From contig CM037593.1 in the NCBI GenBank assembly GCA_021018995.1, positions 45,087,810 through 45,151,809 of the forward strand: a stretch of 64,000 nucleotides of DNA, written 5' to 3'. Under the pieces are notes generated by a model. It was given only the letters and a program-made list of their open reading frames with translations. It was not told the origin of the DNA and did not search any database. Positions 1 to 64,000 of the stretch are shown one piece after another (within the stretch, counting starts at the first letter, position 1; each line of letters begins with the position of its first letter). A program made the translations under genes and the position numbers. This DNA is from Chloranthus sessilifolius. Taxonomy: Eukaryota; Streptophyta; Magnoliopsida; Chloranthales; Chloranthaceae.

Positions 1-664
1 GTGGTTAAGGGTTGGGAGACTTGGTCAAGGATAGACCGATTGTGCGCATGTGATGTGGCGCTTAATCTGATTACGCATACTGGTTAGGGTGTGCGATCGA
101 ATCTCGAGACGGTCTAAAGAAAGGGAGTTTGGTATAGAAGGGACTTATTGTGTGTTGATGATGTAGCATGTAATAGGATTGCGTGCATGGTTTTTGGTGT
201 GTAATTCGGGGTATGTCCCGAGTCTGGTTCTGAAACGCGAGACTATTGTTTCAGTCTGTATTTCGACTACATACTATTATTTCAGTATATAGTCTCCCAC
301 GTTAGAAATCTGAGCATAGAGCTATTATTTCAGCCTGTGTTCAGCCATATACTATTATTTCAGTTCATGGTTCCCATGTTAGGATTAGGGGGTCTGAGCC
401 ATAGAGCTATTGTTTCAACCTGTGTTCAGCCATGTACTATTATTTCAGTACATGGCTCCCACATTAGGGTTAGGGGGTCTGAGCCACAAAGCTATTGTTT
501 CAACCTGTGTTCAGCCATGTATTATTATTTTAGTGCATGGTCCCCACATTAGGGTTGTTAAAACTTCTAAAGAAGGTAAATCCTTTTTGAAAAGTCATGG
601 GCAAGGTCAAAGGTTGACTAAATGAATTTATATATTCTAAGAGAGTAAAATGGGGGTGTCTACA
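1..664 (-). mobile_element. 3' LTR (partial) of large minus-strand Ty3/gypsy element
   Basis: This segment matches 15150-15820 in the same orientation and ends in the same GGGGGTGTCTACA, which on the minus strand is the TG start of the LTR. The other end lies off the window. A pyrimidine run follows immediately at 665, which is a polypurine tract on the minus strand and is what should precede a 3' LTR. It contains part of the 85-bp tandem repeat found in all copies of this LTR tip. Short open frames here are by-products of that repeat. Confidence 0.7.
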
Positions 665-680
665 GATACCCCTCTTCGGC
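665..680 (-). other. Polypurine tract of the minus-strand Ty3/gypsy element
   Basis: On the minus strand the bases next to the LTR start read GAAGAGGGGTATC followed directly by TGTAGAC. A purine-rich run abutting TG is the expected primer site for plus-strand DNA synthesis in LTR retrotransposons. Confidence 0.55.
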
Positions 681-1999
681 GCGCTCTTGCGAAGTAAGAA
701 CGCATCGAAGAAGTAGACACCCCTCATTGAATGTGTCTTCTCGTTACTCTTGGAAAATCATAAATGTGAACTGGGGATGCCGACATGACATGCTTGACTT
801 TCTTATCTATCAGTGCAAGCTAAAATGAAGCATTCGAGGTCCCAATGATAGCTGTCGAAAGGCGTATTTCATGTCGTGGATGCAAGTGATCCCTTCACAT
901 ATCGCGAAACGATGTCATAGATAGTCGACAGGGGGAGTCAGTATATCATAATCCGCGGGTGCAAGGGGCATCCCGTCATGTATCGCGACCTGCTACAAGG
1001 GACAGTCAAACGAAAAGGAGAATCACCATATCCTAATCTGTGGGTGCAAGGGGCATCCCGTCGCATGTCGTGACCTGCTGTAAGGGGTAGTCAAACAGAG
1101 GGATATGATGCAGTCAAGGTACCGGGGGCTTCATACAAATGTCCATAAATAAGGTCCAGAGACTGATAATAAGATACAATATCATGTAATGTCGAAGGCT
1201 TTCGCAAGTCATGCCAGACTGGGCGTATCATTGCTTACACCAATGCGCGTCAGGCGTTCATTTTCCAATAGGCATTTGTAAGTTCTTAGATTAAATATAC
1301 TCATTGTTCGATTTTCCAAGGGGAATGGCTGGTTTGGGTAAGTGGTGAATGAGATGAATTTTGGTAGGTAAGAGGTCTTTTTGTTTATTATTATTTTGGT
1401 TTCTTTTTTGTTATTTTATTTTTTTTAGTTTTAAAAGTAAGGGATTTTGAAAATTCAGAAATTTTAACTTAAGATCAATTCGATGGTAAATCTTTGAAGA
1501 ACGTGGCTTCTGAGACTTCGCTCAGCAGATCCATTGGTACGAGATTTGTGGATCCGACTGTTTATGTGATTGTCAAGAAGACACTTGGCATGTCAGATAC
1601 TCCATCTAACATTCTCGATGAATACTGATGATTGTCTCTTATGGGAAGACTACAGTGGTTCGCGAGTCGAGAGAGATGAGTTTTAAAAATATGTTAACTT
1701 AATCATAGCTAACTATATATATCAGAAGCAATATCGAGTAAAAGAGAGGGTGATACTTACCGAAAGTGGTGATGCTTACCTGTGTAGCCCGCAATGGGAC
1801 TGATCGGTTGTCGTGGTGATGTCGCAATGGAACATTGAGGGGTTTCCTTCTCTTCCCTTTACTTCTGTTGTAGCAGAGACTTGGTGGCCCTTACTGTGAT
1901 GCAATGTCTTGGGGAAGTGAGGTTCACAATGGAACATTGTGATCTTTCCCGTTACGGTTTCATGCTAGGATGATCCCGGTGGTTGCAGACTGAGATGAG

Positions 2000-2870
2000 A
2001 CGCGAGAAAGTCTTTTCTCTTCCTTCCCGTCATAGCGGATCATAGACATGATGGGACATTGGGGGTCTGTGTTAAGATGCTTGGGGATTACTGGTCGTAG
2101 GTCTGATAGGGGCATTTGGATCCTGGTAGGATTTTTTGTGTTTGAGATGCTATGGGACGTGGGAGGAGTCCTTCTTCTGTTGGAGTCTAGCGACTACTGC
2201 ATAGCGAGGGATTTGGGAGGTAGGCTCTCTGCTTCTATGAGGGGACATTGGTTGAGCATAGTTAGCGATGGGACTTTTTGAAGGTTTGACTCTATTGCGA
2301 TGGTAGATTGGTAATAGGCTATATGACAAAATAAAGTTGCTATGTCGCGACAGGACACGTTCGTTATGAGATCGAGTTGTAGTTGCATCACGAGAGGTCA
2401 TATTCATGAATGTGTGGCGTGGTTGTGTCTGGATGTTTCGGGTAGTGATGTTTGCAATGGGACGTTGATGAGATATTTGTGTGATAGGTGTGTCATATTT
2501 CTTTCTTTGGCTGATCATGGGTTATATGAGATCACGTTGTGGTTGCGTCGTGGCGAGATTCATCTTTGACTTTGGTCGTTTGTCCAGGTTTTTGGGAGGC
2601 TTGCTTTTGGCTTTTCGCGATGAGATGTGTGATGAGGTTATGTGATGGGACGTGGGAGAAGGATCATGATGGGATAAGTAGTGTGCTCTTTGCTTTAACT
2701 GTGTCGCGATTGGGTATGTTAATTTGTGTTGCTGATATGTGTGTCCTGTCGCGATGGGACGGGGGTTGCGGTCAATGCTTCCTTTGCGATGGGAGATGGG
2801 GGAAGGATCCTGACTGAGATGGGGGCAAAGGGTGTGGTAACGCGTGAAGTTGGGTATTGCGCACCTGTTT
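2000..2870. repeat. Degenerate repeats around the word GCGATGGGAC
   Basis: The word GATGGGAC and close variants (GCGATGGGAC, GCAATGGGACGTTG, GTGATGGGACGTGGG) recur irregularly, often followed by T/G-rich text. The several 65-122-codon open frames here are explained by this biased composition and resemble no protein family. Confidence 0.45.
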
Positions 2871-2879
2871 CAGGGCGTT

Positions 2880-3330
2880 TATTCTAATTGCATGCTTGTG
2901 TGATGGAGTGTGATTGGGGGTTTAGAGAAGCTGATTACACGTTAGATTCTGTGCGTGTAATCCAATTGCGCGCTTAGAAAAGTGCGCGTGATTGAAGCAC
3001 CACTAGGTCATTGTGCGGGCGACCTTTCGCATTGCGTGCCTCATGAATGGCGTATAATTTGATTGCGCAATTAGGAATGAGCGTGGGATTAGGATGTCGT
3101 GCCCACTGGGCGGGCGGAAGTTCGATTATGCAAGCGTGGCTCGGCGCGGGATTGGGATTATGCGTGTTCTTTCACGTGCTTGATTAATTTGTGCGTTGGC
3201 TTCCTGGCACATGATTGGGCTGAGTTCTATATAAGGAGGAGAATTCTTTATTCTCTTCAGCTTTCGAGTTTTACCTTGACTTTTTCTGATTTCTGGTATT
3301 CGGACATCCGTGTTCTTATGATATTATGAG
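2880..3330 (+). repeat. LTR-like segment with GCGC words and a TATA box
   Basis: Words such as ATTGCGCGCTT and GCGTATAATTTGATTGCGC recur, like those in the LTRs at 5340-5770 and 14900-15350. The word-rich part ends in CTATATAAGG (near 3227), a good TATA box, followed by pyrimidine-rich sequence. This resembles the U3/R boundary of an LTR from a related family in plus orientation. The ends of such an LTR were not found. Confidence 0.3.
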
Positions 3331-4379
3331 ATTCGACCATCCGATCGTGATGTCGTTTCTTCCGGTGTTCATTGTTTCACATGATCTTCAACCTGAAGTG
3401 TTGTCTGTGGATGATATGAATTTGAGAATGGGCAGTATTGGGAAAGAGAATACCAGTCTTTACATCAATCCCTTTTAGGGAGCAGTGAAGGCAGCGTTGA
3501 GCAGGCAGCAGCGGAGGAGGTGAAGATGGCGGAAGAGAAGGAATTACAAGTGGAGGGATGTGTTCCCCAACCAATCCTCTCTGAAGCCTCCGATTGGACG
3601 CTCCGAGTTGGGATCTGCTCCTTGCTTTGTCTCCATTACGGATTCGGTCTTCATTTTGGGTTGTAGGTTTTCATTTCAGGTTGTAAATTCAGGAGGTATG
3701 CCTCTAGTGATATTGTGTAAAAAAGTTTATTAAAGGTGTTTTATTTGTTGTGTTTGTTTATATTTTATTATTCAATGGGACCTGTGCAGACATTCAAAAA
3801 TTTTATTTTGAATTACTTAATTTATCAGGATTCTGTTTAGTTAGGTCTTAACTTGGAATGCTAGGATTTATTTTTCAAAATTGATTTATAGTTCTACTAG
3901 GATTTTTCTTCGTATATTGGGTTTTATTTAAGATTCCACTTGGTTTTATTGAGTTTGTTAGGGTATTTATTTTATTAGATTTTTCTTGAGATGATCTCAT
4001 GGTCCAGATGAGTTAGGGTTTCATTTTAGGGAGTTTCAAGGGATTTTTATGTTTGTTTTGTTTAAGGTGGGGGGTGAATCCCATGTTTAAAGTTTAAGGT
4101 ACTTTGTTTTGGTCTTATGTTTGACTTGAGGTGACACTTGTTAGAAATGTGTGAATTTAGGGTTTAATTTAAAGTTTCTAGATGGGTGTTAAGTGTTTTA
4201 ATTCTATTGGTTTATTTATTCTGTGGTGGATTTGTGTTTCTTTGGGGGGTAAGTGTTGTGTGATTGTTGGGTTACGTTGGAGGGGAAATGAGTAGTATTA
4301 GAGTATGATATTTATTTTTTGAGTGTATCTCTGTTGTTCTGTTTCAGGTGTTCATTTTGCGGGACCTATGGCGGAAAAG

Positions 4380-4640
4380 TAAGAACTAAACTAAAAAATG
4401 AATGCCCCTGTTTGGGGTGTCCGAGGTGGAAAATCAAGAACTGAATTGAAATTTATTTATTTTTTTAAATGCCCCAATTTGGAGTATTCAAAGTGGGGAA
4501 GGAGGATCTAAATTAAAAAAAAAAAATTAAAAATAATGCCCCAGTTTGGGGTATCGGTCTTGTGACCTGAGTATCACTACCAAGGTGCTAGCGCTCTTTA
4601 AAAATAAATGCCCCAGTGTCAAGTGACGGTGGGACTTTTA
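4380..4640. repeat. Four imperfect copies of AATGCCCCAGTTTGGGGT
   Basis: Near 4400, 4472, 4535 and 4609 the text AATGCCCC(A/T)G/ATTTGG recurs with A-rich spacers of varying length. Each of the better copies has a CCCCA...TGGGG dyad. There is no coding potential. Confidence 0.4.
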
Positions 4641-4691
4641 TCTGCGTCACAGATGTCGTGGAGTACATTGGTAATGATCCCATATCGGGAA

Positions 4692-7646
4692 TGTAGACAC
4701 CCCCATTTTGCCCTCTCAGAATGTACAAATCTGTTAGATCAATCTTTGACCTCATAACCCTAATTGGGACCATATGCTGAAACAATAATATATGATTGAA
4801 CACGGACTGAAACAATAGCTTTGTGGCTTAGGACCCATGACCCTAACATAGGGACCATATACTGAAACAATAGTACATGACTAAACGCAAGTTGAAACAA
4901 TAGCTTTGTGGCTCAGATCCCAAGGCTATATACTAAAACAATAGTATATAGTCGAAATACAGACTGAAACAATAGTCTTGCATTTCAAACCCCTTTGTCC
5001 TAATGTGGGACCATATACTGAAACAATAATATATGGCTGGACACAGGCTGAAATAATAGCTTTATGGCTCAGGTCCCATAACCCTAACGCGGGGACCATA
5101 TACTGAAATAATAGTACATGACTGGACACAGGCTGAAACAATAGCTCTATGACTCAGGTCTCATAACCCTAACGCGGGGACCATACACTGAAACAACAGT
5201 ACATGACTGAACACAGGCTGAAATAATAGCTCTATGGCTCAGATCCCAACGAAGGGAGACTATATACTGAAACAATAGTATATAGTCGAAATACATACTG
5301 AAACAATAGTCTGGCATTTCAGACTCAACCCAGACAACCCCGAACTACATGCCTAAAATCACACGCGCAATTCGATCGCACGCCAAATCACTCTCGTGCA
5401 ATCAGTCCCCCTTCCAGACCAAACTCCCTTTCCCCAGACCATCTCGAGACTCAATCACACGCCTCATATGAAATGCGCGATCGGATTGAGCGCCCCACCA
5501 CCGGCGCATAATTGGCCTACGCCCGACCGAGTCTTACAGTCCTTAACCCCCAAGTTTCCTCGATTAAACGCTTTGAAAGAGGCGCTTAATTGAATTGCGC
5601 ACCTCACAATGGGTGCGCAATTAGTCCTAACATTGTTAGAACTAGGGAACTCGCTAAGCAAGTCAGTCGGTCGCTCACTAAGTCGGAGACCAACTCAAAG
5701 CGATTAAGCACCAAGAGACCGGCACGTAATTCAGTTAAACGCTTGAAATAGGGCGTTTAATTGGAGAAAAACCTATAAATTATTTTTTTCTTAATTCACC
5801 CAGGGCGGCTGGCAATTTTGAGAGAGAACAAATTTTTTTTTAGGGTTTCAAAATCAGAGAACTCTGAGAACGAACACATAGAGCAACCTAGCCATGATTT
5901 CGAAATTCAAGCTTCGAATCTTCGAGGTTTCTCTCCGCAACCCCGATCTTAGGTAAAAATCTTAGTTTTATACTTAGGATTTCTCTTAGTTTTAATTATT
6001 AATATTAGCTCGTAGTTTTAGACCGTAGCACCCCTCTTTTTTAGACCGTAATTTTTAATATCTAGTTCTAGTTCTTCGTTTCTAGAACCAATCCTTAATC
6101 TGACGGTCTAATTTACCGATCCTAGGCTTTAATTCTGTTCTAAAATCTTAATTTCTAGTCCTATCATTAATCTCTGATTCTAGTTCTTAGGTTCTAGAAC
6201 CAGTCATTAATCATACAGTCTAATTTTCTGATTTCAAACCCAAATTCAGTCCTAGAATTTTAAATTTTAGTTTTGATTTTTTAGTTCAATATTTTAAAAA
6301 TCCCAAATATTAATTCAGTTTTCTATAATTCTAGTTTCTCAATTCAATTCACAATTATAATCCCGAAATTGACTCTGAAAATCTAAAAGTACCATCTTTA
6401 TAATCTGAAATCCAATTTATCTTTAATATCAGCCACCCGATTTGCCCAAGGGAGCTTACGGAGGGTACTCGGTAATGAAGCTAATCCTCCTTAGCATAGC
6501 GGGGCCAAACCCCTTTTTTTAGAATTATTTAGTTACTTTAATTAGGATTAGAAAATCAGTTCCATAATTTCTTCTTAGAATTTTAGTATAATTAATTTAC
6601 ATGCTTTATTAGATCCTTAGAATAGTTGCTTCGATTATAACTCCAATAAAATTAATTCCTTTATTTTAATTAAATAATTCTAGCATAGTTAATTCCTCGC
6701 TTTATTAGATCTCAATATCATTAATTCCTTTTTCTTTTTTTTTAATTAGAATATTAGTATAATTAATTTATTACTCTTATCATAATTCCAGTCAAATTAG
6801 TTCCTTTATTTTAATTAAAATTTTAGTATGATTAATTCATTGTTGTAATTAGATTTCAAATATAGTTAATTTATTGCTTTAATCAGAATTGTAATAAAAT
6901 TAGCTTGTTTCCTTTAATTAGATTTTTTTTATATATAATTAATTCATTGCTTAAATCAAAGTTTTAGTAAAATCAGTCTTCTATTCCAATCAGAATTTCA
7001 ATACAATTAGTATACTTGCTTTACTTAAAATTTCAGTATAATTAGCATGCTTGATTTAATTAGTGTTTCATTAAGAATTAATATACTTGCATTCCTAGTA
7101 CAATTAGGAGGCTGATATCAATTAGACTTTTAGTAGTATTAGGACACTAAATTAATTGGAATTGTAATAAGATTAGGAAACTAATATTAATTAGACTTCT
7201 AATAGGACTGCAACACCTAAGATTAATTGGACTCCTGATAGAATTAGAATACTAGATTAAATCAACTATAATAAACTCACACGATTAAACTCACAACAAA
7301 ATTGGAAAATCTAAAATGATTAGAACTACAACAATTACAGGGAAAGAAAAGGAAAACTAAATTATCTAAATTATAAAGAAGAGCTATAGCTGCTGACGGT
7401 CGCAGGCGGATGATTTAGTAAAGAAGTAACCCACACCGGTTCTAAAGCATGATCGTTGACGTGTTGCAGCGTCGTTAAATATCTGCAACTAGCGATCGCA
7501 ACCAACTAGGAATCTTTCTAGAAAACACCCTTTTCTATTTTACCTTCAACATTCCAAACACCGCATCGCTAGAGTCCACTTGAACAGAATTGGAGCTACT
7601 AATTCAACGGGGGCCGAGAGGAATCCTGAAAAATCATGCACCAACA
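4692..7646 (+). mobile_element. Solo LTR of the Ty3/gypsy family, nested in inverse orientation
   Basis: It starts TGTAGACACC and ends CACCAACA. Both ends and several internal blocks match the reverse complement of 12606-15820: the 85-bp repeats, the block at 6430-6510 against 13420-13500, and 7380-7500 against 12760-12900. Flanks are GGGAA (4687-4691) and AGGAA (7647-7651), a 5-bp target duplication with one mismatch. No primer-binding site follows the right end and no polypurine tract precedes the left end. A TATA-like ACCTATAAAT lies near 5770. The 2.96 kb length fits its 3.2 kb partner with internal indels. Confidence 0.65.
4740..5300. repeat. 85-bp tandem repeats at the LTR tip
   Basis: Each unit carries two copies of the word CTATTRTTTCAG (seen here as CTGAAAYAATAG). 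About six to seven diverged units are present here, against three to four in the copies at 290-560, 15478-15700 and 15986-16230. Because 85 is not a multiple of three, the short open frames they create are not a conserved protein. Confidence 0.75.
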
Positions 7647-8919
7647 AGGAAGTAGTTTGATTATTTCGACAACATGCCGGGCTTGATTTTATAAGTGTTG
7701 AACGATCATCATGTATCATAGCTTTCTACAAAAATTGAGGTGAATGGTAGGTAATAAGTGATCGCATCACTTGTCATTCGAGAGTTTTCGATTTTATTCC
7801 AAAGAGATTTTGAAAATCAACTAACTCATTGCCTGAAAAGAAAATAAAGGGTGAAGAGGAGGTAAGGTTTATTGATCTGAGGGTAGCTTCTTATTCAACC
7901 AAATTTTGAAATAATAGTCAACTACTTTCTTCTCGGGTGGATAATGTGGTACCATAATTGAGCTCTCTGTCATGGTCCAACACCATCAAATCATCAAATT
8001 CTATGGTTAGTAGGAGTTTTGTCCTCCTCCCGCCATCGTACGACGACATCTAGTTGTGTCAGGGATGTCCTCGCGGTTTGCTTATGCTTTCCTAATAAAA
8101 TTACCAGGAATGCCCTCACAATTTGCTTATGCTTCCCTGAATTCATTGACTGTTCATTCATCGTATTGCTCTCGCTCGATTGTGCTTCCTTTCTATATAT
8201 TTTTTTAAAATAACCTGTTAACGCAAGAATTGTGAGGTTTAATGGAACCTTATATTTTCATTTTTTGTGCTCTAACATCGACTCCAATTGCTGAAGGGGG
8301 TGTATGAGAATCCAAAGTTTCCTATATTTCAGAAAGAGAGTTTCATGATCCACTAGTCCTTTCGATCAACTTTCCTGAATAGGAGGGTGATCAATGAGTC
8401 AGATGATACCCAAAATGATTTTGTATATAATTCCTTGTGATGACTGCAAGGATGATAAATATATAAGTATGCATGTTTAGGCTACGAGACATGATGGTCA
8501 TTGACTTATGATTCCTAGGGTTAGAAAGTCCTTCCCCTGTGGCTGCTTCCTAGGCATGTTGCTGAGATAATATAAGTATTTCCTATGTGGGCTTTGATTT
8601 CCTCCAGGCGAGGTGGTTGTACAAGCATGGTTTCTTATTACTAGCTCCCTGACTGTGAGTTCTCAGTCGGGTATAAGTTCGAAGGGTTTGGGGCATAAAA
8701 GTGTATTTACGTTTTGAGCATTTATACTTTTAGTTTTTTTGTGACTTTTCTATATATTTTTATATTTTTTTTTATTTTACTGTTATTATTTTTGTGTTAG
8801 AGTATAGTGTCAATTCCTTAAGTAGGGGACTAACTCAAGAAGTCCTCTTGGTGGGACATGTTGGATGGTCGAAGTGACTGTTCGATAATATTATTTCGGG
8901 GTCCTCGATCCCTTTCGAT
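7647..8919. other. Internal retroelement region without a recognisable gene
   Basis: Between the nested solo LTR and the gag remnants. Two near-repeats around 8060-8140 share the phrase AGGRATGYCCTC. I found no reverse transcriptase, RNase H, integrase or protease motif on either strand. It probably belongs to the 3' half of the minus-strand element. Confidence 0.4.
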
Positions 8920-9305
8920 CTAATTGATCTGGGATGAGAGAGGTGTTATATTTAGGTTTGTGTTTTGTACGATGTGAGATTTGTCTAAATAGGTGTGGTG
9001 TCTATTAACTTCTTCTTTTGATGAGTCTTTTATGGCCGGGGCCTCCTTGTCGGGAGGGACCTCCTTTTGTTTTTCGATGGGATAAGGCAACTCATAGAGT
9101 TGGGGCATAGAGTTGTTAAAGTATTTTTTGAGTTGTCGGAAAGTTGTCTGCAGGTGAAGTTGGAGCGGGATGGGTTGAGAGGGAACGTGGTGTTGTAAAG
9201 GTAGTGAGAGGATAAGGCAAAGGTAGAGTAGGAGGAGACGCAAGGGCGTAGGCCAAGGTTGACCTTTCTTTCGTGTGGGGCGATGTGGTTTGTTTGATTA
9301 TGCAT
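8920..9305 (-). pseudogene. Gag C-terminal remnant (Ty3/gypsy, minus-strand element)
   Basis: A 107-codon open frame contains FRQLKKYFNNSMPQLYELP, reminiscent of the region after the capsid domain in Tat-type Gag where a conserved ...LPQLY... segment precedes the nucleocapsid. No intact CCHC zinc knuckle is visible. It lies on the same strand as, and downstream of, the better preserved Gag at 11352-12397. The link is an inference and the text is too decayed for certainty. Confidence 0.35.
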
Positions 9306-9341
9306 GTTTTGTTTAATTCACACTTTGGGTTTATCGTGAGG

Positions 9342-11036
9342 TTATTTTAAAGTTTTATTTATAATTTTTGGAGGAGGTTTAGTATTGAGAGTTTGGTGTA
9401 GTAGTTTAGTTGGTTGGAATTTCATGAAGGTTTTGATCGTGAAGTTTATGGAGAATTTGATCTGGCGATCAGAAGCGATTTTAGTTATGACATTGATTTC
9501 ATGTTGTGGCAAGATTTGAGGATTTGGTGATATATTGATTTGGATGTTGATCGGGGTCATGAGATTTAAGCTTGGTTTAGTTTCGAGAGTGGGAGCGATG
9601 ATCGACTCCTTGATAGGTTCGGTGGTTGGCTCAAAGGGGAGTGGGGTTGGCATTGTAAGGATAGGCTCGGTTTTAGTGATAGGTTCGTGTTCGATAACAT
9701 GCTCGGGTTTGATGATAGGTTCAAGTTTGATAATAGGTTTGAGTTTGTTGGTGGGTTCACCTTTGATGGTAGGTTTGAGCTTGTGGATGGGTGCAGGGTC
9801 GATGATAGGTTCGGGTCTAGGTTCGACGATTGGTTTAAGTTCAATGATAGGTTTGGTTTCGTGTTCGATGACAAGTTTAAGTTCGATCATGGGTTTAGGT
9901 TTGGTGATAGGTTCATGTTTGAGGATAGGTTTAGGTTCGATAATAGGTTTAGATTCGATAATAGGTTTAGTTTTAATAGTAGGTTTAGGTTTGATAGTAG
10001 GTTTAGGTTTAGGTTTGATGATAAGTTGAGGTTTAGGTTTGATGATAAGTTTAGGTTTTATACTAGGTTTGAGTTTGTAGTTCAGTTTCGTGGTTGGTGG
10101 AATGGTAAGTTCAATAGTGGGTTTAAGTTCTTATTTCAGAGTTGAGGGGATGATAAGTTCGGTGGCGAGTTCTGTAGGGGTTGATTCATGAGTTGGTTTT
10201 GAGGTTGGTTCAATGGTTGATTCTGAAGTGACTGAAATGGGTGGTTCGGAGGTATGCTTGGTAATAGATTCGGGTTCGAGATTTTATTTTGAAGTTGATG
10301 AGGTGGTAGTGAGTTTAGGTTCCGAAGTAGGCGTAGAAGTTAATTCAAGAGTTGATTCTGAGGTTAGTGGGGTGACGTGTTTGTTGTTGAGTTCAAGTTT
10401 TAAAGCACGTGCAGGGATTGATTCAGGGACTTGTTTTGAGATTGGTGGGTCAATGTATTTGACAATGAGTTCAATTTTAAGGGTTAGTTTTGGAGTTGAT
10501 TTGGAAGTGAGAGGGGTAGTGATTTTAGGGGTACATTGGAATATGGGTTTGGGTTCAGAGTGTAGTTTTGTGATTGGTTTAAGTATGAATGGCGTCATAT
10601 AATACCGATTGATTGGTTCGAAAATTGCTTCTAGAGTCGGCACGTGAGTTTGTTTGGGGGTAGTATGCGTCATTGGTTTAGGCGTCTGCTCAGAAAGTGT
10701 GGGGGTTGATTTGTTTGTTGGTAGGTTGTGGGGTTCAAGAGGCTAAGTTGGTTTGGAGATAAGTGCATTGAGCCTGGCGATGAGTTTGGTGATAGGTTGA
10801 GTTAGTTTAGGGGTAGATTCGGTGATAGTTTGGATTTTAGTGATGTTGGTGACCGGTTTAGGGCGGAAGGTAACTTCACATTTATAGGTATGTAGGATAG
10901 GGTTTGTTGGTTGTAAATGAATACTATGGTCTTGCACTAAGGGAGGTTCAATTCTTCGAATCAGGCTAGCTGGGTGGAATAGGGCGGGGGTGAATGAGTG
11001 TATAATCTCGAATGCGAGTTGAGTTTGATCGAACAA
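9342..11036 (-). repeat. Low-complexity Lys/Pro/Glu/Ile repeat region between gag fragments
   Basis: On the minus strand one frame reads as repeats of the type EPIIELKPI, KPTIKGEPTNKLKP and HEPITKTEP, over about 180 codons at 9342-9890. Related Pro/Thr/Ser-rich text continues to about 11036 (129-codon frame at 10284-10673). The DNA is built from GATAGGTTTAGGTTC-like words seen on the plus strand. Several frames stay open on both strands because the repeat lacks stop codons, so open frames alone prove nothing. It may have been a disordered linker of the element's Gag. Confidence 0.4.
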
Positions 11037-11351
11037 TGGGTTGTAATAGGTGATGTTAGTTTGCTTGTCGTTGGGGCACTAGTTTTGGTCATAGTACGGG
11101 TTCATGTATTGGTTGGTGTATAGTGGTTGGTCTTGGTCAAGGTATAGAGGTTGGTTATAGTCAGGGTACAGGTTTGTGTAGAGGTCTTAAGCTTGGTCAT
11201 ATAGGTGGTATGGTTGAGGGTTAGTTTGGTTTTGTTAACGGTTCGCATTGATTTGTTCGGAGTCTATGGCTTCATTTAGGGTGCTTGTCTCGGGGTTGTC
11301 GGATGAGGGTCCGTTGGATGTTAAGGTAGGAAGACTGAGGCCTCCATTCTT

Positions 11352-12397
11352 CAGTCAATGTTCTATGCGTGAGGCGCATTGATAAAGGCTAGCAAGGTCA
11401 TGATAGTCGCTTAGGATGAGAACACTCCGAAGAGGCTTTCGGGTATTGCTAATCACGATTTCTATCGCATCGCTTTCTTTTATTTGATTCCCCGTTCGAG
11501 CGACAAGTCTTCTCCAATGGTTGGTGAATGTCGAGAAGTCTTCATTGTCCTCTAATCTTGTGTGTATCAAGTCAGCGAGACTGATTTCTTCATGAGTCAG
11601 GTGCTGGTATTGATCTCGAAATCTGTCAGCTAAGTCTTCGAATGTCTCGATTTCGGCTAAAAGTAAGGCCACAAACTAGTCAAAGGCTTCTCTCTCTAGT
11701 GATCTCGGAAAGTAATGGATCAGGAGCCCATGATTAGTGCGGATTGGTCGACAGTCATTACAGAATAGGGCCAAGTGGTGCTTTGGGTTTCCCGTACCAT
11801 TATATTTGTTGAATTTTGGAGGTTTAAAACCAACGAGTATAGTGAAGTCGATGTCTCGGTAAAATTTGTCGAATCCAAAAGTGTGACTAGAGCATTCTTT
11901 GTTAGCCCTGTAATCATCTAGAAATTGGTGGAGATTGTTTATGTTTATGGCGGTATCTTTTCTAGGTGCCTTGGGAGAGGGTTGTCCTCGGTAGTTGTTG
12001 TTGTAGAAGGTGTGAGAGGTATATGTGTTATGTGTCGGGGGAGTCGAAGCATGTGGAGGAGTCGGCGTCCTTTCCTTTTGTCTGTTCCTCGAAGTAACTT
12101 GTCTTTGGGACTGGAGCAATGCGTCGACTTCTTTTCCCCTTTTAGTGAGTGCACTAGGAGTGTGGTCCATAACTTGACTATCGGGGTAGCTTCGCTCAGT
12201 ACTACTTTCTTCAGTGCTATTGCTGTGATTTGAGTTTCGTGGAGCGAAGGGGTATTTTCACTCTCATTGATCGTATTTACTCGGGCATGACGCTGGGCTG
12301 TCCTGCAAGACGGCCTAATGCTATACTTGGGATCACTAGGGGAGCCACACACCGGTGGGTCGATATTATTAAATTTTAATTTTCTGATGTCAGCCAT
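11352..12397 (-). pseudogene. gag: Gag capsid pseudogene, Ty3/gypsy (Tat-like)
   Basis: Gag forms the retrotransposon's cytoplasmic particle. On the minus strand the text GFKPPKFNKYNGTGNPKHHL begins the capsid domain, then LLIHYFPRSLEREAFD, a stop, and FVALLLAEIETFEDLADRFR, then DFSTFTNHWRRLVART. This order (PPKFxKYxGTGxPxxHL, then the W-rich helix, then FxxFxxRW) is that of plant gypsy Gag. The stop at 11673-11675 (TAG) falls where Trp is normal; a second (TGA, 11352-11354) follows IEH. The probable N-terminus MADIRKLKFNN begins at 12397 in another frame, with a shift near 12170-12200. No pol follows. It lies about 200 bases downstream of the 5' LTR. Confidence 0.75.
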
Positions 12398-12605
12398 TTA
12401 AAAAAAAAAAAAAAAAATTTGAGAAAAAAAAAAGTTTACCCACGTGCAAGTGTGTGTAGAAAAGTGATAAAGTGGAACAAAATAGAAATCAAAATAAAGA
12501 GCGAAAAATATAAAACTAAAATAAATAAAATAAGGAAAATAGAAAACTAAATAAATTAAATCAGGGCAACCTTAGCGAAAAAGTGTCTCATCACGATCAC
12601 CAGTC
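12398..12605 (-). other. Leader between 5' LTR and gag, with candidate primer-binding site
   Basis: Immediately inside the LTR end (CCAACA at 12606 on the minus strand) the text reads GACTGGTGATCGTGATGAGA (12586-12605). TGG within a few bases of the LTR end is the usual start of a primer-binding site, but I cannot assign the tRNA. A poly-A/T run at 12399-12418 lies just before the gag start. Confidence 0.35.
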
Positions 12606-15600
12606 TGTTGGTGCGCGCTTTTTCTGGATTCCTTTCGGTCCCTGGAAGGAGTGGCTCAATTTGGTCCAAGTGGACTCTGGCAAAGGCGATGATGGAGAAA
12701 TAAATTAGGAAATATTAAATTGTTGAAAGTAAAAAGCAAATATTAAATAGAGAATACCTGAGAAGATGCGATCGCCAACTGTAGATATTTATCGACGCTA
12801 CAACAAGTCACTGATCACACTTTAAAGGGAAGCAGGGGCTTGTGGGTTGAAATCCTTTACTGGATCGTCCGCCGGCGAACGTCAGCAGCTGTGGGTTGCC
12901 TTTAGTCTAACTGGTTTGATTTTCCTATTCCTGCTGGGATTTTAATTAACTTGGTCTCCTAGTCCTACTGGGATTCTAATTAATTTAAATATCTTAATCT
13001 TACCAGGAATTAATTAAATCTCTTAATCCTATTAAGGGTCTAATTAATTTAAATATCTTAATCCTATTAGAAATCTAATTAATTAAGCCTCCTAATCCTA
13101 CTAGGAGTCTAATTAATTTAAATATTTTAATTTTATTAGAGGTCTAATTAAGTCTCCTAATCCTACTAGAAGTTTAACTAATTTGATGTCCTAATTATAC
13201 TAGGAATTTAATTAATTTAAGTACTTAACTTTCACTAACAACTAATTAACTTTCATAATCTCACTAGAAGTATAATTAATATTAGTCTCCTAATTGTACT
13301 AGGAATGCAAATATGTTAATTTTACTAAAACTCTAATTAATTAAAAATATGCTAATTCTGTTAAAATTCTAATTAAAGTAAATATACTAATTTTTACTAA
13401 AAATCTAAAAGGAGTTTTGCCTGCTATGCTAAGGAGAATCGGCCCCGTTCCCGGGTACCCTCCGTAAGCTCCATTGGGCAAATTAGGTGGCTAAAATTGA
13501 GAGAGACTAAATTTGAATTATAAAGTAATATTTTTTATAGATCGAGAGATTGATGATTGGTATTTGAGGGCTAAAAAAAAATAGGAATTGAGAACTAAAG
13601 CTATGAAGCGGACTTTAGGATTTAGAATGAAGACTAAAGCTAAAATCTAAGGACTAAAATCAGGATCGAAATTAGGAAAATTTAGATCATGAGATTAAAG
13701 ACCAGTTCTAGAGCCTAAGAACTACGACTTAAAAAAAAAAGTAACTGGTTCTAGAACTTAAGAACTAGAACCAGAGATTAAGAACTAAAGAATTACCTAA
13801 AGAATCATGTAAATCGTGCAGAAGGAAATTGTATAGAGGATAATTGTGTAAAGGAAAATTGTATAGAGGAAAATTGGTGGAGGGATGGCTAGGGGGTAAA
13901 GGTTTTATTTATAGGCTTTCACTAAAAATCCTAGTGTACCTCTAATTCCTAGTTCTTCTAAAGTTATAAAGTAAAGTCCTATTTCTAATAAAAGAAAAGA
14001 ATCCTATTTTCTAAAATAAAATAATAAAGGGACTAATCCTAATTCAACTAGGAGTTTTGAAATACGTCAATTTTTGCGTAGCGATCGAAAACTGGTCATA
14101 ACTTCTTCGATACTTGTAAGAATTGTGCATTTTTTGGCTTGTTGGAAAGCTACTTCGATAAGCTTTCAAACATGACTAATTTTGTACTAATAAAACTTTA
14201 TTTGATACTTCAAAATAAGCCAAATATAAAGTGACGGGATTGACAATTGAGAAAAGGTTGGGGATACCTAATTGGCTCTAGACTAAGGATTTGGGCAGGG
14301 ATTTCCTAAGGGCTGAATACTAAAACTTAAGAATTAAGAATTAGAATATAAATATTAAAACTATAAGAAACTATAAATTAAAACTAAAGGCTACAAAAAT
14401 CTAAGGACTGAAATCGGAGTCGAAATCAGAAAAATCAGACCGTAGGATTAAAGACTAGTCCCAGAAAACTAAGGATTGGAACAAGAGATTAATATTAGGA
14501 CTGAAAATTAAGGTATCGAGATAAAAACTAAGATTTAAGACAAAAAATTAGATAAAAAAATTAAAGACTAATTCTAGAACTAAGAACTGGAACCAGGGAT
14601 TAAAGTACAGATTAAAAAGGAGGCATTACGGTCTAAGACTGAAAATCGAAACTAATAATTAAGATTTAAAATCTAGACCAAAAAACTAAAGGCTAAAAAA
14701 AAATTGAAGACTATCCTCTAAAATCTAGAACTAGAAATTGGAAACTAAAACTAGAGGGGGATTACCTGAACCTAAGCACCGGAGAATTAGAAATCTCAAA
14801 GTCCTGGGCCTGGGGGCGAAGAACTCGAAACTCGAATCTCTAAGTTGTGTGTTGTAGGTCGTGGTAAAGGGGTCTATTTGTAGGTATTTTCCTAATTACG
14901 CACCCTGTGTGGTGCGCTTAATTAGGCGGTCAACTTCAATTGCGCGCCCTATTTTAGGCGTTTAATTGAATTGCGCGTCGGTTATCTGGCGCTTAATCGC
15001 TTTTGGTCGGTTACTGACTCAGTGAGCGACAGGCTGACTGGTTCAGTCGGGTGCCCTAGTTCTAATTGTATTAGAATTTAATTGCGCGCTAAAGTGGGTG
15101 CGCGCAACCAGATTACACGCCTAGTTTCAAGCGCTTAATCATAGAGCTCTGGCGATCAAGGATTGGGAGACTTGGTCGGGGATAGATCGATTGCGCGCTT
15201 GTGATGTGGTGTTTAATCCGATTGCGCGTACTGGTTAGCGCATGCGATTGAGTCTCGAGATGGTCTAAAGACAGGAAGTTTGGTCTAGAAGGGACTTATT
15301 GTGCGTCGGTGATGTGGCGTGTAATAAGATTGCGCACGTGATTTTTGGTGCATAATTCGGGGTATGTACTGAGCCTGGGTCTGAAATGTGAGACTATTGT
15401 TTCAATTTGCATTTCGACTACATACTATTATTTCAATTAATATATAGTCTCCCACATTGAGAATCTGAGCCACAGAGCTATTATTTCAGCCTGTGTTCAG
15501 TCATGTACTATTGTTTCAGTGCATGGTTCCCATGTTAGGGTTAAGGGGTCTGAGCCACAGAGCTATCGTTTCAGCCTGTGTTCAGCCATGTACTATTATT

Positions 15601-15820
15601 TCAGTGCATGATTCTCACATTAGGGTTAGGGGGTCTGAGCCACAGAGCTATTGTTTCAGCCTGTGTTCAGTTATATATTATTATTTCAGTGCATGATCCC
15701 CACATTAGGATTGTGAAAACTTTCAGAAAAGGTAAGTCCTTTCTGAAAAGTCACGGGTAAGGTCAAATATTGACCAAACGAATTTGTATATTCCAAGAGA
15801 GCAAAATGGGGGTGTCTACA
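12606..15820 (-). mobile_element. 5' LTR of the large minus-strand Ty3/gypsy element
   Basis: On the minus strand it runs from TGTAGACACC (15820) to CACCAACA (12606), the standard TG...CA ends, 3,215 bp. It holds the 85-bp repeat array at the U3 tip (15478-15720), GCGC-word-rich U3 (14900-15350), AT-rich stretches of repeated TTAATTAGGA-like words (12940-13400) and a conserved block at 13420-13500. Just inside is the gag leader. The left flank of the whole insertion lies outside the window, so no target duplication could be compared; the base run right of it is CTCGT. Confidence 0.75.
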
Positions 15821-16493
15821 CTCGTGTAAGGGTCTAACACCTGAAAAGTAAAGTTAGTAAAGTAAAGTTTTGGCAACAATCAAATGATTGCTACAATAAT
15901 TAAAATAGAGATATTGAAAAACAGGTTAAGCCCATTAAAAATATTTTAATGTGCAACCATGTATCGTCACAATTGAAACTTGGAGCTATTATTTCAGACT
16001 GTGTTCAGCCATATACTATTATTTCAGTATATAGTTCCCACGTTAGGGTTAAGGGGTCTGAGCCACAGAGTTATTGTTTCAGCCTGTGTTCAGCCATGTA
16101 TTATTGTTTCAGTGCATGATTCTCATATTAGGGTTAGGGGGTCTGAGCCACAGAGCTATTGTTTCAGCCTATGTTCAGCCATGTACTATTATTTCAGTGC
16201 ATGGTCCCCACATTAGGATTGTGAAAACTTCCAGAGAAGGTAAACCCTTTCCGAAAAGTCACGGACAAGGTCAAAGGTTGACCAAACGAATTTGTATATT
16301 CCAAGAGGGCAAAATGGGGGTGTCTACACTCGTGTAAGGGTCTAACACCTGAAAAGTAAAGTTAGTAAAGTAAAGTTTTGGCAACAATCAATCGATTGCA
16401 ACAATAATTAAAATAGAGAAATTGTAAAACAGGTTCAACCCATTAAAAATATTTTAATGTGCAACCATGTATCGTCACAATTGAAACTTAGAG
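15478..16493. repeat. 508-bp tandem duplication of LTR tip plus flank
   Basis: Unit 1 (15478-15985) and unit 2 (15986-16493) align without net length change. Each has 343 bp of LTR ending TCTACA followed by 165 bp of flank beginning CTCGTGTAAGG. The junction is at a GAG shared by both breakpoints. Unit 2 is therefore not a separate insertion but a copy of the LTR edge with adjacent host DNA. Confidence 0.85.
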
Positions 16494-17369
16494 CATCTCC
16501 CACAGCAGAGCTATCTCACTCTCTAAAGGCATATAGCAATCCAAATATAAAAAAACGCAGCTCCAATAGACGCACCATCCCACATGCTAAATATAGATAT
16601 TGCTACAGTAATAGGTAAATTTAGCTTTTAATGTGTAGCAGTAGCTAAACATTAAAATAGTCTTTTTTAAAGGACAACTCTCTTTCTCACTCTTCTCTCT
16701 TATCTAGTAGTAAAACAATATAATAAGAATACACCGAAAATTGAGGGTCCCGAGCTGGACCGAAATCGGACACAAACCGAACCGAACCCCAATTTGGTTC
16801 GGTTTGGGTGGCTTGAAAGTGAAAAAAACCAGAAAAAACCAAAAAATTACCCTAAAAAAAAGTAGGTATGTTACTTACACCAAACTGAACCAAATCGGTT
16901 TCGGTTCCAGAAAAAAAATTTAACCGAACCAAAACCCGACACAAATCAAACTGAACCGAACCCCAATTCGGTTCAGTTTTGGTTTGGGTGGCTTGAAGCC
17001 AAAAAAAACCTGAACAAATGAAAAGATGCCCTCAAAAATAAAAAGTAGGTATTTTACCTACACCGAACCGAACCAAATCGATTTTGATTTCATAAAAAAA
17101 AAATAGAATCGAACCAATTCGGTTTCGGTTTGGGGTGTACCAAACTAAAAAAATTTTGGGTTCTGTTTGGTTCGGTATACCGAACTTGCATCCCTAAGTG
17201 TGTGTCGTAAAATATAATAAAACCAGAATGAAAAATAATATTTTAAAGGAGTAGCTAAAATAGAGTGTCTGCTGGAGTGATTTTTACTTTAGTAATAGCT
17301 AAAGTCCTGTAGCAGTAGCTAAAGTGGTGTTTAGCTGCCCAAATTTAGCTCTCCTTGTTGGAGATGCTC
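16491..17369. mobile_element. PIF/Harbinger (Tourist-like) MITE with internal insertion
   Basis: The ends are GAGCATCTCC(C/A)ACA and its inverse TGTTGGAGATGCTC, flanked by TTA on both sides (16488-16490 and 17370-17372). A 3-bp TTA duplication with short inverted ends is the signature of PIF/Harbinger MITEs. The subterminal parts are also inverted (TAGCTAAA words near 16630 and 17300). At 879 bp it is long for a MITE, and about 460 bp of it is a second, unrelated repeat (16740-17205). No transposase is encoded. Confidence 0.75.
16740..17205. repeat. CGGTTCGG-type repeat nested in the MITE, two units
   Basis: Two units of about 180-190 bp share the order ACCGAACC...CCCCAATT(T/C)GGTTC, GGGTGGCTTGAA, AAAAGTAGGTA, CACCRAACYGAACC. 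It ends in TTGCATCCCTAA and begins near GAGGGTCCCGAG, a weak inverted pair that could suggest a hAT-type MITE, but no 8-bp target duplication was found. Confidence 0.45.
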
Positions 17370-18160
17370 TTATAATATTACTTTTTTTCAAGTGACCATG
17401 AGCAGATGCTCGTGTTTTGTCCCTCTAATTAGGTCCGGCACTATTGGGGATGCATGTTAGGAGTACAATACCGATGCTAAGCATAATTGATGGGTGTTCG
17501 GTTCGGTTGGGTTCAAACCCGAACATAATCGAAACCAACAGTTAAGTATGGTTCGATTCGGTTAAATTTCATTCCATCATAATCGAAATCAAAACCGATT
17601 TTGCTCTATTCAATTAAGTTCGGTCAAAATCGTACCTAATGGTTTTGAAAGCTTTAATAGTTCGGTTTGTCCTATTTTTCCTTCCATTTATTATTCTCTT
17701 TTTTTTGGGTTTATTTCTTTAATAGTTGGGTGTACTCATCTGATTCCCTCAGATTTCGGAACGAAGCGACCGAAACCGATTGTGTCGAAGTTCTATTGGG
17801 TCCGGATTGGTTTCTGTCTGGTTTTGGGCTGTTTCGAGCTACATTTCCATTTCCACATTGGGTTTTAATTGGATGGACCTACGTATGCTATACGATGCTA
17901 GGACTCTGCTACCTAAATTATTCTCAAATATTCATACACCCAACTCCGACCTAGCTTTCTCATACCCAATTAAACAAATCGCCACTTTTTCAAATTTACC
18001 CAATTAACTAAACCATCACTTTTTCAAAATTTGAATTCTCAAAATTACGCAGGCACCTACCTCTTTAAATAAATGCTTGCCTCCTGCTAAGACCTGAAAA
18101 GTACCACTTTTCACCCCTTAACTTACTCTCTGCTAGACCCTTAGTCATTTAATAAATGTG
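17370..18160. other. Intergenic region with further CGGTT-rich repeat
   Basis: At 17485-17665 the text again consists of GGTTCGGTT, CGAACATAATCGAAACC and similar words, related to the nested repeat at 16740-17205. The rest is AT-rich with no recognisable protein; 75-95-codon frames at 17667-18007 overlap in two frames and look accidental. Confidence 0.35.
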
Positions 18161-20399
18161 TGTTAAGCCCATCTAGTAGGTAATAAGCAGCAGCTGCAGA
18201 TAAGGCCCTAATCATACTAAGAAGCCTACTGTTGCCCCAGAAGTTTCTCAGAAGAAAGGAGGTTGGACCCAGACAAAGAATTGGCTGCAGCATAGGCACA
18301 GCAAAGCAGAAAAATGTCAAGAAGTGAGCCTCGCGCAGATGTCACAGGGTTCAATTGTTTCAGAGAAAAAGGTTTCGCGTAGTTGTCGCGGGTTTCTAAA
18401 GGCAACACACCAACTGCTCGCGCTGTTCTCGCGCAGATGAATGACAGAAGAGCCCAGAAAGTAGACTTCGCACAGTTCTCGCGAGGCTCAGTCATAAGCT
18501 CTCGCGCAGTCTTGTGCAGCTCAAGAAAGGCGCCTTTAATCTTCGCGCGATTCACTGAGGAGAGAGAGCTCCAGGCATTCCTGCGCGCAGCTGTCGCATA
18601 GTGGCCGCGGGATACAAACCTTCAGGGAACTGCTTGCGCGATCCAGAAGCCCATGCACATGGCTTCTTCGCAAGGATCTCCGCGATATTCACCAAGGAAC
18701 GAATCGCACGCACAATTCTCGTGCCATTCAAATAGAAAGCTCAATCCTGCGACGACCAGAGCGTTCCCGCGATGACCAAAGTCTCAATCCCGCGACTGCA
18801 AGAGCTTCAAGTCAATTCAATCCCGCGACGCCAATTCTATCACGGGACAAGACCTGGAAATTCTTGCTACCTAGCGAGGCTCGGGATCTTAACTTCTCCC
18901 CACTTCTGTAGGGGCAATCTGGGAACTTTCAGCAACTAGGACACGCACTCCAATGCTCCAATCTTCGTGCACACGTCCCGAGGCATCTAAGGAATAGAAA
19001 TTGGCCACGATTGCATTGATAAAATTATGATTTTCCTAACCCGAATGCTCCCACAGCTAACTACTATATAAGCCTAAGCCTAGTTTAGGTTTAAGAGACT
19101 TTTGTACTCCTTCTTGAATCAACCATAGAATTGCAGTAGGCTAAGGTTAGGGTTTATGCAGCTTCTTTTTCCCTTTTTTTTCTCTTCATAGTTCAGCACT
19201 TGCTGGCTATGCCTTTGTATGTTTATTTGGAACAATTTTGATGGGGTTTTATAATAGGATGTTATACTTATATGGGATTGGTGTTTTGAGGGTTGTTATG
19301 TACAAGGCTGCTGCCTTGAGATCATCCATTGCTATGTTGCATTGTAAGCAATGGAGGATTATTTTTAAAGATTTATTTAGATGTGTGTGTGCTAGGCACA
19401 TTGCAGGCCTATGCCCCACCACAGGATCCACTAAATCTGAATCCCCATAGGAGCTTGAGCTGGTAGCCTTGTGAACATGGTGGTGGCAGTAATCTTCTTG
19501 TTCTGTCTCAGACCTCTGTGAGGAGGATAGCCTCTGTGGATAGTCTGTGACCATTCAAGTGGACAGGTTATAGCCCTAGGGTGAGGCCAATCCACAGATC
19601 TAAGACAGATTCTTCTTCTCTGCACTTGTGCTTGTAGCCTTGTGAGAGATTGTGCAGAGATAAACTCCCCTGTATTTGTATTGACCCACCATCAGATGGC
19701 AGATCTGATCTGACTGTAGAGATTGTAGGCTTGTGACTGGATCATTGTTGTCTTTCTAAAGCAGTGAACAGCTAGGCTTAAAAGTTAGTACTCAAACTCT
19801 TGCTGGTTCTGTGTGTCCAAGTTAGTGCACATTGCAGGCCTAGCCCCACACACAGAACTTTAGAGGTTGAGGTACCTATGGATTCTTGAGCTGGTAGCCT
19901 GGAAGAAGTAGTGCCTACGATGATAAACTTGTTCTGACCCATCTCTGGACTGTGGTTCCCCTATTGGATAGTCTGTGACCATTTAAGTGGACAGGTTATA
20001 GCCATAAGGGATTGGATTATGGCACAAGGGTGAGTTGGATCTTTTCTCCTCTTTGGTGATAATGTAGTAATTGGACAGGATTTCTATAGCAACAGATCTG
20101 AGTATGAGTTATAAGACCCTTCAGATCTGTACCTAATAGCTTACTTCTCACCCTTTTATATTTATTTTCTCACACTCCATCATTCTTCTCAATCATTTCT
20201 GTAGTTTAGGCATTAGGTTACCTTAGGATTTAAACAATAGTGACCTTAAATCCCCTTCCATTTAGGATTGCCAGATCTATAGCCAAATCTGGAGGGCCTA
20301 CTAAAGATAGCTCTCTTGGAACTTTAGATCAACTTTCCCTGTCTATTCTTATCACTGTTTCCAACAAAGTCAGCAACAAGCATCCTAAAATATCCCAAC
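18161..20399 (+). mobile_element. Possible LTR-type remnant, GC-rich first half
   Basis: The segment starts TGTTAAGCCC and ends ATCCCAACA, inverted TGTT/AACA ends typical of LTRs, though the flanks (ATGTG and CCTCC) do not match. At 18300-18850 CTCGCGCAG and CCGCGAC words recur. A TATA box CTATATAAG near 19063 is followed by pyrimidine-rich text, as at a U3/R boundary. No primer-binding site was found beyond the right end. This is a hypothesis from form, not from homology. Confidence 0.25.
19385..20230 (+). repeat. Two diverged tandem copies of a unit of about 430 bp
   Basis: The phrases GCACATTGCAGGCCTA, TTGAGCTGGTAGCCT, GGATAGTCTGTGACCATT and AAGTGGACAGGTTATAGCC appear in the same order in both halves (from about 19395 and about 19828). 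No coding function is seen. Confidence 0.6.
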
Positions 20400-20404
20400 A
20401 CCTC

Positions 20405-20445
20405 CCCCTCTCTCCTCTCTCCTCTCTCCTCTCTCCTCTCCCGTT
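20405..20445. repeat. CTCTCTC-rich microsatellite
   Basis: A pyrimidine run of repeated CTCTCTCCTCTC words. It explains the open frame across it on both strands. Confidence 0.8.
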
Positions 20446-22146
20446 CCACACTCCCAACTCCCCCTTCCTCTGTATTCTTGTTATTATCGCCTCCCTTACC
20501 CCAACTCACTCTTCCTCGCTATTCCCGTTATTATCGCCGCCATTAAAGGTCACCGACAAGAATGACTATTGCATCAGAGTCTTGAATATAAGAACATAGT
20601 GGTAGAAAAGGTAAGTGCCTAATAAATGCCTTTTATTTCCATGTTTTTGTTTACACTTATAAATTTTAATATGTATGTGCTTCATATTGGTTGTCTCTTC
20701 CCTTTTCAGTTTGGATTGGCGTCACCGTAATCAAACCCTCCATTCTTAAGAAAGTAATTTCTGTATGGGAAGCTATATTTGGTTCGTCCCTTGCACTTGG
20801 GGTGTCAACACAAGAATAGCATCGATAGATATGAGTTGATATCCAATGTGCAAGTTAAAGGCCGATATATAATAACAACCGGTTTGTCGGTGGTCATATA
20901 CAAATGTCGGGCGTGTGTGCTCAATAAAGGATACATATGACTCGATACATACCGAGTTACAATCATGTCGCGTATCGTCGATCATATCAGTGCCCATAAA
21001 TTTATCGCCACCGTACTCCTATATATATATATATATATATATATGAAACATAACGTAAAAATTGATGCGATATTGTGTGTGGCAGGAGATGTATGGAGAA
21101 ACTTTATTGTATGCTTTATAGATAGGTAATATCCATACACTAGTTGAAGAGAAGTGACCCTCAAGGTAGTTCTCCACTACACCACTAGTCTTCTGACACG
21201 TCAAATCTCCAAATGGATTTGGTCTATAGTGTGCTGACGGTTCCGTGTAAGTGGCGGCATATCGATAGGGAAATGGGGAATATATTAATACATAATAATA
21301 ATTTATTTTATGGAGATATTATCGATCTATATAAAAAGATCTGGCTTAATCATTCGCGCCATCTGTTTAATCAAAACCAGGCCTCCTCTAATCGCGTTCC
21401 AACACCTGTATAAATCCATCTTAATCATTAGTCCCCAATGATGGGGTCAGCTGCTCTTTTACTCTCATTGCAACACCTGTTGCCTTCATTAATGAGAGAA
21501 GATCTACAGCTGCCAAAATCACTCCCGCCCCACCCCACCCCCGCGTTCAGTCGTACTAAGAATGGCCACTTACACTGGGAGAGGTCTTATCATGGCCTCG
21601 ACCGCCAATCTGAGGGCCCATTTCCTATAAAATCCGTCATTACCAACCCCTGCAACACACGGTATCGATGGTGAATTACTCTGAATGTAATGGGGAAGGT
21701 CCCACCCCAACTCCGCCGAACTCGCCGACGGGCACTCTGCCTAGCTCACCAGCGGGGACTTCGCTGTCTAACCCGCCACGGTTGTCGAATCGTCTCCACC
21801 GCCATTTCACCCCCCGTTTTCCCTCTAACTGGCAAGTTGATCATCGTCACAATTCCTATCCCCCAAAACTTTTGGCACGAGTATATGCTGCCAATGTCGA
21901 TCCCTTTTATCCAAAGTGCCCTTTATGCCATTTCAAGGCAAATTTAGAAAAAAATGACTGGTTTATAATTGTTTTGGGCTAATATACTAGTCTTAAAAGT
22001 TTGGGAAAAGGGCACTGGCACGATATTTGGGATAGATTTTCACGGAAATTATGATGAGGGATTTCAAATTACATTTAAGCCCTTTTAGTAAGTTGACGAA
22101 AAGACGTTACTACCCTAAACTCAAAAGGCAAAATTACTGTCTCGTC
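20446..22146. other. Intergenic region, no firm gene
   Basis: It holds an AT dinucleotide run (21017-21045). A TATA-like CCTATAAAA at about 21626 lies upstream of an ATG at 21668 that opens 104 codons (MVNYSECNGEGPTPTPPNSP..., Pro/Ser-rich, to 21982). This could be a first exon or captured 5' gene end, but I recognise no domain and a second frame is also open over the same bases. Elsewhere I see only AT-rich DNA. Confidence 0.25.
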
Positions 22147-22690
22147 CCTGCAAGAGAGTCCCTGGTTAAGGTTGGCTAGATGAAGAAGATGAAGATGGAG
22201 CTCCTCAGATCACCAGGTTTTAGCCCCCAATAGACTTTGACCCAAGAGAAAAAATTGACCAGAAGCCAAAACGATCATAACCAGCCAATCTCCGACCAGA
22301 TTCAACGTTAGTCGGGGAGTCTCTGGTTAGGGTTGGGGTTCTCAGCTAGATGAAGAAGATGAAGATGGAGCTCTTCAAAAACTCATTCAAGATTCCTATT
22401 TTTTGAACAAGATTAGCTCTGATACTATTAAAAAACCATTAAAAAACTCATTCAAATCTCTATCTTTTGAGCAAGATTAAATTCTTAGCTTGGCTCTGCA
22501 CCATTAATGAGGTTTAGAAAACAGGGATGTATGGTGCAACATTAGCTTGGCTCTGCACCAAAAACGATCATAGCCGATCAGATCCAACGTCAAAAACGAT
22601 CATAACCAGAAGTCAGACGTCAAAAACAATCATAACCAGATGCAACATTAGCTTGGCTTTGCACCATTAATGGGGTTTAGCGGCCAGAGC
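22147..22690 (+). repeat. Shuffled short repeats
   Basis: GAAGAAGATGAAGATGGAGC occurs in two copies about 160-170 bp apart (near 22180 and 22350), each preceded by GTCCCTGGTTA/GTCTCTGGTTA. AAAACRATCATAACCAG occurs four times (22269-22640), and GCTTGGCTYTGCACCA three times (22485-22665). They look like serial local duplications. Confidence 0.55.
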
Positions 22691-22897
22691 TTAATAAAGT
22701 TGAAGAGAGGTGCTTCCCCTTAAGGACCATAATAAATGCTTTTCTCTAGGGATTTCTGGAAGGGTCTAGGGTCGTCTCCATTAAAGTTAATGGAAAGCTC
22801 CAAAATTTAAAGGAAGTTGAAGGTGGGTAGTTTGATCATTTTACAAATCTTAAATTCTTTCTTTATTGGAGGGTAGCAAGGTAAACTTACATTAACA

Positions 22898-22906
22898 AAT
22901 AAAAAA
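22898..22906. repeat. Left 9-bp target-site duplication of the MULE
   Basis: AATAAAAAA immediately precedes the left inverted repeat and is identical to 31164-31172, immediately after the right one. Nine base pairs is the Mutator-superfamily length. The sequence is A-rich, so some chance agreement is possible. Confidence 0.75.
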
Positions 22907-23016
22907 GGAAATTTACACTTTCGGCCCTATAATTTTGCTTATTTGCAAAAATGACCTTGTAGTTTCAAACTTTGCGCAAAAGGCCAGCTCCAAGCCAAGC
23001 CCTTTCCACGTCAGCA
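22907..23016 (+). repeat. Left terminal inverted repeat of the MULE
   Basis: About 110 bp that match the reverse complement of 31053-31163 with few mismatches. The left copy starts GGAAATTTACAC; the right, read inward, starts GGGAAATATGCAC. Confidence 0.9.
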
Positions 23017-23202
23017 ATCATATATCCTCTTCTTTATATATAGATGTGAATTCCTTTTGATATGAGATATGAGATTTCTCCTCCAATATTAAAATTTCAT
23101 ATATTTTATTTTCTTTGTATCAGTACAGACTACACTGTAAGCTGCAACACAAGAGTACTGACAAGATAGTACTTTTTTTAGTAGTTATAAAAAATTATAA
23201 CC

Positions 23203-23425
23203 CTAAACCCTATCGCTATCGCTACCTTAAGATAGCGGCGCTAACATAAAGTAGCGATACGCTGCCTTAAGTTAGCGCAGCTAACTTAAGATAGCGATAC
23301 GCTACCTTATGGTAGCGGTCGCTAATTTAGGATAGCGGCGCTACCTTAAGATAATGTCCCGCTACCTTATGTTAGCGACGCTATCTTAAGGTAGCGATAC
23401 TCTACCTTAAGTCAGCGTCGCGCTG
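23203..23425. repeat. Palindrome array 1, about ten units of 19-21 bp
   Basis: Head-to-tail units each approximate the palindrome GCTATCTTAAGATAGC or its variant GCTACCTTAAGGTAGC, separated by 3-5-bp linkers such as GATAC. The array ends about 70 bp before the transposase start. A splice acceptor-like TTTATATTTTAG follows it just before the ATG, so it may lie in a 5' untranslated intron. It is similar in kind to the arrays at 28660 and 30505. Confidence 0.85.
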
Positions 23426-23490
23426 TATAATTAAATAATATGAAGAAGTTAGTTTGACAATTTAATATTTCATTATTTTTTATATTTTAG

Positions 23491-26243
23491 GATGAAATGG
23501 ATGTTCCCGTACTTTGTCATTTTGATGGTGTTCGGGTCGGTGATAATACTTACAACAGTGGACATCGAAAGATTGTCGTTGTTAAAGAGAAGATATCATT
23601 TGATCAATTTAAGCAGAAAATATACAATGTCAGTAGGACTCGACCGGAAGAACATTCAATTACACTATCTATTTCTTTGTGCATGGAAAAGGAGTTAGTG
23701 TTTGCCGAATTGTCCGACTTTGATGATCTTGCGAACTTATTTAAAGCATATCGTATTAGTGATGGTGTGATAAATGTTTATATCGAAAAATTATTAGCAA
23801 CTCTTATGACCGAAATTTTATCATCTGTTGAAGTATTTCAACCGTTCTAGCAGGAAACAAACGAAGATGATAAAGAAATTGAAGAAAGCGTCAGATTAGG
23901 ATATGATGATAGTGTAAAACCAGAACATTCGATTGAAAATCAAGAAATACGGTTTGAAGAGGAGAACTTCGATGCACCGATGATAGTCGACGATGATAGA
24001 AATATAAATATAGGATTTTACCCCTATCGTAGACCTTTGGAGCAACCTTTTTCAGACATTCGAATAAGAAAAGGCAATGAAGATGAAAGATATTATCCTC
24101 AAATAAATCCGATGCATGATGCATCTCAGCTTAACTTCAAATCGCTAAACAATATATATGACTGGAATCAGTGAGAAACATTTTTAAGACCCCTTAGTCC
24201 ATATTAATGGCCTTCTGAACCAATAGCTTCAGAGCAAACGATAATCGAGCCTTCAACAGAACAACCTCTCGCACCTCAAACATTCCCACCTCGGCCAACC
24301 TCAACCGAAACAATTGTATTTCAACCAAACATACCTCGACGGACTCAATTTCAATCATGTAATAATCATCTAGTCGATGATGGTGATAGTGATCCTGAAA
24401 ATAATGAAGCACCGTCGTCGCCCACTTCCCGTGTTGATACTAATAGGAGAATTGATGAACCTCTGGTGGACGATGACTATAATCTTAATGATTCAGAGAG
24501 CAAGTATATGGATTCAGATAATAAAGAACTTTATAAAGGGGGCCATTAACTGTTAGTCAGGCATTCAGAAATAAAAAATTCTTTCAAAAAACTCTTAAAG
24601 AGTTTGCAATGGCAAATAATTTTTAAATTAAACTAATAAAAATTAGTCATCTTCGAGTTACGGTGAAGTGTGTTGAAGTAGGGTGTGTTTGGCGAATACA
24701 TGCATAAAAATTGGTCGGTGTGGACACGTTTGTTGTGAAGACTTTCCGCCAGAAACATACGTGTGAAATGTCAACTTTCGAAAGAGGACATCGGCAGTGT
24801 ACGACATCGTGGATAGCTTCCTTCGTGAGAGATAAATTATTAAAAGGACTTGACGAGAGCTCTGCTTCAATAATTTTTTATATTGAGAAAAAATATGGTG
24901 TAACAGTAAGCTACTAGAAAGCATTGAGAGGGAAAGAAATAACGTTGAATGATATTCGAGGTAGCTAGAAGGAGCAATTTAGGATGTTACCGTCCTATGT
25001 AGCCGAAGTACAGAGGGTTGATCCAGACGTACAGACTGAATTGTGTCGCGAGCCTGATAATGTCTTTCAAAGGTTCTTCGTAGCATTTAGACTTTGCATT
25101 AGGAGCTTCCGTAATACTTTACCAAAAATAATTGCGGTAGATGGGACACATTTGCGCGGTCTTTACAAGGGAGTGTCATTAATAGCTACAGGGATGGACG
25201 GGAATAGATATTTATTCCCTATAGCGTTCAGCATTGTACCCAAAGAAAATGAAGATCATTAGACATGCTTCCTTGATCTATTAGAGAGACGCATAATCAA
25301 AAACTTTTAAGAGCAGTTTGTATTGATATCAGACCGGCAGAAGGGATTGATGGAAGCTGTGCATAATGTTTTTCCTAACACCTTTCACAGCTATTGTATG
25401 CGACACCTAGCTTTGAATCTTTTTAATACATATAAGGATACAATCTCCCGACCGCTGTTCTGGGTTGCTGCTCGTGCATTCTCGAAGGCAAAATTTAAAA
25501 GAATTTTATGAAAAATAGAAGACGAGGCCCCCTCGAAATGTACAATATGGATTAAAGAAGTCGGTGACCATTTCTGGGCGCGTGCATATTTTCCAGGAAA
25601 GAGTTATGATATGCTAATAATAAATATAGCAGAAAATATTAATAGTGTATTGAAGATAGCAAGAGAGGAACCGATCGTAATAATGCTAGAAACCATTCAC
25701 ACGAAGGTAGCCGAATTCTACCTTCGGTGTTAGGAGGAAGGAAATAAAATGACACACGTGTTGACACCGATGGCGGAAGACCACCTAACACGAAACTCAT
25801 GGTGGGCCCGTCGAAAGAATGTTGTTCCCTATAGTCGCGATACATTTCAAGTTAAACGGGGGCAATACACTCACAGTATCGATCTAGAGAAATGAACGTG
25901 CACATATAGACGTTGGGTTATCCTTGGATTACCATATTCGCATGCGATCGCTGCATTATCACGCAAGAATAGAGACAAAGAGATTCCTCAGTTTTGTGAG
26001 CATCGGTTTATCAGTACCTTATTTAAAAAAACTTACAAAGAACACTTTGTTTCAATCGTTGATAAGCACCAATGGACTGTTTTAAGGGAAGACATCGAAG
26101 TTTTGCCTCCCCATAGGATACATCACGCCAGTGGCCTAAAGAAAATAAGGATAAGATCTAAAGGCGAAGTTCAACCACTACGATATAAAAATTATGACGA
26201 ATACGGATATAACCGTTGCTCATGTAAATTTGTTAGAATATGA
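23491..26243 (+). pseudogene. mudrA: MURA-type transposase pseudogene (MuDR family)
   Basis: In life it would bind the inverted repeats and cut DNA in the nucleus. The N-terminal part (MDVPVLCHFDGVRVGDNTYN, from 23497) has a stop at 23848-23850 and then an acidic region to 24174. After a frame change near 24550-24650 come a zinc-binding-type segment with VGCVWRIHA, the first catalytic Asp in KIIAVDGTHLRG, the second in VLISDRQKGLME, FHSYCMRHL, FWARAYFPGKSYD, and a SWIM-like C-x-H region (TCTYRRWVILGLPYSHAI). A basic tail ends at TGA 26241-26243. At least nine in-frame stops are present, several at expected Trp codons (for example EDH*TCFL). The order and length fit a full-length but dead transposase. 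Confidence 0.9.
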
Positions 26244-26435
26244 AACTTATTTCATAGTGTAATTTATAAAAATGAGATTAGATCGAATATTTCTTGAACT
26301 TGTCAAATTTTTCAAAATTTTTTTTATTTTTAATCTTGCCGAATTATTATTAAAACCCAAATTGGTGACTATGAACTTGCAATCTATCATTGAACTTATC
26401 TCAGCCCAATGAAACATGCCGATAATTAGAGGTGT

Positions 26436-26514
26436 AAGATCATTTAAACGGTTAGGAGAGTTCAGTTCCCAATTTAAATTAGGATGGTGCTCAAAATGGT
26501 GTTTAAATGATCTT
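26436..26514. repeat. Inverted repeat downstream of the transposase
   Basis: AAGATCATTTAAAC (26436-26449) and its exact inverse GTTTAAATGATCTT (26501-26514) form 14-bp arms round a 51-base loop. It may be a small MITE or part of the 3' transcript end. Confidence 0.6.
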
Positions 26515-26530
26515 CCACCATTAAACTTAG

Positions 26531-27000
26531 AATTTTTATCTCACACCATTGAAGCGTGATTTATTATTATGTGTTGTGGCATCAGGTGCAAGGGTAAAAA
26601 TGCATCGAGTATGATTGAGTTAAGTTGATCCGATTAAAAAATAGGGTCATGCCGGGTGAAGCGTATTAATATTCGGGCTAAGTATGGGCTAGTTTCAAGA
26701 GTCCCGATTATAGCTCGCCCTTTTAAGACCCGACCCAAAATGGCCCGGCTCGACGCAACCCAACCCATTAAGACCCCTACGGTGATAGGTTAACCTAACT
26801 TTAATGGTATCAACAAGCTAGATGTACGGGTCATCCATACATAGCATACTTACCATGTTATTCCTTAATTTGGATCATCCATATGGTATTCCTTCAATTA
26901 AATTTTTATCTCACACCATTAATTGAAGTGTTATTTATTATTAAGCATTGTGGCATCAGGTGTAAGGTAGGCATCAGTTGCAAGGGTAAAAAAATTCAGT
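26531..27000 (+). repeat. Direct repeat pair flanking an unexplained segment
   Basis: TTTTTATCTCACACCATT followed by GTGTTATTTATTATTA-like and TGTGGCATCAGGTG text occurs at about 26530-26605 and again at about 26905-26990, with about 300 bp of GC-richer sequence between. The direct copies suggest a local duplication or an insertion with a long flanking repeat. Confidence 0.5.
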
Positions 27001-27147
27001 AATTTTTTTATTGTGTTTACTGAGTTAGATCGAAACAAAAAAAAAACTATAGAAAAAATTAATCTCTAAACAAAAATTTACACAGAATTTAAACAATAAA
27101 AATTTATATAGAATTTACACAAAAACATTTAAGTGAAAGAAAAATAA

Positions 27148-30100
27148 CTACTCGGCCACCTTTCCAAATGTGCACAAGGAATGTCCGATTTCGGCTCGTA
27201 ATTGCTGTATATTTTTCTCTTCAAAATCTATTCCCCACCGTTCGAAAAAGTACTCAAATACTTTAATACAAAAACACCACAGTCTCAACCATTGTGTTGG
27301 CGGGGAAGATCGACACTGTCCATCACCGTTAGCTACCACGATTGATCGAGAGCAGAACTCAATCCGACAATGTAAAGAAGTCGTGGCAAGTGATGCAACA
27401 AACTTTCTTTGTGCAATTCGAACTTCCTTGAACACTCTGGGTTGGTCGGGTCTATCAGCTTGACATCGCGGTTTACTAGAGACACAATAGCCAATGCCCA
27501 ATGTTGATATCTCTGGCTATGCATTGAAAAATAAATTTGTGTGTAACTAGAGATCTAATTAGTACTGTGTTTATTAAGAAATATGAAAAGTGTTAATATA
27601 ATCTAAAAAAAAACTTATCGTCCCACAATCGACAGCCTTAATACCGCGTGTCGTACTCTTAAACAAGACCTCAAGCGGTTTGCACTGGTAATGAACATTC
27701 CACCTGTCACAGTACACCTCCCATTTATCAAAGTAGTTGAGTGGCTCTAGATTTTCATCAGCCAGATATTTACTAAATTTTGAGTGATCCGCTATAATCA
27801 GAGTCTGTAATTAATTATTAGAATAATTCATTAATTGAAAGGCACGAGTTACGTAAATAAATAAACGCAGATAAATAAATAAATAAAATAATTGATACAT
27901 ACCAGGGCCGAGGCCGATACAAAGAAGCTCTTGTCTGCCATTTCCGTAAAGATAGAGTCGTTTTTACTCTCTAAGATTTTGAAGTATGCATCCATCACTT
28001 CATTGTCAAGCCACTCCCTTCCTTTGAGGACCCTTAAATTCTCTACAGTGATGTCGACACCAAAGATAGTATTGACAAGCGCAGGATCATCTTCCGCAGG
28101 CTGGTTCCACATACTGCGCATAAATTTATACTCCATAGACTGTGGCTCTTCTTCTTCACTTTCAACGATGACCAATCTTTGTCGTTTTACACCTTTTTTA
28201 GTTGGCATCTTTCTTTTCTTCCGTGCTTGCAACTCGTACCCCGTGCCCTTCTTTTCTAAGTCGACTTTATTCTTTTAAGCAGACAGCTTCACTAGTAGTG
28301 ATTTAAGTGATGCCGACTGCGACTCGTAAGTAGGCTGGGTTACTGGAGGCTCAACTATATTGTCAATCAGTGGTTGGAGTGTAGTGGGATGAGAGGAAGT
28401 CTTGGGTGGAGACGATTGAGAGTAAATGGGTTCAGAGGAAGAAGGTTGTGGTGCAGATGGTTGAGTGGTAGAAGGCTTAGGTAAAGAGGGTTTAGAAGAT
28501 TTGGGTGCGGAGGCTTGAGTGGTAAAAGGCTTAGGTAAAGAGGGCTCACGAGGTTGAGAGAGAGGGGACTTGGGGGTAACAAAAGTATCAAAGAGTACTG
28601 AAGATAGCACATCATCCTATAAAGTTACAAAAAAAGAAGTTAAATTAGTTCATTCATCATATCTACTATCTTAGGATAGCGTTTCGCTATCTTTGGATAG
28701 TGTTCCGTTATCTTAGGATAGTGTTCTGCGATCTTAAGATAGCGGATCGCTATTTTAAATAGCGTTTCACTATCTTATGATAGCGTTTCACTACCTTAGT
28801 TAGCGGAATGCTATCCTAAGATAGCAGAATGCTAATTTAAAATAGCGATCCGCTATCTTAAGATCGCGGAACGCTAACTAAAATTAGCGGATAACTATTT
28901 TAAGATAGCGGATGGCTACCTTAAATAACTAAAAATGATATAAAAAAAAATTATATATTTTATTTTTTAAGATAGCTATTTTAAGTAAAAAATAATAATA
29001 TAAAATGATAGCTATTTTTATATTTTTAAGATAGCTTTACGGTTATTAGTGTTAATAATCTAAAAAAATGATGTAAAAAAAAATTATATACCTTTGATAA
29101 ATGAGATTTTACTACTTCAAGATCGTTCTTCATAGCAACATTTTCGCCATTCAAGTAAGCTACTTGATTTTTTAAAGACCCTACTTTCACTTCTAATATT
29201 TTCTTTTCTCTTCTGAGTTGCTCAATAGTTATCGCATGTCCTTTTAAAATAGCAAAGGCGTGATTGAAATCGTCTTTCATTTCTCTAACTTACATTCAGA
29301 GAGACAAACACTCTTTACGAAGCTCCGTTACTTCGTTTATAAGTTGGGGATGCCTAGTAGGGTGTTCTCTTGTTGGCTGCTTCATACTTTCCGATTCTTT
29401 CCCCTTTGATTTTACTTGGTGACGTAGAACAACCTTATAATCATCAATATCGTCACTGTTATCATCGTTATCGTTATCGTCATCGTCATCATCCTCATCC
29501 TTATTGCGTATCTCTTTTGCTCTTTTTTGGGTCAAGTGTTCTTGTTCTTTTTTCCATTCTCTTTCCATATCTCTTTGCCTGAAGAATAGCCGAATTGATC
29601 GATATTGTGATTCGTATTTTTCAACATTGAGGTTGACGATGACCGGAGAGTTAAGAATTTTTTCTCGGTAATAATTTAGATTACGGCCAAATTTCATTGC
29701 TTCCCATTTCAACAGCCTCGGAAAGGGACTTTTCAGCTGACTATGAGCGGGGTGGACTTCTGAAAAGTGCTCTAACGCCCAAATCTGTAAGGCGATAATG
29801 TACCCATAGATATTATATTGCCTTTTTAGATTCAGTTTTGCCGCTTCTCTTCTGTCTATCGCTTTACATATGCAGTCAACTAAATTTTTATATACTATCA
29901 ATCCCCCACAAATATTCGTTGGATTTTTCAAGGTTATCGACTAAATCCAAGTATTTACTATCCACTACCTGGTATGTATCTGAAAGTAAGAACGAGTATA
30001 CGAGAAAGAACAACGATAATTTCAAAAATTCATCGTTGGAAAGATCGGCACTATTAACAATTTGTTCAATAAGAGACCTTTTAGTTGACTGTCCCCAAAA

Positions 30101-30426
30101 GAATTTATATCAAATAGTTTCCGCCACTCTTATAGCCACATGCTCAGTCTCAGAACCTTTTAACATATTAAGGCCTAAAATCAATGATATATTGGCTTCT
30201 TCCAGAACTACTTTGGTATTCTTTACCTTGAATATGTTATCTTTAACCCAGAGCTCAATATCGCGTCAACGAAGTCTCCAATAAAAACTAAATTCTCTGT
30301 AATATTAAATAGATAATCAAAAATTGATTCATCTAATATCTTCTTCCTCTCTTCGTTACAATGCATGTAAAATTTTTTAACACTAACCCTTAAACATTTC
30401 TCGTAGGCCTTTAATTGTATAGACAT
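27148..30426 (-). pseudogene. DUF1985/ULP1-like cysteine protease pseudogene of the MULE
   Basis: Minus strand, several exons. From the start: MSIQLKAYEKCLRVSVKKFY (30426), then decayed DUF1985 text to about 29760 with NEYLWGI and YNIYGYIIALQIWALEHFSE, an Asp-rich tract, a coiled-coil exon (29026-29280) with a GT donor near 29098, a Pro/Ser/Thr linker repeat (28275-28615), then the C48 protease: LRVLKGREWLDNEVMDAYFK (28232-27849), SKFSKYLADENLEPLNYFDK (about 27800-27610), and the catalytic part with HWALAIVSLVNRDVKLIDP (His, Asp) and DCGVFVLK (Cys) near 27300. A TGA stands just before DCG and a frameshift follows it; an in-frame stop occurs in DUF1985. Such genes are known cargo of Kaonashi-type MULEs and resemble SUMO proteases; activity here is unlikely. 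Confidence 0.85.
28660..28935. repeat. Palindrome array 2, about 12-13 units of 21 bp
   Basis: Units are near GCTATCTTAAGATAGC plus a 5-bp linker (GTTTC, GTTCC, GGATC, GGAAC, GGAAT). Several cores are perfect 14-16-bp palindromes. It lies within an intron of the protease gene: the upstream coiled-coil exon ends in AAAG/GTATAT near 29098 and the next exon starts after TTTATAG near 28618. Pieces of the motif continue weakly to about 29035. Confidence 0.9.
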
Positions 30427-30504
30427 CTTAGAATCAGAGAGTGGTAACTGTATAGATCATAAAAATAACTAAGTAATTTTTAAAATAATTTTAAAAATTT
30501 ATCA

Positions 30505-30835
30505 CTTCTTACCGCTATCTTAGAGTAACGTTCCGCTACGTTACCGCTATCTTAGCATAGCGGAACACCCTCTTAGAGTAGCGTTTCGCCATCTTAGAGT
30601 AGCGTTCTGCTATCTTAGCGTAGCGGAATGTCATCTTAGAGTAGCATTCCGCTTTCTTAATGTAGCGAACCGCCATCTTAGAGTAGTGTTCCACTTTCTT
30701 AACGTAGCGGACCGCTATCTTAGAGTAGCGTTCCGCTTTCTTAGCATAGCGGACCGCCATCTTAGAGTAGTATTCCGCTACCCTAAGATGACGGTCCGCT
30801 ACACTAAGATAGTGGTAACGTAGCGTACTAGGATA
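30505..30835. repeat. Palindrome array 3, about 15 units of 21 bp
   Basis: Units follow GCTATCTTAGAGTAGCG plus TTCC or GACC, with the two linker types alternating over much of the array. It ends about 80 bp upstream of the protease start codon at 30426. A donor-like CGGTAAGA is seen on the minus strand at its inner edge. On the minus strand one frame is open for 74 codons as a 7-residue repeat (AVRYAKK, AERYSKI and variants), a consequence of the 21-bp period. Confidence 0.9.
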
Positions 30836-31052
30836 GAATGAAAGTGGGGAATAAAATTTTCCTAAAAAGTAAAAAAAATTACTTGAAAAAAAATTACCTC
30901 TTTGTCACCGCTTCGTCACCACTTCGTTGCCTTTGCCGCTCTCTCAGTAATTACAGCAGTAATTGCGAATAGTGAAAAGTGAAAAGTTTTTAATTGTTTT
31001 AAAATATAAGGAATTTTAAAACACAAGGGTACTTGAGACATTTCAATGTTGG

Positions 31053-31163
31053 TGCTGACGTGGAAAGGGCTTGGCTTGGAGCTGGCCTTTTGCGCAAGAT
31101 TTGAAATTAGAGGGCCGTTTTTGCAAATAAGAAAAATTATAGGGCCGAAAGTGCATATTTCCC
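31053..31163 (-). repeat. Right terminal inverted repeat of the MULE
   Basis: The inverse partner of 22907-23016. It is followed directly by the target duplication AATAAAAAA (31164-31172). Confidence 0.9.
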
Positions 31164-31172
31164 AATAAAAAA

Positions 31173-33170
31173 TATGGGCTCCGAATTTTATGAGAATCCC
31201 TAAATCACAAAACCTATATGCCACATATACTTTCCGTTTTGAATCTTCTTTTTCTAAATGGGTGGATAGAAAGAATATTTAGGTGGAAATAAAGGTTCTC
31301 TTCTTCTTCCCCACACACCTCTGGGTACCCTTTTCTCTGTGAAATCGATTGATTTCTCCAATGCAATTGTTTTTCAGATCTCTTCTCCAGATCAACGCAG
31401 ATTTCTCCAAACCTCGAAAAAGCGTCGATTGATTCGTCAAACATCAAATACAACTATTTTTCTGCCGAAAATCGATCGCAATCTCAGTAAATTCTTCGCG
31501 AGATTGGCAGTTTTATCAAAACTTTGGTGAGATAGACATCTCTTCACCAATCTATCCCTTGTTGGGAACTCCTATCTGTCGAAGGTTCTCACTTAACCTC
31601 TTCTTCCTCTCTTCTTCCCCACGCAGCCCCTCGTCCGAGGCTTTGGGACTGCTACAACGTCCTCAACCTTGCAGGGGCACTACCACCCTCCATAATTCAA
31701 TTGCAGTGCCATGCGATCAAGAAACCCAATAACGTTGTTTAAGTCCTCTTTGGTATGCAGCTCCTCCTCCACGCAGCCTGAGAAAATCGTAGGCCAAAAA
31801 GTTGGTGTGGATTGCTTACAACTTAGATCTGGTCTCTGTATCTCTTTGAACATTATTTCTTCGAGGGTGGATAATCATTTAGGTATGTTTCCATTTGTTA
31901 TTTTTATGTTTGTTTTCCTATCGTTTATTGCGTTTCGCTCTTGCCTCAATAGACATTTTGTCTGATGGCGAGGTCATCATTGAGGTATGTTTCCATTTAC
32001 TATTTTTTTGTTTGTTTTCCTATCATTTATTGCGTTTCGCTATCGCTTCGATAGACATTTTTTCTAATGGCGAGGATTGTGAATTGGGCCTTTTAATTTT
32101 AGTAATATCCTCTCAGTTTCTCTAGATTGTCTTTGAAGTTTGTTAGGGTGTGGTTTCTGACATACCTTTTGTTTGGAAATATTATTTTTGTAGGGAGTTC
32201 TTTTATTTCATGAAAGGATGCAAGTTGGTTTTTTATCCCACTTTCCTAAAGTCCCTCAAATAAAATGGATGCAAGTTGGTTTTTTAGGGATGCATTTGAA
32301 CTCCAAATAAAAGGATGCAGGTTGGTTTTTTATCCCACTTTCCTGAAGTCCCCCAAATAAAATGGTGTTCTACATGCACCAATAAAAACTTGATTTTTAC
32401 GCATTGAATCCCCTATATGAATCTGCCCAATTAAATAGTGCTCAGCAACCATTGAAATTTGGTGTTCTGAATCTGCCCTGGCTAGATTTTGGTAAGAAAC
32501 ATAAGAAATGCCATATATGTTTCAGCAAGACTGAAGCACAGTTATACTAACAAGGGAAATGCTCAGGTCAAACAGGATGAACCTTAATTCGGGTTCAACC
32601 AATTTTGCAGCCACTGGATACTTCCATGGTTACAATTTTTATAAGGTTATTTTTGGCATTGCTCTTTTTAAGTGTAGAAAAGAGCAGTTGCTGCTCTTTG
32701 TTTTTGCAAAGGAGTATGGGGGAGAGAAGAAGGATTCGAGGAAGAAGAAAGGGAAGTCCGGTCTTTCAAAGAGGAAAACAACCATCTTTTAAAGAGCGTT
32801 ATTTTTCATGTATCAAAGAGCAGCCTCCCCTCTTTTCTTCCCCCAATCCTTTTCTTTCTCCCACATTTCTCTGCAATAACCAGCAGCAGCTTCTAGGCCT
32901 TCTACTCTCCCACAAAGCTATTTTTTTAATTATTAATGATAGTACATCTAAGAAATTTAAATCATAGCTTCATTAACTTATAAGTCAATTTCTTTTAGGG
33001 CATAGCTTATAAGTAACTCCACTTATTATCATATTTTTATATAAGCCTCTTTATTGATCACATGGAATGTGTAGGTACAATATAAATGATGGATATTGAT
33101 ATAGTATCATTTATTTATTGTTATGACATGACACTCACTATTGATCATAATATGGTGAACTATCACTGGG
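31173..33170. other. Region right of the MULE; short tandem duplications, no firm gene
   Basis: A duplicated unit of about 103 bp (31880-32090) repeats GTATGTTTCCATTT...GTTTGTTTTCCTATC...TTTATTGCGTTTCGCT. A second duplication, about 93 bp, repeats GGTTTTTTATCCCACTTTCC with CAAATAAAATGG (32215-32365). The stretch 31320-31700 is pyrimidine-rich like a 5' untranslated region and is followed by an 84-codon frame at 31711, but no protein family is recognised. AAAGAGCAG words recur at 32680-32825. Confidence 0.35.
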
Positions 33171-33178
33171 GGAAACAA

Positions 33179-33557
33179 AAGATGAAAACTATAAGGGACA
33201 TCTAGTTTGAAGAATTCTTATAAGAGATGTGTGTCATGAGCAATTGGATGGGTAATAAGTCTCTTATAATCCTCAAATATTCATACTACAATGTACCTAA
33301 GTCCTCATTAGTCCTCGACTTAGTGAACGAAAGAGATCTTCGTGAGATGCTTATTAGTTTCGCAAACGAATATGAGTATAGTATCGTATATATCATTAAA
33401 CCTTCAATTCGGTTGTGATGTAAACCACGAAGGCACAAGTTCATCAAACGTAGATTATAAAATGAAGGAACCCTTAACTACTAGTAATAGGTACGTCATG
33501 TTTGTTGATTGCGTCACTATCGTCTTTGATAAGGTCATGATATGTGGTAGGTCTTAA
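33179..33557 (+). pseudogene. N-terminal fragment of a second MULE transposase (PB1-like)
   Basis: In one frame with two stops, text equivalent to FEEFL...EMCVMSNWMGN is followed by KSLIILKYSYYNVPKSS and LVNERDLREMLISFANEY. This pattern (an FEELL-type helix, an SIKYxxP strand, then DxDLxxM) is that of the PB1-like domain at the N-terminus of many plant MuDR transposases. It probably joined the transposase text at 37700-39529 before the LTR at 34087-37695 inserted. Confidence 0.45.
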
Positions 33558-34086
33558 CAATTAGAATTATTTACAGGAGGTGAAATGATAATAGATTTGA
33601 AACAACCTACTTCGGTTATAGCAGCTATGATAAGAATAATGAAGTTGATAGGTGACCTAAAAACCACGATAAACACATAATCATTCTATTTATTCATACA
33701 TGATAATGGCTATTCGGTTGATACTCAATACTGTAGGGAATTCATATGGCGTAGGTACTAACAATGAGAATAATGGTTGCAGGGGGCTAAATCGCCCTAA
33801 ATTCGGATCAATCTATTCCAACTATAGTAGGGCACCCAACTTCTAGTAGACAGGTGAGAAGAAAATCTTGAAAATTTACAATCCTGAAATTTATTTATGT
33901 GTAATAATAGTTTTATGTACCTTAAATTTAGTAGAGAAGAAATAGATGGACACACATATGCACATGGATGCAGGTTCAGAATTGATGAAAGTTATTTAAG
34001 TCATATTTCAAATCATGTTTCACAAATGTATTCTTTAATTTTTGTTATTAAAGTATATATCCTGTTAAACTTCATATTACTGTAAT
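33558..34086. other. Decayed MULE sequence, no clear domain
   Basis: Between the PB1-like fragment and the LTR insertion. Short frames only (62 codons at most), AT-rich. Likely intron or degenerate coding sequence of the same transposase. Confidence 0.3.
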
Positions 34087-37000
34087 TGTAATAATCCAAA
34101 ATTTTGAAAACGTTGAATCGTTGACCTTTGAAGAGAATGCGACCTTTTGACTAATTTGACCCAAGTCAAACATTTGACCTATGTAACGTGGTCTCGAAAC
34201 CCCACTGATTATAATTAGAGTTACGCGCCAAGCACATTAAATCCCAACTCTTACCCTGTGAGGAACATATGCGTGTTTGTGCAGGTTGCACACGAACCCG
34301 GGCCCAATGCTTGAATTTGGGCCCCAACTCGAATTTTAACTCGAACCGAGAGTGGACCCGAGCCCAATAATCCAACCTGTCACGTGGCACCCAACCAAAT
34401 ATACGTATTTCGCAAGACATACGACACTGTGCACGTGTGCAATCTAGGAGGCAAATTTTCTATAGAAAATAAAAGTTTGTTAATGATTAAAACTTATTGG
34501 ACTAGTTGGGCTGACTATTTGGACCGATTTTGAGCCTAAATTAGGACCTTTAGATATATAACAATTACCGACTTGGGTGTATGAATTTCACACCAAACCA
34601 TGACCCAAGTACTTAAGTGAAACTTCCTTTGGAAGTTTCATTCTTTTACAAGAGTCGAGAGGAGGAGAGCTTGTATAACATCCCGAAATTTTGGATACCC
34701 ATACACCGACTAAGTGTGTGTGGACCATGAGAATTTAATTTGAGCCCTTGAATATAAGTGCTAACACATTAATGGGGTGTATTGACTTCACACGAAATCC
34801 GAGCCATTAGTGGTAAGAATTCATACATTCTTTTGGGCGTGTGCGCTTCACACCGAACCAACCCCTAAGTTATAAGTGAGGCCCTCATGTGGGTTTTCTT
34901 ACTTGCTTGCAATTTGAGAGAGGAGACAAAGAAGAAAGAAGAGAAAGAGGAGAGAAGAGCTTTGAAGGAGAAAGCTCCATTCGCCATTGTGTAGATTGAT
35001 CTCCCTCTCAACCCGTTTATCTTTGGAGATTTACTGCAAGAGAAAGAGAGCGTCGACATTGACGCGGCTACGATCGTGAGTTTGAGACATTTCCCCGAAC
35101 CCCCTTCTGTTCTCGGTGATTAGAAACCCCAAACCCTGTGGACCTCATTCTAGATCGTTCTATTTCACTCGAGAGAGCCGTGGGATTCTTAGGTACATCG
35201 AGGAGATTGAGGAGGTTCGATCTACGTTAGCTACGATCAAAGAAAAATGCTTAGATGGTATTAAGAAAATTGAGTTTTAGAAAGGAAAATCGCGCAGAAT
35301 CGTGCACAGTCGCGCGCGAGTTGGAAACTCGCGCAAGCGAAATGCCTTCAGAAAATAGGCTAAAAAGTCCTAAAAACAATCGCTCGCGCGAGTTTGGAAA
35401 GTCGCTCGCGCGACTGTGATTGAAGGGCCGACACAACCTCTGTATTTTGGCCTTAAATTTCTGCTCTGAACTCGGAATTATACTATTCTCACGACGTTGG
35501 AAAGAAGACAATGAAATCTATAACTTTTGTAAATTAACAATTATTACGAATCAAATATTTTAAAGGTCAAAATTGAGCGGCAAGTTGGTATAAGTTTCAC
35601 ATGATCCGAGGTTAGCACGAACTTGTCCATTCCACCTTAGTTTTGAGAAAAGCTTAAAGAAACTTCGATATGTGTGATTCTTTAGTTATTGACACATAGC
35701 TTGTGAACTATTGTCATATAGATTGAGGATTGAAGCTATCGATAGGACTTTGCTTTGTTTCGTGCAACTTCGAGGTTAAGGTAGGGGAAACTCGATACCT
35801 ATTTGCATTTTGACTTGATTTCATAGATGTCATGATATGATCAATGGAATGTGGTAAGTCTAACCGCAATTGAACTAATATTTGAACTTTTTAAAATTTA
35901 AACTTTGAATTGATTTTTATGGATATCGTGATATGAGTGAATGGTATATGATAAGCCTGATTGTATTTGAATTAGCGTTTGGACTCTTTGAAATTGAAAT
36001 TTGATTTTTTACTTTTGAGTATGATCTTTGAACCCTGACCGTGAACCAATGATCATAAGCTTTGAATACGAATTTGAATTGAATGTGAGTTTTGGAAATT
36101 GAGTTAGAAATTGTGATCATATAGAGATCTTTCAAATATTGAATCACATTGAACTCTTTCAAATTTGAAAATATGAATATGTGAACTTGAATCTGAGTGT
36201 ATAGAAATGTCATCGAGTCTTCTAAACCTTGAATCTGACATTTGAGTCTGGATCCTTTAAATTCTGATACCATAAATTCTGATGTGAGCAATGATGTAAT
36301 TGAATGGAAATATGATAATTCAAAATTGAATAAGAACTTGGGAAGTTCAGTTGCCTAGGAATCATTTGATATTTGAGTCTGAACTTTGAATAAGAATCTA
36401 CTGATATTTGAATCCGAATTCTGAAGTGTGAATCTGAGCTTGAACTAATCCTTTGAAATTGAGTTTTGAACCTAAACTATGAACTTGAATATGAATATTG
36501 AATATGATGTGAATTTAAAATCTTCGAACCTGATATGAATTCTGAACATGAATTGTGAACTTGAATCTGTACACCTTGATTGGACACTGACTGTACCACT
36601 GCATACACTGACTAGATCGATACGACGAATTATCCGTACACACTACATACTGTATACATTGACTGGATCGGTACGGCGGGTTATCCGTACACACTACATA
36701 CATATTGGATCGGTACAACGAGTTATCCGTACACACTGCATACATACTGGACCGGTACAGCGGGTTATCCGTACACACTGCATACTGCATACACTGACTG
36801 GACTGGTACGACGGGTTATCCGTGCACACTGTACACTACATATACTGACTGAACCACTGTATACACTAACTGGACCGGTACGACAGGTCATCCGTACACA
36901 CTGTAAGATGTGAACTGGAAATCTGACCACTGTAAGATGAGAATAATGGAAATCTAGACACTGTAAGCCATTGAATTGGAACACTAAACACTGTAAGTCA

Positions 37001-37695
37001 TTGAATTTGAACATTGAACTTTGTAAGTCTCTAAGTCCAAATAGAAATTCTGAATTTGACTTTTAAGATGAATTTGGGAACACAAAAAGAAATTTCAAAA
37101 AAATTGTATCATCGAATTTTGTGTGAAACTTTGAACTAGTGATTCGATTCAAGGATATATGCAAATCGGTTTTGATGTTATCGTCTTTTGAACTCTGTCA
37201 TTGAATCTATGCATTGATATGATAAGATGTGAAATTATATTTGATTTTCTTCTACTGAGCTTAGACTGTTAGCTCACCCCGACTATACGTCATAGGTGTA
37301 GCTCTTAATTAGGACCCTGGACTTGAGAATCCGGCTTTACGTACCGGAGAAAGAAGCACAATAGTGTTGTTGATTCAGATTTGGTATTGTAACTTTTGAG
37401 TTTAGAACTTGGTAAGTTCATAAGGTTTTGGGTACAATGGTAGAATTAGTTTTATGTATATATTTTGTGTACCACTGTTTAAGTGATGGTCGACCATCAC
37501 CGGTGATTTATTTTTCCTCAATTATTTATATGCTTTATATAGAAATAGAAAAAGTTAGCTCTTCAATATGTATCTTTGCTTTGATTTCCGCGTTTAGTGT
37601 GGATGTATCAATTATTCTGTATTTAGATTGTGTTCTATGATCTGGCGGTCTGATTTTCTCAGAGATCCGTGTAAGGAGAAATACAAGCTATCACA
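34087..37695 (+). mobile_element. Solo or composite LTR, related to the 40638-50653 element
   Basis: It starts TGTAATAATCC with GTTGAATCGTTGACC, like the LTR starts at 40638 and 46814, and ends CTATCACA like GTTGTCACA at 44401. Shared blocks include ACGTTGGAAAGAAGACAA, TTTTAAAGGTCAAAATTGAGC and GCTTAGACTGTTAGCTCA. Flanks are GTAAT (34082-34086) and ATAAT (37696-37700), a 4/5 target duplication. A second LTR-like start (TGTATAACATCCCG) at 34672 suggests either a chimeric U3 or one LTR inserted in another. It interrupts the second MULE transposase. Confidence 0.6.
36590..36920 (+). repeat. Tandem repeat with GGGTTATCCGTACACACT
   Basis: About six or seven units of 45-65 bp containing GACTGGATCGGTACGRCGGGT and TTATCCGTACACACTGCATA. 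It sits in the LTR where the related LTRs at 43240 and 49450 carry a different tandem repeat. Confidence 0.8.
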
Positions 37696-37699
37696 ATAA

Positions 37700-39529
37700 T
37701 GTTAGAAATGATTCGTCATGCAAGGGCGAAATGCCGAATTATAAATCAGATTATGTATCGAAAGATGGTCAAAGTATTTCTTTCGACGACAATCAAACAA
37801 GCATGGATGATATTGATGATGTGATAGGGGTTGATGAGGGATTCGAAGAATGGAACTTTGAAAGATGTAAGGTCAAGGAGGGGGTGAAGGGCTAAATGAG
37901 AAGTCATCATTTAAAAGTCAAAAGAATAAATAGGCTAATCGGGCAGAGCCGATGAAGGTGTTGAATGAAAGGATATCCTCAAAACGTAGCAAGAATGAAG
38001 GGCCTAATGGGATAAAGCCAAATGAGGGTCTGGTTGAAAGGGTATCCCCAAAATGCAAGAATGGTGAATGTCCTAGTGGGGCGAAGTTAAATAAGGAGCC
38101 AAATGAAAGAGTACCTCCAAAAGGAAACAAGAATGGGGAGTCTAATCATAATCAAGGCTTCTTTTTCCGACATACGCCGATCGAGTCGATGGGTTCGAAA
38201 AATTCTGAATCTTGATTCTATTTCGGAGATGAGAGCAGTGGTAGCTCTAATGAGTTGAGCGTTGGGGCGATCTTCCACTCAAAAGAAGTTTTTCATGTTT
38301 TTTTGAGGGAATATGCTATAAAAAAAATTATATTAAAGCCCATAAAGACTTGTAAAACAATTATTATAGTAGGGTGTGCAGGTCCCTCTTGCCCTTGGCA
38401 TGTACATGCTTCGAAGCAATGTGACGTGTTGGCATTCGAAGTGAAAATTTATGTGTCGTATCATTCATGTTTATTTTCGAGGGTTGGTTCAGGTCATCAC
38501 CAGACAACAACTAAATGGATTGCTAATAAGATTAGTGATCTCATGAGCAACCATTATAATATGAGACCCCATGAGATTGCATTCAATATGAAGGAAAAAT
38601 TTTGTATAGAAGTCAATTACTTCAAAGCACGGAAGGGAAAGGAAATTGCTTTCGAAGATGCTTTCGGTGGATGAGAGGAATCATATAATTTAATGCCATC
38701 TTACTGTATCGAGTTAAAGCGAGTAGATCCGGGTGTCGTGACTATTTTACTCCGCCATGTTGACTATGCATTCTTTCGATTTTTTTGGGCATTTGAGCCA
38801 TCGATTCGCAACTATAGGAAAAACTTACGACCCATTATCTCAATTGATGGGACACATCTTAGGGGCAAATATATTAGGAAACTCCTAATAGCAACAACAT
38901 CTGATGGTAACAATGGGTTGTTCCCCTTGGCATTTGCAGCGGTTGATGAAGAAACAAAGGAAGCGTGGACTTGGTTTTTAACTATACTATGGAAACAGAT
39001 CATTGCCGATGATGAAAGATGCTTGTGATTATTAGTGATTGCAAGGCAACTTTAATGGAAGTTCTGAAGGTGGTTTTCTCGCATGCAGTCCAAAGTTATT
39101 GTTTTAGGCACTTGTGTGATAACTTTCGTAAGAAATGCAAGAAAAAGTTTATTGAAGGTTGGTTATGGGAAATTACTCGCAAATTTACAATACTCAAATT
39201 TGAGACGAGAATGAATGTGTTAAAGGCAAGCAACCATGACAATTGGGAAAGGTTACATGGTGTTGATAAACATCTCAGGTCTAGAGCTTATTTTTTCGGA
39301 AAGAGATATCATATGTTGACAATAAATATATCTGAATCTCGGAACTCTGTGTTAAAATTTGATAGAGCTCTGCGTATTACGCCCATCATTAAAAAGACTC
39401 GTGAAAAGATAATCGAATATTTCTATTAAAGGAAGCTTGATGGTGTAAGACAGGTTTTAGAGAATATGCACAAAACTCATTCAAACTGGCCGCGTCCGTC
39501 CAGTTTGAATGAGTTTAAGGTTAGGACCA
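37700..39529 (+). pseudogene. Second MULE transposase pseudogene, truncated
   Basis: An acidic, Lys/Glu-rich N-terminal part (37700-38215, with stops) is followed by a zinc-binding-type DNA-binding domain (IIVGCAGPSCPWHVHASKQC, 38255-38674), the first catalytic Asp in ISIDGTHLRGKY, AFAAVDEETKEAWTWFL, a frameshift near 39010-39028, the second catalytic Asp in VIISDCKATLMEV, and SYCFRHLCDNFRKKC, then SRAYFFGKRYHMLTIN. It stops before the C-terminal third, so the SWIM zinc finger is missing. A TGA interrupts at 38672-38674. It differs clearly from the transposase at 23491, so it belongs to another MULE family. Confidence 0.85.
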
Positions 39530-39813
39530 CTACGTGAAAAAGGGCAATAAATGACTCTAGGACTTTTAAAAGAACTACTGTCGATGTCTATATTAAGCAT
39601 TCATTTTTTTACTTAACCCACGACAACTGCCCACTATATATATTTCTTATCCCTCTGCAACCCATCTTCTTGCTGGCTCAAACCCTAAATTCCTCTGGTT
39701 CTCCCTCAAATCCCTCTGGCTCAGCGTTCAAATCCCTCTCGCTCTCGCTCTCGCTCAAATCCCTCTCGTTCAAGCCCTAACCCGAATTGGAGCAGCAAAC
39801 CTTTCCAGCAAAA

Positions 39814-40175
39814 ATGGTATTTTCTATCTCTATCTCTTTATCTTTTATAGTCGAATGAAGCCTTAGATTTAGGCCTTGTTTTTCTTAAAGCCAGTTCAAA
39901 TTCTTAAGGTTTGAGGATTTTATCAAACTCGACATCAAATATATCATTTATTATTAGTGTTTCTTTTCTTTTTTGTTGTTATTGTTTTTAATTTCTTTGT
40001 ATGTTTCTAGGGTTATAATAGAGGTAATGTGTATCCATGGATTTCGGCGATGGTGGAAGCGTATCCGTTGTTAGAGGAGCTTAGGTTGAAGAGGATGTTG
40101 GTGACTGATGAGAGTTTGGAGATAATTTTGAGATCTTTTAATAATTTTAGGGCCTTGGCTCTAGCATCCTGCTAG
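39814..40175 (+). pseudogene. TIR1/AFB auxin-receptor exon fragment behind a short ATG exon
   Basis: After an intron-like stretch (GT at 39817, TTTCTAG at 40004-40010) the text [20 protein letters not shown], then [17 protein letters not shown] and [10 protein letters not shown], matches the start of the leucine-rich repeats of TIR1/AFB F-box proteins (GYVYPW..., LEEIRLKRM.VTDE/DCLE, ...LVLSSCEGF). A stop TAG (40173-40175) stands where the family has Glu before GF. ATG at 39814-39816 joins in frame across the intron, giving a 55-residue product. TATA-like ACTATATATA lies near 39631 and CT-rich leader text between. The F-box and the rest of the LRRs are absent. Confidence 0.7.
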
Positions 40176-40632
40176 GGTTTCTATACCATTGGACTAGCTG
40201 CATTGCTGCTAATTAGAGGTGGATTTGATTTTTTTTCTTTTTTTTTTTTGTTCTTCGATTGATTTGGTTATTTTGCTAGTTCGTTGTTTGAATAAATTTG
40301 GTTTGTAGCTTGTTGGTAGATCTGGAGAGATTTTTTAGACATTTTTATTTTTAATTTAAACTTTTTCTTTCAATTCCTATATTTCTTGCGATCGATTATG
40401 CAATTTAGGGTTCTGAGTCTTAGGGTTCGGATTGATTAGGGTTATACAATCAGGCTATGCACAGGTTAACTATATTTGGAGCTCCTTAGCAGAGAAAGGA
40501 TTTGCATAAGGCAAATTTTACCTTATTCTTGGCTTTGTTCCTTGGTTTTTTCTATATGCTTTTCCCCAAATTTAAAAGAATTTTGCTGCTCTTGCAAATA
40601 TTGAAATGTAAATGACTACATACTGTGGTTAC
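40176..40632. other. AT-rich tail of the TIR1/AFB fragment, no further exon seen
   Basis: One or two more residues of similarity (GLAALL) follow the stop, then T-rich sequence. Nothing else recognisable before the retrotransposon's target duplication at 40633. Confidence 0.4.
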
Positions 40633-40637
40633 TAACT

Positions 40638-43600
40638 TGTAACAACCCCGACTTTTTTCGATAATGTTGAATCATTGACCTTCAATGATAATGCGACTGT
40701 TTAGACCGGTTTGACTTTGGTCAAACCTCTGATGCCAATGATGCGGCCTCTGACCCACCTATCTTAATTGGGTAAATTCACTCAAACACAAATCTGAAGA
40801 CCAATTCCTAATTCGAGCACTAAATTGGTACTCGAACTCTTTGGTGGAGTGTGTGTGTGGCATGCGACTCGAACCGGGATTGGACCAGGTTCGATCCCAC
40901 CCTTTTCAAGTACCATAGTTATGACATATGACATTAGTTAATAAATAAATTAGAACGAGATGGATGATGTACACGTGATCAAGGACGATCATGTGCATGC
41001 TAGGCATGAACCTAACCCGAGCCCAATAACCCAAACTAATGTGTGTCTATATGTGTAGGTGTACATTGTCTAGGTATGTATATGTATGTATGTGTATTCA
41101 TGTGAGCCATTTCGCAAGCCACGTGATGGCACCATGGTCAAGAACTATGTTAGCAAATAAGAGGTTTAGGAATCAAAATGTGTTTAATGCATTTAGGTTT
41201 CATTTTTGGACAATTAGACAAGAACCCTTACATCGATTCTTAGTGTAGCGGCCTTATGCTAAATCGACCCCAACAAATATAAAAGAGGCCCTTTCAGATT
41301 TTTTTTGAGAGCCCATTTGAGAAAAGAGAGAGAGAGAGAGCCGAGAGGAGAGAGGAGAGAGGAGAGGAGCTCGGCTGTGGGAGAACCGAAAGAGGGAGAG
41401 AAGGAAAAAGGGGCGAGAGGAAGAAAACCCCCATCATCTTCTCCTCATTTGTTTCCCTTTGTGAAACCCAACCATCGATCTCCTCCCAAACACCGGACGA
41501 TCAAAGAGAGAGGTGGAATTTGAGCCATTGGATGAACGACGAGCTACGGAGCCGATTTCCCTCAATTTTGGCCATCGAAATCTCCGCATGCACAACTTAT
41601 GAAAGTAAGTGTCGTAGGATCATCATATGAATTCCGATTGGTGGAATCTCCGCATGCACAACAGTGATTTCCGTCGATTTTTACGTCATAGACCCCGCAT
41701 GCATGGTTAAAGAAGGTAAGATTGATGGTTTAATAGTGTGGAATTTGTTTTATAATTAGTTTAGATTCATAAGGAGTTGATCTTCCAAGAATTGGAGTTT
41801 TTCGGAAAATTGGGGAAGGAAGAAGAAATCTGAAAACACAGTCCCTACAACAAGTAGAAAGTCGCTACAGTGAGTTTGCTTCTGAGTACCTCGCTACAAC
41901 GAGTGCCCCAACTAGTTTTTAGGCAAAAAAATTTGGGCAAAACTTGTTGCAGCAAGGTTATGGAATTTTGAACACCTCGCTGTAGCGAGCTACAAACTCG
42001 CTACAGCGAGCTAGGGCTTGGTGTCGACACCAGCTCGGTATTTTGGTCATAACTTTTGAGTGGGAAGTTGGATTGATGCGATTTGTACGACGTTGGAAAG
42101 AGGACAACGAGACCCATAACTTGTATGAAATTACAAATGCATGAATCAAAAGTTTTAAAGGTAAAAATTGAGCGGGAAGTTGGGTCAAGTTCTGAGTTAG
42201 CATGAACTTGACCATTTCCACTTTGATTTTGAGAAAACATTTAAATACGTCAAAGTTATTAGTAATTAGATTCAATCCTTAATACCTCATTGTACATATG
42301 ATGTAGATTGGGAACGAGAGGCCGTTAATAAGGACCTTGCGTTGCTTTTGCACGACTCCGAACCCGAGGTAGGAAAATTTGATCTTCGATTCATAGACTC
42401 TAGGATGTAATGGAATGTGAACCTTAATATCTTGTGTTTGAAATCTGACACGTTGAAAATGAATTTGAGTTTTCAAGTATCGAATTCTTATATAAACCAT
42501 GGATTTGAATTTGGAATAGTTAGGGAAATTCGATGCTCAATATCATTTTTTATTTAGATTCATAGATCTTATGGTAGAATTGAACTGATAAGAACTGATA
42601 GGAACTTAGATTCTGATATGAATATGATATGAACTGATACGAACTGATACAAACTGATATGAACTGATATGAATTAATATGAATATGGAATCTGTTAGAA
42701 TCTGATATGAATTGATTTGAGCATTGAATCTAATTTGAATTTAGAAAAATTGAACTTTGAACCGACAAGTGAGCATTGTATTAAACACTCTGATTTTTGA
42801 ACTCCGAATATGAACTCTATTTTTAAATCTGATTTGAATTTCACAACCCAGTTCCATTTGATTTCGATTCATCGATTTGACGATTGGAACATGAATTTGA
42901 AATTGAATTGAATTTATACTCTTCGAAATTGAATGGGACTTGAACTGAAAAGTGAACCTTGCATCAAATCTTCGAATGTGAACTTAGAACTTTGCCTTTT
43001 GAATACAAACTCCGAAATCAAATCTGAATATGAGTATGAACGTGAACTTTGAACTTTGAATGAAAATGTAAATTTGAACATTGAATCCGACCTTAAATCC
43101 TTGAAACTCTGGATAGACACTTTTGATATGAACTTCAAACATGAGCTCTGAACATGACCATTGAATATGAACTTGCACATTGCATCAACTTTGAACTTTG
43201 AGTTTGGAATTCTGAATTGTATGATGAGATGAGCGGATCCGTGATTTGGACAGGCATGACGGTGAATCCATGATTTTGACCGGCATGGCGCTGAATCCAT
43301 GATTTGGACTAGTACGACAGTGAATCTGTGATTTGGACTGGCACGACTCAGTCTCTTTCTGAACTCTGATATGAATTCTGAACTCTAAAACTCTGAATAA
43401 GAACTTTGAATATGAAACTCTGAATTCAGTAAGAAGTTGGAGATAAATGAGAAAACGAATAAATGAATAAGTGGATAAAGAATTATGTGAAATCTGAAAT
43501 TCGAAGCTTAAACTCCGAAATTGAACTCTGAGTTTCGAACTCTGAATCTGTATATGAATCTTGAATCCAAACTCTGATTCTGAATTTGAATCTTAAACTC

Positions 43601-44401
43601 TGAATCCGAATCTGAAAATTGAACTTATGTGAACATCGATTTTGGCATCGAACTCTAGAATTTGAACCCAAAATTGAACTTGAACCATGACATTGAAATC
43701 TGAATTAGAACTCAGATATCGAAATTCTGAATTGAGAACTTGGATTTTGCCTATGATTTTGAACTTAAGACTGTGCGGATTTCGTTTTCACGAAAATGTC
43801 TTTGAAATTTTTTTCCCTGTTTGATATGAAAAATACTTCTGGAACTTAGCCTTCTCTTTTGATTTGAAAATGCCCTTTTGATTATAATCATTGAACCTAT
43901 GCATTGATCTGATTAGATGTGAATTGGTATTGATATTTTTCTACTGAGCTTAGACTGTTAGCTCATCCCGACATTTATGTCACAAGTGTTGATAGTAGAC
44001 AGGTCTTTGAGCTTGGGAACGAACTCGATTACGTGTCGGAAGTAGCAGGAAAACTTCCGCCCCAGGATCTTCGTCCATAACTGGTGAATTATGGAATTTG
44101 TAGAGTTAGCCTTTGTATAGTTAGTAGTAATTTAAACCACTGTTTAGGTGACAGTCGGCCGTCACTGATGGTATACTTTTGTTTTAATTTCTGTTCAGTA
44201 CATATTGGAATTTATCTTTGTTTAATGCGATACGAAATCTTTTGTTTTCATATTCCGCAGTGCACATGATATCTAATCTTTGATTCCCGCCCATCTGTGT
44301 AAGAAGAAAAGAAAAAATTTGTTCTGATTTTCAAATACCGGATGGTTCGATCTTCCCCGAAATCCGTGTTTTTGTCTAGGGGGAAAATCGAGTTGTCACA
44401 G
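40638..44401 (+). mobile_element. 5' LTR of the gag-only element
   Basis: TGTAACAACCCC...GTTGTCACA, 3,764 bp. TATA box AAATATAAAAGAGG near 41275, GA-rich leader after it, palindromic CTCGCTGTAGCGAG blocks (41850-42020), a block of TGAATCTGAA words (42560-43760), a 32-bp-type tandem repeat (43240-43350) and the common block GCTTAGACTGTTAGCTCA near 43948. Confidence 0.9.
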
Positions 44402-44421
44402 GTGGTATTAAAGATATGGTG
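44402..44421 (+). other. Primer-binding site, decayed initiator-Met type
   Basis: Directly after the LTR the text is GG then TGGTATTAAAGATATGG. Plant elements primed by tRNA-iMet begin TGGTATCAGAGC; ten of these twelve positions are kept, the two changes being C to T and G to A. Confidence 0.7.
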
Positions 44422-44679
44422 TTAGGTCCTGAAGAACACCATATGAGTGGATCATCTGTGACGCCTTGTGTCATAGATGGTATCAAGGCTATGGGAGTAG
44501 ATCCTGTATGCAATATCAGTGCGGGTCTGTGCCACCATGTGTCACAGTTGATGTCACAACTATGGCATGAGATTCCTACAGAACTTAGGCTTTAGGTTCA
44601 TAGGTAACTTTAGGTTGTGAACCCATGAGTTAGAGATGATCTATGGGCTGAATTTTCATGACCATTATGACTAAAACAC

Positions 44680-45793
44680 TTGTTCGATCGTGACAGGTCA
44701 TTATTGGCCCCTCGGGGTAGATCAAGGACTGTCTGCGGCAAAGGGACCTCAACTGGTGAGGGAACATCAGGTGGTGCAGGAGTCGCCACTGATGCAAATG
44801 ACGTTCCCCTAGGAGGAGAAAAGCAACAATGGGCAGGTGGGCCAACTGTTAGAGACAATGGTCAACACGATGGCTCAGCTAGCATCAAGACCTCCGCGCT
44901 CCGGATTTCAGGAGTTCAGGAGGATGAAGCCTCCTAGCTTCTACGGTCAAGCCGATCTGCTCGAAGCAGAAAAATGGCTCAACTAGATAGAGAAAGTTTT
45001 TCGGCGAATTCCGTGTATCGAAGAAGAGAAGGTCAGTTGGGCTTCCTTCCAGCTAGAGGGAGAAACCGACCCCTAGTGGAAATCTGTGGAGAAGACTAGG
45101 ATACAAGGGACACCAAATGCGCCATGGACCTGGGCACAATTCGTGGAAACATTCAACGAGAAATACTTCTCCAAAGTAATCCGAGATCAGTGGGAAGTCA
45201 AGTTTGTTTCACTAGAGAAAGGCAGAATGTCCGTGCGAGAATATGAAGCTGAATTCACGAGGCTGTCTAGATTCACTCCTCAACATGTGGCCACATAACT
45301 TATGAAGGCCAAAAAGTTTGAGCGTATTCTGAGGCCAACCATCAAGGAGAGAATCTCTCTGTTCCAGGCAGAGACCTATGCTCAAGTCATGAGCCTGACC
45401 CTTATCACCGAGTAAGATATCGAGAATATGCATAAGAGGAGGGAGCAACAGAATAAGAATCAGACTGTTACAACCCGAGAACAAGCAAGTGAGAAATCGA
45501 TGCTATTGATGCCAGCACCCCGTCAATCGGCTCAGATTACCTGCCCAGAATTTTCTGCGCCTACTCCTACCAGATATTTCCGTCCTTTGAACCCCACTAC
45601 AACGCTCCAGTCAGGGGTTCGACAAACTTCATGCACCTCTCCGTTTGCGCAAGTTGAGTCATGCTCAAGATGCGAAAAATATCACAAGACGGAGGAGCGT
45701 AGGTGGGCCACCAGTGCATGCTTTAGGTGTGGCTGGGGAGGACATTTGATAAGGGATTGCCCCAAGGCAAAGAAGCGGCAAATGACACCCTAA
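44680..45793 (+). pseudogene. gag: Gag pseudogene with CCHC zinc knuckle
   Basis: The readable frame includes FRRMKPPSFYGQADLLEAEK, then IEKVFRRIPCIEEEKVSWAS, PWTWAQFVETFNEKYFSKVI and MSVREYEAEFTRLSRFTP, the capsid domain order of chromovirus Gag, followed by a basic linker and CFRCGWGGHLIRDCP, a CX2CX4HX4C nucleocapsid knuckle. Stops interrupt after EKWLN, DP, VAT and LITE, and the N-terminal Gly/Thr-rich part is in another frame (44680-44937). The frame ends in a TAA at 45791-45793, 14 residues after the knuckle. Confidence 0.85.
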
Positions 45794-46666
45794 CGTCAAA
45801 CAAATTTATCCAAGGTACAAATTCATTATTGATTGTCAAATTATCATTTTATTCTCAGTTAATGAATATCCTTGGGAATTTACTTTCAATTTTGACACTT
45901 CATGAACGCCACAACACCATCATAAATACCCTCAACTAAATCACATGCATGAATCTTAGGTAAACTGTACATGCATCACAGTAGTGACATCTGTTCACTC
46001 AGGACACGTGTCTTGATAGACCTAGGATCCACACATTCAATTGTAACTCCTCAATTCGCGATCGAATTGAGTATCACTCCAGCAAATGGTCACATTCCGC
46101 CCTTCCAAAAGGAAGTTTAGGAGAACTTACAGTTGTTACATTGAATGTGGTATTACGCACATTAGAATTGGAAGAATTTGGATGTAGTGACCAAGTTGGA
46201 AATTGACATTTCGGTACGGAGCGATTGTTGCATCCAAATCCACGTTAGGAATTGACACAACACATCACTTTCCCTTTGATCAAATGGCATTCCTACGAAC
46301 CCATCACACGCATCGTGGTCATAAGCTGACCTTCGGTTCAGACATATTCACTAATCTATTTTATAATCCATAGGAGGCAAGCTAGCTTGCCGCATACATC
46401 GGTAGATTTGTAAGTCACTCCCTTCAATATAGTTGCTGGAGGGTAACCTAAGCTTCCGTTCCATAGGACGCCTTGTAGAGAAGATCTTTTGGATAGAAGA
46501 TCTTCAGGGTTCCTACGCCCAATTCACACTAGACAGAGTGTGAACTAAGAGGGAAGGATCATTATCCCAATATATTGATCTTGATATCCAGCATCTGCTG
46601 CGATAAATATACCGAAGGATACGTAATGAATTTTTTAGGACGAAAATTCCTATAAGGAGGGGAGGA
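45794..46666 (+). other. Remnant between gag and the 3' end, no pol
   Basis: About 0.9 kb with no open frame above 70 codons and no pol motif. Near the end TTTTTTAGGACGAAAATTCC and AAGGAGGGGAGGATG form a polypurine tract like that of Tekay/Del elements. Confidence 0.5.
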
Positions 46667-46813
46667 TGTAATGACCCTGAATTCCGTTGATGTTGAATCG
46701 TCGACTCTTGAGGAGAGTAGGATTACTCTTGTCCGGGTTTGTCAAGTGTCCTCATCTCTTCGAATGACATACGTCAATTTTCGAGGACGAAAATTCTTTT
46801 AAGGAGGGTAGAA
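46667..46813 (+). other. Extra LTR start fragment and second polypurine tract
   Basis: TGTAATGACCC at 46667 begins about 110 bp related to an LTR start (GATGTTGAATCGTCGAC, GGGTTTGTCAAGTG). Then TTTCGAGGACGAAAATTC and TTTTAAGGAGGG repeat the polypurine tract at 46776-46813, next to the real 3' LTR. The 3' end is thus present twice. Confidence 0.7.
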
Positions 46814-49800
46814 TTTAACAAAGCTAATTTTTTTGCTAACGTTGAATCATTGACCTTCGACGATAACATGACTATTTAGACCAGTTTGCCTTTGGTCAAA
46901 CCTCTGATGCCAGTGACGCGACCTTTGACCCACCTATCTTAATTGGATAAATTCACCCAAACACAAATCCGAAGACCAATTCCTAATTCGAGCACTAAAT
47001 TGATACTCGAACCCCTGGGTGGAATTCGACTCAAAACCGGGATCGGACTAGGTTCGATCCCACCTTTTCAAGCACCATAGTTATGACGTATGGGCTTAGT
47101 TAATAAATAAATTAGAATGAGACGGATGGCCTATGCGTGACCATGGACGATCATGTGCACACTAGGCACGAACCTAACCCAAGCCCAATAAACCAAAGCA
47201 ATGTGTGTCTATGTGTAGGTGTATATTGTCTAGGTATAATAGGCAATATATATATATACATTCTTGTGAGCCATTTCGCAAGCCACGTGATGGCAATGTG
47301 GTCAAGAACCGAGTTATAGCAAATAAGAGGTTTTGGGATCAAAACGTGTTCAGTGCATTTAGGTTTCATTTTTGGACCATTAGACAAGAACCGTACACTC
47401 GGTGTACCGGCCTTATACTGAATTGACCCCAACAAATATAAAAGAAGCCCTTTGAGATTTTCGTTGAGAGCCCATTTGAGAAAAGAGAGAGTTGAGAGGA
47501 GAGAGGAGCTCGGCTGTGGGAGAATCGCAAGAGGGCCGAGAGGAAGAAAACCCCCATCATCTCCTCATTTGTTTCCCTTTGTGAAACCCGACCATCGATC
47601 TCCTCCCAAACCCCTTCCGCCCTGTTTTGTGCCACTGGATGTGCCGCGGGAAACCATCGACTTCGACACTGTACGATCAAGGAGAGGTGGAATTTGAGCC
47701 ATTGGATGAACGGCGAGCTTCGGAGCCGATTTCCCACAATTTCAGCCATCGAAACCTCTGCATGTGCAACTTACAAAGGTGAGTGCCGTAGAATATTCGT
47801 ATGATTTCCAATTGGTGGAATCTAGGCTTGATTAGTGTGTATGTGGGATTTGCATGCATAGATTTAGGAGAATCAAATCATCGAGGAGATGAGCGAGAGC
47901 TTCGGCGATGATTTCCGTCGATTTCTACGTCATAGACCCCGCATGCATCGTTAAAGAAGGTAAGATTGGTGGTTTAATAGTGTGAAATTCGTTTTATAAT
48001 TAGTTTAGATTCATAAGGAGTTGATCTTGCAAGAATTGGAGTTTTTCGAAAATTCAAGGAAGGAAAAAGATGAATTCTGAAAACACAGTCGCTACAGCGA
48101 GTTTGCTTCTGAGCACCTTTCTACAGAGAGTGCCCCAAGTAGTTTTTAGGCAAAAAAATTTGGGTAAAACTCGCTGTAGCGAGGTTCTAGAATTCTGAAC
48201 ACCTCGCTGCAGCGAGTTAGAGCTGGGTGCCGACACTAGCTCGGTATTTCAGTCATAACTTTTGACCCTGAACTCAGATTGATACGATTTTCATGGCGTT
48301 GGAAAGAGGAAAGTGAGGTCCATAACTTGTATGAAATAATAAATGTATGAATCAAATGTTTTAAAGGTCAAAATTAAGTATGAAGTTGGGTCAAGCTCTG
48401 AGTTAGCACAAACTTGCCTATTTGTGCATCGGATTTGAGAAAACACATAAATACGTCAAAGTTATTAGTAATTAGAATCAATCCTTAATACCTCATTATA
48501 CATATGATGTAGATTGGGAATGGGAGGACGTTAATAAGGGCCATGTGTTACTTTTGCACGACCCCGAACCCGAGGTAGGAAAATTTCACTACTCAATTAC
48601 ATTTGATCTTCGAATCATAGACTCTAGGATGTAATGGAATGTGAACCTTAATGTCTTGTGTTTGAAATCTGACACATTGAAAATAAATTTGAGTTTTCAA
48701 GTATCGAATTCCTATATGAACCATGGATTTGAATTTGGAATAGTAAGGAAAATTCGATTCTCAATATTATTTTTTATTTCGATTCATAAATCTTATGATA
48801 GAATTGGACTGATAAGAACTGATAGGAACTCAGATTCTGATATGAATCTGATACGAACTGATTGAAACTGATATGGACTAATATGAATTGATATGAATAT
48901 GGAATCTGTTAGAATCTGATATGAATTGATATGAGCAATGAATCTGATTTGAATTTAGAAAAATTGAACTTTGAACCGACAAGTGAGCATTATATTGAAC
49001 ACTTTGATTTTTGAACTCCGAATACGAACTCTGATTTTGAATCTAATTTGAATTTCACAACCCAGTTGCATTTGATTTTGATTCATTGATTTGATAATTG
49101 GAATATGAATTTGAATTTTGAACCTGAATTTTGAAATTGAATTGAATTTATACTCTTTGAAATTGAATGGGACTTGAACTGAAAAGTGATCCTTGCATCG
49201 AATCTTTGAATGTGAACTTAGAACTTTGCCTTTTGAATACAAACTCCGAAATTGAATCTGAATATGAGTATGAACGTGAACTTTGAATGAAAATGTAAAT
49301 ATGAACATTGAATTCGACCTTGAAGCTTTGAACTCTGAATAGTCACTTTTGATATGAACTTCGAACATGAGCTCTAAACATGACCATTGAATATGAACTT
49401 ATACATTGCATTGACTTTGAACTCTGAATTTGAAATTTTGAACTGTGTGATGAGATGAGTGGATCCGTGATTTGGACCGGCATGGCGGTGAATCCATGAT
49501 TTGAACCAGCATGGCGGTGAATCCATGATTTGGACTGGCACGGCGGTGAATCCGTGATTTGAACCGGTACGACAGTGAATCCGGCTCAGTTTCTTTCTGA
49601 ACTCTGATATGAATTATGAACATTGATATGAACTTTGAAACTCTAAATAAAAACTTTGAATAAGAACTTTGTATATGAAACTCTGAATGCAGTAATAAGT
49701 TGGAGATAAATGAGAACGAATAAATGAACAAGTGGATCAGGAATATGTGAAATCTGAAATTCGAAGCTTAAACTCCGAAATTTAATTCTGAGTTTCAAAC

Positions 49801-50653
49801 TCTAAATCTGAATTGGAACCTTGAATCCAAACTCTGATTCCGAATCTGAATCTTAAACTCTGAATCCGAATCTGAAAATCGATCTAATGTGAACATCGAT
49901 TTTGACATCGAACTCTAGAATTTGAACCCCGACACTGAACGTGAACCATGACATTGAAATCTGAATTAGAACTCAGATATTGAAATTTTGAATTGAGAAC
50001 TTGGATTTGCCTACGATTTTGAACTCAAGACTGTGCGGATTTCGTTTTCACGAAAATGTCTTTGAAAATTTGTCCCTGTTTAATATGAAAAATACTTCTG
50101 AAACTTAGTCTTCTCTTTTGATTTGAAAATGCTCTTTTGATTATAATCATTGATGCATTGATTTGATTAGATGTCAGTTGATATTGATATTTTCCTACTG
50201 AGCGTAGACTGTTAGCTCATCCTAACATTTATGTCGCAGGGACTGACAGTAGACAGGTCTTTGAGCTTGGGAACGGACCCAATTACGTTCCGGAAGTAGT
50301 AGGAAAACTTTCACCCTAGGATCTTCGTCTATAACTGGTGGGTTATGAAATTTGTAGAGTTAGCCTTTGTATAGTTAGTAGTAATTTAAACCACTGTTTA
50401 GGTGACGGTCGGCCTTCACCGGTGGTATACTTTTATTTTAATTTCTATTCTGTACATATTGAAATCTATCTTTGTTTAATACCATACTAAATATGTTGTT
50501 TTCATATTCCGCTGTGCACATGATATTTGATTTTTGATTCCCGCCCATCCGTGTAAGAAGAAAAGAAAAATTTGTTCTGATTTTCGAACACCGGACCGTC
50601 CGGTCTTCCCCGAAATCCAAGTTTTTGTCTAAGGGGAAAATCGGGTCGTCACA
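46814..50653 (+). mobile_element. 3' LTR of the gag-only element
   Basis: TTTAACAAAGC...GGTCGTCACA, 3,840 bp, collinear with 40638-44401. The first TG is mutated to TT. It carries about 85 bp near 47825-47910 absent from the 5' LTR, while the TATA region (47440), palindromic blocks (48085-48220) and tandem repeat (49450-49580) correspond. Confidence 0.9.
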
Positions 50654-50658
50654 TAACT

Positions 50659-52731
50659 GGTCATTGCTCTCCAGATACTATTTTATTAGGTTAAATTGAT
50701 CATAGAATTGCTGTTATTTATTTATTTATATATTTTCAGTTTCCAACTGAGTTGATTTCTTTCTGATGACCATTTTGAATGGCTCATTGGTTAAGCTCTA
50801 GTAAAAGCCTTAAGTTGATTGAATTTAATCATATGATAGAGATTGTGAATAGACTTCAAATAAGACCGCCTAAGATTGCGTTTTCACATGGCATATACCC
50901 TCAAAATATCAAGTCATGTGAGAAGTTAGTCTTAGCACATGGTTTGATAAAAAAACTTGGTATTTTGGAAACTTATGCCGTGTGAAAATACCATCTAGAC
51001 CCTCTGATTGGAACGAAACATGATGTTTACAATATGATTCAAGTAATTTTTGAATCATTGAATAGAAGGGAATCTCGACTTTCACAATTTTTATTTTTGA
51101 AGTCAAGATTCTAAAATCAGTTGAACACAAAATCATGTTCAATCGGTTGGACCTGCAATTGTCCATTAATTATAAGGTGGGAATGATCAGGTCCAACTGG
51201 TTGAACCAGTATAGGTTCCACCAGTTTTACATCCATTTGATATAAAGGTTGACAGAATTTGGATATAGTATTAATTATAAGGGGGCCTTATAATTAATAA
51301 AAAATTGATCAGAATTTGGTTTTCAAATCACTTTTTGAGATGTGTGTCCCGTCGAATAAAAAAATTGATCATGATGGTACCCCTATGGTCTCCAAATTGA
51401 ACTCTTAGGATTTTGGATGAGAGATAAGCCCTTAAAGCCTACAGTTTAGTGCATGCTGTGAGCTTTCTCCACAAGAGAATACTATATTCATAATTAAAGG
51501 TGAAGTTTCAATATAACCATTAATTTCAAATTAGAAAGTTTTCTCGTAATGATTAAGATCAGAGATGTGAAACCTCCATGTTCTTTTCACCTTCTCGAAA
51601 GAGTGTTTAGTGCTATATCTCAATCTTCACTTACCTGTCCTAAACCTATATAACCATATCAGATCACGTGCACATTAATCTGACCATGTAAGAATACTTA
51701 CACTTACTCCGTAAGAAAAGAGTAATTCTAAAAATGGGGTTGACACTGTGATTCATGGGATTTTTGAAAAGAAGATTGCAGAGGTCAAGAAAAAGAATGA
51801 CAGGATTACAATGGTAAGAATTGTATTGGATAAATAAAATTTAAATGTATGCACCTACAACAGTGATAACGAAATCTTGAAAAAGGAATTTTGACCCTTG
51901 ATGGATGATAGTACATGTATGCCCATCAAAAGCATATTCATTGGTGGAGACTTAAATTGAAAGTGCAGAATCTGATGGGACGCAAATAGATTACTGGTAT
52001 TAGCACAGAGTTGGCAATCTCCGCTGATTGAAATGTCATTCTAGGTGTGAGTCTTACAAAACTGCATAAGTTAGTGCTTTGGATGTTCATATTAAGTGAT
52101 GTAGCATGTGAAACAAAGTAGGTTTCGAAGCTGTTTCAATGGCAGAAATTGAGCTTAAAGGGTGGAGAAATTACCCATAATTCACAAAAGTTGGGGGCTG
52201 GACCTAAAGCATAGAAGTCTAGATTAAAAAGGCAGGGCCTGAGATCTAATTAGGGCCCAAATAGGGACCAAGCTGGTCCTTTATTTCTGGGTTTTAATTG
52301 TGTCATGGGAGTCCATATTTCTGAGATCTCAAATCCTATAAAATAGAATTTCACGGTCCATTAGAAAGTTGAGATTTTGGAGGCTCTTTGTGATTTAGAC
52401 TTTTATGAATTTTATCTGAAATCTCAGTCTAGCAAAACAGGGGGTCTCGGTAATTCTAAGTTGACATTGTCAAGACCCGCAGTCCGTGACTCGTACACCA
52501 GATCATCTATCTTGTCATAGCGTATCGATTCGTGGACAGGGGTACGTGACAGGGCAATTCACGACTCACTTGATCAAAATTTTGTCTTATCTTGTTCTAT
52601 AATTTCCCTTTTAGTAAAGTCTAAATTCAAAATATTTGCAGAAGTGGATGCCATTATTAAAGATGCTTTCTAAGATCCATAATCTACTGGACGAAGGACC
52701 TACAATTGGAGTCAAATGTAGGTGTTGATTC

Positions 52732-52791
<60 letters not shown>

Positions 52792-53150
52792 CTTCTGATG
52801 CATTCTCTTCTGATTTTTTTTGGGATAGATGCAAAAGGTTGTTTTGCTAGAAGTTTCAATGATGGTTTCTGAAGCTATAAAAAGTAAATTGCAGTTCTTT
52901 TACACTGAAATAATTTTTTTGGTCATGACAACTTCTTTTACACAGAAAATTGTTCTAATTTTTCTACCAATGGTGAGTGTACCCCTTAACTATGTAAGTC
53001 AGACATTGACTTCCAAACCCGTAACACATCTACAGGATGGTATTTTAATGTGAAATGTATTATTTTATAAATATTACTAGATTAGGTCATTCGTATAATT
53101 AAAAATGTAGAAAAATATAAATAGATAAATAGAACTGGATTAGATGATTA
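50659..53150. other. Decayed intergenic sequence, no recognisable gene
   Basis: A 68-codon frame at 50779-50985 (MAHWLSSSKSLKLIEFNHMI...) and its continuation to about 51110 resemble no family I know. Text near 52310-52460 has TATA-like CCTATAAAATAG and a pyrimidine-poor leader, as in some LTRs, but no ends were found. A TA dinucleotide run occupies 52736-52789. Confidence 0.3.
52736..52789. repeat. TA dinucleotide microsatellite
   Basis: About 26 uninterrupted TA units, which also generate the short Ile/Tyr open frame on the minus strand. Confidence 0.9.
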
Positions 53151-55864
53151 CAAAAAGCAAGAGGAAAGATGAAACTAAGTTTTCCTAGTAACCAATCAAG
53201 GTCGCAGATTCGAGCCCAGCTTGCCAATAAAAAAAAGTATCACTTTCACTACTTAAGATTTTTTTCTTGGTTCTTTTGGGGGATCGGTAGCTGATATAAA
53301 TTGAAGGTCCATATGCAGTCTTTCTATTCAAAGGGATCCTATGGGAGGAATTGAGATCGACAACCTTGTTTCAATCTGATTGAATGACTTTAACCAAGCA
53401 AAAAGACTCTGTAGGTTATGCAGTCGACTCAGATCAACTGCTTCTACCAATTCCAACGCAACCTCAAGCAGATCTCACTGGTAATTTTCTCTCCTAAAAT
53501 TTATATAAGGTGTTCCAAAAATTGCAGACTGACTTGTGGCTTGGCTTAGTCGATTCAGTTAGGCCAGGCTCCAGCTTGGCGTTGGAAATCAAAGGCCCAA
53601 ATTTAAAGTCTGCTGTTGTAGTTTGATTTCAACAGTTTTCCACATAACTGATAAAAGTCATTTTTGGGTCAGAAATTTGTTGGGTTTTCTCTGCTTTAAA
53701 ACAGCTTGATCTGCATATCCATAATTTGTTCTGATGCCCCTGAGAGACGAAGGAAAAACCAACAAAATGTGAATGGTTGATCTAGGTGGAAGTGAGCGCT
53801 TGGTAAAGACAGAGGCAAAAGGAAGAAGGCTTGAAGAAGGGAAGGCCATAAATCTATCACTCTCCCTTGGGGATGTCATATGTGAACTCCAAAGGAAATG
53901 ATCTCCTGTACCATATAGGTAACTAGTGTAAGAACAGATTTTAATTTTTCGTTCTACTCTATAAGTTATTTAAACCGTCAAAAGACTTTTAAATCTTTTT
54001 TACCCAAAAGTTATTGGGATTACTAAGGGATGTATGGTAAGAATAGTCTCTGTTTAGTGAATTGAGTTCTCCTTGAGACGTGTAACAAAAAATTAGTGTT
54101 AAAATTTCCATTGTTTTCATTGGAATAGCAAGCTGACACAAGTTCTTATAAAGTACACTTTTGACATGTAACGAAAATGTTGTTATTTCAATGAATAGGA
54201 GAACAAATTGTCATTTCAGCTATTTGGTTAACATTTTCATTGTCGGACACCTTCTTTCTCGAATCTCGGCTTGTTACTAGACTGTTTGTGCATTTCAATT
54301 AGGCTTCTGGTCATTAGTTTGGCTCTACTTTTTATTTTCCATATTTGTACCTGTTTCACATGGTATTTTGTTTAGTAGCAATGGGAAGAAATTGATCTAT
54401 TTGACCATGTTGTTCTAAACTGTATATGAGATCTTGGAAAGTTTATGCTTTTGAAAGAGAAAAAATCATTTTCTGAATGGGTACCCATACCACTCTTCAC
54501 TGTTCTACCATGTGGCACACATTTGTGACCAATCTACATTGTCCAAGTCGCAGTTCCTACAAATGGGATGTGGATGATCAAGACAGTGAACTTAAATACT
54601 GGCATTAAAAAGTAAGAACATAGGTTGATATCAGAGTGCACAAATCAAAAGATTCACATCTCCCAAAATATGTGCTTTTCAGACCCCACTGCCATTTAAT
54701 ATATGAACTATCACTTGATGGCTTAGATTACTCACATTTTATCTCCTTAATTAATTGTCTAAGATATTTTAACACCAAAATTGTGTTTAAAAGACGGTCA
54801 TGAGAGGTTGAACCTGGCATAAACTATCAATCAAGATAACCCAGAAAAAAGAATACACGAGAAAAAGAATACATAGAAAAATCAGAAATTATTTAAATTT
54901 TTTATAAAAATACATGAGAAAAAGTTTAAGGTTAGGATGTATAAATTTAGCTAATAAAAGTGAAGTATATCTTTTTTTTAAAGTATATAAGTAAGCATGG
55001 GATTTGAAACTCTGTCCTCAATACTACAAAAATAAAGTATATCATGTCTCTAAAATTTATATCAATGCATATTTCTCAGAATTTTTTTTTTTTTGTCACT
55101 ATGGAACTAGTTACCTGATGGTAATGTGACTAATTACCAGCAGGTATTAAGTTACTTTGTGGTGTACTGCCCAGTTCATGATGCTCATGTAAATTGGACT
55201 TGATTCCAATCTACTTTTTCAACTTAGTGGAACTTGTCCATCTTGGTTTATATAAAGAGACCAATTACTTGGTGGTAATGTGTTCCTTATGATCATATAA
55301 CTTAAATTTTTTTATAATTCATAAAAAATTTTTGATAGTTCTCCAGCTTACTCTGCTTTTAAGGAGTAATTGAATTTGCGCTTCTGCATGCTCTTTTTTT
55401 TCCTTGCTTGATTTCTTATGCCAAAGATTCAGTCTCTGCAATGTGTGTTTGTTTTTTTAATTGTAGCTATATATGCTTAGTTGCATTTGATTTTTAATTC
55501 AGTTTCTATGGCAGCATATAAAAAATGAATCTTTAAGTTTGCTTGTGTTCTAAAGCAAAAATCTAATCTTTCTTTATCCGGGTATCTATCTGTTTGACCT
55601 TTTGCCCCTTTAAGCAATTGTTTTGGTCTCTCTGTGGTTTCAAATCAAGTAATGTGACTGTGTTTCTAGTTCATTTCAGTGTTTTGGTTCTGGGTTTGGA
55701 TGTTTGATTGTGTTTTTAATAAAAAATGTAATCATTTGTCTTCTGGATATCTCTTTTTTTCAGATTTTCTTTTGATTGTAACACCTTGAATATTTTTTAA
55801 TAGTAAATTGAGCGATTTTATTAATAAATATTTGTCGATTCAACTGACCCATAATCTAGTCTTT
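53151..55864. other. AT-rich region, possible SINE tail, no gene
   Basis: At 53200-53235 AAGGTCGCAGATTCGAGCCC is followed by an A run. The B-box-like core GATTCGAGCCC suggests the 3' half of a tRNA-derived SINE, but no A box is seen upstream. The remainder has no coding or repeat signal I can support. Confidence 0.3.
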
Positions 55865-56076
55865 TGATTCTAGCACCTTGAATATAAATAACCTGGGTGT
55901 CCGGGCCTCTTAGAGCACCCGAATAATCCCAGGGGGAAAAGTCTGCACCCCAAATTAGCACATGCAGGATGAGCATGGGATATAAATCCCTAAGGTGGCC
56001 TCAAGGGGGGGATTCGAACTCAGGTCTCCCGCTTCCTGAGGCTGGTAACTGGCCAGCTCACCAAACCCCTTGAGGT
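55865..56076 (-). mobile_element. tRNA-derived SINE
   Basis: On the minus strand TGGTGAGCTGGCCAGTTACC (A-box-like) is followed about 35 bases on by GAGTTCGAATCCC, a good polymerase III B box, then a 130-bp tail GGCCACCTTAGGGATTTATA... ending near ACACCCAGGTT. The size and order are those of plant SINEs. CACCTTGAATAT occurs at 55871-55882 beside its end and again at 55784-55795, but a clean flanking duplication was not established. Confidence 0.65.
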
Positions 56077-56262
56077 TTAATTTCCAATTTATGCCTCTTA
56101 ATAATTTAAGCATTGAATTACATTTTATTGGATGAATCCCAATGGTATTTAATCCTATGCCATTGAATTTGTTTGCTGAAGTAAATAAACATGTAGGAAA
56201 TATTATGTACAACGCCAAATTCTTTCTCGTTTGATAGCATAACCTGGACCTGGTTTTTTCAG

Positions 56263-56765
56263 ATGGGATTATAACTGCGGTTCAGACGTTGGTGTCTTCC
56301 GCACTTTGTGGTATCATACATTCGATAATTGCCGGCCAACCTCTTCTAATTCTAGGAGTTGCCGAGCCCACCGTACTTATGTACACATTCATATTTAACT
56401 TTGCTAAAGATAGAGCTGACTTGCGGCCAAAGCTGTTTCTAGCAGGGACAGGATGGTATGCTAATTGCTAATTACACTTGTATAGATTTAGGGTGTTGGT
56501 TTTTTAAATCTATTTTCAAATTTCAGTCTTGTATGGAATTAGGCGTTGAACTTTTAACGCTAATTTGAGATTTTTAGCCTCATTTTGTTGGAACTTACGT
56601 GTTTTTTGGAACTTACGTGTTTTTTGGGTATGCGTGTGGACAGCGTTCTTGCTTTTCTTACTGTTGATTCTAGGGGCTTGCTCCATTGTTAATAGGTTTA
56701 CTCGTGTGGCAGGTGAGCTGTTCGGTCTTCTTATTGAAATGCTCTTCATGCTGCAGGCGATGAAA
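56263..56765 (+). pseudogene. Boron transporter (BOR, HCO3- transporter family) exon pair
   Basis: Exon 56263-56455 reads [59 protein letters not shown] and ends LAGTGW; exon 56627-56765 reads [39 protein letters not shown]. These are the first membrane spans of plant BOR efflux transporters, nearly unchanged. The first exon has good splice signals (TTTTTTCAG, GGATG/GTATG). The second lacks an AG acceptor (TTTTTTG/GGTATG), beside a direct repeat of TTTTTTGGAACTTACGTG. No start exon and no further BOR exons were found to 58000, so this is a fragment or dead gene. Confidence 0.8.
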
Positions 56766-58745
56766 GTAAGGATGTATTCTACTTAAGCTTTACAGATTTG
56801 ATAGAAAATGATGTGTTTCGGGAAGATAAATTAGCCAATTGTTTTTAATATATTAACATATGGTAACCAAGTAATCAGATTTGCATGGTTTATTGTAGCT
56901 TCCTAAGTCAGCTAAACAGAACATATTGATACATCTTTATTTAAGTGGATTTATTAAAGCCATTAAATGAAGTTGAATTGGGTTTGTTGCATAACAATTT
57001 ATTGAGTACTTCAGATCAGTAGTTTAGACCACTTCAGGTCATTTCTCAGACCACTGATTAGCATGCTCCATTTTCAATGGCTTGTCTTCACTACAATGCA
57101 TCTACTTAAACTGTTGGTTCAAATTAAAGCAATTGATAAGTCAACTTCTGTGTTTACATGCTCGGATGACTGATTACTCAACTGTATCTTTAAATAACCT
57201 AATGACTTGTCTCCATTCTTTCCGGGAATGTGTAGATGCAATTAATCTTGTTTTCAAATTTGAGTTCTTAAGGCCATTCTTCCTGTTTGATCATACTTTC
57301 ATCATGCATTATATCGGACATGAAGGATTAAAGTTTTAGCTCTTCAATATGCAATAAAACAGCTTACATGCGAGGGACACTAGTGAAACAAACAAACAAA
57401 CAACACAGAATCATGTAAGCTGTTCGTGTGAGTCTAGATGATTTTGCGTCATGATGTTTAGAATTAAAGTTCAGTAAGTCATGGTTTGTGCAAAAGCCAC
57501 TCTTGGTGGTGCCAATTTACTCTGTTTTAAGTTTTTTTGAGAAAGACTGTTCCACCCGTCCTAATAATCTTTGCTTTTTAGTGGTTTGTGTTTTGCTAAT
57601 TCGGTCGGAAGGATTTTTTATTTTATTTTTTATGTTTCTGATATGCTTAGTAGAAAGAGAGATACAAGGAGCAGTTGGATGGATGATCCCTACTTAAAAA
57701 AAAACCATGCCATTAGAAACCCGTTAAATTGTAAAAATATGGGTTCACCAGTTTTCGTTATGATCCACCGTGATGAATTAAGATTGGAGGACTGAGGTTT
57801 GTTCAAAGATTTTGGGTAAATAAAACTTCACTTATTTTATATATTTTATCCTGACCAAAGTAAAATAAAAATAACAAATTTTCAGGAGTTTTCTTTAAAT
57901 CTTGCCTAGTAAACTAATGGATTCATTTACTTCCATTTTAGATATAATTGTTTGTCATGCATATTAGATCTGTTAATTCAATATGATTAATGCATTCAGA
58001 TATAATATATTCTATTTTCCCTTCTTTTTTGAGAACTTAATTCTTCATACGATTTTTAAGGAGCTTGCAGGAGCTCTCTTTTGTGCTGTTGCTTCCCACT
58101 TCCAGAGGATTCACTTCAATGCTCATCTCTCAACTCCAATGAGGTATCAGCTACTTTGATCCTTGATTGAGTTTTGTTTTTGTTTTTTTTGGATTAATGT
58201 CTATGTAAATTCCCTTCTCGATCGATGCCCTTGACATTTTGTTCGTGCTCCAACCTCGTTATGCCCTTCAATAGGGGGAAATGGTGTTATTTTCCCTCTA
58301 CAGAGTAAAGGAAGAGAAAGTTGCCTCATGGTTGGAGCACTGGACTGGAGCAGACATCTTGCTTGTATGCCTGTTCAATAAGTGGCGGCCTGCCCTGAAA
58401 ATTAAGTTATCTTTGTAAACTCTCATGATTTTATCGTTTTTTTTTTGTTTATTTAAAATTTTCAAAAACTATGGGTATCCAACAGGCCATGGCTTAACAT
58501 CGGCCTAGAAAGTGAAGCAATTAAAGTTCCATAATTGATACAAGTAAGCTAATGAACTATGATCGACTGAGCTTGATTTAGGAATATTGATGTTTTTTTT
58601 ATCATAATTCATGAATGGTATATGGTCATTTATCATAATTGATGTCTTGATCAACTGAGCTTGATTCAAAGTTACACACTTGTTTATGGTATCTTTTGTG
58701 GTATCTTGCAGAGAGCATTTTTCATGTGGTTTTTAATTTAGGCTT
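56766..58745. other. AT-rich region with one unidentified exon-like piece
   Basis: At 58070-58144 an acceptor-like GAGCTTGCAG is followed by an open stretch reading GALFCAVASHFQRIHFNAHL and a donor-like GAG/GTATC. I cannot name the protein. The expected next BOR exons are absent. Otherwise nothing. Confidence 0.3.
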
Positions 58746-59012
58746 ATGGTTTTTCACCAGGCAAACTTGATCAGATGTGCTGCTGTAAATTATCTTCTGG
58801 ATGCTGGAGTTCAGTTGGGAGGTGCTCCCTGCCGTCAAAGTAAAATAATTAAAGCAACAGGGTGTGTGAGATACATCAGTGGAGTTACTACACGCACTTG
58901 TAGCTGTACATCCAGTCAAAGCGCGTTAATTGAAGAGATTAAAAAACTTATGGCAAATGTACATGGGTGCCAACTATGTTATATTTATGTTCTCTCATTA
59001 GAAAATATTTGA
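58746..59012 (+). CDS. Unidentified exon-like open frame
   Basis: An 88-codon frame beginning MVFHQANLIRCAAVNYLLDA, with GVQLGGAPCRQSKIIKATGC and LIEEIKKLMANV further on. Composition and a pyrimidine-poor context make it look like decayed coding sequence, but I do not recognise a family and no splice sites decide its limits. It may equally be chance. Confidence 0.2.
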   Translation: MVFHQANLIRCAAVNYLLDAGVQLGGAPCRQSKIIKATGCVRYISGVTTRTCSCTSSQSALIEEIKKLMANVHGCQLCYIYVLSLENI

Positions 59013-59334
59013 TTTGCTCTTTAACATGTGAATATGTGATTAATATAGTGGGGACTATCGAGTCTCGTCCTTTGATTTGTATTTGACATAAATTATAATT
59101 AATAATAGTGGGACCCTGTAACCCCAAGTACTCATTAAAAAAAGAGAGCGTAGCTAATGGGGTCTGTTTGCTTCAGTTCGGGGCCTGACCCTAGTCTGCT
59201 CAAATGGTTTGGAGTAAATGGTAAGTGTATGTGATCGTTTGGTATAAATGGGCTTACAGCACCACCTTGGGCATAGCTTCTTCATTTAGAGCACATCTCA
59301 TAATGCATCTCAGCTACAATATCACACCTATAAA

Positions 59335-59470
59335 ATGGTTCAAACTGATTAAAAAAAATATTAAAAAAAAAAAACATTAAAAAAAGGATTAAAAAAAAGC
59401 ATAAAAAAACAGTATTTAAAAAAAAAGTTGCATAAAAAAGTAGTATTTAAAAAAAAATTGCATAAAAAAT
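59335..59470. repeat. A-rich array ATTAAAAAAA / GCATAAAAAA
   Basis: Repeated words ATTAAAAAAA, GCATAAAAAA and GTATTTAAAAAAAAA. Its inverse, TTTTTTAATGC and TTTTTTATGC words, is at 60845-61065. Together they bracket 59470-60845. Confidence 0.6.
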
Positions 59471-59809
59471 GACTGCCCAAATTAGTCATTTTTTCTATGA
59501 CTGTTAAGAGCAGTCGTTGAAGTTCATAAACGACTGCCGTGTATAGTAGTAAAAAAAATCACTGTTTTTTTACAACTAATTAAGACAGATTTTTTTGAAA
59601 AACTACTGTGAAAGACATTTTTTTGAAAATTGGCTGGTTAGGGCAGTCAATTTTTTGGCTTTTTATTGCACTATGTAATTTATTTTGGACATGTTTCACT
59701 CTACTTGGTTTGTCACTTTTGCATATTATTGGCAGGTTGCGGTGTAGAATGAGTTCGGGACGTTTTTGTGCCTTCCTAATTCCATCATAGAGTAACTTGA
59801 GGGCTGGTT

Positions 59810-60030
59810 TTATCAATTGTCTCGTGATTGGGGCCTAATTCTCTGACAGCTATCCCTGTTGGCTGTTCTTCATGCAATTTGGAAAGAGCGGAACTTTTGA
59901 ATTTTTCAGCGTCAAAGAAGACGAACTGATATCGTGCATCAGAATGTGGCGGAAGTGGGCACTGATGCTGCCAGCCTTCAATGACCTCTCCAGGTTTCAG
60001 CTGCTGCAAATCTGGCTGGATTCAATTGAT
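59810..60030 (+). pseudogene. LINE ORF2 C-terminal remnant
   Basis: One frame reads LSLLAVLHAIWKERNF, a stop, then IFQRQRRRTDIVHQNVAEVG. The xxxxAIWKERNxRIF signature closes the zinc-binding region at the end of plant LINE reverse transcriptases (and related non-LTR proteins). No polymerase domain is nearby. Confidence 0.45.
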
Positions 60031-60185
60031 CCGGGATAGGCAATATTTATTTCTTCCTCGTATTTTCTGCTTGCTTTTTTTTTTATTATCTTTCTTTATT
60101 TCGTCTTTGGTTGGTGTTCTACCAGTCCCTCTCTGTCAGCTCTACTGGTGTATATTCGTTTATCTGGACTGAAAATTCGAGATAG

Positions 60186-60376
60186 CCCCCAACGCTTACA
60201 TTCCCACTGCAGCAGCCTTCAGAGGAATGTGCATCGGTGCCTTGACAGTGTTGGCAGATTTCATGGGGGCTATTGGTTCGGGTACTGGTATACTGCTTGC
60301 CGCGACCATTATATGTTACTACTTCGAGACATTTGAGAAGGAGAGAGCCAGGGAACTTGGCTTCTTTGGATTCTAA
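60186..60376 (+). pseudogene. Terminal exon of Sec61 alpha (SecY family)
   Basis: After a GAGATAG acceptor-like site the frame reads [57 protein letters not shown] and stop TAA at 60374. This is the C-terminus of the ER translocon channel subunit Sec61 alpha with its last membrane span, almost unchanged, including the terminal GFFGF. No other Sec61 exon (for example the plug or the long loop regions) was found upstream, so it is a stray exon or captured fragment. Confidence 0.8.
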
Positions 60377-60498
60377 GCTACACTATAGTTTTGGTTGTTT
60401 AGAGATACATGGGTAAATAGGTCACAGAGCGGCACAACAGTTTTCAGCGAGCATAGGTGTACAAGTAAATCTATGTACTGTGAGTTTAGATGTACAAG

Positions 60499-60844
60499 CA
60501 CTATAAAAAATGTGTTTATTGGAGTTGGCTTTTGACCGTCTCCAAAAGTGTCTAAGTCGTCTCCAATAGTATTAGAGACAACTTCTATGTAATCTCAAAT
60601 AGTCCCGTCTCCATTGTCTTTGAAGACTAAATGGAGGCCGTCCCTAATAGTCAAGGTTATTGGAGACGGCTTATGGCCTTTTCCAAAGATATGTTAGAGA
60701 CGTCTCTAATAAGTCATCTAGCAATTTGCAATACTTATTGGAGACGACTTTAAGCCACCTCCAATAAGTGACCTCCTGTTATTGGAGACAGCTTTTAGCC
60801 GTCTCCAATATATATATTTAAAAAAAAATATATATTTGGTAGTG
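60499..60844. mobile_element. CACTA-type MITE
   Basis: It begins CACTATAAAAAAT and ends ATATATTTGGTAGTG, inverted CACTA ends, 346 bp. Inside, TTGGAGACGGC and its inverse GCCGTCTCCAA recur, the subterminal repeats of CACTA elements. The 3-bp flanks (AAG and ATT) do not match. No transposase. Confidence 0.65.
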
Positions 60845-61065
60845 ATTTTTTTATGAAAATTTTTTGGTAATGATTTTTTTATGAAATTAAAAAAAAAAAA
60901 AAATTTATGTCGACAATTTTTATGCAATTTTTTTTTTTTAATTATTATTTTTTTTTAATGCTTTTTTTTTTTAATGCAATTGCTTTAATGCAATTTTTTT
61001 TAATGCGTTTTTTTTAATACTTTATTTAAGGCAAATTTTTTATTGCTTTTTTTTTGTGCAAGTTT
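60845..61065. repeat. T-rich array TTTTTTAATGC
   Basis: Repeated TTTTTTTTAATGC, TTTTTATGCAATT and GCAATTTTTTTT words, inverse of 59335-59470. Confidence 0.6.
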
Positions 61066-61284
61066 GTACAAGGTATTGGTATTAAGCATACATATCGGAA
61101 AATCAAGATTTTAGCTACGGCCATAACCACTACCACTTAAAAGGCAAAACACTTTCAAGTTTCAAGGGATTTATAAAGTCTTCTGTCATAAAAGAGAACA
61201 CTCTTAAGAATTACAATGTGAAAACTATAAAATATACATCTAAAACACATAATATATACAATATATCTAAGAGACTATCAAATG

Positions 61285-61690
61285 CTAAGAAATGAGACAC
61301 ATGAGACCCAAATTCTCCTATTGAACCTTCCTCCACCGTAATTAGGATCTCATCGATGCCATTAGATTTAAGATTGTTTGCAACTTCAATACATGTCTAG
61401 GTACTCAAATCTGAGAATAGCAATTCTATTGCCTTCCATCAGAATTCTTCCCTTTCCAATCTGTTAAAACAACAAATCATTTGACAAATCAGTTGTTTTA
61501 TTTTATCATTATTGCAATATTTTTCGAAAGAATTTGTTAGAGAGATTGAGATAATAACCTCAAGAGGGGTGCTTTTGCCGTTAGGAGGCAGAATTGCACC
61601 AACTCCATTGGCTGCTACGGTAGCAAACATGTTCATCAGCTCAGCTTCATCGAGGCCATTACAATCATGTTCGGTAGGCATGCCATATAC
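61285..61690 (-). pseudogene. DXS (1-deoxy-D-xylulose-5-phosphate synthase) fragment
   Basis: DXS makes the first intermediate of the plastid MEP isoprenoid pathway. Minus strand: DEAELMNMFATVAANGVGAI, LPPNGKSTPLE (61559 upward), intron 61461-61558 with GT...TTTTAACAG, then IGKGRILMEGNRIAILRF and, after decay, [20 protein letters not shown]. The family has about 14 further residues with FRFPRG between AA and NG, so a deletion lies in the first exon. No more exons are seen on either side. A nonfunctional fragment with an unusually well kept intron. Confidence 0.8.
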
Positions 61691-61699
61691 ATGATATCA

Positions 61700-63771
61700 A
61701 ATGCTACCAAAGACAGCCTTAATAACAAGTGCCACTGAAACACCGTATTTTTATAGTGCATGTGATGCAAAGACCACGTCTAAGGATCTTTGGGGTCGAC
61801 GATTGCATTGAAAAAAATCTCCATAGTGTGATTTAAACCGTCAATTGACTTCAGAAAACCGCCATCAAATCTTCACATTAGTACTCTAAATCATGTGGCA
61901 CACTCAGAACAAAAATAGTGCCATCACCTATCCAAAATCAGTGACCCATTCACAATCTAGAATGTGAATAGGTCACTCACCCTATACAAAATAAATAATT
62001 AAATCTATAAATCAAATCCCAATGATATTCTATTGATCTTGACATGGGCGTCTATAGCATTCATACTTTGTGGTAAGATTTGACCGGTTTGATAAGCCTG
62101 GAGGAAGTTGATTATCAAAATGAGGGTTGCATCCAAAATCCCTAAAATACACCAGATTTAATTAAAAACCTCAGCTCAACTGATTTTTAACAAAAATTTA
62201 TATAATATAGAGACTCATTTACATGATCTTATCTTTTATATTTGCAGAAATAGACATGAGCATCAACAACTTGGAGACATTCAAAATCAAGCTGCAAAGA
62301 AAAAGTAGAATACTTACAATTTTGTTAATTGTGGAAGAAGAGTCAAGGATTCGGGAATGGACCTCATAAGATCATTACGTCTCACATTCCTACAAGTTGA
62401 AGAGCTACCAGATTTAATCCGTAAAGAAATAAAGAAGATTACTTCAGCCACTTTCATGAAAAAAGAAAAAAAGAACGTAAATCGAACACCTAATTATCTG
62501 TAATGGAGAAAACTGAAATGTGTGCTCGTCTTCTTTGATTTCTTGGCTATGTTTTAGTTTGATATGTAGCTTTTGTATGGTAATCCATTCATTTACAGAG
62601 GATCTTGTAGTAGCCGATGGCCCTAAAATTGTTCAACTATGATAGTGGACTTTAAGAAGGTTGGTTATTAGTGTTAAAAATTGTTCAACTATGATATTAG
62701 ACTTTAAGAAGGTTGGTTATTAGCAAAAGATAAAATCCACTTAGATTTTGCCTGATGGACATTGCAAATTAATAGTCTACAATGCAAAAGAAATAGGAAT
62801 TATTTGTGAGTGGCGAAGCTAACCCCCAACAGAAGTGATAAGGCTATGATGATGATGAAGCATTATTTTCAATGATCCTCATCCTTTATTTAAAGAGTGG
62901 AGCAACCTTATGAGGTTCTCTTTGCCAACGACATTTCTATGATTTGTATGTCAAATAGATAATTATTTTGCATTAAGAGAGCCAAATTTCCTCAATTGCA
63001 GAACCAATCATCTGGATAAGACGGTTAAAAACACTGGTTCTTTCAGCTTCGAATGATTTCTAGTGAAGAAGACATCTGTAAATGGTGAACGCCGCAACTC
63101 GCTCTAGTGGACTGCTATCAGCAAGGGATAATAAGCTGAGATTCGTGAATTACCCAATGATATTTGCTAAACTACGAGAGAATGATAATGTTTTAACAGA
63201 CCTATAACTGTGGCAGTGGCTGTAACTTTGGCTTCTGCTTCAGGCACGGCGAGGAGATGGTGATATCGAAACAACCTAAAAAGAACATGCATATTTATTA
63301 TTATTAAGCGTGGTGCTTGAATGAATGAAATATAATGAAAAGCACAAAACCAACTGTAGTTTGCCCAGCCATGCAATTTCCAATCAAGTAAAGAAGCAAA
63401 ATTCCCATATGAATTTGCAACCTTGAGGTACGCCCTACCGTCTAATGAGGATGTCTTGGAGTAGGGGTGACAGGTGGCAGGAAAATATATGTACAAAAGT
63501 AATTGATTCACAGTAACCAGTAGTATTTCTGAAAATTTTCTGATGTTTTATCATCCAATGGAGATATTTGGTCAATATCATGGGATGAAGGGAATTACCA
63601 AGAGAAACACATCAGTACACTCTACGTTTGGTAAAAACACATGCAAATACACACACACACACACACACACACAAAAACACCCAAATATATTGCTAGTTTC
63701 AAGACAATGACAAAGATCTAATGCTGAGAAATTAACAATGTTCATAAAATAGATCTGTCAGTCGTTAATAC
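61700..63771. other. Intergenic or intronic DNA, no supported gene
   Basis: AT-rich. A tandem phrase TTCAACTATGATA...GACTTTAAGAAGGTTGGTTATTA repeats at about 62630-62725. An AC dinucleotide run lies at 63648-63673. A minus-strand stretch at 63420-63480 reading HPYSKTSSLDGRAYLK might be a decayed or variant PTB exon but lacks a clear acceptor. This region may be partly intron of the minus-strand PTB-like gene. Confidence 0.3.
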
Positions 63772-63867
63772 CTGCTGCGATGTGACTGAAACTTGATATT
63801 CAAATCATTGTATGCGGAAAATGAAATGCGCAAATGGCATGAACTAACGTGCTCCGGAAGTAAGTAC
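63772..63867 (-). CDS. PTB-like RNA-binding protein, exon
   Basis: On the minus strand, after ATTTTAG, the exon reads YLLPEHVSSCHLRISFSAYN then DLNIKFQSHRSR, and ends CAGCAG/GTATTA. This is the end of the first RRM of plant polypyrimidine-tract-binding protein homologues (PTB3-type: LLPxHVxxCxLRISYSAHxDLNIKFQSHRSRDYTNPY). The phase joins the exon at 63955-63988 as IP/R/YLLP. The gene continues leftward (next expected text DYTNPYLP not found cleanly) and off the right edge upstream. Confidence 0.8.
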
Positions 63868-63954
63868 CTAAAATTTTGACTTACAGCATCTCAAATAAAA
63901 TTGTATCAAAATCATCGACACTTAGAAGTTCCATAAATTATGTCAACTGCATAC

Positions 63955-63988
63955 CTGGGAATACTTCTTCCATCCAATGCATTCCGTG
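63955..63988 (-). CDS. PTB-like RNA-binding protein, 34-bp micro-exon
   Basis: Between CTTTTGCAG and GTATGC on the minus strand lie 34 bases reading ARNALDGRSIPR with the junction bases. This is the RRM1 helix/strand of PTB (A..ALDGRxIP). It continues directly in frame into the exon at 63867-63772. PTB proteins bind pyrimidine-rich RNA and set alternative splicing in the nucleus. Upstream exons are beyond the window edge. Confidence 0.75.
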
Positions 63989-64000
63989 CTGCAAAAGTAG

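Follow-up and report, generated by a model that had tools for sequence, protein, structure and literature searches.

Arabidopsis VANDALs are MULEs in which a protein with DUF1985, a domain of VANC, binds arrays of family-specific motifs and lifts silencing (PMC5735166). In VANDAL21, the motif repeats occupy introns of VANC and VANB and the region upstream of VANA, the transposase gene (PMC5735166). The VANC21 motif is YAGTATTAY and the VANC6 motifs are AGTTGTCC and AGTTGTAC (PMC5735166, PMC10398659); DUF287 is also shown in VANC proteins in a figure legend (Fig. 5 of PMC5735166). A preliminary description of the locus studied here had treated its arrays as foreign to accounts of MULEs, a view that is outdated, since VANDAL MULEs possess tandem repeats targeted by VANC (PMC5735166). 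ULP1 domains in TIR-MULEs have already been reported for melon and grapevine (PMC2528002, PMC13317346), and a 2026 review describes ULP1-carrying VANCs (KIU) as also recognising noncoding motifs (PMC13317346). Within the portions of these sources drawn on here, no mention of palindromic arrays was found for KI or ULP1 MULEs, and the strings "tandem" and "palindrom" have no occurrence in the consulted text of PMC2528002.

A further parallel is offered by CACTA (Spm) elements, which belong to another superfamily and use another protein, TnpA. Repeated subterminal sites in both orientations are a likeness between the TnpA system and the arrays described below, and we know of no intronic arrays in CACTA (Spm) elements. 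TnpA, encoded by the element, is described as activating that element together with DNA demethylation (PMC10398659).

The window, meaning the whole 64-kb stretch of DNA analysed, contains a MULE at positions 22907-31163 with terminal repeats of 110 bp (Table 1). A MULE/Mutator transposase together with a 9-bp target-site duplication, whose low-complexity word AATAAAAAA gives it moderate weight, places the element among MULEs, and its long TIRs (100/110 identical) place it among TIR-MULEs. With VANDALs, as described, it shares a gene for a DUF1985 protein (PMC5735166, PMC10398659) and short, family-specific motifs in dense noncoding arrays, located upstream of the transposase gene and in an intron, here a predicted one, of the DUF1985 gene; in both systems the motif differs between related families and the DUF1985 gene evolves faster than the transposase gene. 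The window element shows neither the absent or degenerate TIRs reported for VANDALs, its own being long and intact, nor their same-orientation motifs: VANC motifs are 8-9 bp long and point one way, as they do for VANC21, whereas the sites here are 16-bp palindromes at steps of 19-21 bp, with alternating half-sites about one helical turn apart. In further contrast to VANC as described, a ULP1 domain is present, while DUF287 was not found in the pieces scanned. An unrelated element type, AT9TSD1, is reported to carry the same motif as VANDALs, a situation that loci L002 and L003 perhaps repeat here. As in Kaonashi (KI) elements and the ULP1-carrying MULEs of melon, rice and grapevine (PMC2528002, PMC13317346), the ULP1 gene runs opposite to mudrA; KI-MULEs are described as non-TIR elements, in contrast to the long TIRs seen here.

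Table 1. Features of the MULE in the 64-kb window (positions counted from the first base of the window).
Feature	Position	Strand	Basis or remark
9-bp target-site duplication, left copy (AATAAAAAA)	22898..22906		read from sequence; same 9 bases on right flank
Left terminal inverted repeat, 110 bp	22907..23016	+	100/110 identical to right TIR
Array 1, 10 palindromic units, steps 19/21, upstream of transposase	23221..23416		direct reading, TRF and unit chaining
MULE transposase gene, in-frame stops and frame changes	23497..26243	+	open frames, Pfam domains, sister alignment
ULP1 (Peptidase_C48) exon region, HW...D and DCG motifs, frame broken	27180..27560	-	PF02902 on read-through
Predicted intron, DUF1985-ULP gene	28617..29091	-	GT donor 29091, AG acceptor 28617, sequence only
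Array 2, about 13 palindromic units, step 21 (two of 20), in predicted intron	28665..28930		direct reading, TRF and unit chaining
Coiled-coil-like segment after DUF1985, putative dimerisation region	29026..29289	-	weak profile matches
DUF1985 / plant mobile domain region, frame broken	29560..30265	-	PF09331 and PF10536
Array 3, 13-15 palindromic units, step 21, upstream of DUF1985-ULP gene	30514..30829		main run to 30813, then ragged
Right terminal inverted repeat, 110 bp	31053..31162	-	1 extra base (31163) precedes duplication
9-bp target-site duplication, right copy	31164..31172		matches left copy

The three arrays were recovered by direct reading and by TRF, with periods of 19-21, 40-42, 60 and 83-84. 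Counted on both strands with at most two mismatches, the word GCTANCTTANNNTAGC occurs 58 times in the window, compared with 3.6 +/- 2.2 expected from shuffles, none of which (0/100) reached this number. Several quantitative statements of the preliminary description needed adjustment. The word family, thought to be confined to the arrays, has 55 of its 58 matches there and three elsewhere in the window; the unit counts of about 10, 12 and 15 hold for array 1 (10), while chaining gives 13 for each of arrays 2 and 3, and a looser scan of array 3 yields 15 units, one of them out of register. A strict 21-bp period, claimed for two arrays, applies to array 3 (12/12 steps of its main run), and array 2 has 10 of 12 steps of 21 bp and two of 20 bp; array 1 alternates between 19 and 21 with a single step of 20, so its period is not strict. 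As to positions relative to genes, the gap from array 1 to the transposase ATG (23497) is 72-81 bp and that from array 3 to the DUF1985 ATG (30426, minus strand) is 79-88 bp, the proposed figure being 70-80 bp, and array 2 falls inside the predicted GT-AG intron (29091-28617) of the protease gene. It is the consensus that is palindromic, least so in array 3, while single units are imperfect; even dyads with at least 7/8 paired positions number 8 in the arrays (4, 4 and 0 for arrays 1-3) and 101 in the rest of the window. The CpG observed/expected ratio is 1.40-1.74 in the arrays versus 0.97 in the remaining element, a difference left uninterpreted because the array word itself contains CG.

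Spacing was also considered in terms of helical turns. With 8 overlapping loci left out, 318 of 387 neighbour distances of up to 70 bp deviate by no more than 1.5 bp from a multiple of 10.5, as do 62 of the 86 above 24 bp, against a baseline of one third of the integers from 8 to 70. The 32-bp steps (29) fit three turns and the 19-bp steps (41) do not. Strict two-turn phasing was rejected, and any phasing claim is weak, because the 19-bp steps misfit and spacings are copied by duplication.

The transposase gene gave matches to PF10551 (5.7e-06) and PF00872 (8.3e-06) in one piece, and the minus-strand gene combines DUF1985, PMD and Peptidase_C48 domains. Its ULP1 region matches PF02902 at 1.6e-06 on a read-through with X at stops, and SENP2 at 4.4e-04 by phmmer, while the profile search returned no ULP1 match in single open frames of the window gene. 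In the DUF1985 region, single frames match PF09331 (2.7e-05) and PF10536 (3.2e-07), both below Pfam's gathering score; on read-through, PF10536 rises above it (2.4e-10) and PF09331 stands at 1.3e-04. DUF1985, a domain of the VANC family, is likewise found in the sister elements L088 (2.5e-07, below the gathering score, as in the window) and L089 (6.9e-09, above it). The open frames of L088 also match PMD (1.3e-09), C48 (2.7e-14) and MULE (5.3e-16) profiles. The coiled-coil-like segment has a weak best match of 0.006 to coiled-coil families, and the corresponding region of L089 matches bZIP_1 (4e-04) and other coiled coils, all below cut-offs. The DUF287 profile search covered separate pieces of the window and sister genes and gave no match.

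Family members were sought, as had been suggested, in the single source genome of 2.17 Gb. Of the 29 other TIR copies, 28 have an array at the same place, 174-294 bp inside the TIR, four of them with only 2-3 units; L026 lacks one. These figures refer to 30 TIR loci, the best of 40 scored among 2672 candidates, with two elements represented by both of their ends (L014/L016 and L033/L034); the scan used a PWM built from the arrays of the window, so the result for its own copy (L005) is circular. The window element, L035 and L036 share all three array places, upstream of the transposase gene, upstream of the DUF1985-ULP gene and in its intron. A search for the unit alone showed that the word is common genome-wide: exact word 14-mers number 1965 versus 5 for a reversed control. 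Two of the four readable word matches, L002 and L003, have no family TIR within 1.5 kb, and the word is thus not limited to this MULE family. A two-unit pattern had 0 matches in viral contigs.

The sister elements differ from the window in characteristic half-site positions, although the counts include overlapping dyads and the half-sites are not all independent. Position 2 is C in the three arrays of the window (19/20, 22/26 and 26/30) versus A in the four arrays of L088 (16/16, 15/16, 39/42 and 12/16), the fourth lying between the genes. The T-to-A change at position 5 of L088 affects every half-site in two arrays (16/16 and 16/16) and some of the half-sites in the other two (27/42 and 7/16). 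In L089, position 7 is C in 13/16, 4/6 and 0/4 half-sites, leaving one of its three arrays without C, and parts of its arrays still align with those of the window. Profile distances overlap, ranging from 0.15 to 0.36 for other positions of the same element and from 0.16 to 0.56 for the same position in another subfamily. Between the window and L088, transposase DNA is 79.6% identical over 2765 bp, the TIRs 79-86% and the DUF1985-ULP gene 66-73%, with no array match reported in this comparison. By hand comparison, the layout of L088 is repeated by listed exact sister words on C1 near the DUF1985 matches at 62577472 and 1886031. Of the 50 places listed for the sister word on C1, 17 have a listed DUF1985 match (three matches) within 8 kb, and the other 33 have none at that distance among the 150 matches listed.

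Across DUF1985 relatives with 64-83% identity, at least two tandem units of the word family lie upstream in 19 of 20, the exception (L084) having a single unit; these 20 were hand-picked to span the identity range, out of 150 scored among 5431 candidates, and are not a random sample. Place and a 19-21-bp step are conserved while the unit drifts, with the 16-bp word differing between DUF1985 clades. On a tree of 37 DUF1985 rows (36 different), position 5 = A and position 7 = C require one change each, position 2 = A requires four and the period three. Eight word classes, fixed with their thresholds after the words had been seen, require 8 changes on this tree versus a shuffled mean of 17.0, with 0/200 shuffles as low; the Mantel r is 0.68, a value reached in 0/5000 permutations. 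Such an association is expected from descent alone because the gene and its adjacent array are linked. The association analysis excludes three duplicate loci set aside in advance (L016, L033 and L078) as well as L008, with 61 protein columns, and L084, which had no filtered units. It retains both L079 and L089, which represent one element, and its entries for L015, L068, L069, L071, L076 and L081 rest on 3-4 units. TRF found no array of the window's word family at 30 other DUF1985 loci, which score higher against Pfam. A different 16-bp palindrome array beside the DUF1985 gene of L056 was considered as a second code; by eye it lies in an inserted LTR-like stretch, and it was not counted.

The arrays belong to the family as a whole and keep to fixed noncoding positions, and their word differs between DUF1985 clades. 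Of the roles proposed in the preliminary description, binding sites for a regulator, its leading suggestion, are best supported. The outcomes it had named as refuting mostly turned out in its favour, since 28 of 29 other TIR copies have the array and place and step are kept while the word drifts, and its interpretation as a whole is supported in part. The arrays are probably bound in many copies by a VANC-like anti-silencing factor, namely the DUF1985-PMD-coiled-coil-ULP1 protein that the element itself encodes. Such a protein would bind the palindromic sites as a dimer, with half-sites spaced by about one helical turn (10-11 bp), and would owe its specificity to the dense clustering of sites. 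By analogy with VANC21 and VANC6, the bound protein would clear silencing marks from its element as well as from related non-autonomous copies, and the attached ULP1 domain might, speculatively, remove SUMO from silencing factors. The joint change of array word and DUF1985-protease gene by branch looks like a self-recognition code for escaping silencing. A fuller scheme, possible though doubtful as a whole, is that long-TIR MULEs use a palindromic form of the VANC code. In it, DUF1985-ULP1 dimers would line the arrays, where half-sites recur with every helical turn, and the resulting nucleoprotein stretch would deliver a deSUMOylase to silent chromatin; clades within one genome would have switched the word across an element's arrays, each freeing only its own copies.

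Sites for the MULE transposase, serving transposition or its regulation, are an unlikely alternative reading of the arrays. Two arrays are subterminal, about 200 bp inside each TIR, short derivatives (the deletion derivative L037 and the 1.6-kb element L001) keep both TIRs and arrays, and two transposon proteins, CACTA TnpA and maize MURA, have been associated with reduced methylation of the elements that encode them (PMC10398659). The third array, however, is intronic and the fourth of L088 lies between the genes, both far from the ends; the TIRs of the window element and L088 are still 79-86% identical where the word has changed, and in both sister comparisons made the transposase gene is the more slowly evolving of the two genes. 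The transposase gene is nevertheless linked to the arrays too, so the transposase may have a part. A host transcription factor using the arrays as promoter or enhancer would suit arrays 1 and 3, about 70-90 bp before the two start codons, but one array is intronic, and a shared host factor does not demand that clades of one genome carry different words at the same places or that position 2 change in concert in the four arrays of L088; we regard this as very unlikely.

Hairpin-forming repeats that feed small-RNA silencing found little support and appear highly improbable. Although transcripts would fold strongly (z of -12.4 for array 1, -19.6 for array 2 and -13.0 for array 3, each for one strand), any array made of palindromic units would do the same, arms within a unit agree no better than arms from different units, and unit order is mostly irrelevant, the real order being matched or beaten by 3, 49, 3, 19, 91 and 34 of 100 shuffles (three arrays on two strands). 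That a neutral satellite was seeded in an ancestor and spread with the element is scarcely credible, given the same places in 28/29 other copies, a format and step kept across clades with different words, and the position 2 change in all four L088 arrays; this is despite unit numbers that vary between arrays, 40/42-bp higher-order repeats, the word in other repeats (L002 and L003) and an L089 word change missing from one of three arrays.

Recognition by the element's own protein would bear on a question of the VANDAL field, namely how one TE-encoded protein recognises only its own family. VANC-like arrays stand here beside long intact TIRs, and the palindromic code, if true, would separate VANC-type anti-silencing from TIR loss, two properties hitherto linked. 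One genome with several clades and different simple palindromic words at the same places provides a natural set for protein-word swaps, and some copies have the relevant exon frames open.

All three arrays, whose positions in the preliminary description were confirmed by direct reading and a tandem-repeat listing, are enclosed by a single MULE with TIRs of 110 bp (100/110 identical) and a flanking 9-bp duplication. An array does lie just before each gene's start, array 1 ending 72–81 bp before the transposase ATG and array 3 beginning 79–88 bp before the DUF1985-ULP ATG, and array 2 lies, as described, in a predicted intron of the protease gene (29091–28617). With both genes broken, this copy would serve solely as a target.

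Features of the window and of loci fetched from the source genome
Sequence	Position	Strand	Feature
Window	22907–31163		MULE
Window		plus	transposase gene, MURA-type, broken
Window		minus	DUF1985-ULP gene: DUF1985/PMD, coiled-coil-like stretch, ULP1 protease domain; broken
Window	23221–23416		array 1
Window	28665–28930		array 2
Window	30514–30829		array 3
Window	42581–43735; 48808–50001		10-, 29- and 26-bp tandem repeats in the same order, about 6.2 kb apart
Window	309–556; 5007–5280; 15464–15709; 15983–16217		arrays of one 85-bp tandem unit
L088	3974–4391		large fourth array lying between the genes' 3' ends, roughly 20 copies in 20-bp steps
L001	614–2228		non-autonomous 1.6-kb element, its interior by eye mostly TAGCGGCCGCTA-like half-sites with A/T runs between
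L002	1373–1970		different repeat, CGTATCGTCCGATAC-rich ends, same array word, no family TIR in view
L003	1107–1660		as L002
L069	1112–1145	gene on +	short same-orientation single half-site run, 11-bp period
L075	1072–1105	gene on +	as L069
L077	839–871	gene on +	as L069
L056	2765–3208		other 16-bp palindrome array TGGTGATCGATCACCA, periods 19–21 and 42, beside a DUF1985 gene

Chaining of 16-bp units gave 10, 13 and 13 units for arrays 1, 2 and 3. The strict 21-bp period ascribed to two arrays holds for every step of the main run of array 3 but not for array 2, where two steps of 20 interrupt the 21s; array 1 has steps of 19 and 21, with one of 20. In the window, the degenerate word matches 58 times when both strands are counted, whereas 3.6 matches would be expected; all but three of the 58 lie in the arrays. 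The consensus of 66 half-sites is CGCTATCTT, the least variable letters being the dyad-adjacent T (0.97) and the C (0.94), T (0.88) and A (0.91) of GCTA. Near-perfect palindromes are rare among single units (8 dyads of at least 7/8 in the arrays, 0 in array 3), and, among the window arrays' half-sites, arms agree no better within units than between different units. This pattern fits independent half-sites for a protein, rather than base-pairing arms.

Across the 2.17-Gb source genome, the 14-bp word core occurs 1965 times, compared with 5 for a reversed control. Thirty TIR loci, the best of 40 scored from 2672 candidates, were examined; besides the window's own copy, 28 of the 29 further loci carry arrays of the same word family, which comprise 2–16 units and begin 174–294 bp inward of the TIR, at a median of roughly 220 bp. 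Under scoring that penalised steps other than 19–21, their steps, window copy excluded, were 21 (143), 19 (40), 20 (4), 18 (2), 24 (2) and 17 (1). Two fully read elements, L035 and L036, each have three arrays at positions matching those of the window MULE, and TIRs and arrays are retained in a deletion derivative (L037) and in the small non-autonomous L001 (about 1.6 kb). The TIRs of L001 and L004 are more diverged (9–10/43 differ). The word is not wholly confined to the family: L002 and L003 carry it although the 3 kb read there show no family TIR, which means that one or more further repeats bear it.

A search with the family DUF1985 yielded 150 scored copies (64–100% identity) out of 5431 candidates, from which 20 relatives chosen to span 64–83% identity were fetched. 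Position is kept while the word drifts: at least two tandem word-family units lie upstream in 19/20 (only two copies in L076), L084 having one unit, and the family TIR is recognisable in 18/20 (≤15/43 differing). The window's clade has a GCTAYCTTAGNGTAGC-like word with step 21 and some 32; L079–L081, a GCTATYCCAGGATAGC-like word with step 21; L068–L070 and L072–L075, mixed GCTAAY/GATAAY with step 20; L077–L078 and, in shorter form, L071 and L076, GATAACTTAAGTTATC with step 20; and L082–L083, a core resembling the window's, in steps of 20 and 21. In a phylogenetic tree built from 37 DUF1985 rows, these classes track clades; four main branches have SH-aLRT values of 97–100%, the L071/L076/L077/L088 branch 90, and L082–L083 is weak. 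The tree requires one change each at half-site positions 7 and 5, three in period and four at position 2, and the protein–word Mantel correlation is 0.68 (0/5000 permutations). Taken alone, this association shows that the array word changes at clade level, not recognition, because gene and array are linked. The 11-bp runs in L069, L075 and L077 suggest that the basic duplicated unit is the half-site.

L088, a fully read sister element, has four arrays, one each before DUF1985, inside the intron, in the space separating the two genes, and before the transposase; no counterpart of the intergenic array was seen in the window's element. With a consensus accepting C and A equally at position 2, L088 has A in 82/90 half-sites summed over its arrays, and C is found in 67/76 in the window's three arrays, 63/70 in L035 and 42/44 in L036. 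Position 5 of L088 is A in 16/16, 16/16, 27/42 and 7/16 by array, so the arrays between the genes and beside the transposase have changed only in part there; in L089, position 7 is C in 2/3 arrays. Exact sister words number 452 in the genome (reversed control, 0). Around two other DUF1985 matches on sequence C1, those listed lie at −349 to −149, +3359 to +3639 and +6386 to +6506 (62577472) and at +3431 to +3552 and +6868 to +7008 (1886031), offsets that by manual comparison resemble L088's. Of 50 sister-word places listed on C1, 17 have a listed DUF1985 match no more than 8 kb away. Mean profile distance is 0.22 between positions within an element versus 0.32 when one position is compared across subfamilies, which supports concerted array change only on average, with ranges that overlap. 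Between the window and L088, identity is 79.6% along 2765 bp of the transposase gene, 79–86% for the TIRs and 66–73% for the DUF1985-ULP gene, with no match reported for the array regions; for L089, the values are 82–83% (transposase) and 71–72% (DUF1985-ULP), and the arrays align in parts. Hosaka et al. describe VANA conservation much above that of VANC (PMC5735166).

Contrary to the preliminary description, such arrays do figure in accounts of MULEs: in Arabidopsis VANDAL21, the motif YAGTATTAY, bound by VANC21, forms dense tandem repeats before VANA21 as well as in introns of VANC21 and VANB21 (PMC5735166). VANC proteins have DUF1985 and DUF287 domains, and the related VANC6, with the motif AGTTGTCC/AC, likewise acts on AT9TSD1, an unrelated element with that motif (PMC5735166); the repeat in L002 and L003 is possibly a similar parasite of the code. 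ULP1-carrying VANCs, termed KIU, are stated in a 2026 review to act similarly (PMC13317346), and TIR-MULEs with ULP1 are already known from melon and grapevine (PMC2528002). In light of these accounts, the palindrome arrays would be a variant of a known system, differing from VANDAL/VANC in having long TIRs, palindromic sites and near-helical half-site spacing (of 387 distances between neighbours, 318 deviate by no more than 1.5 bp from a multiple of 10.5). Neither "palindrom" nor "inverted" appears in the main text of PMC5735166, and that of PMC10398659 lacks "palindrom". By analogy with VANC, we infer that the DUF1985-ULP protein probably binds the arrays and removes marks: it would most likely read the palindromic units, most likely dimerising via its coiled coil (weak coiled-coil matches), specificity would come from many sites in a row, and silent-mark removal would follow.

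DUF1985 is very abundant in the source genome (4046 first-look candidates; 150/150 scored exceed Pfam's cut-off), and the 30 loci read carry no array of the window's word. By eye, the L056 array lies inside an inserted LTR-like stretch. Within the window, one of the four 85-bp-unit arrays is, by eye, opposite in orientation, and the two similarly ordered repeat tracts are perhaps repeat-rich LTRs of one retrotransposon.
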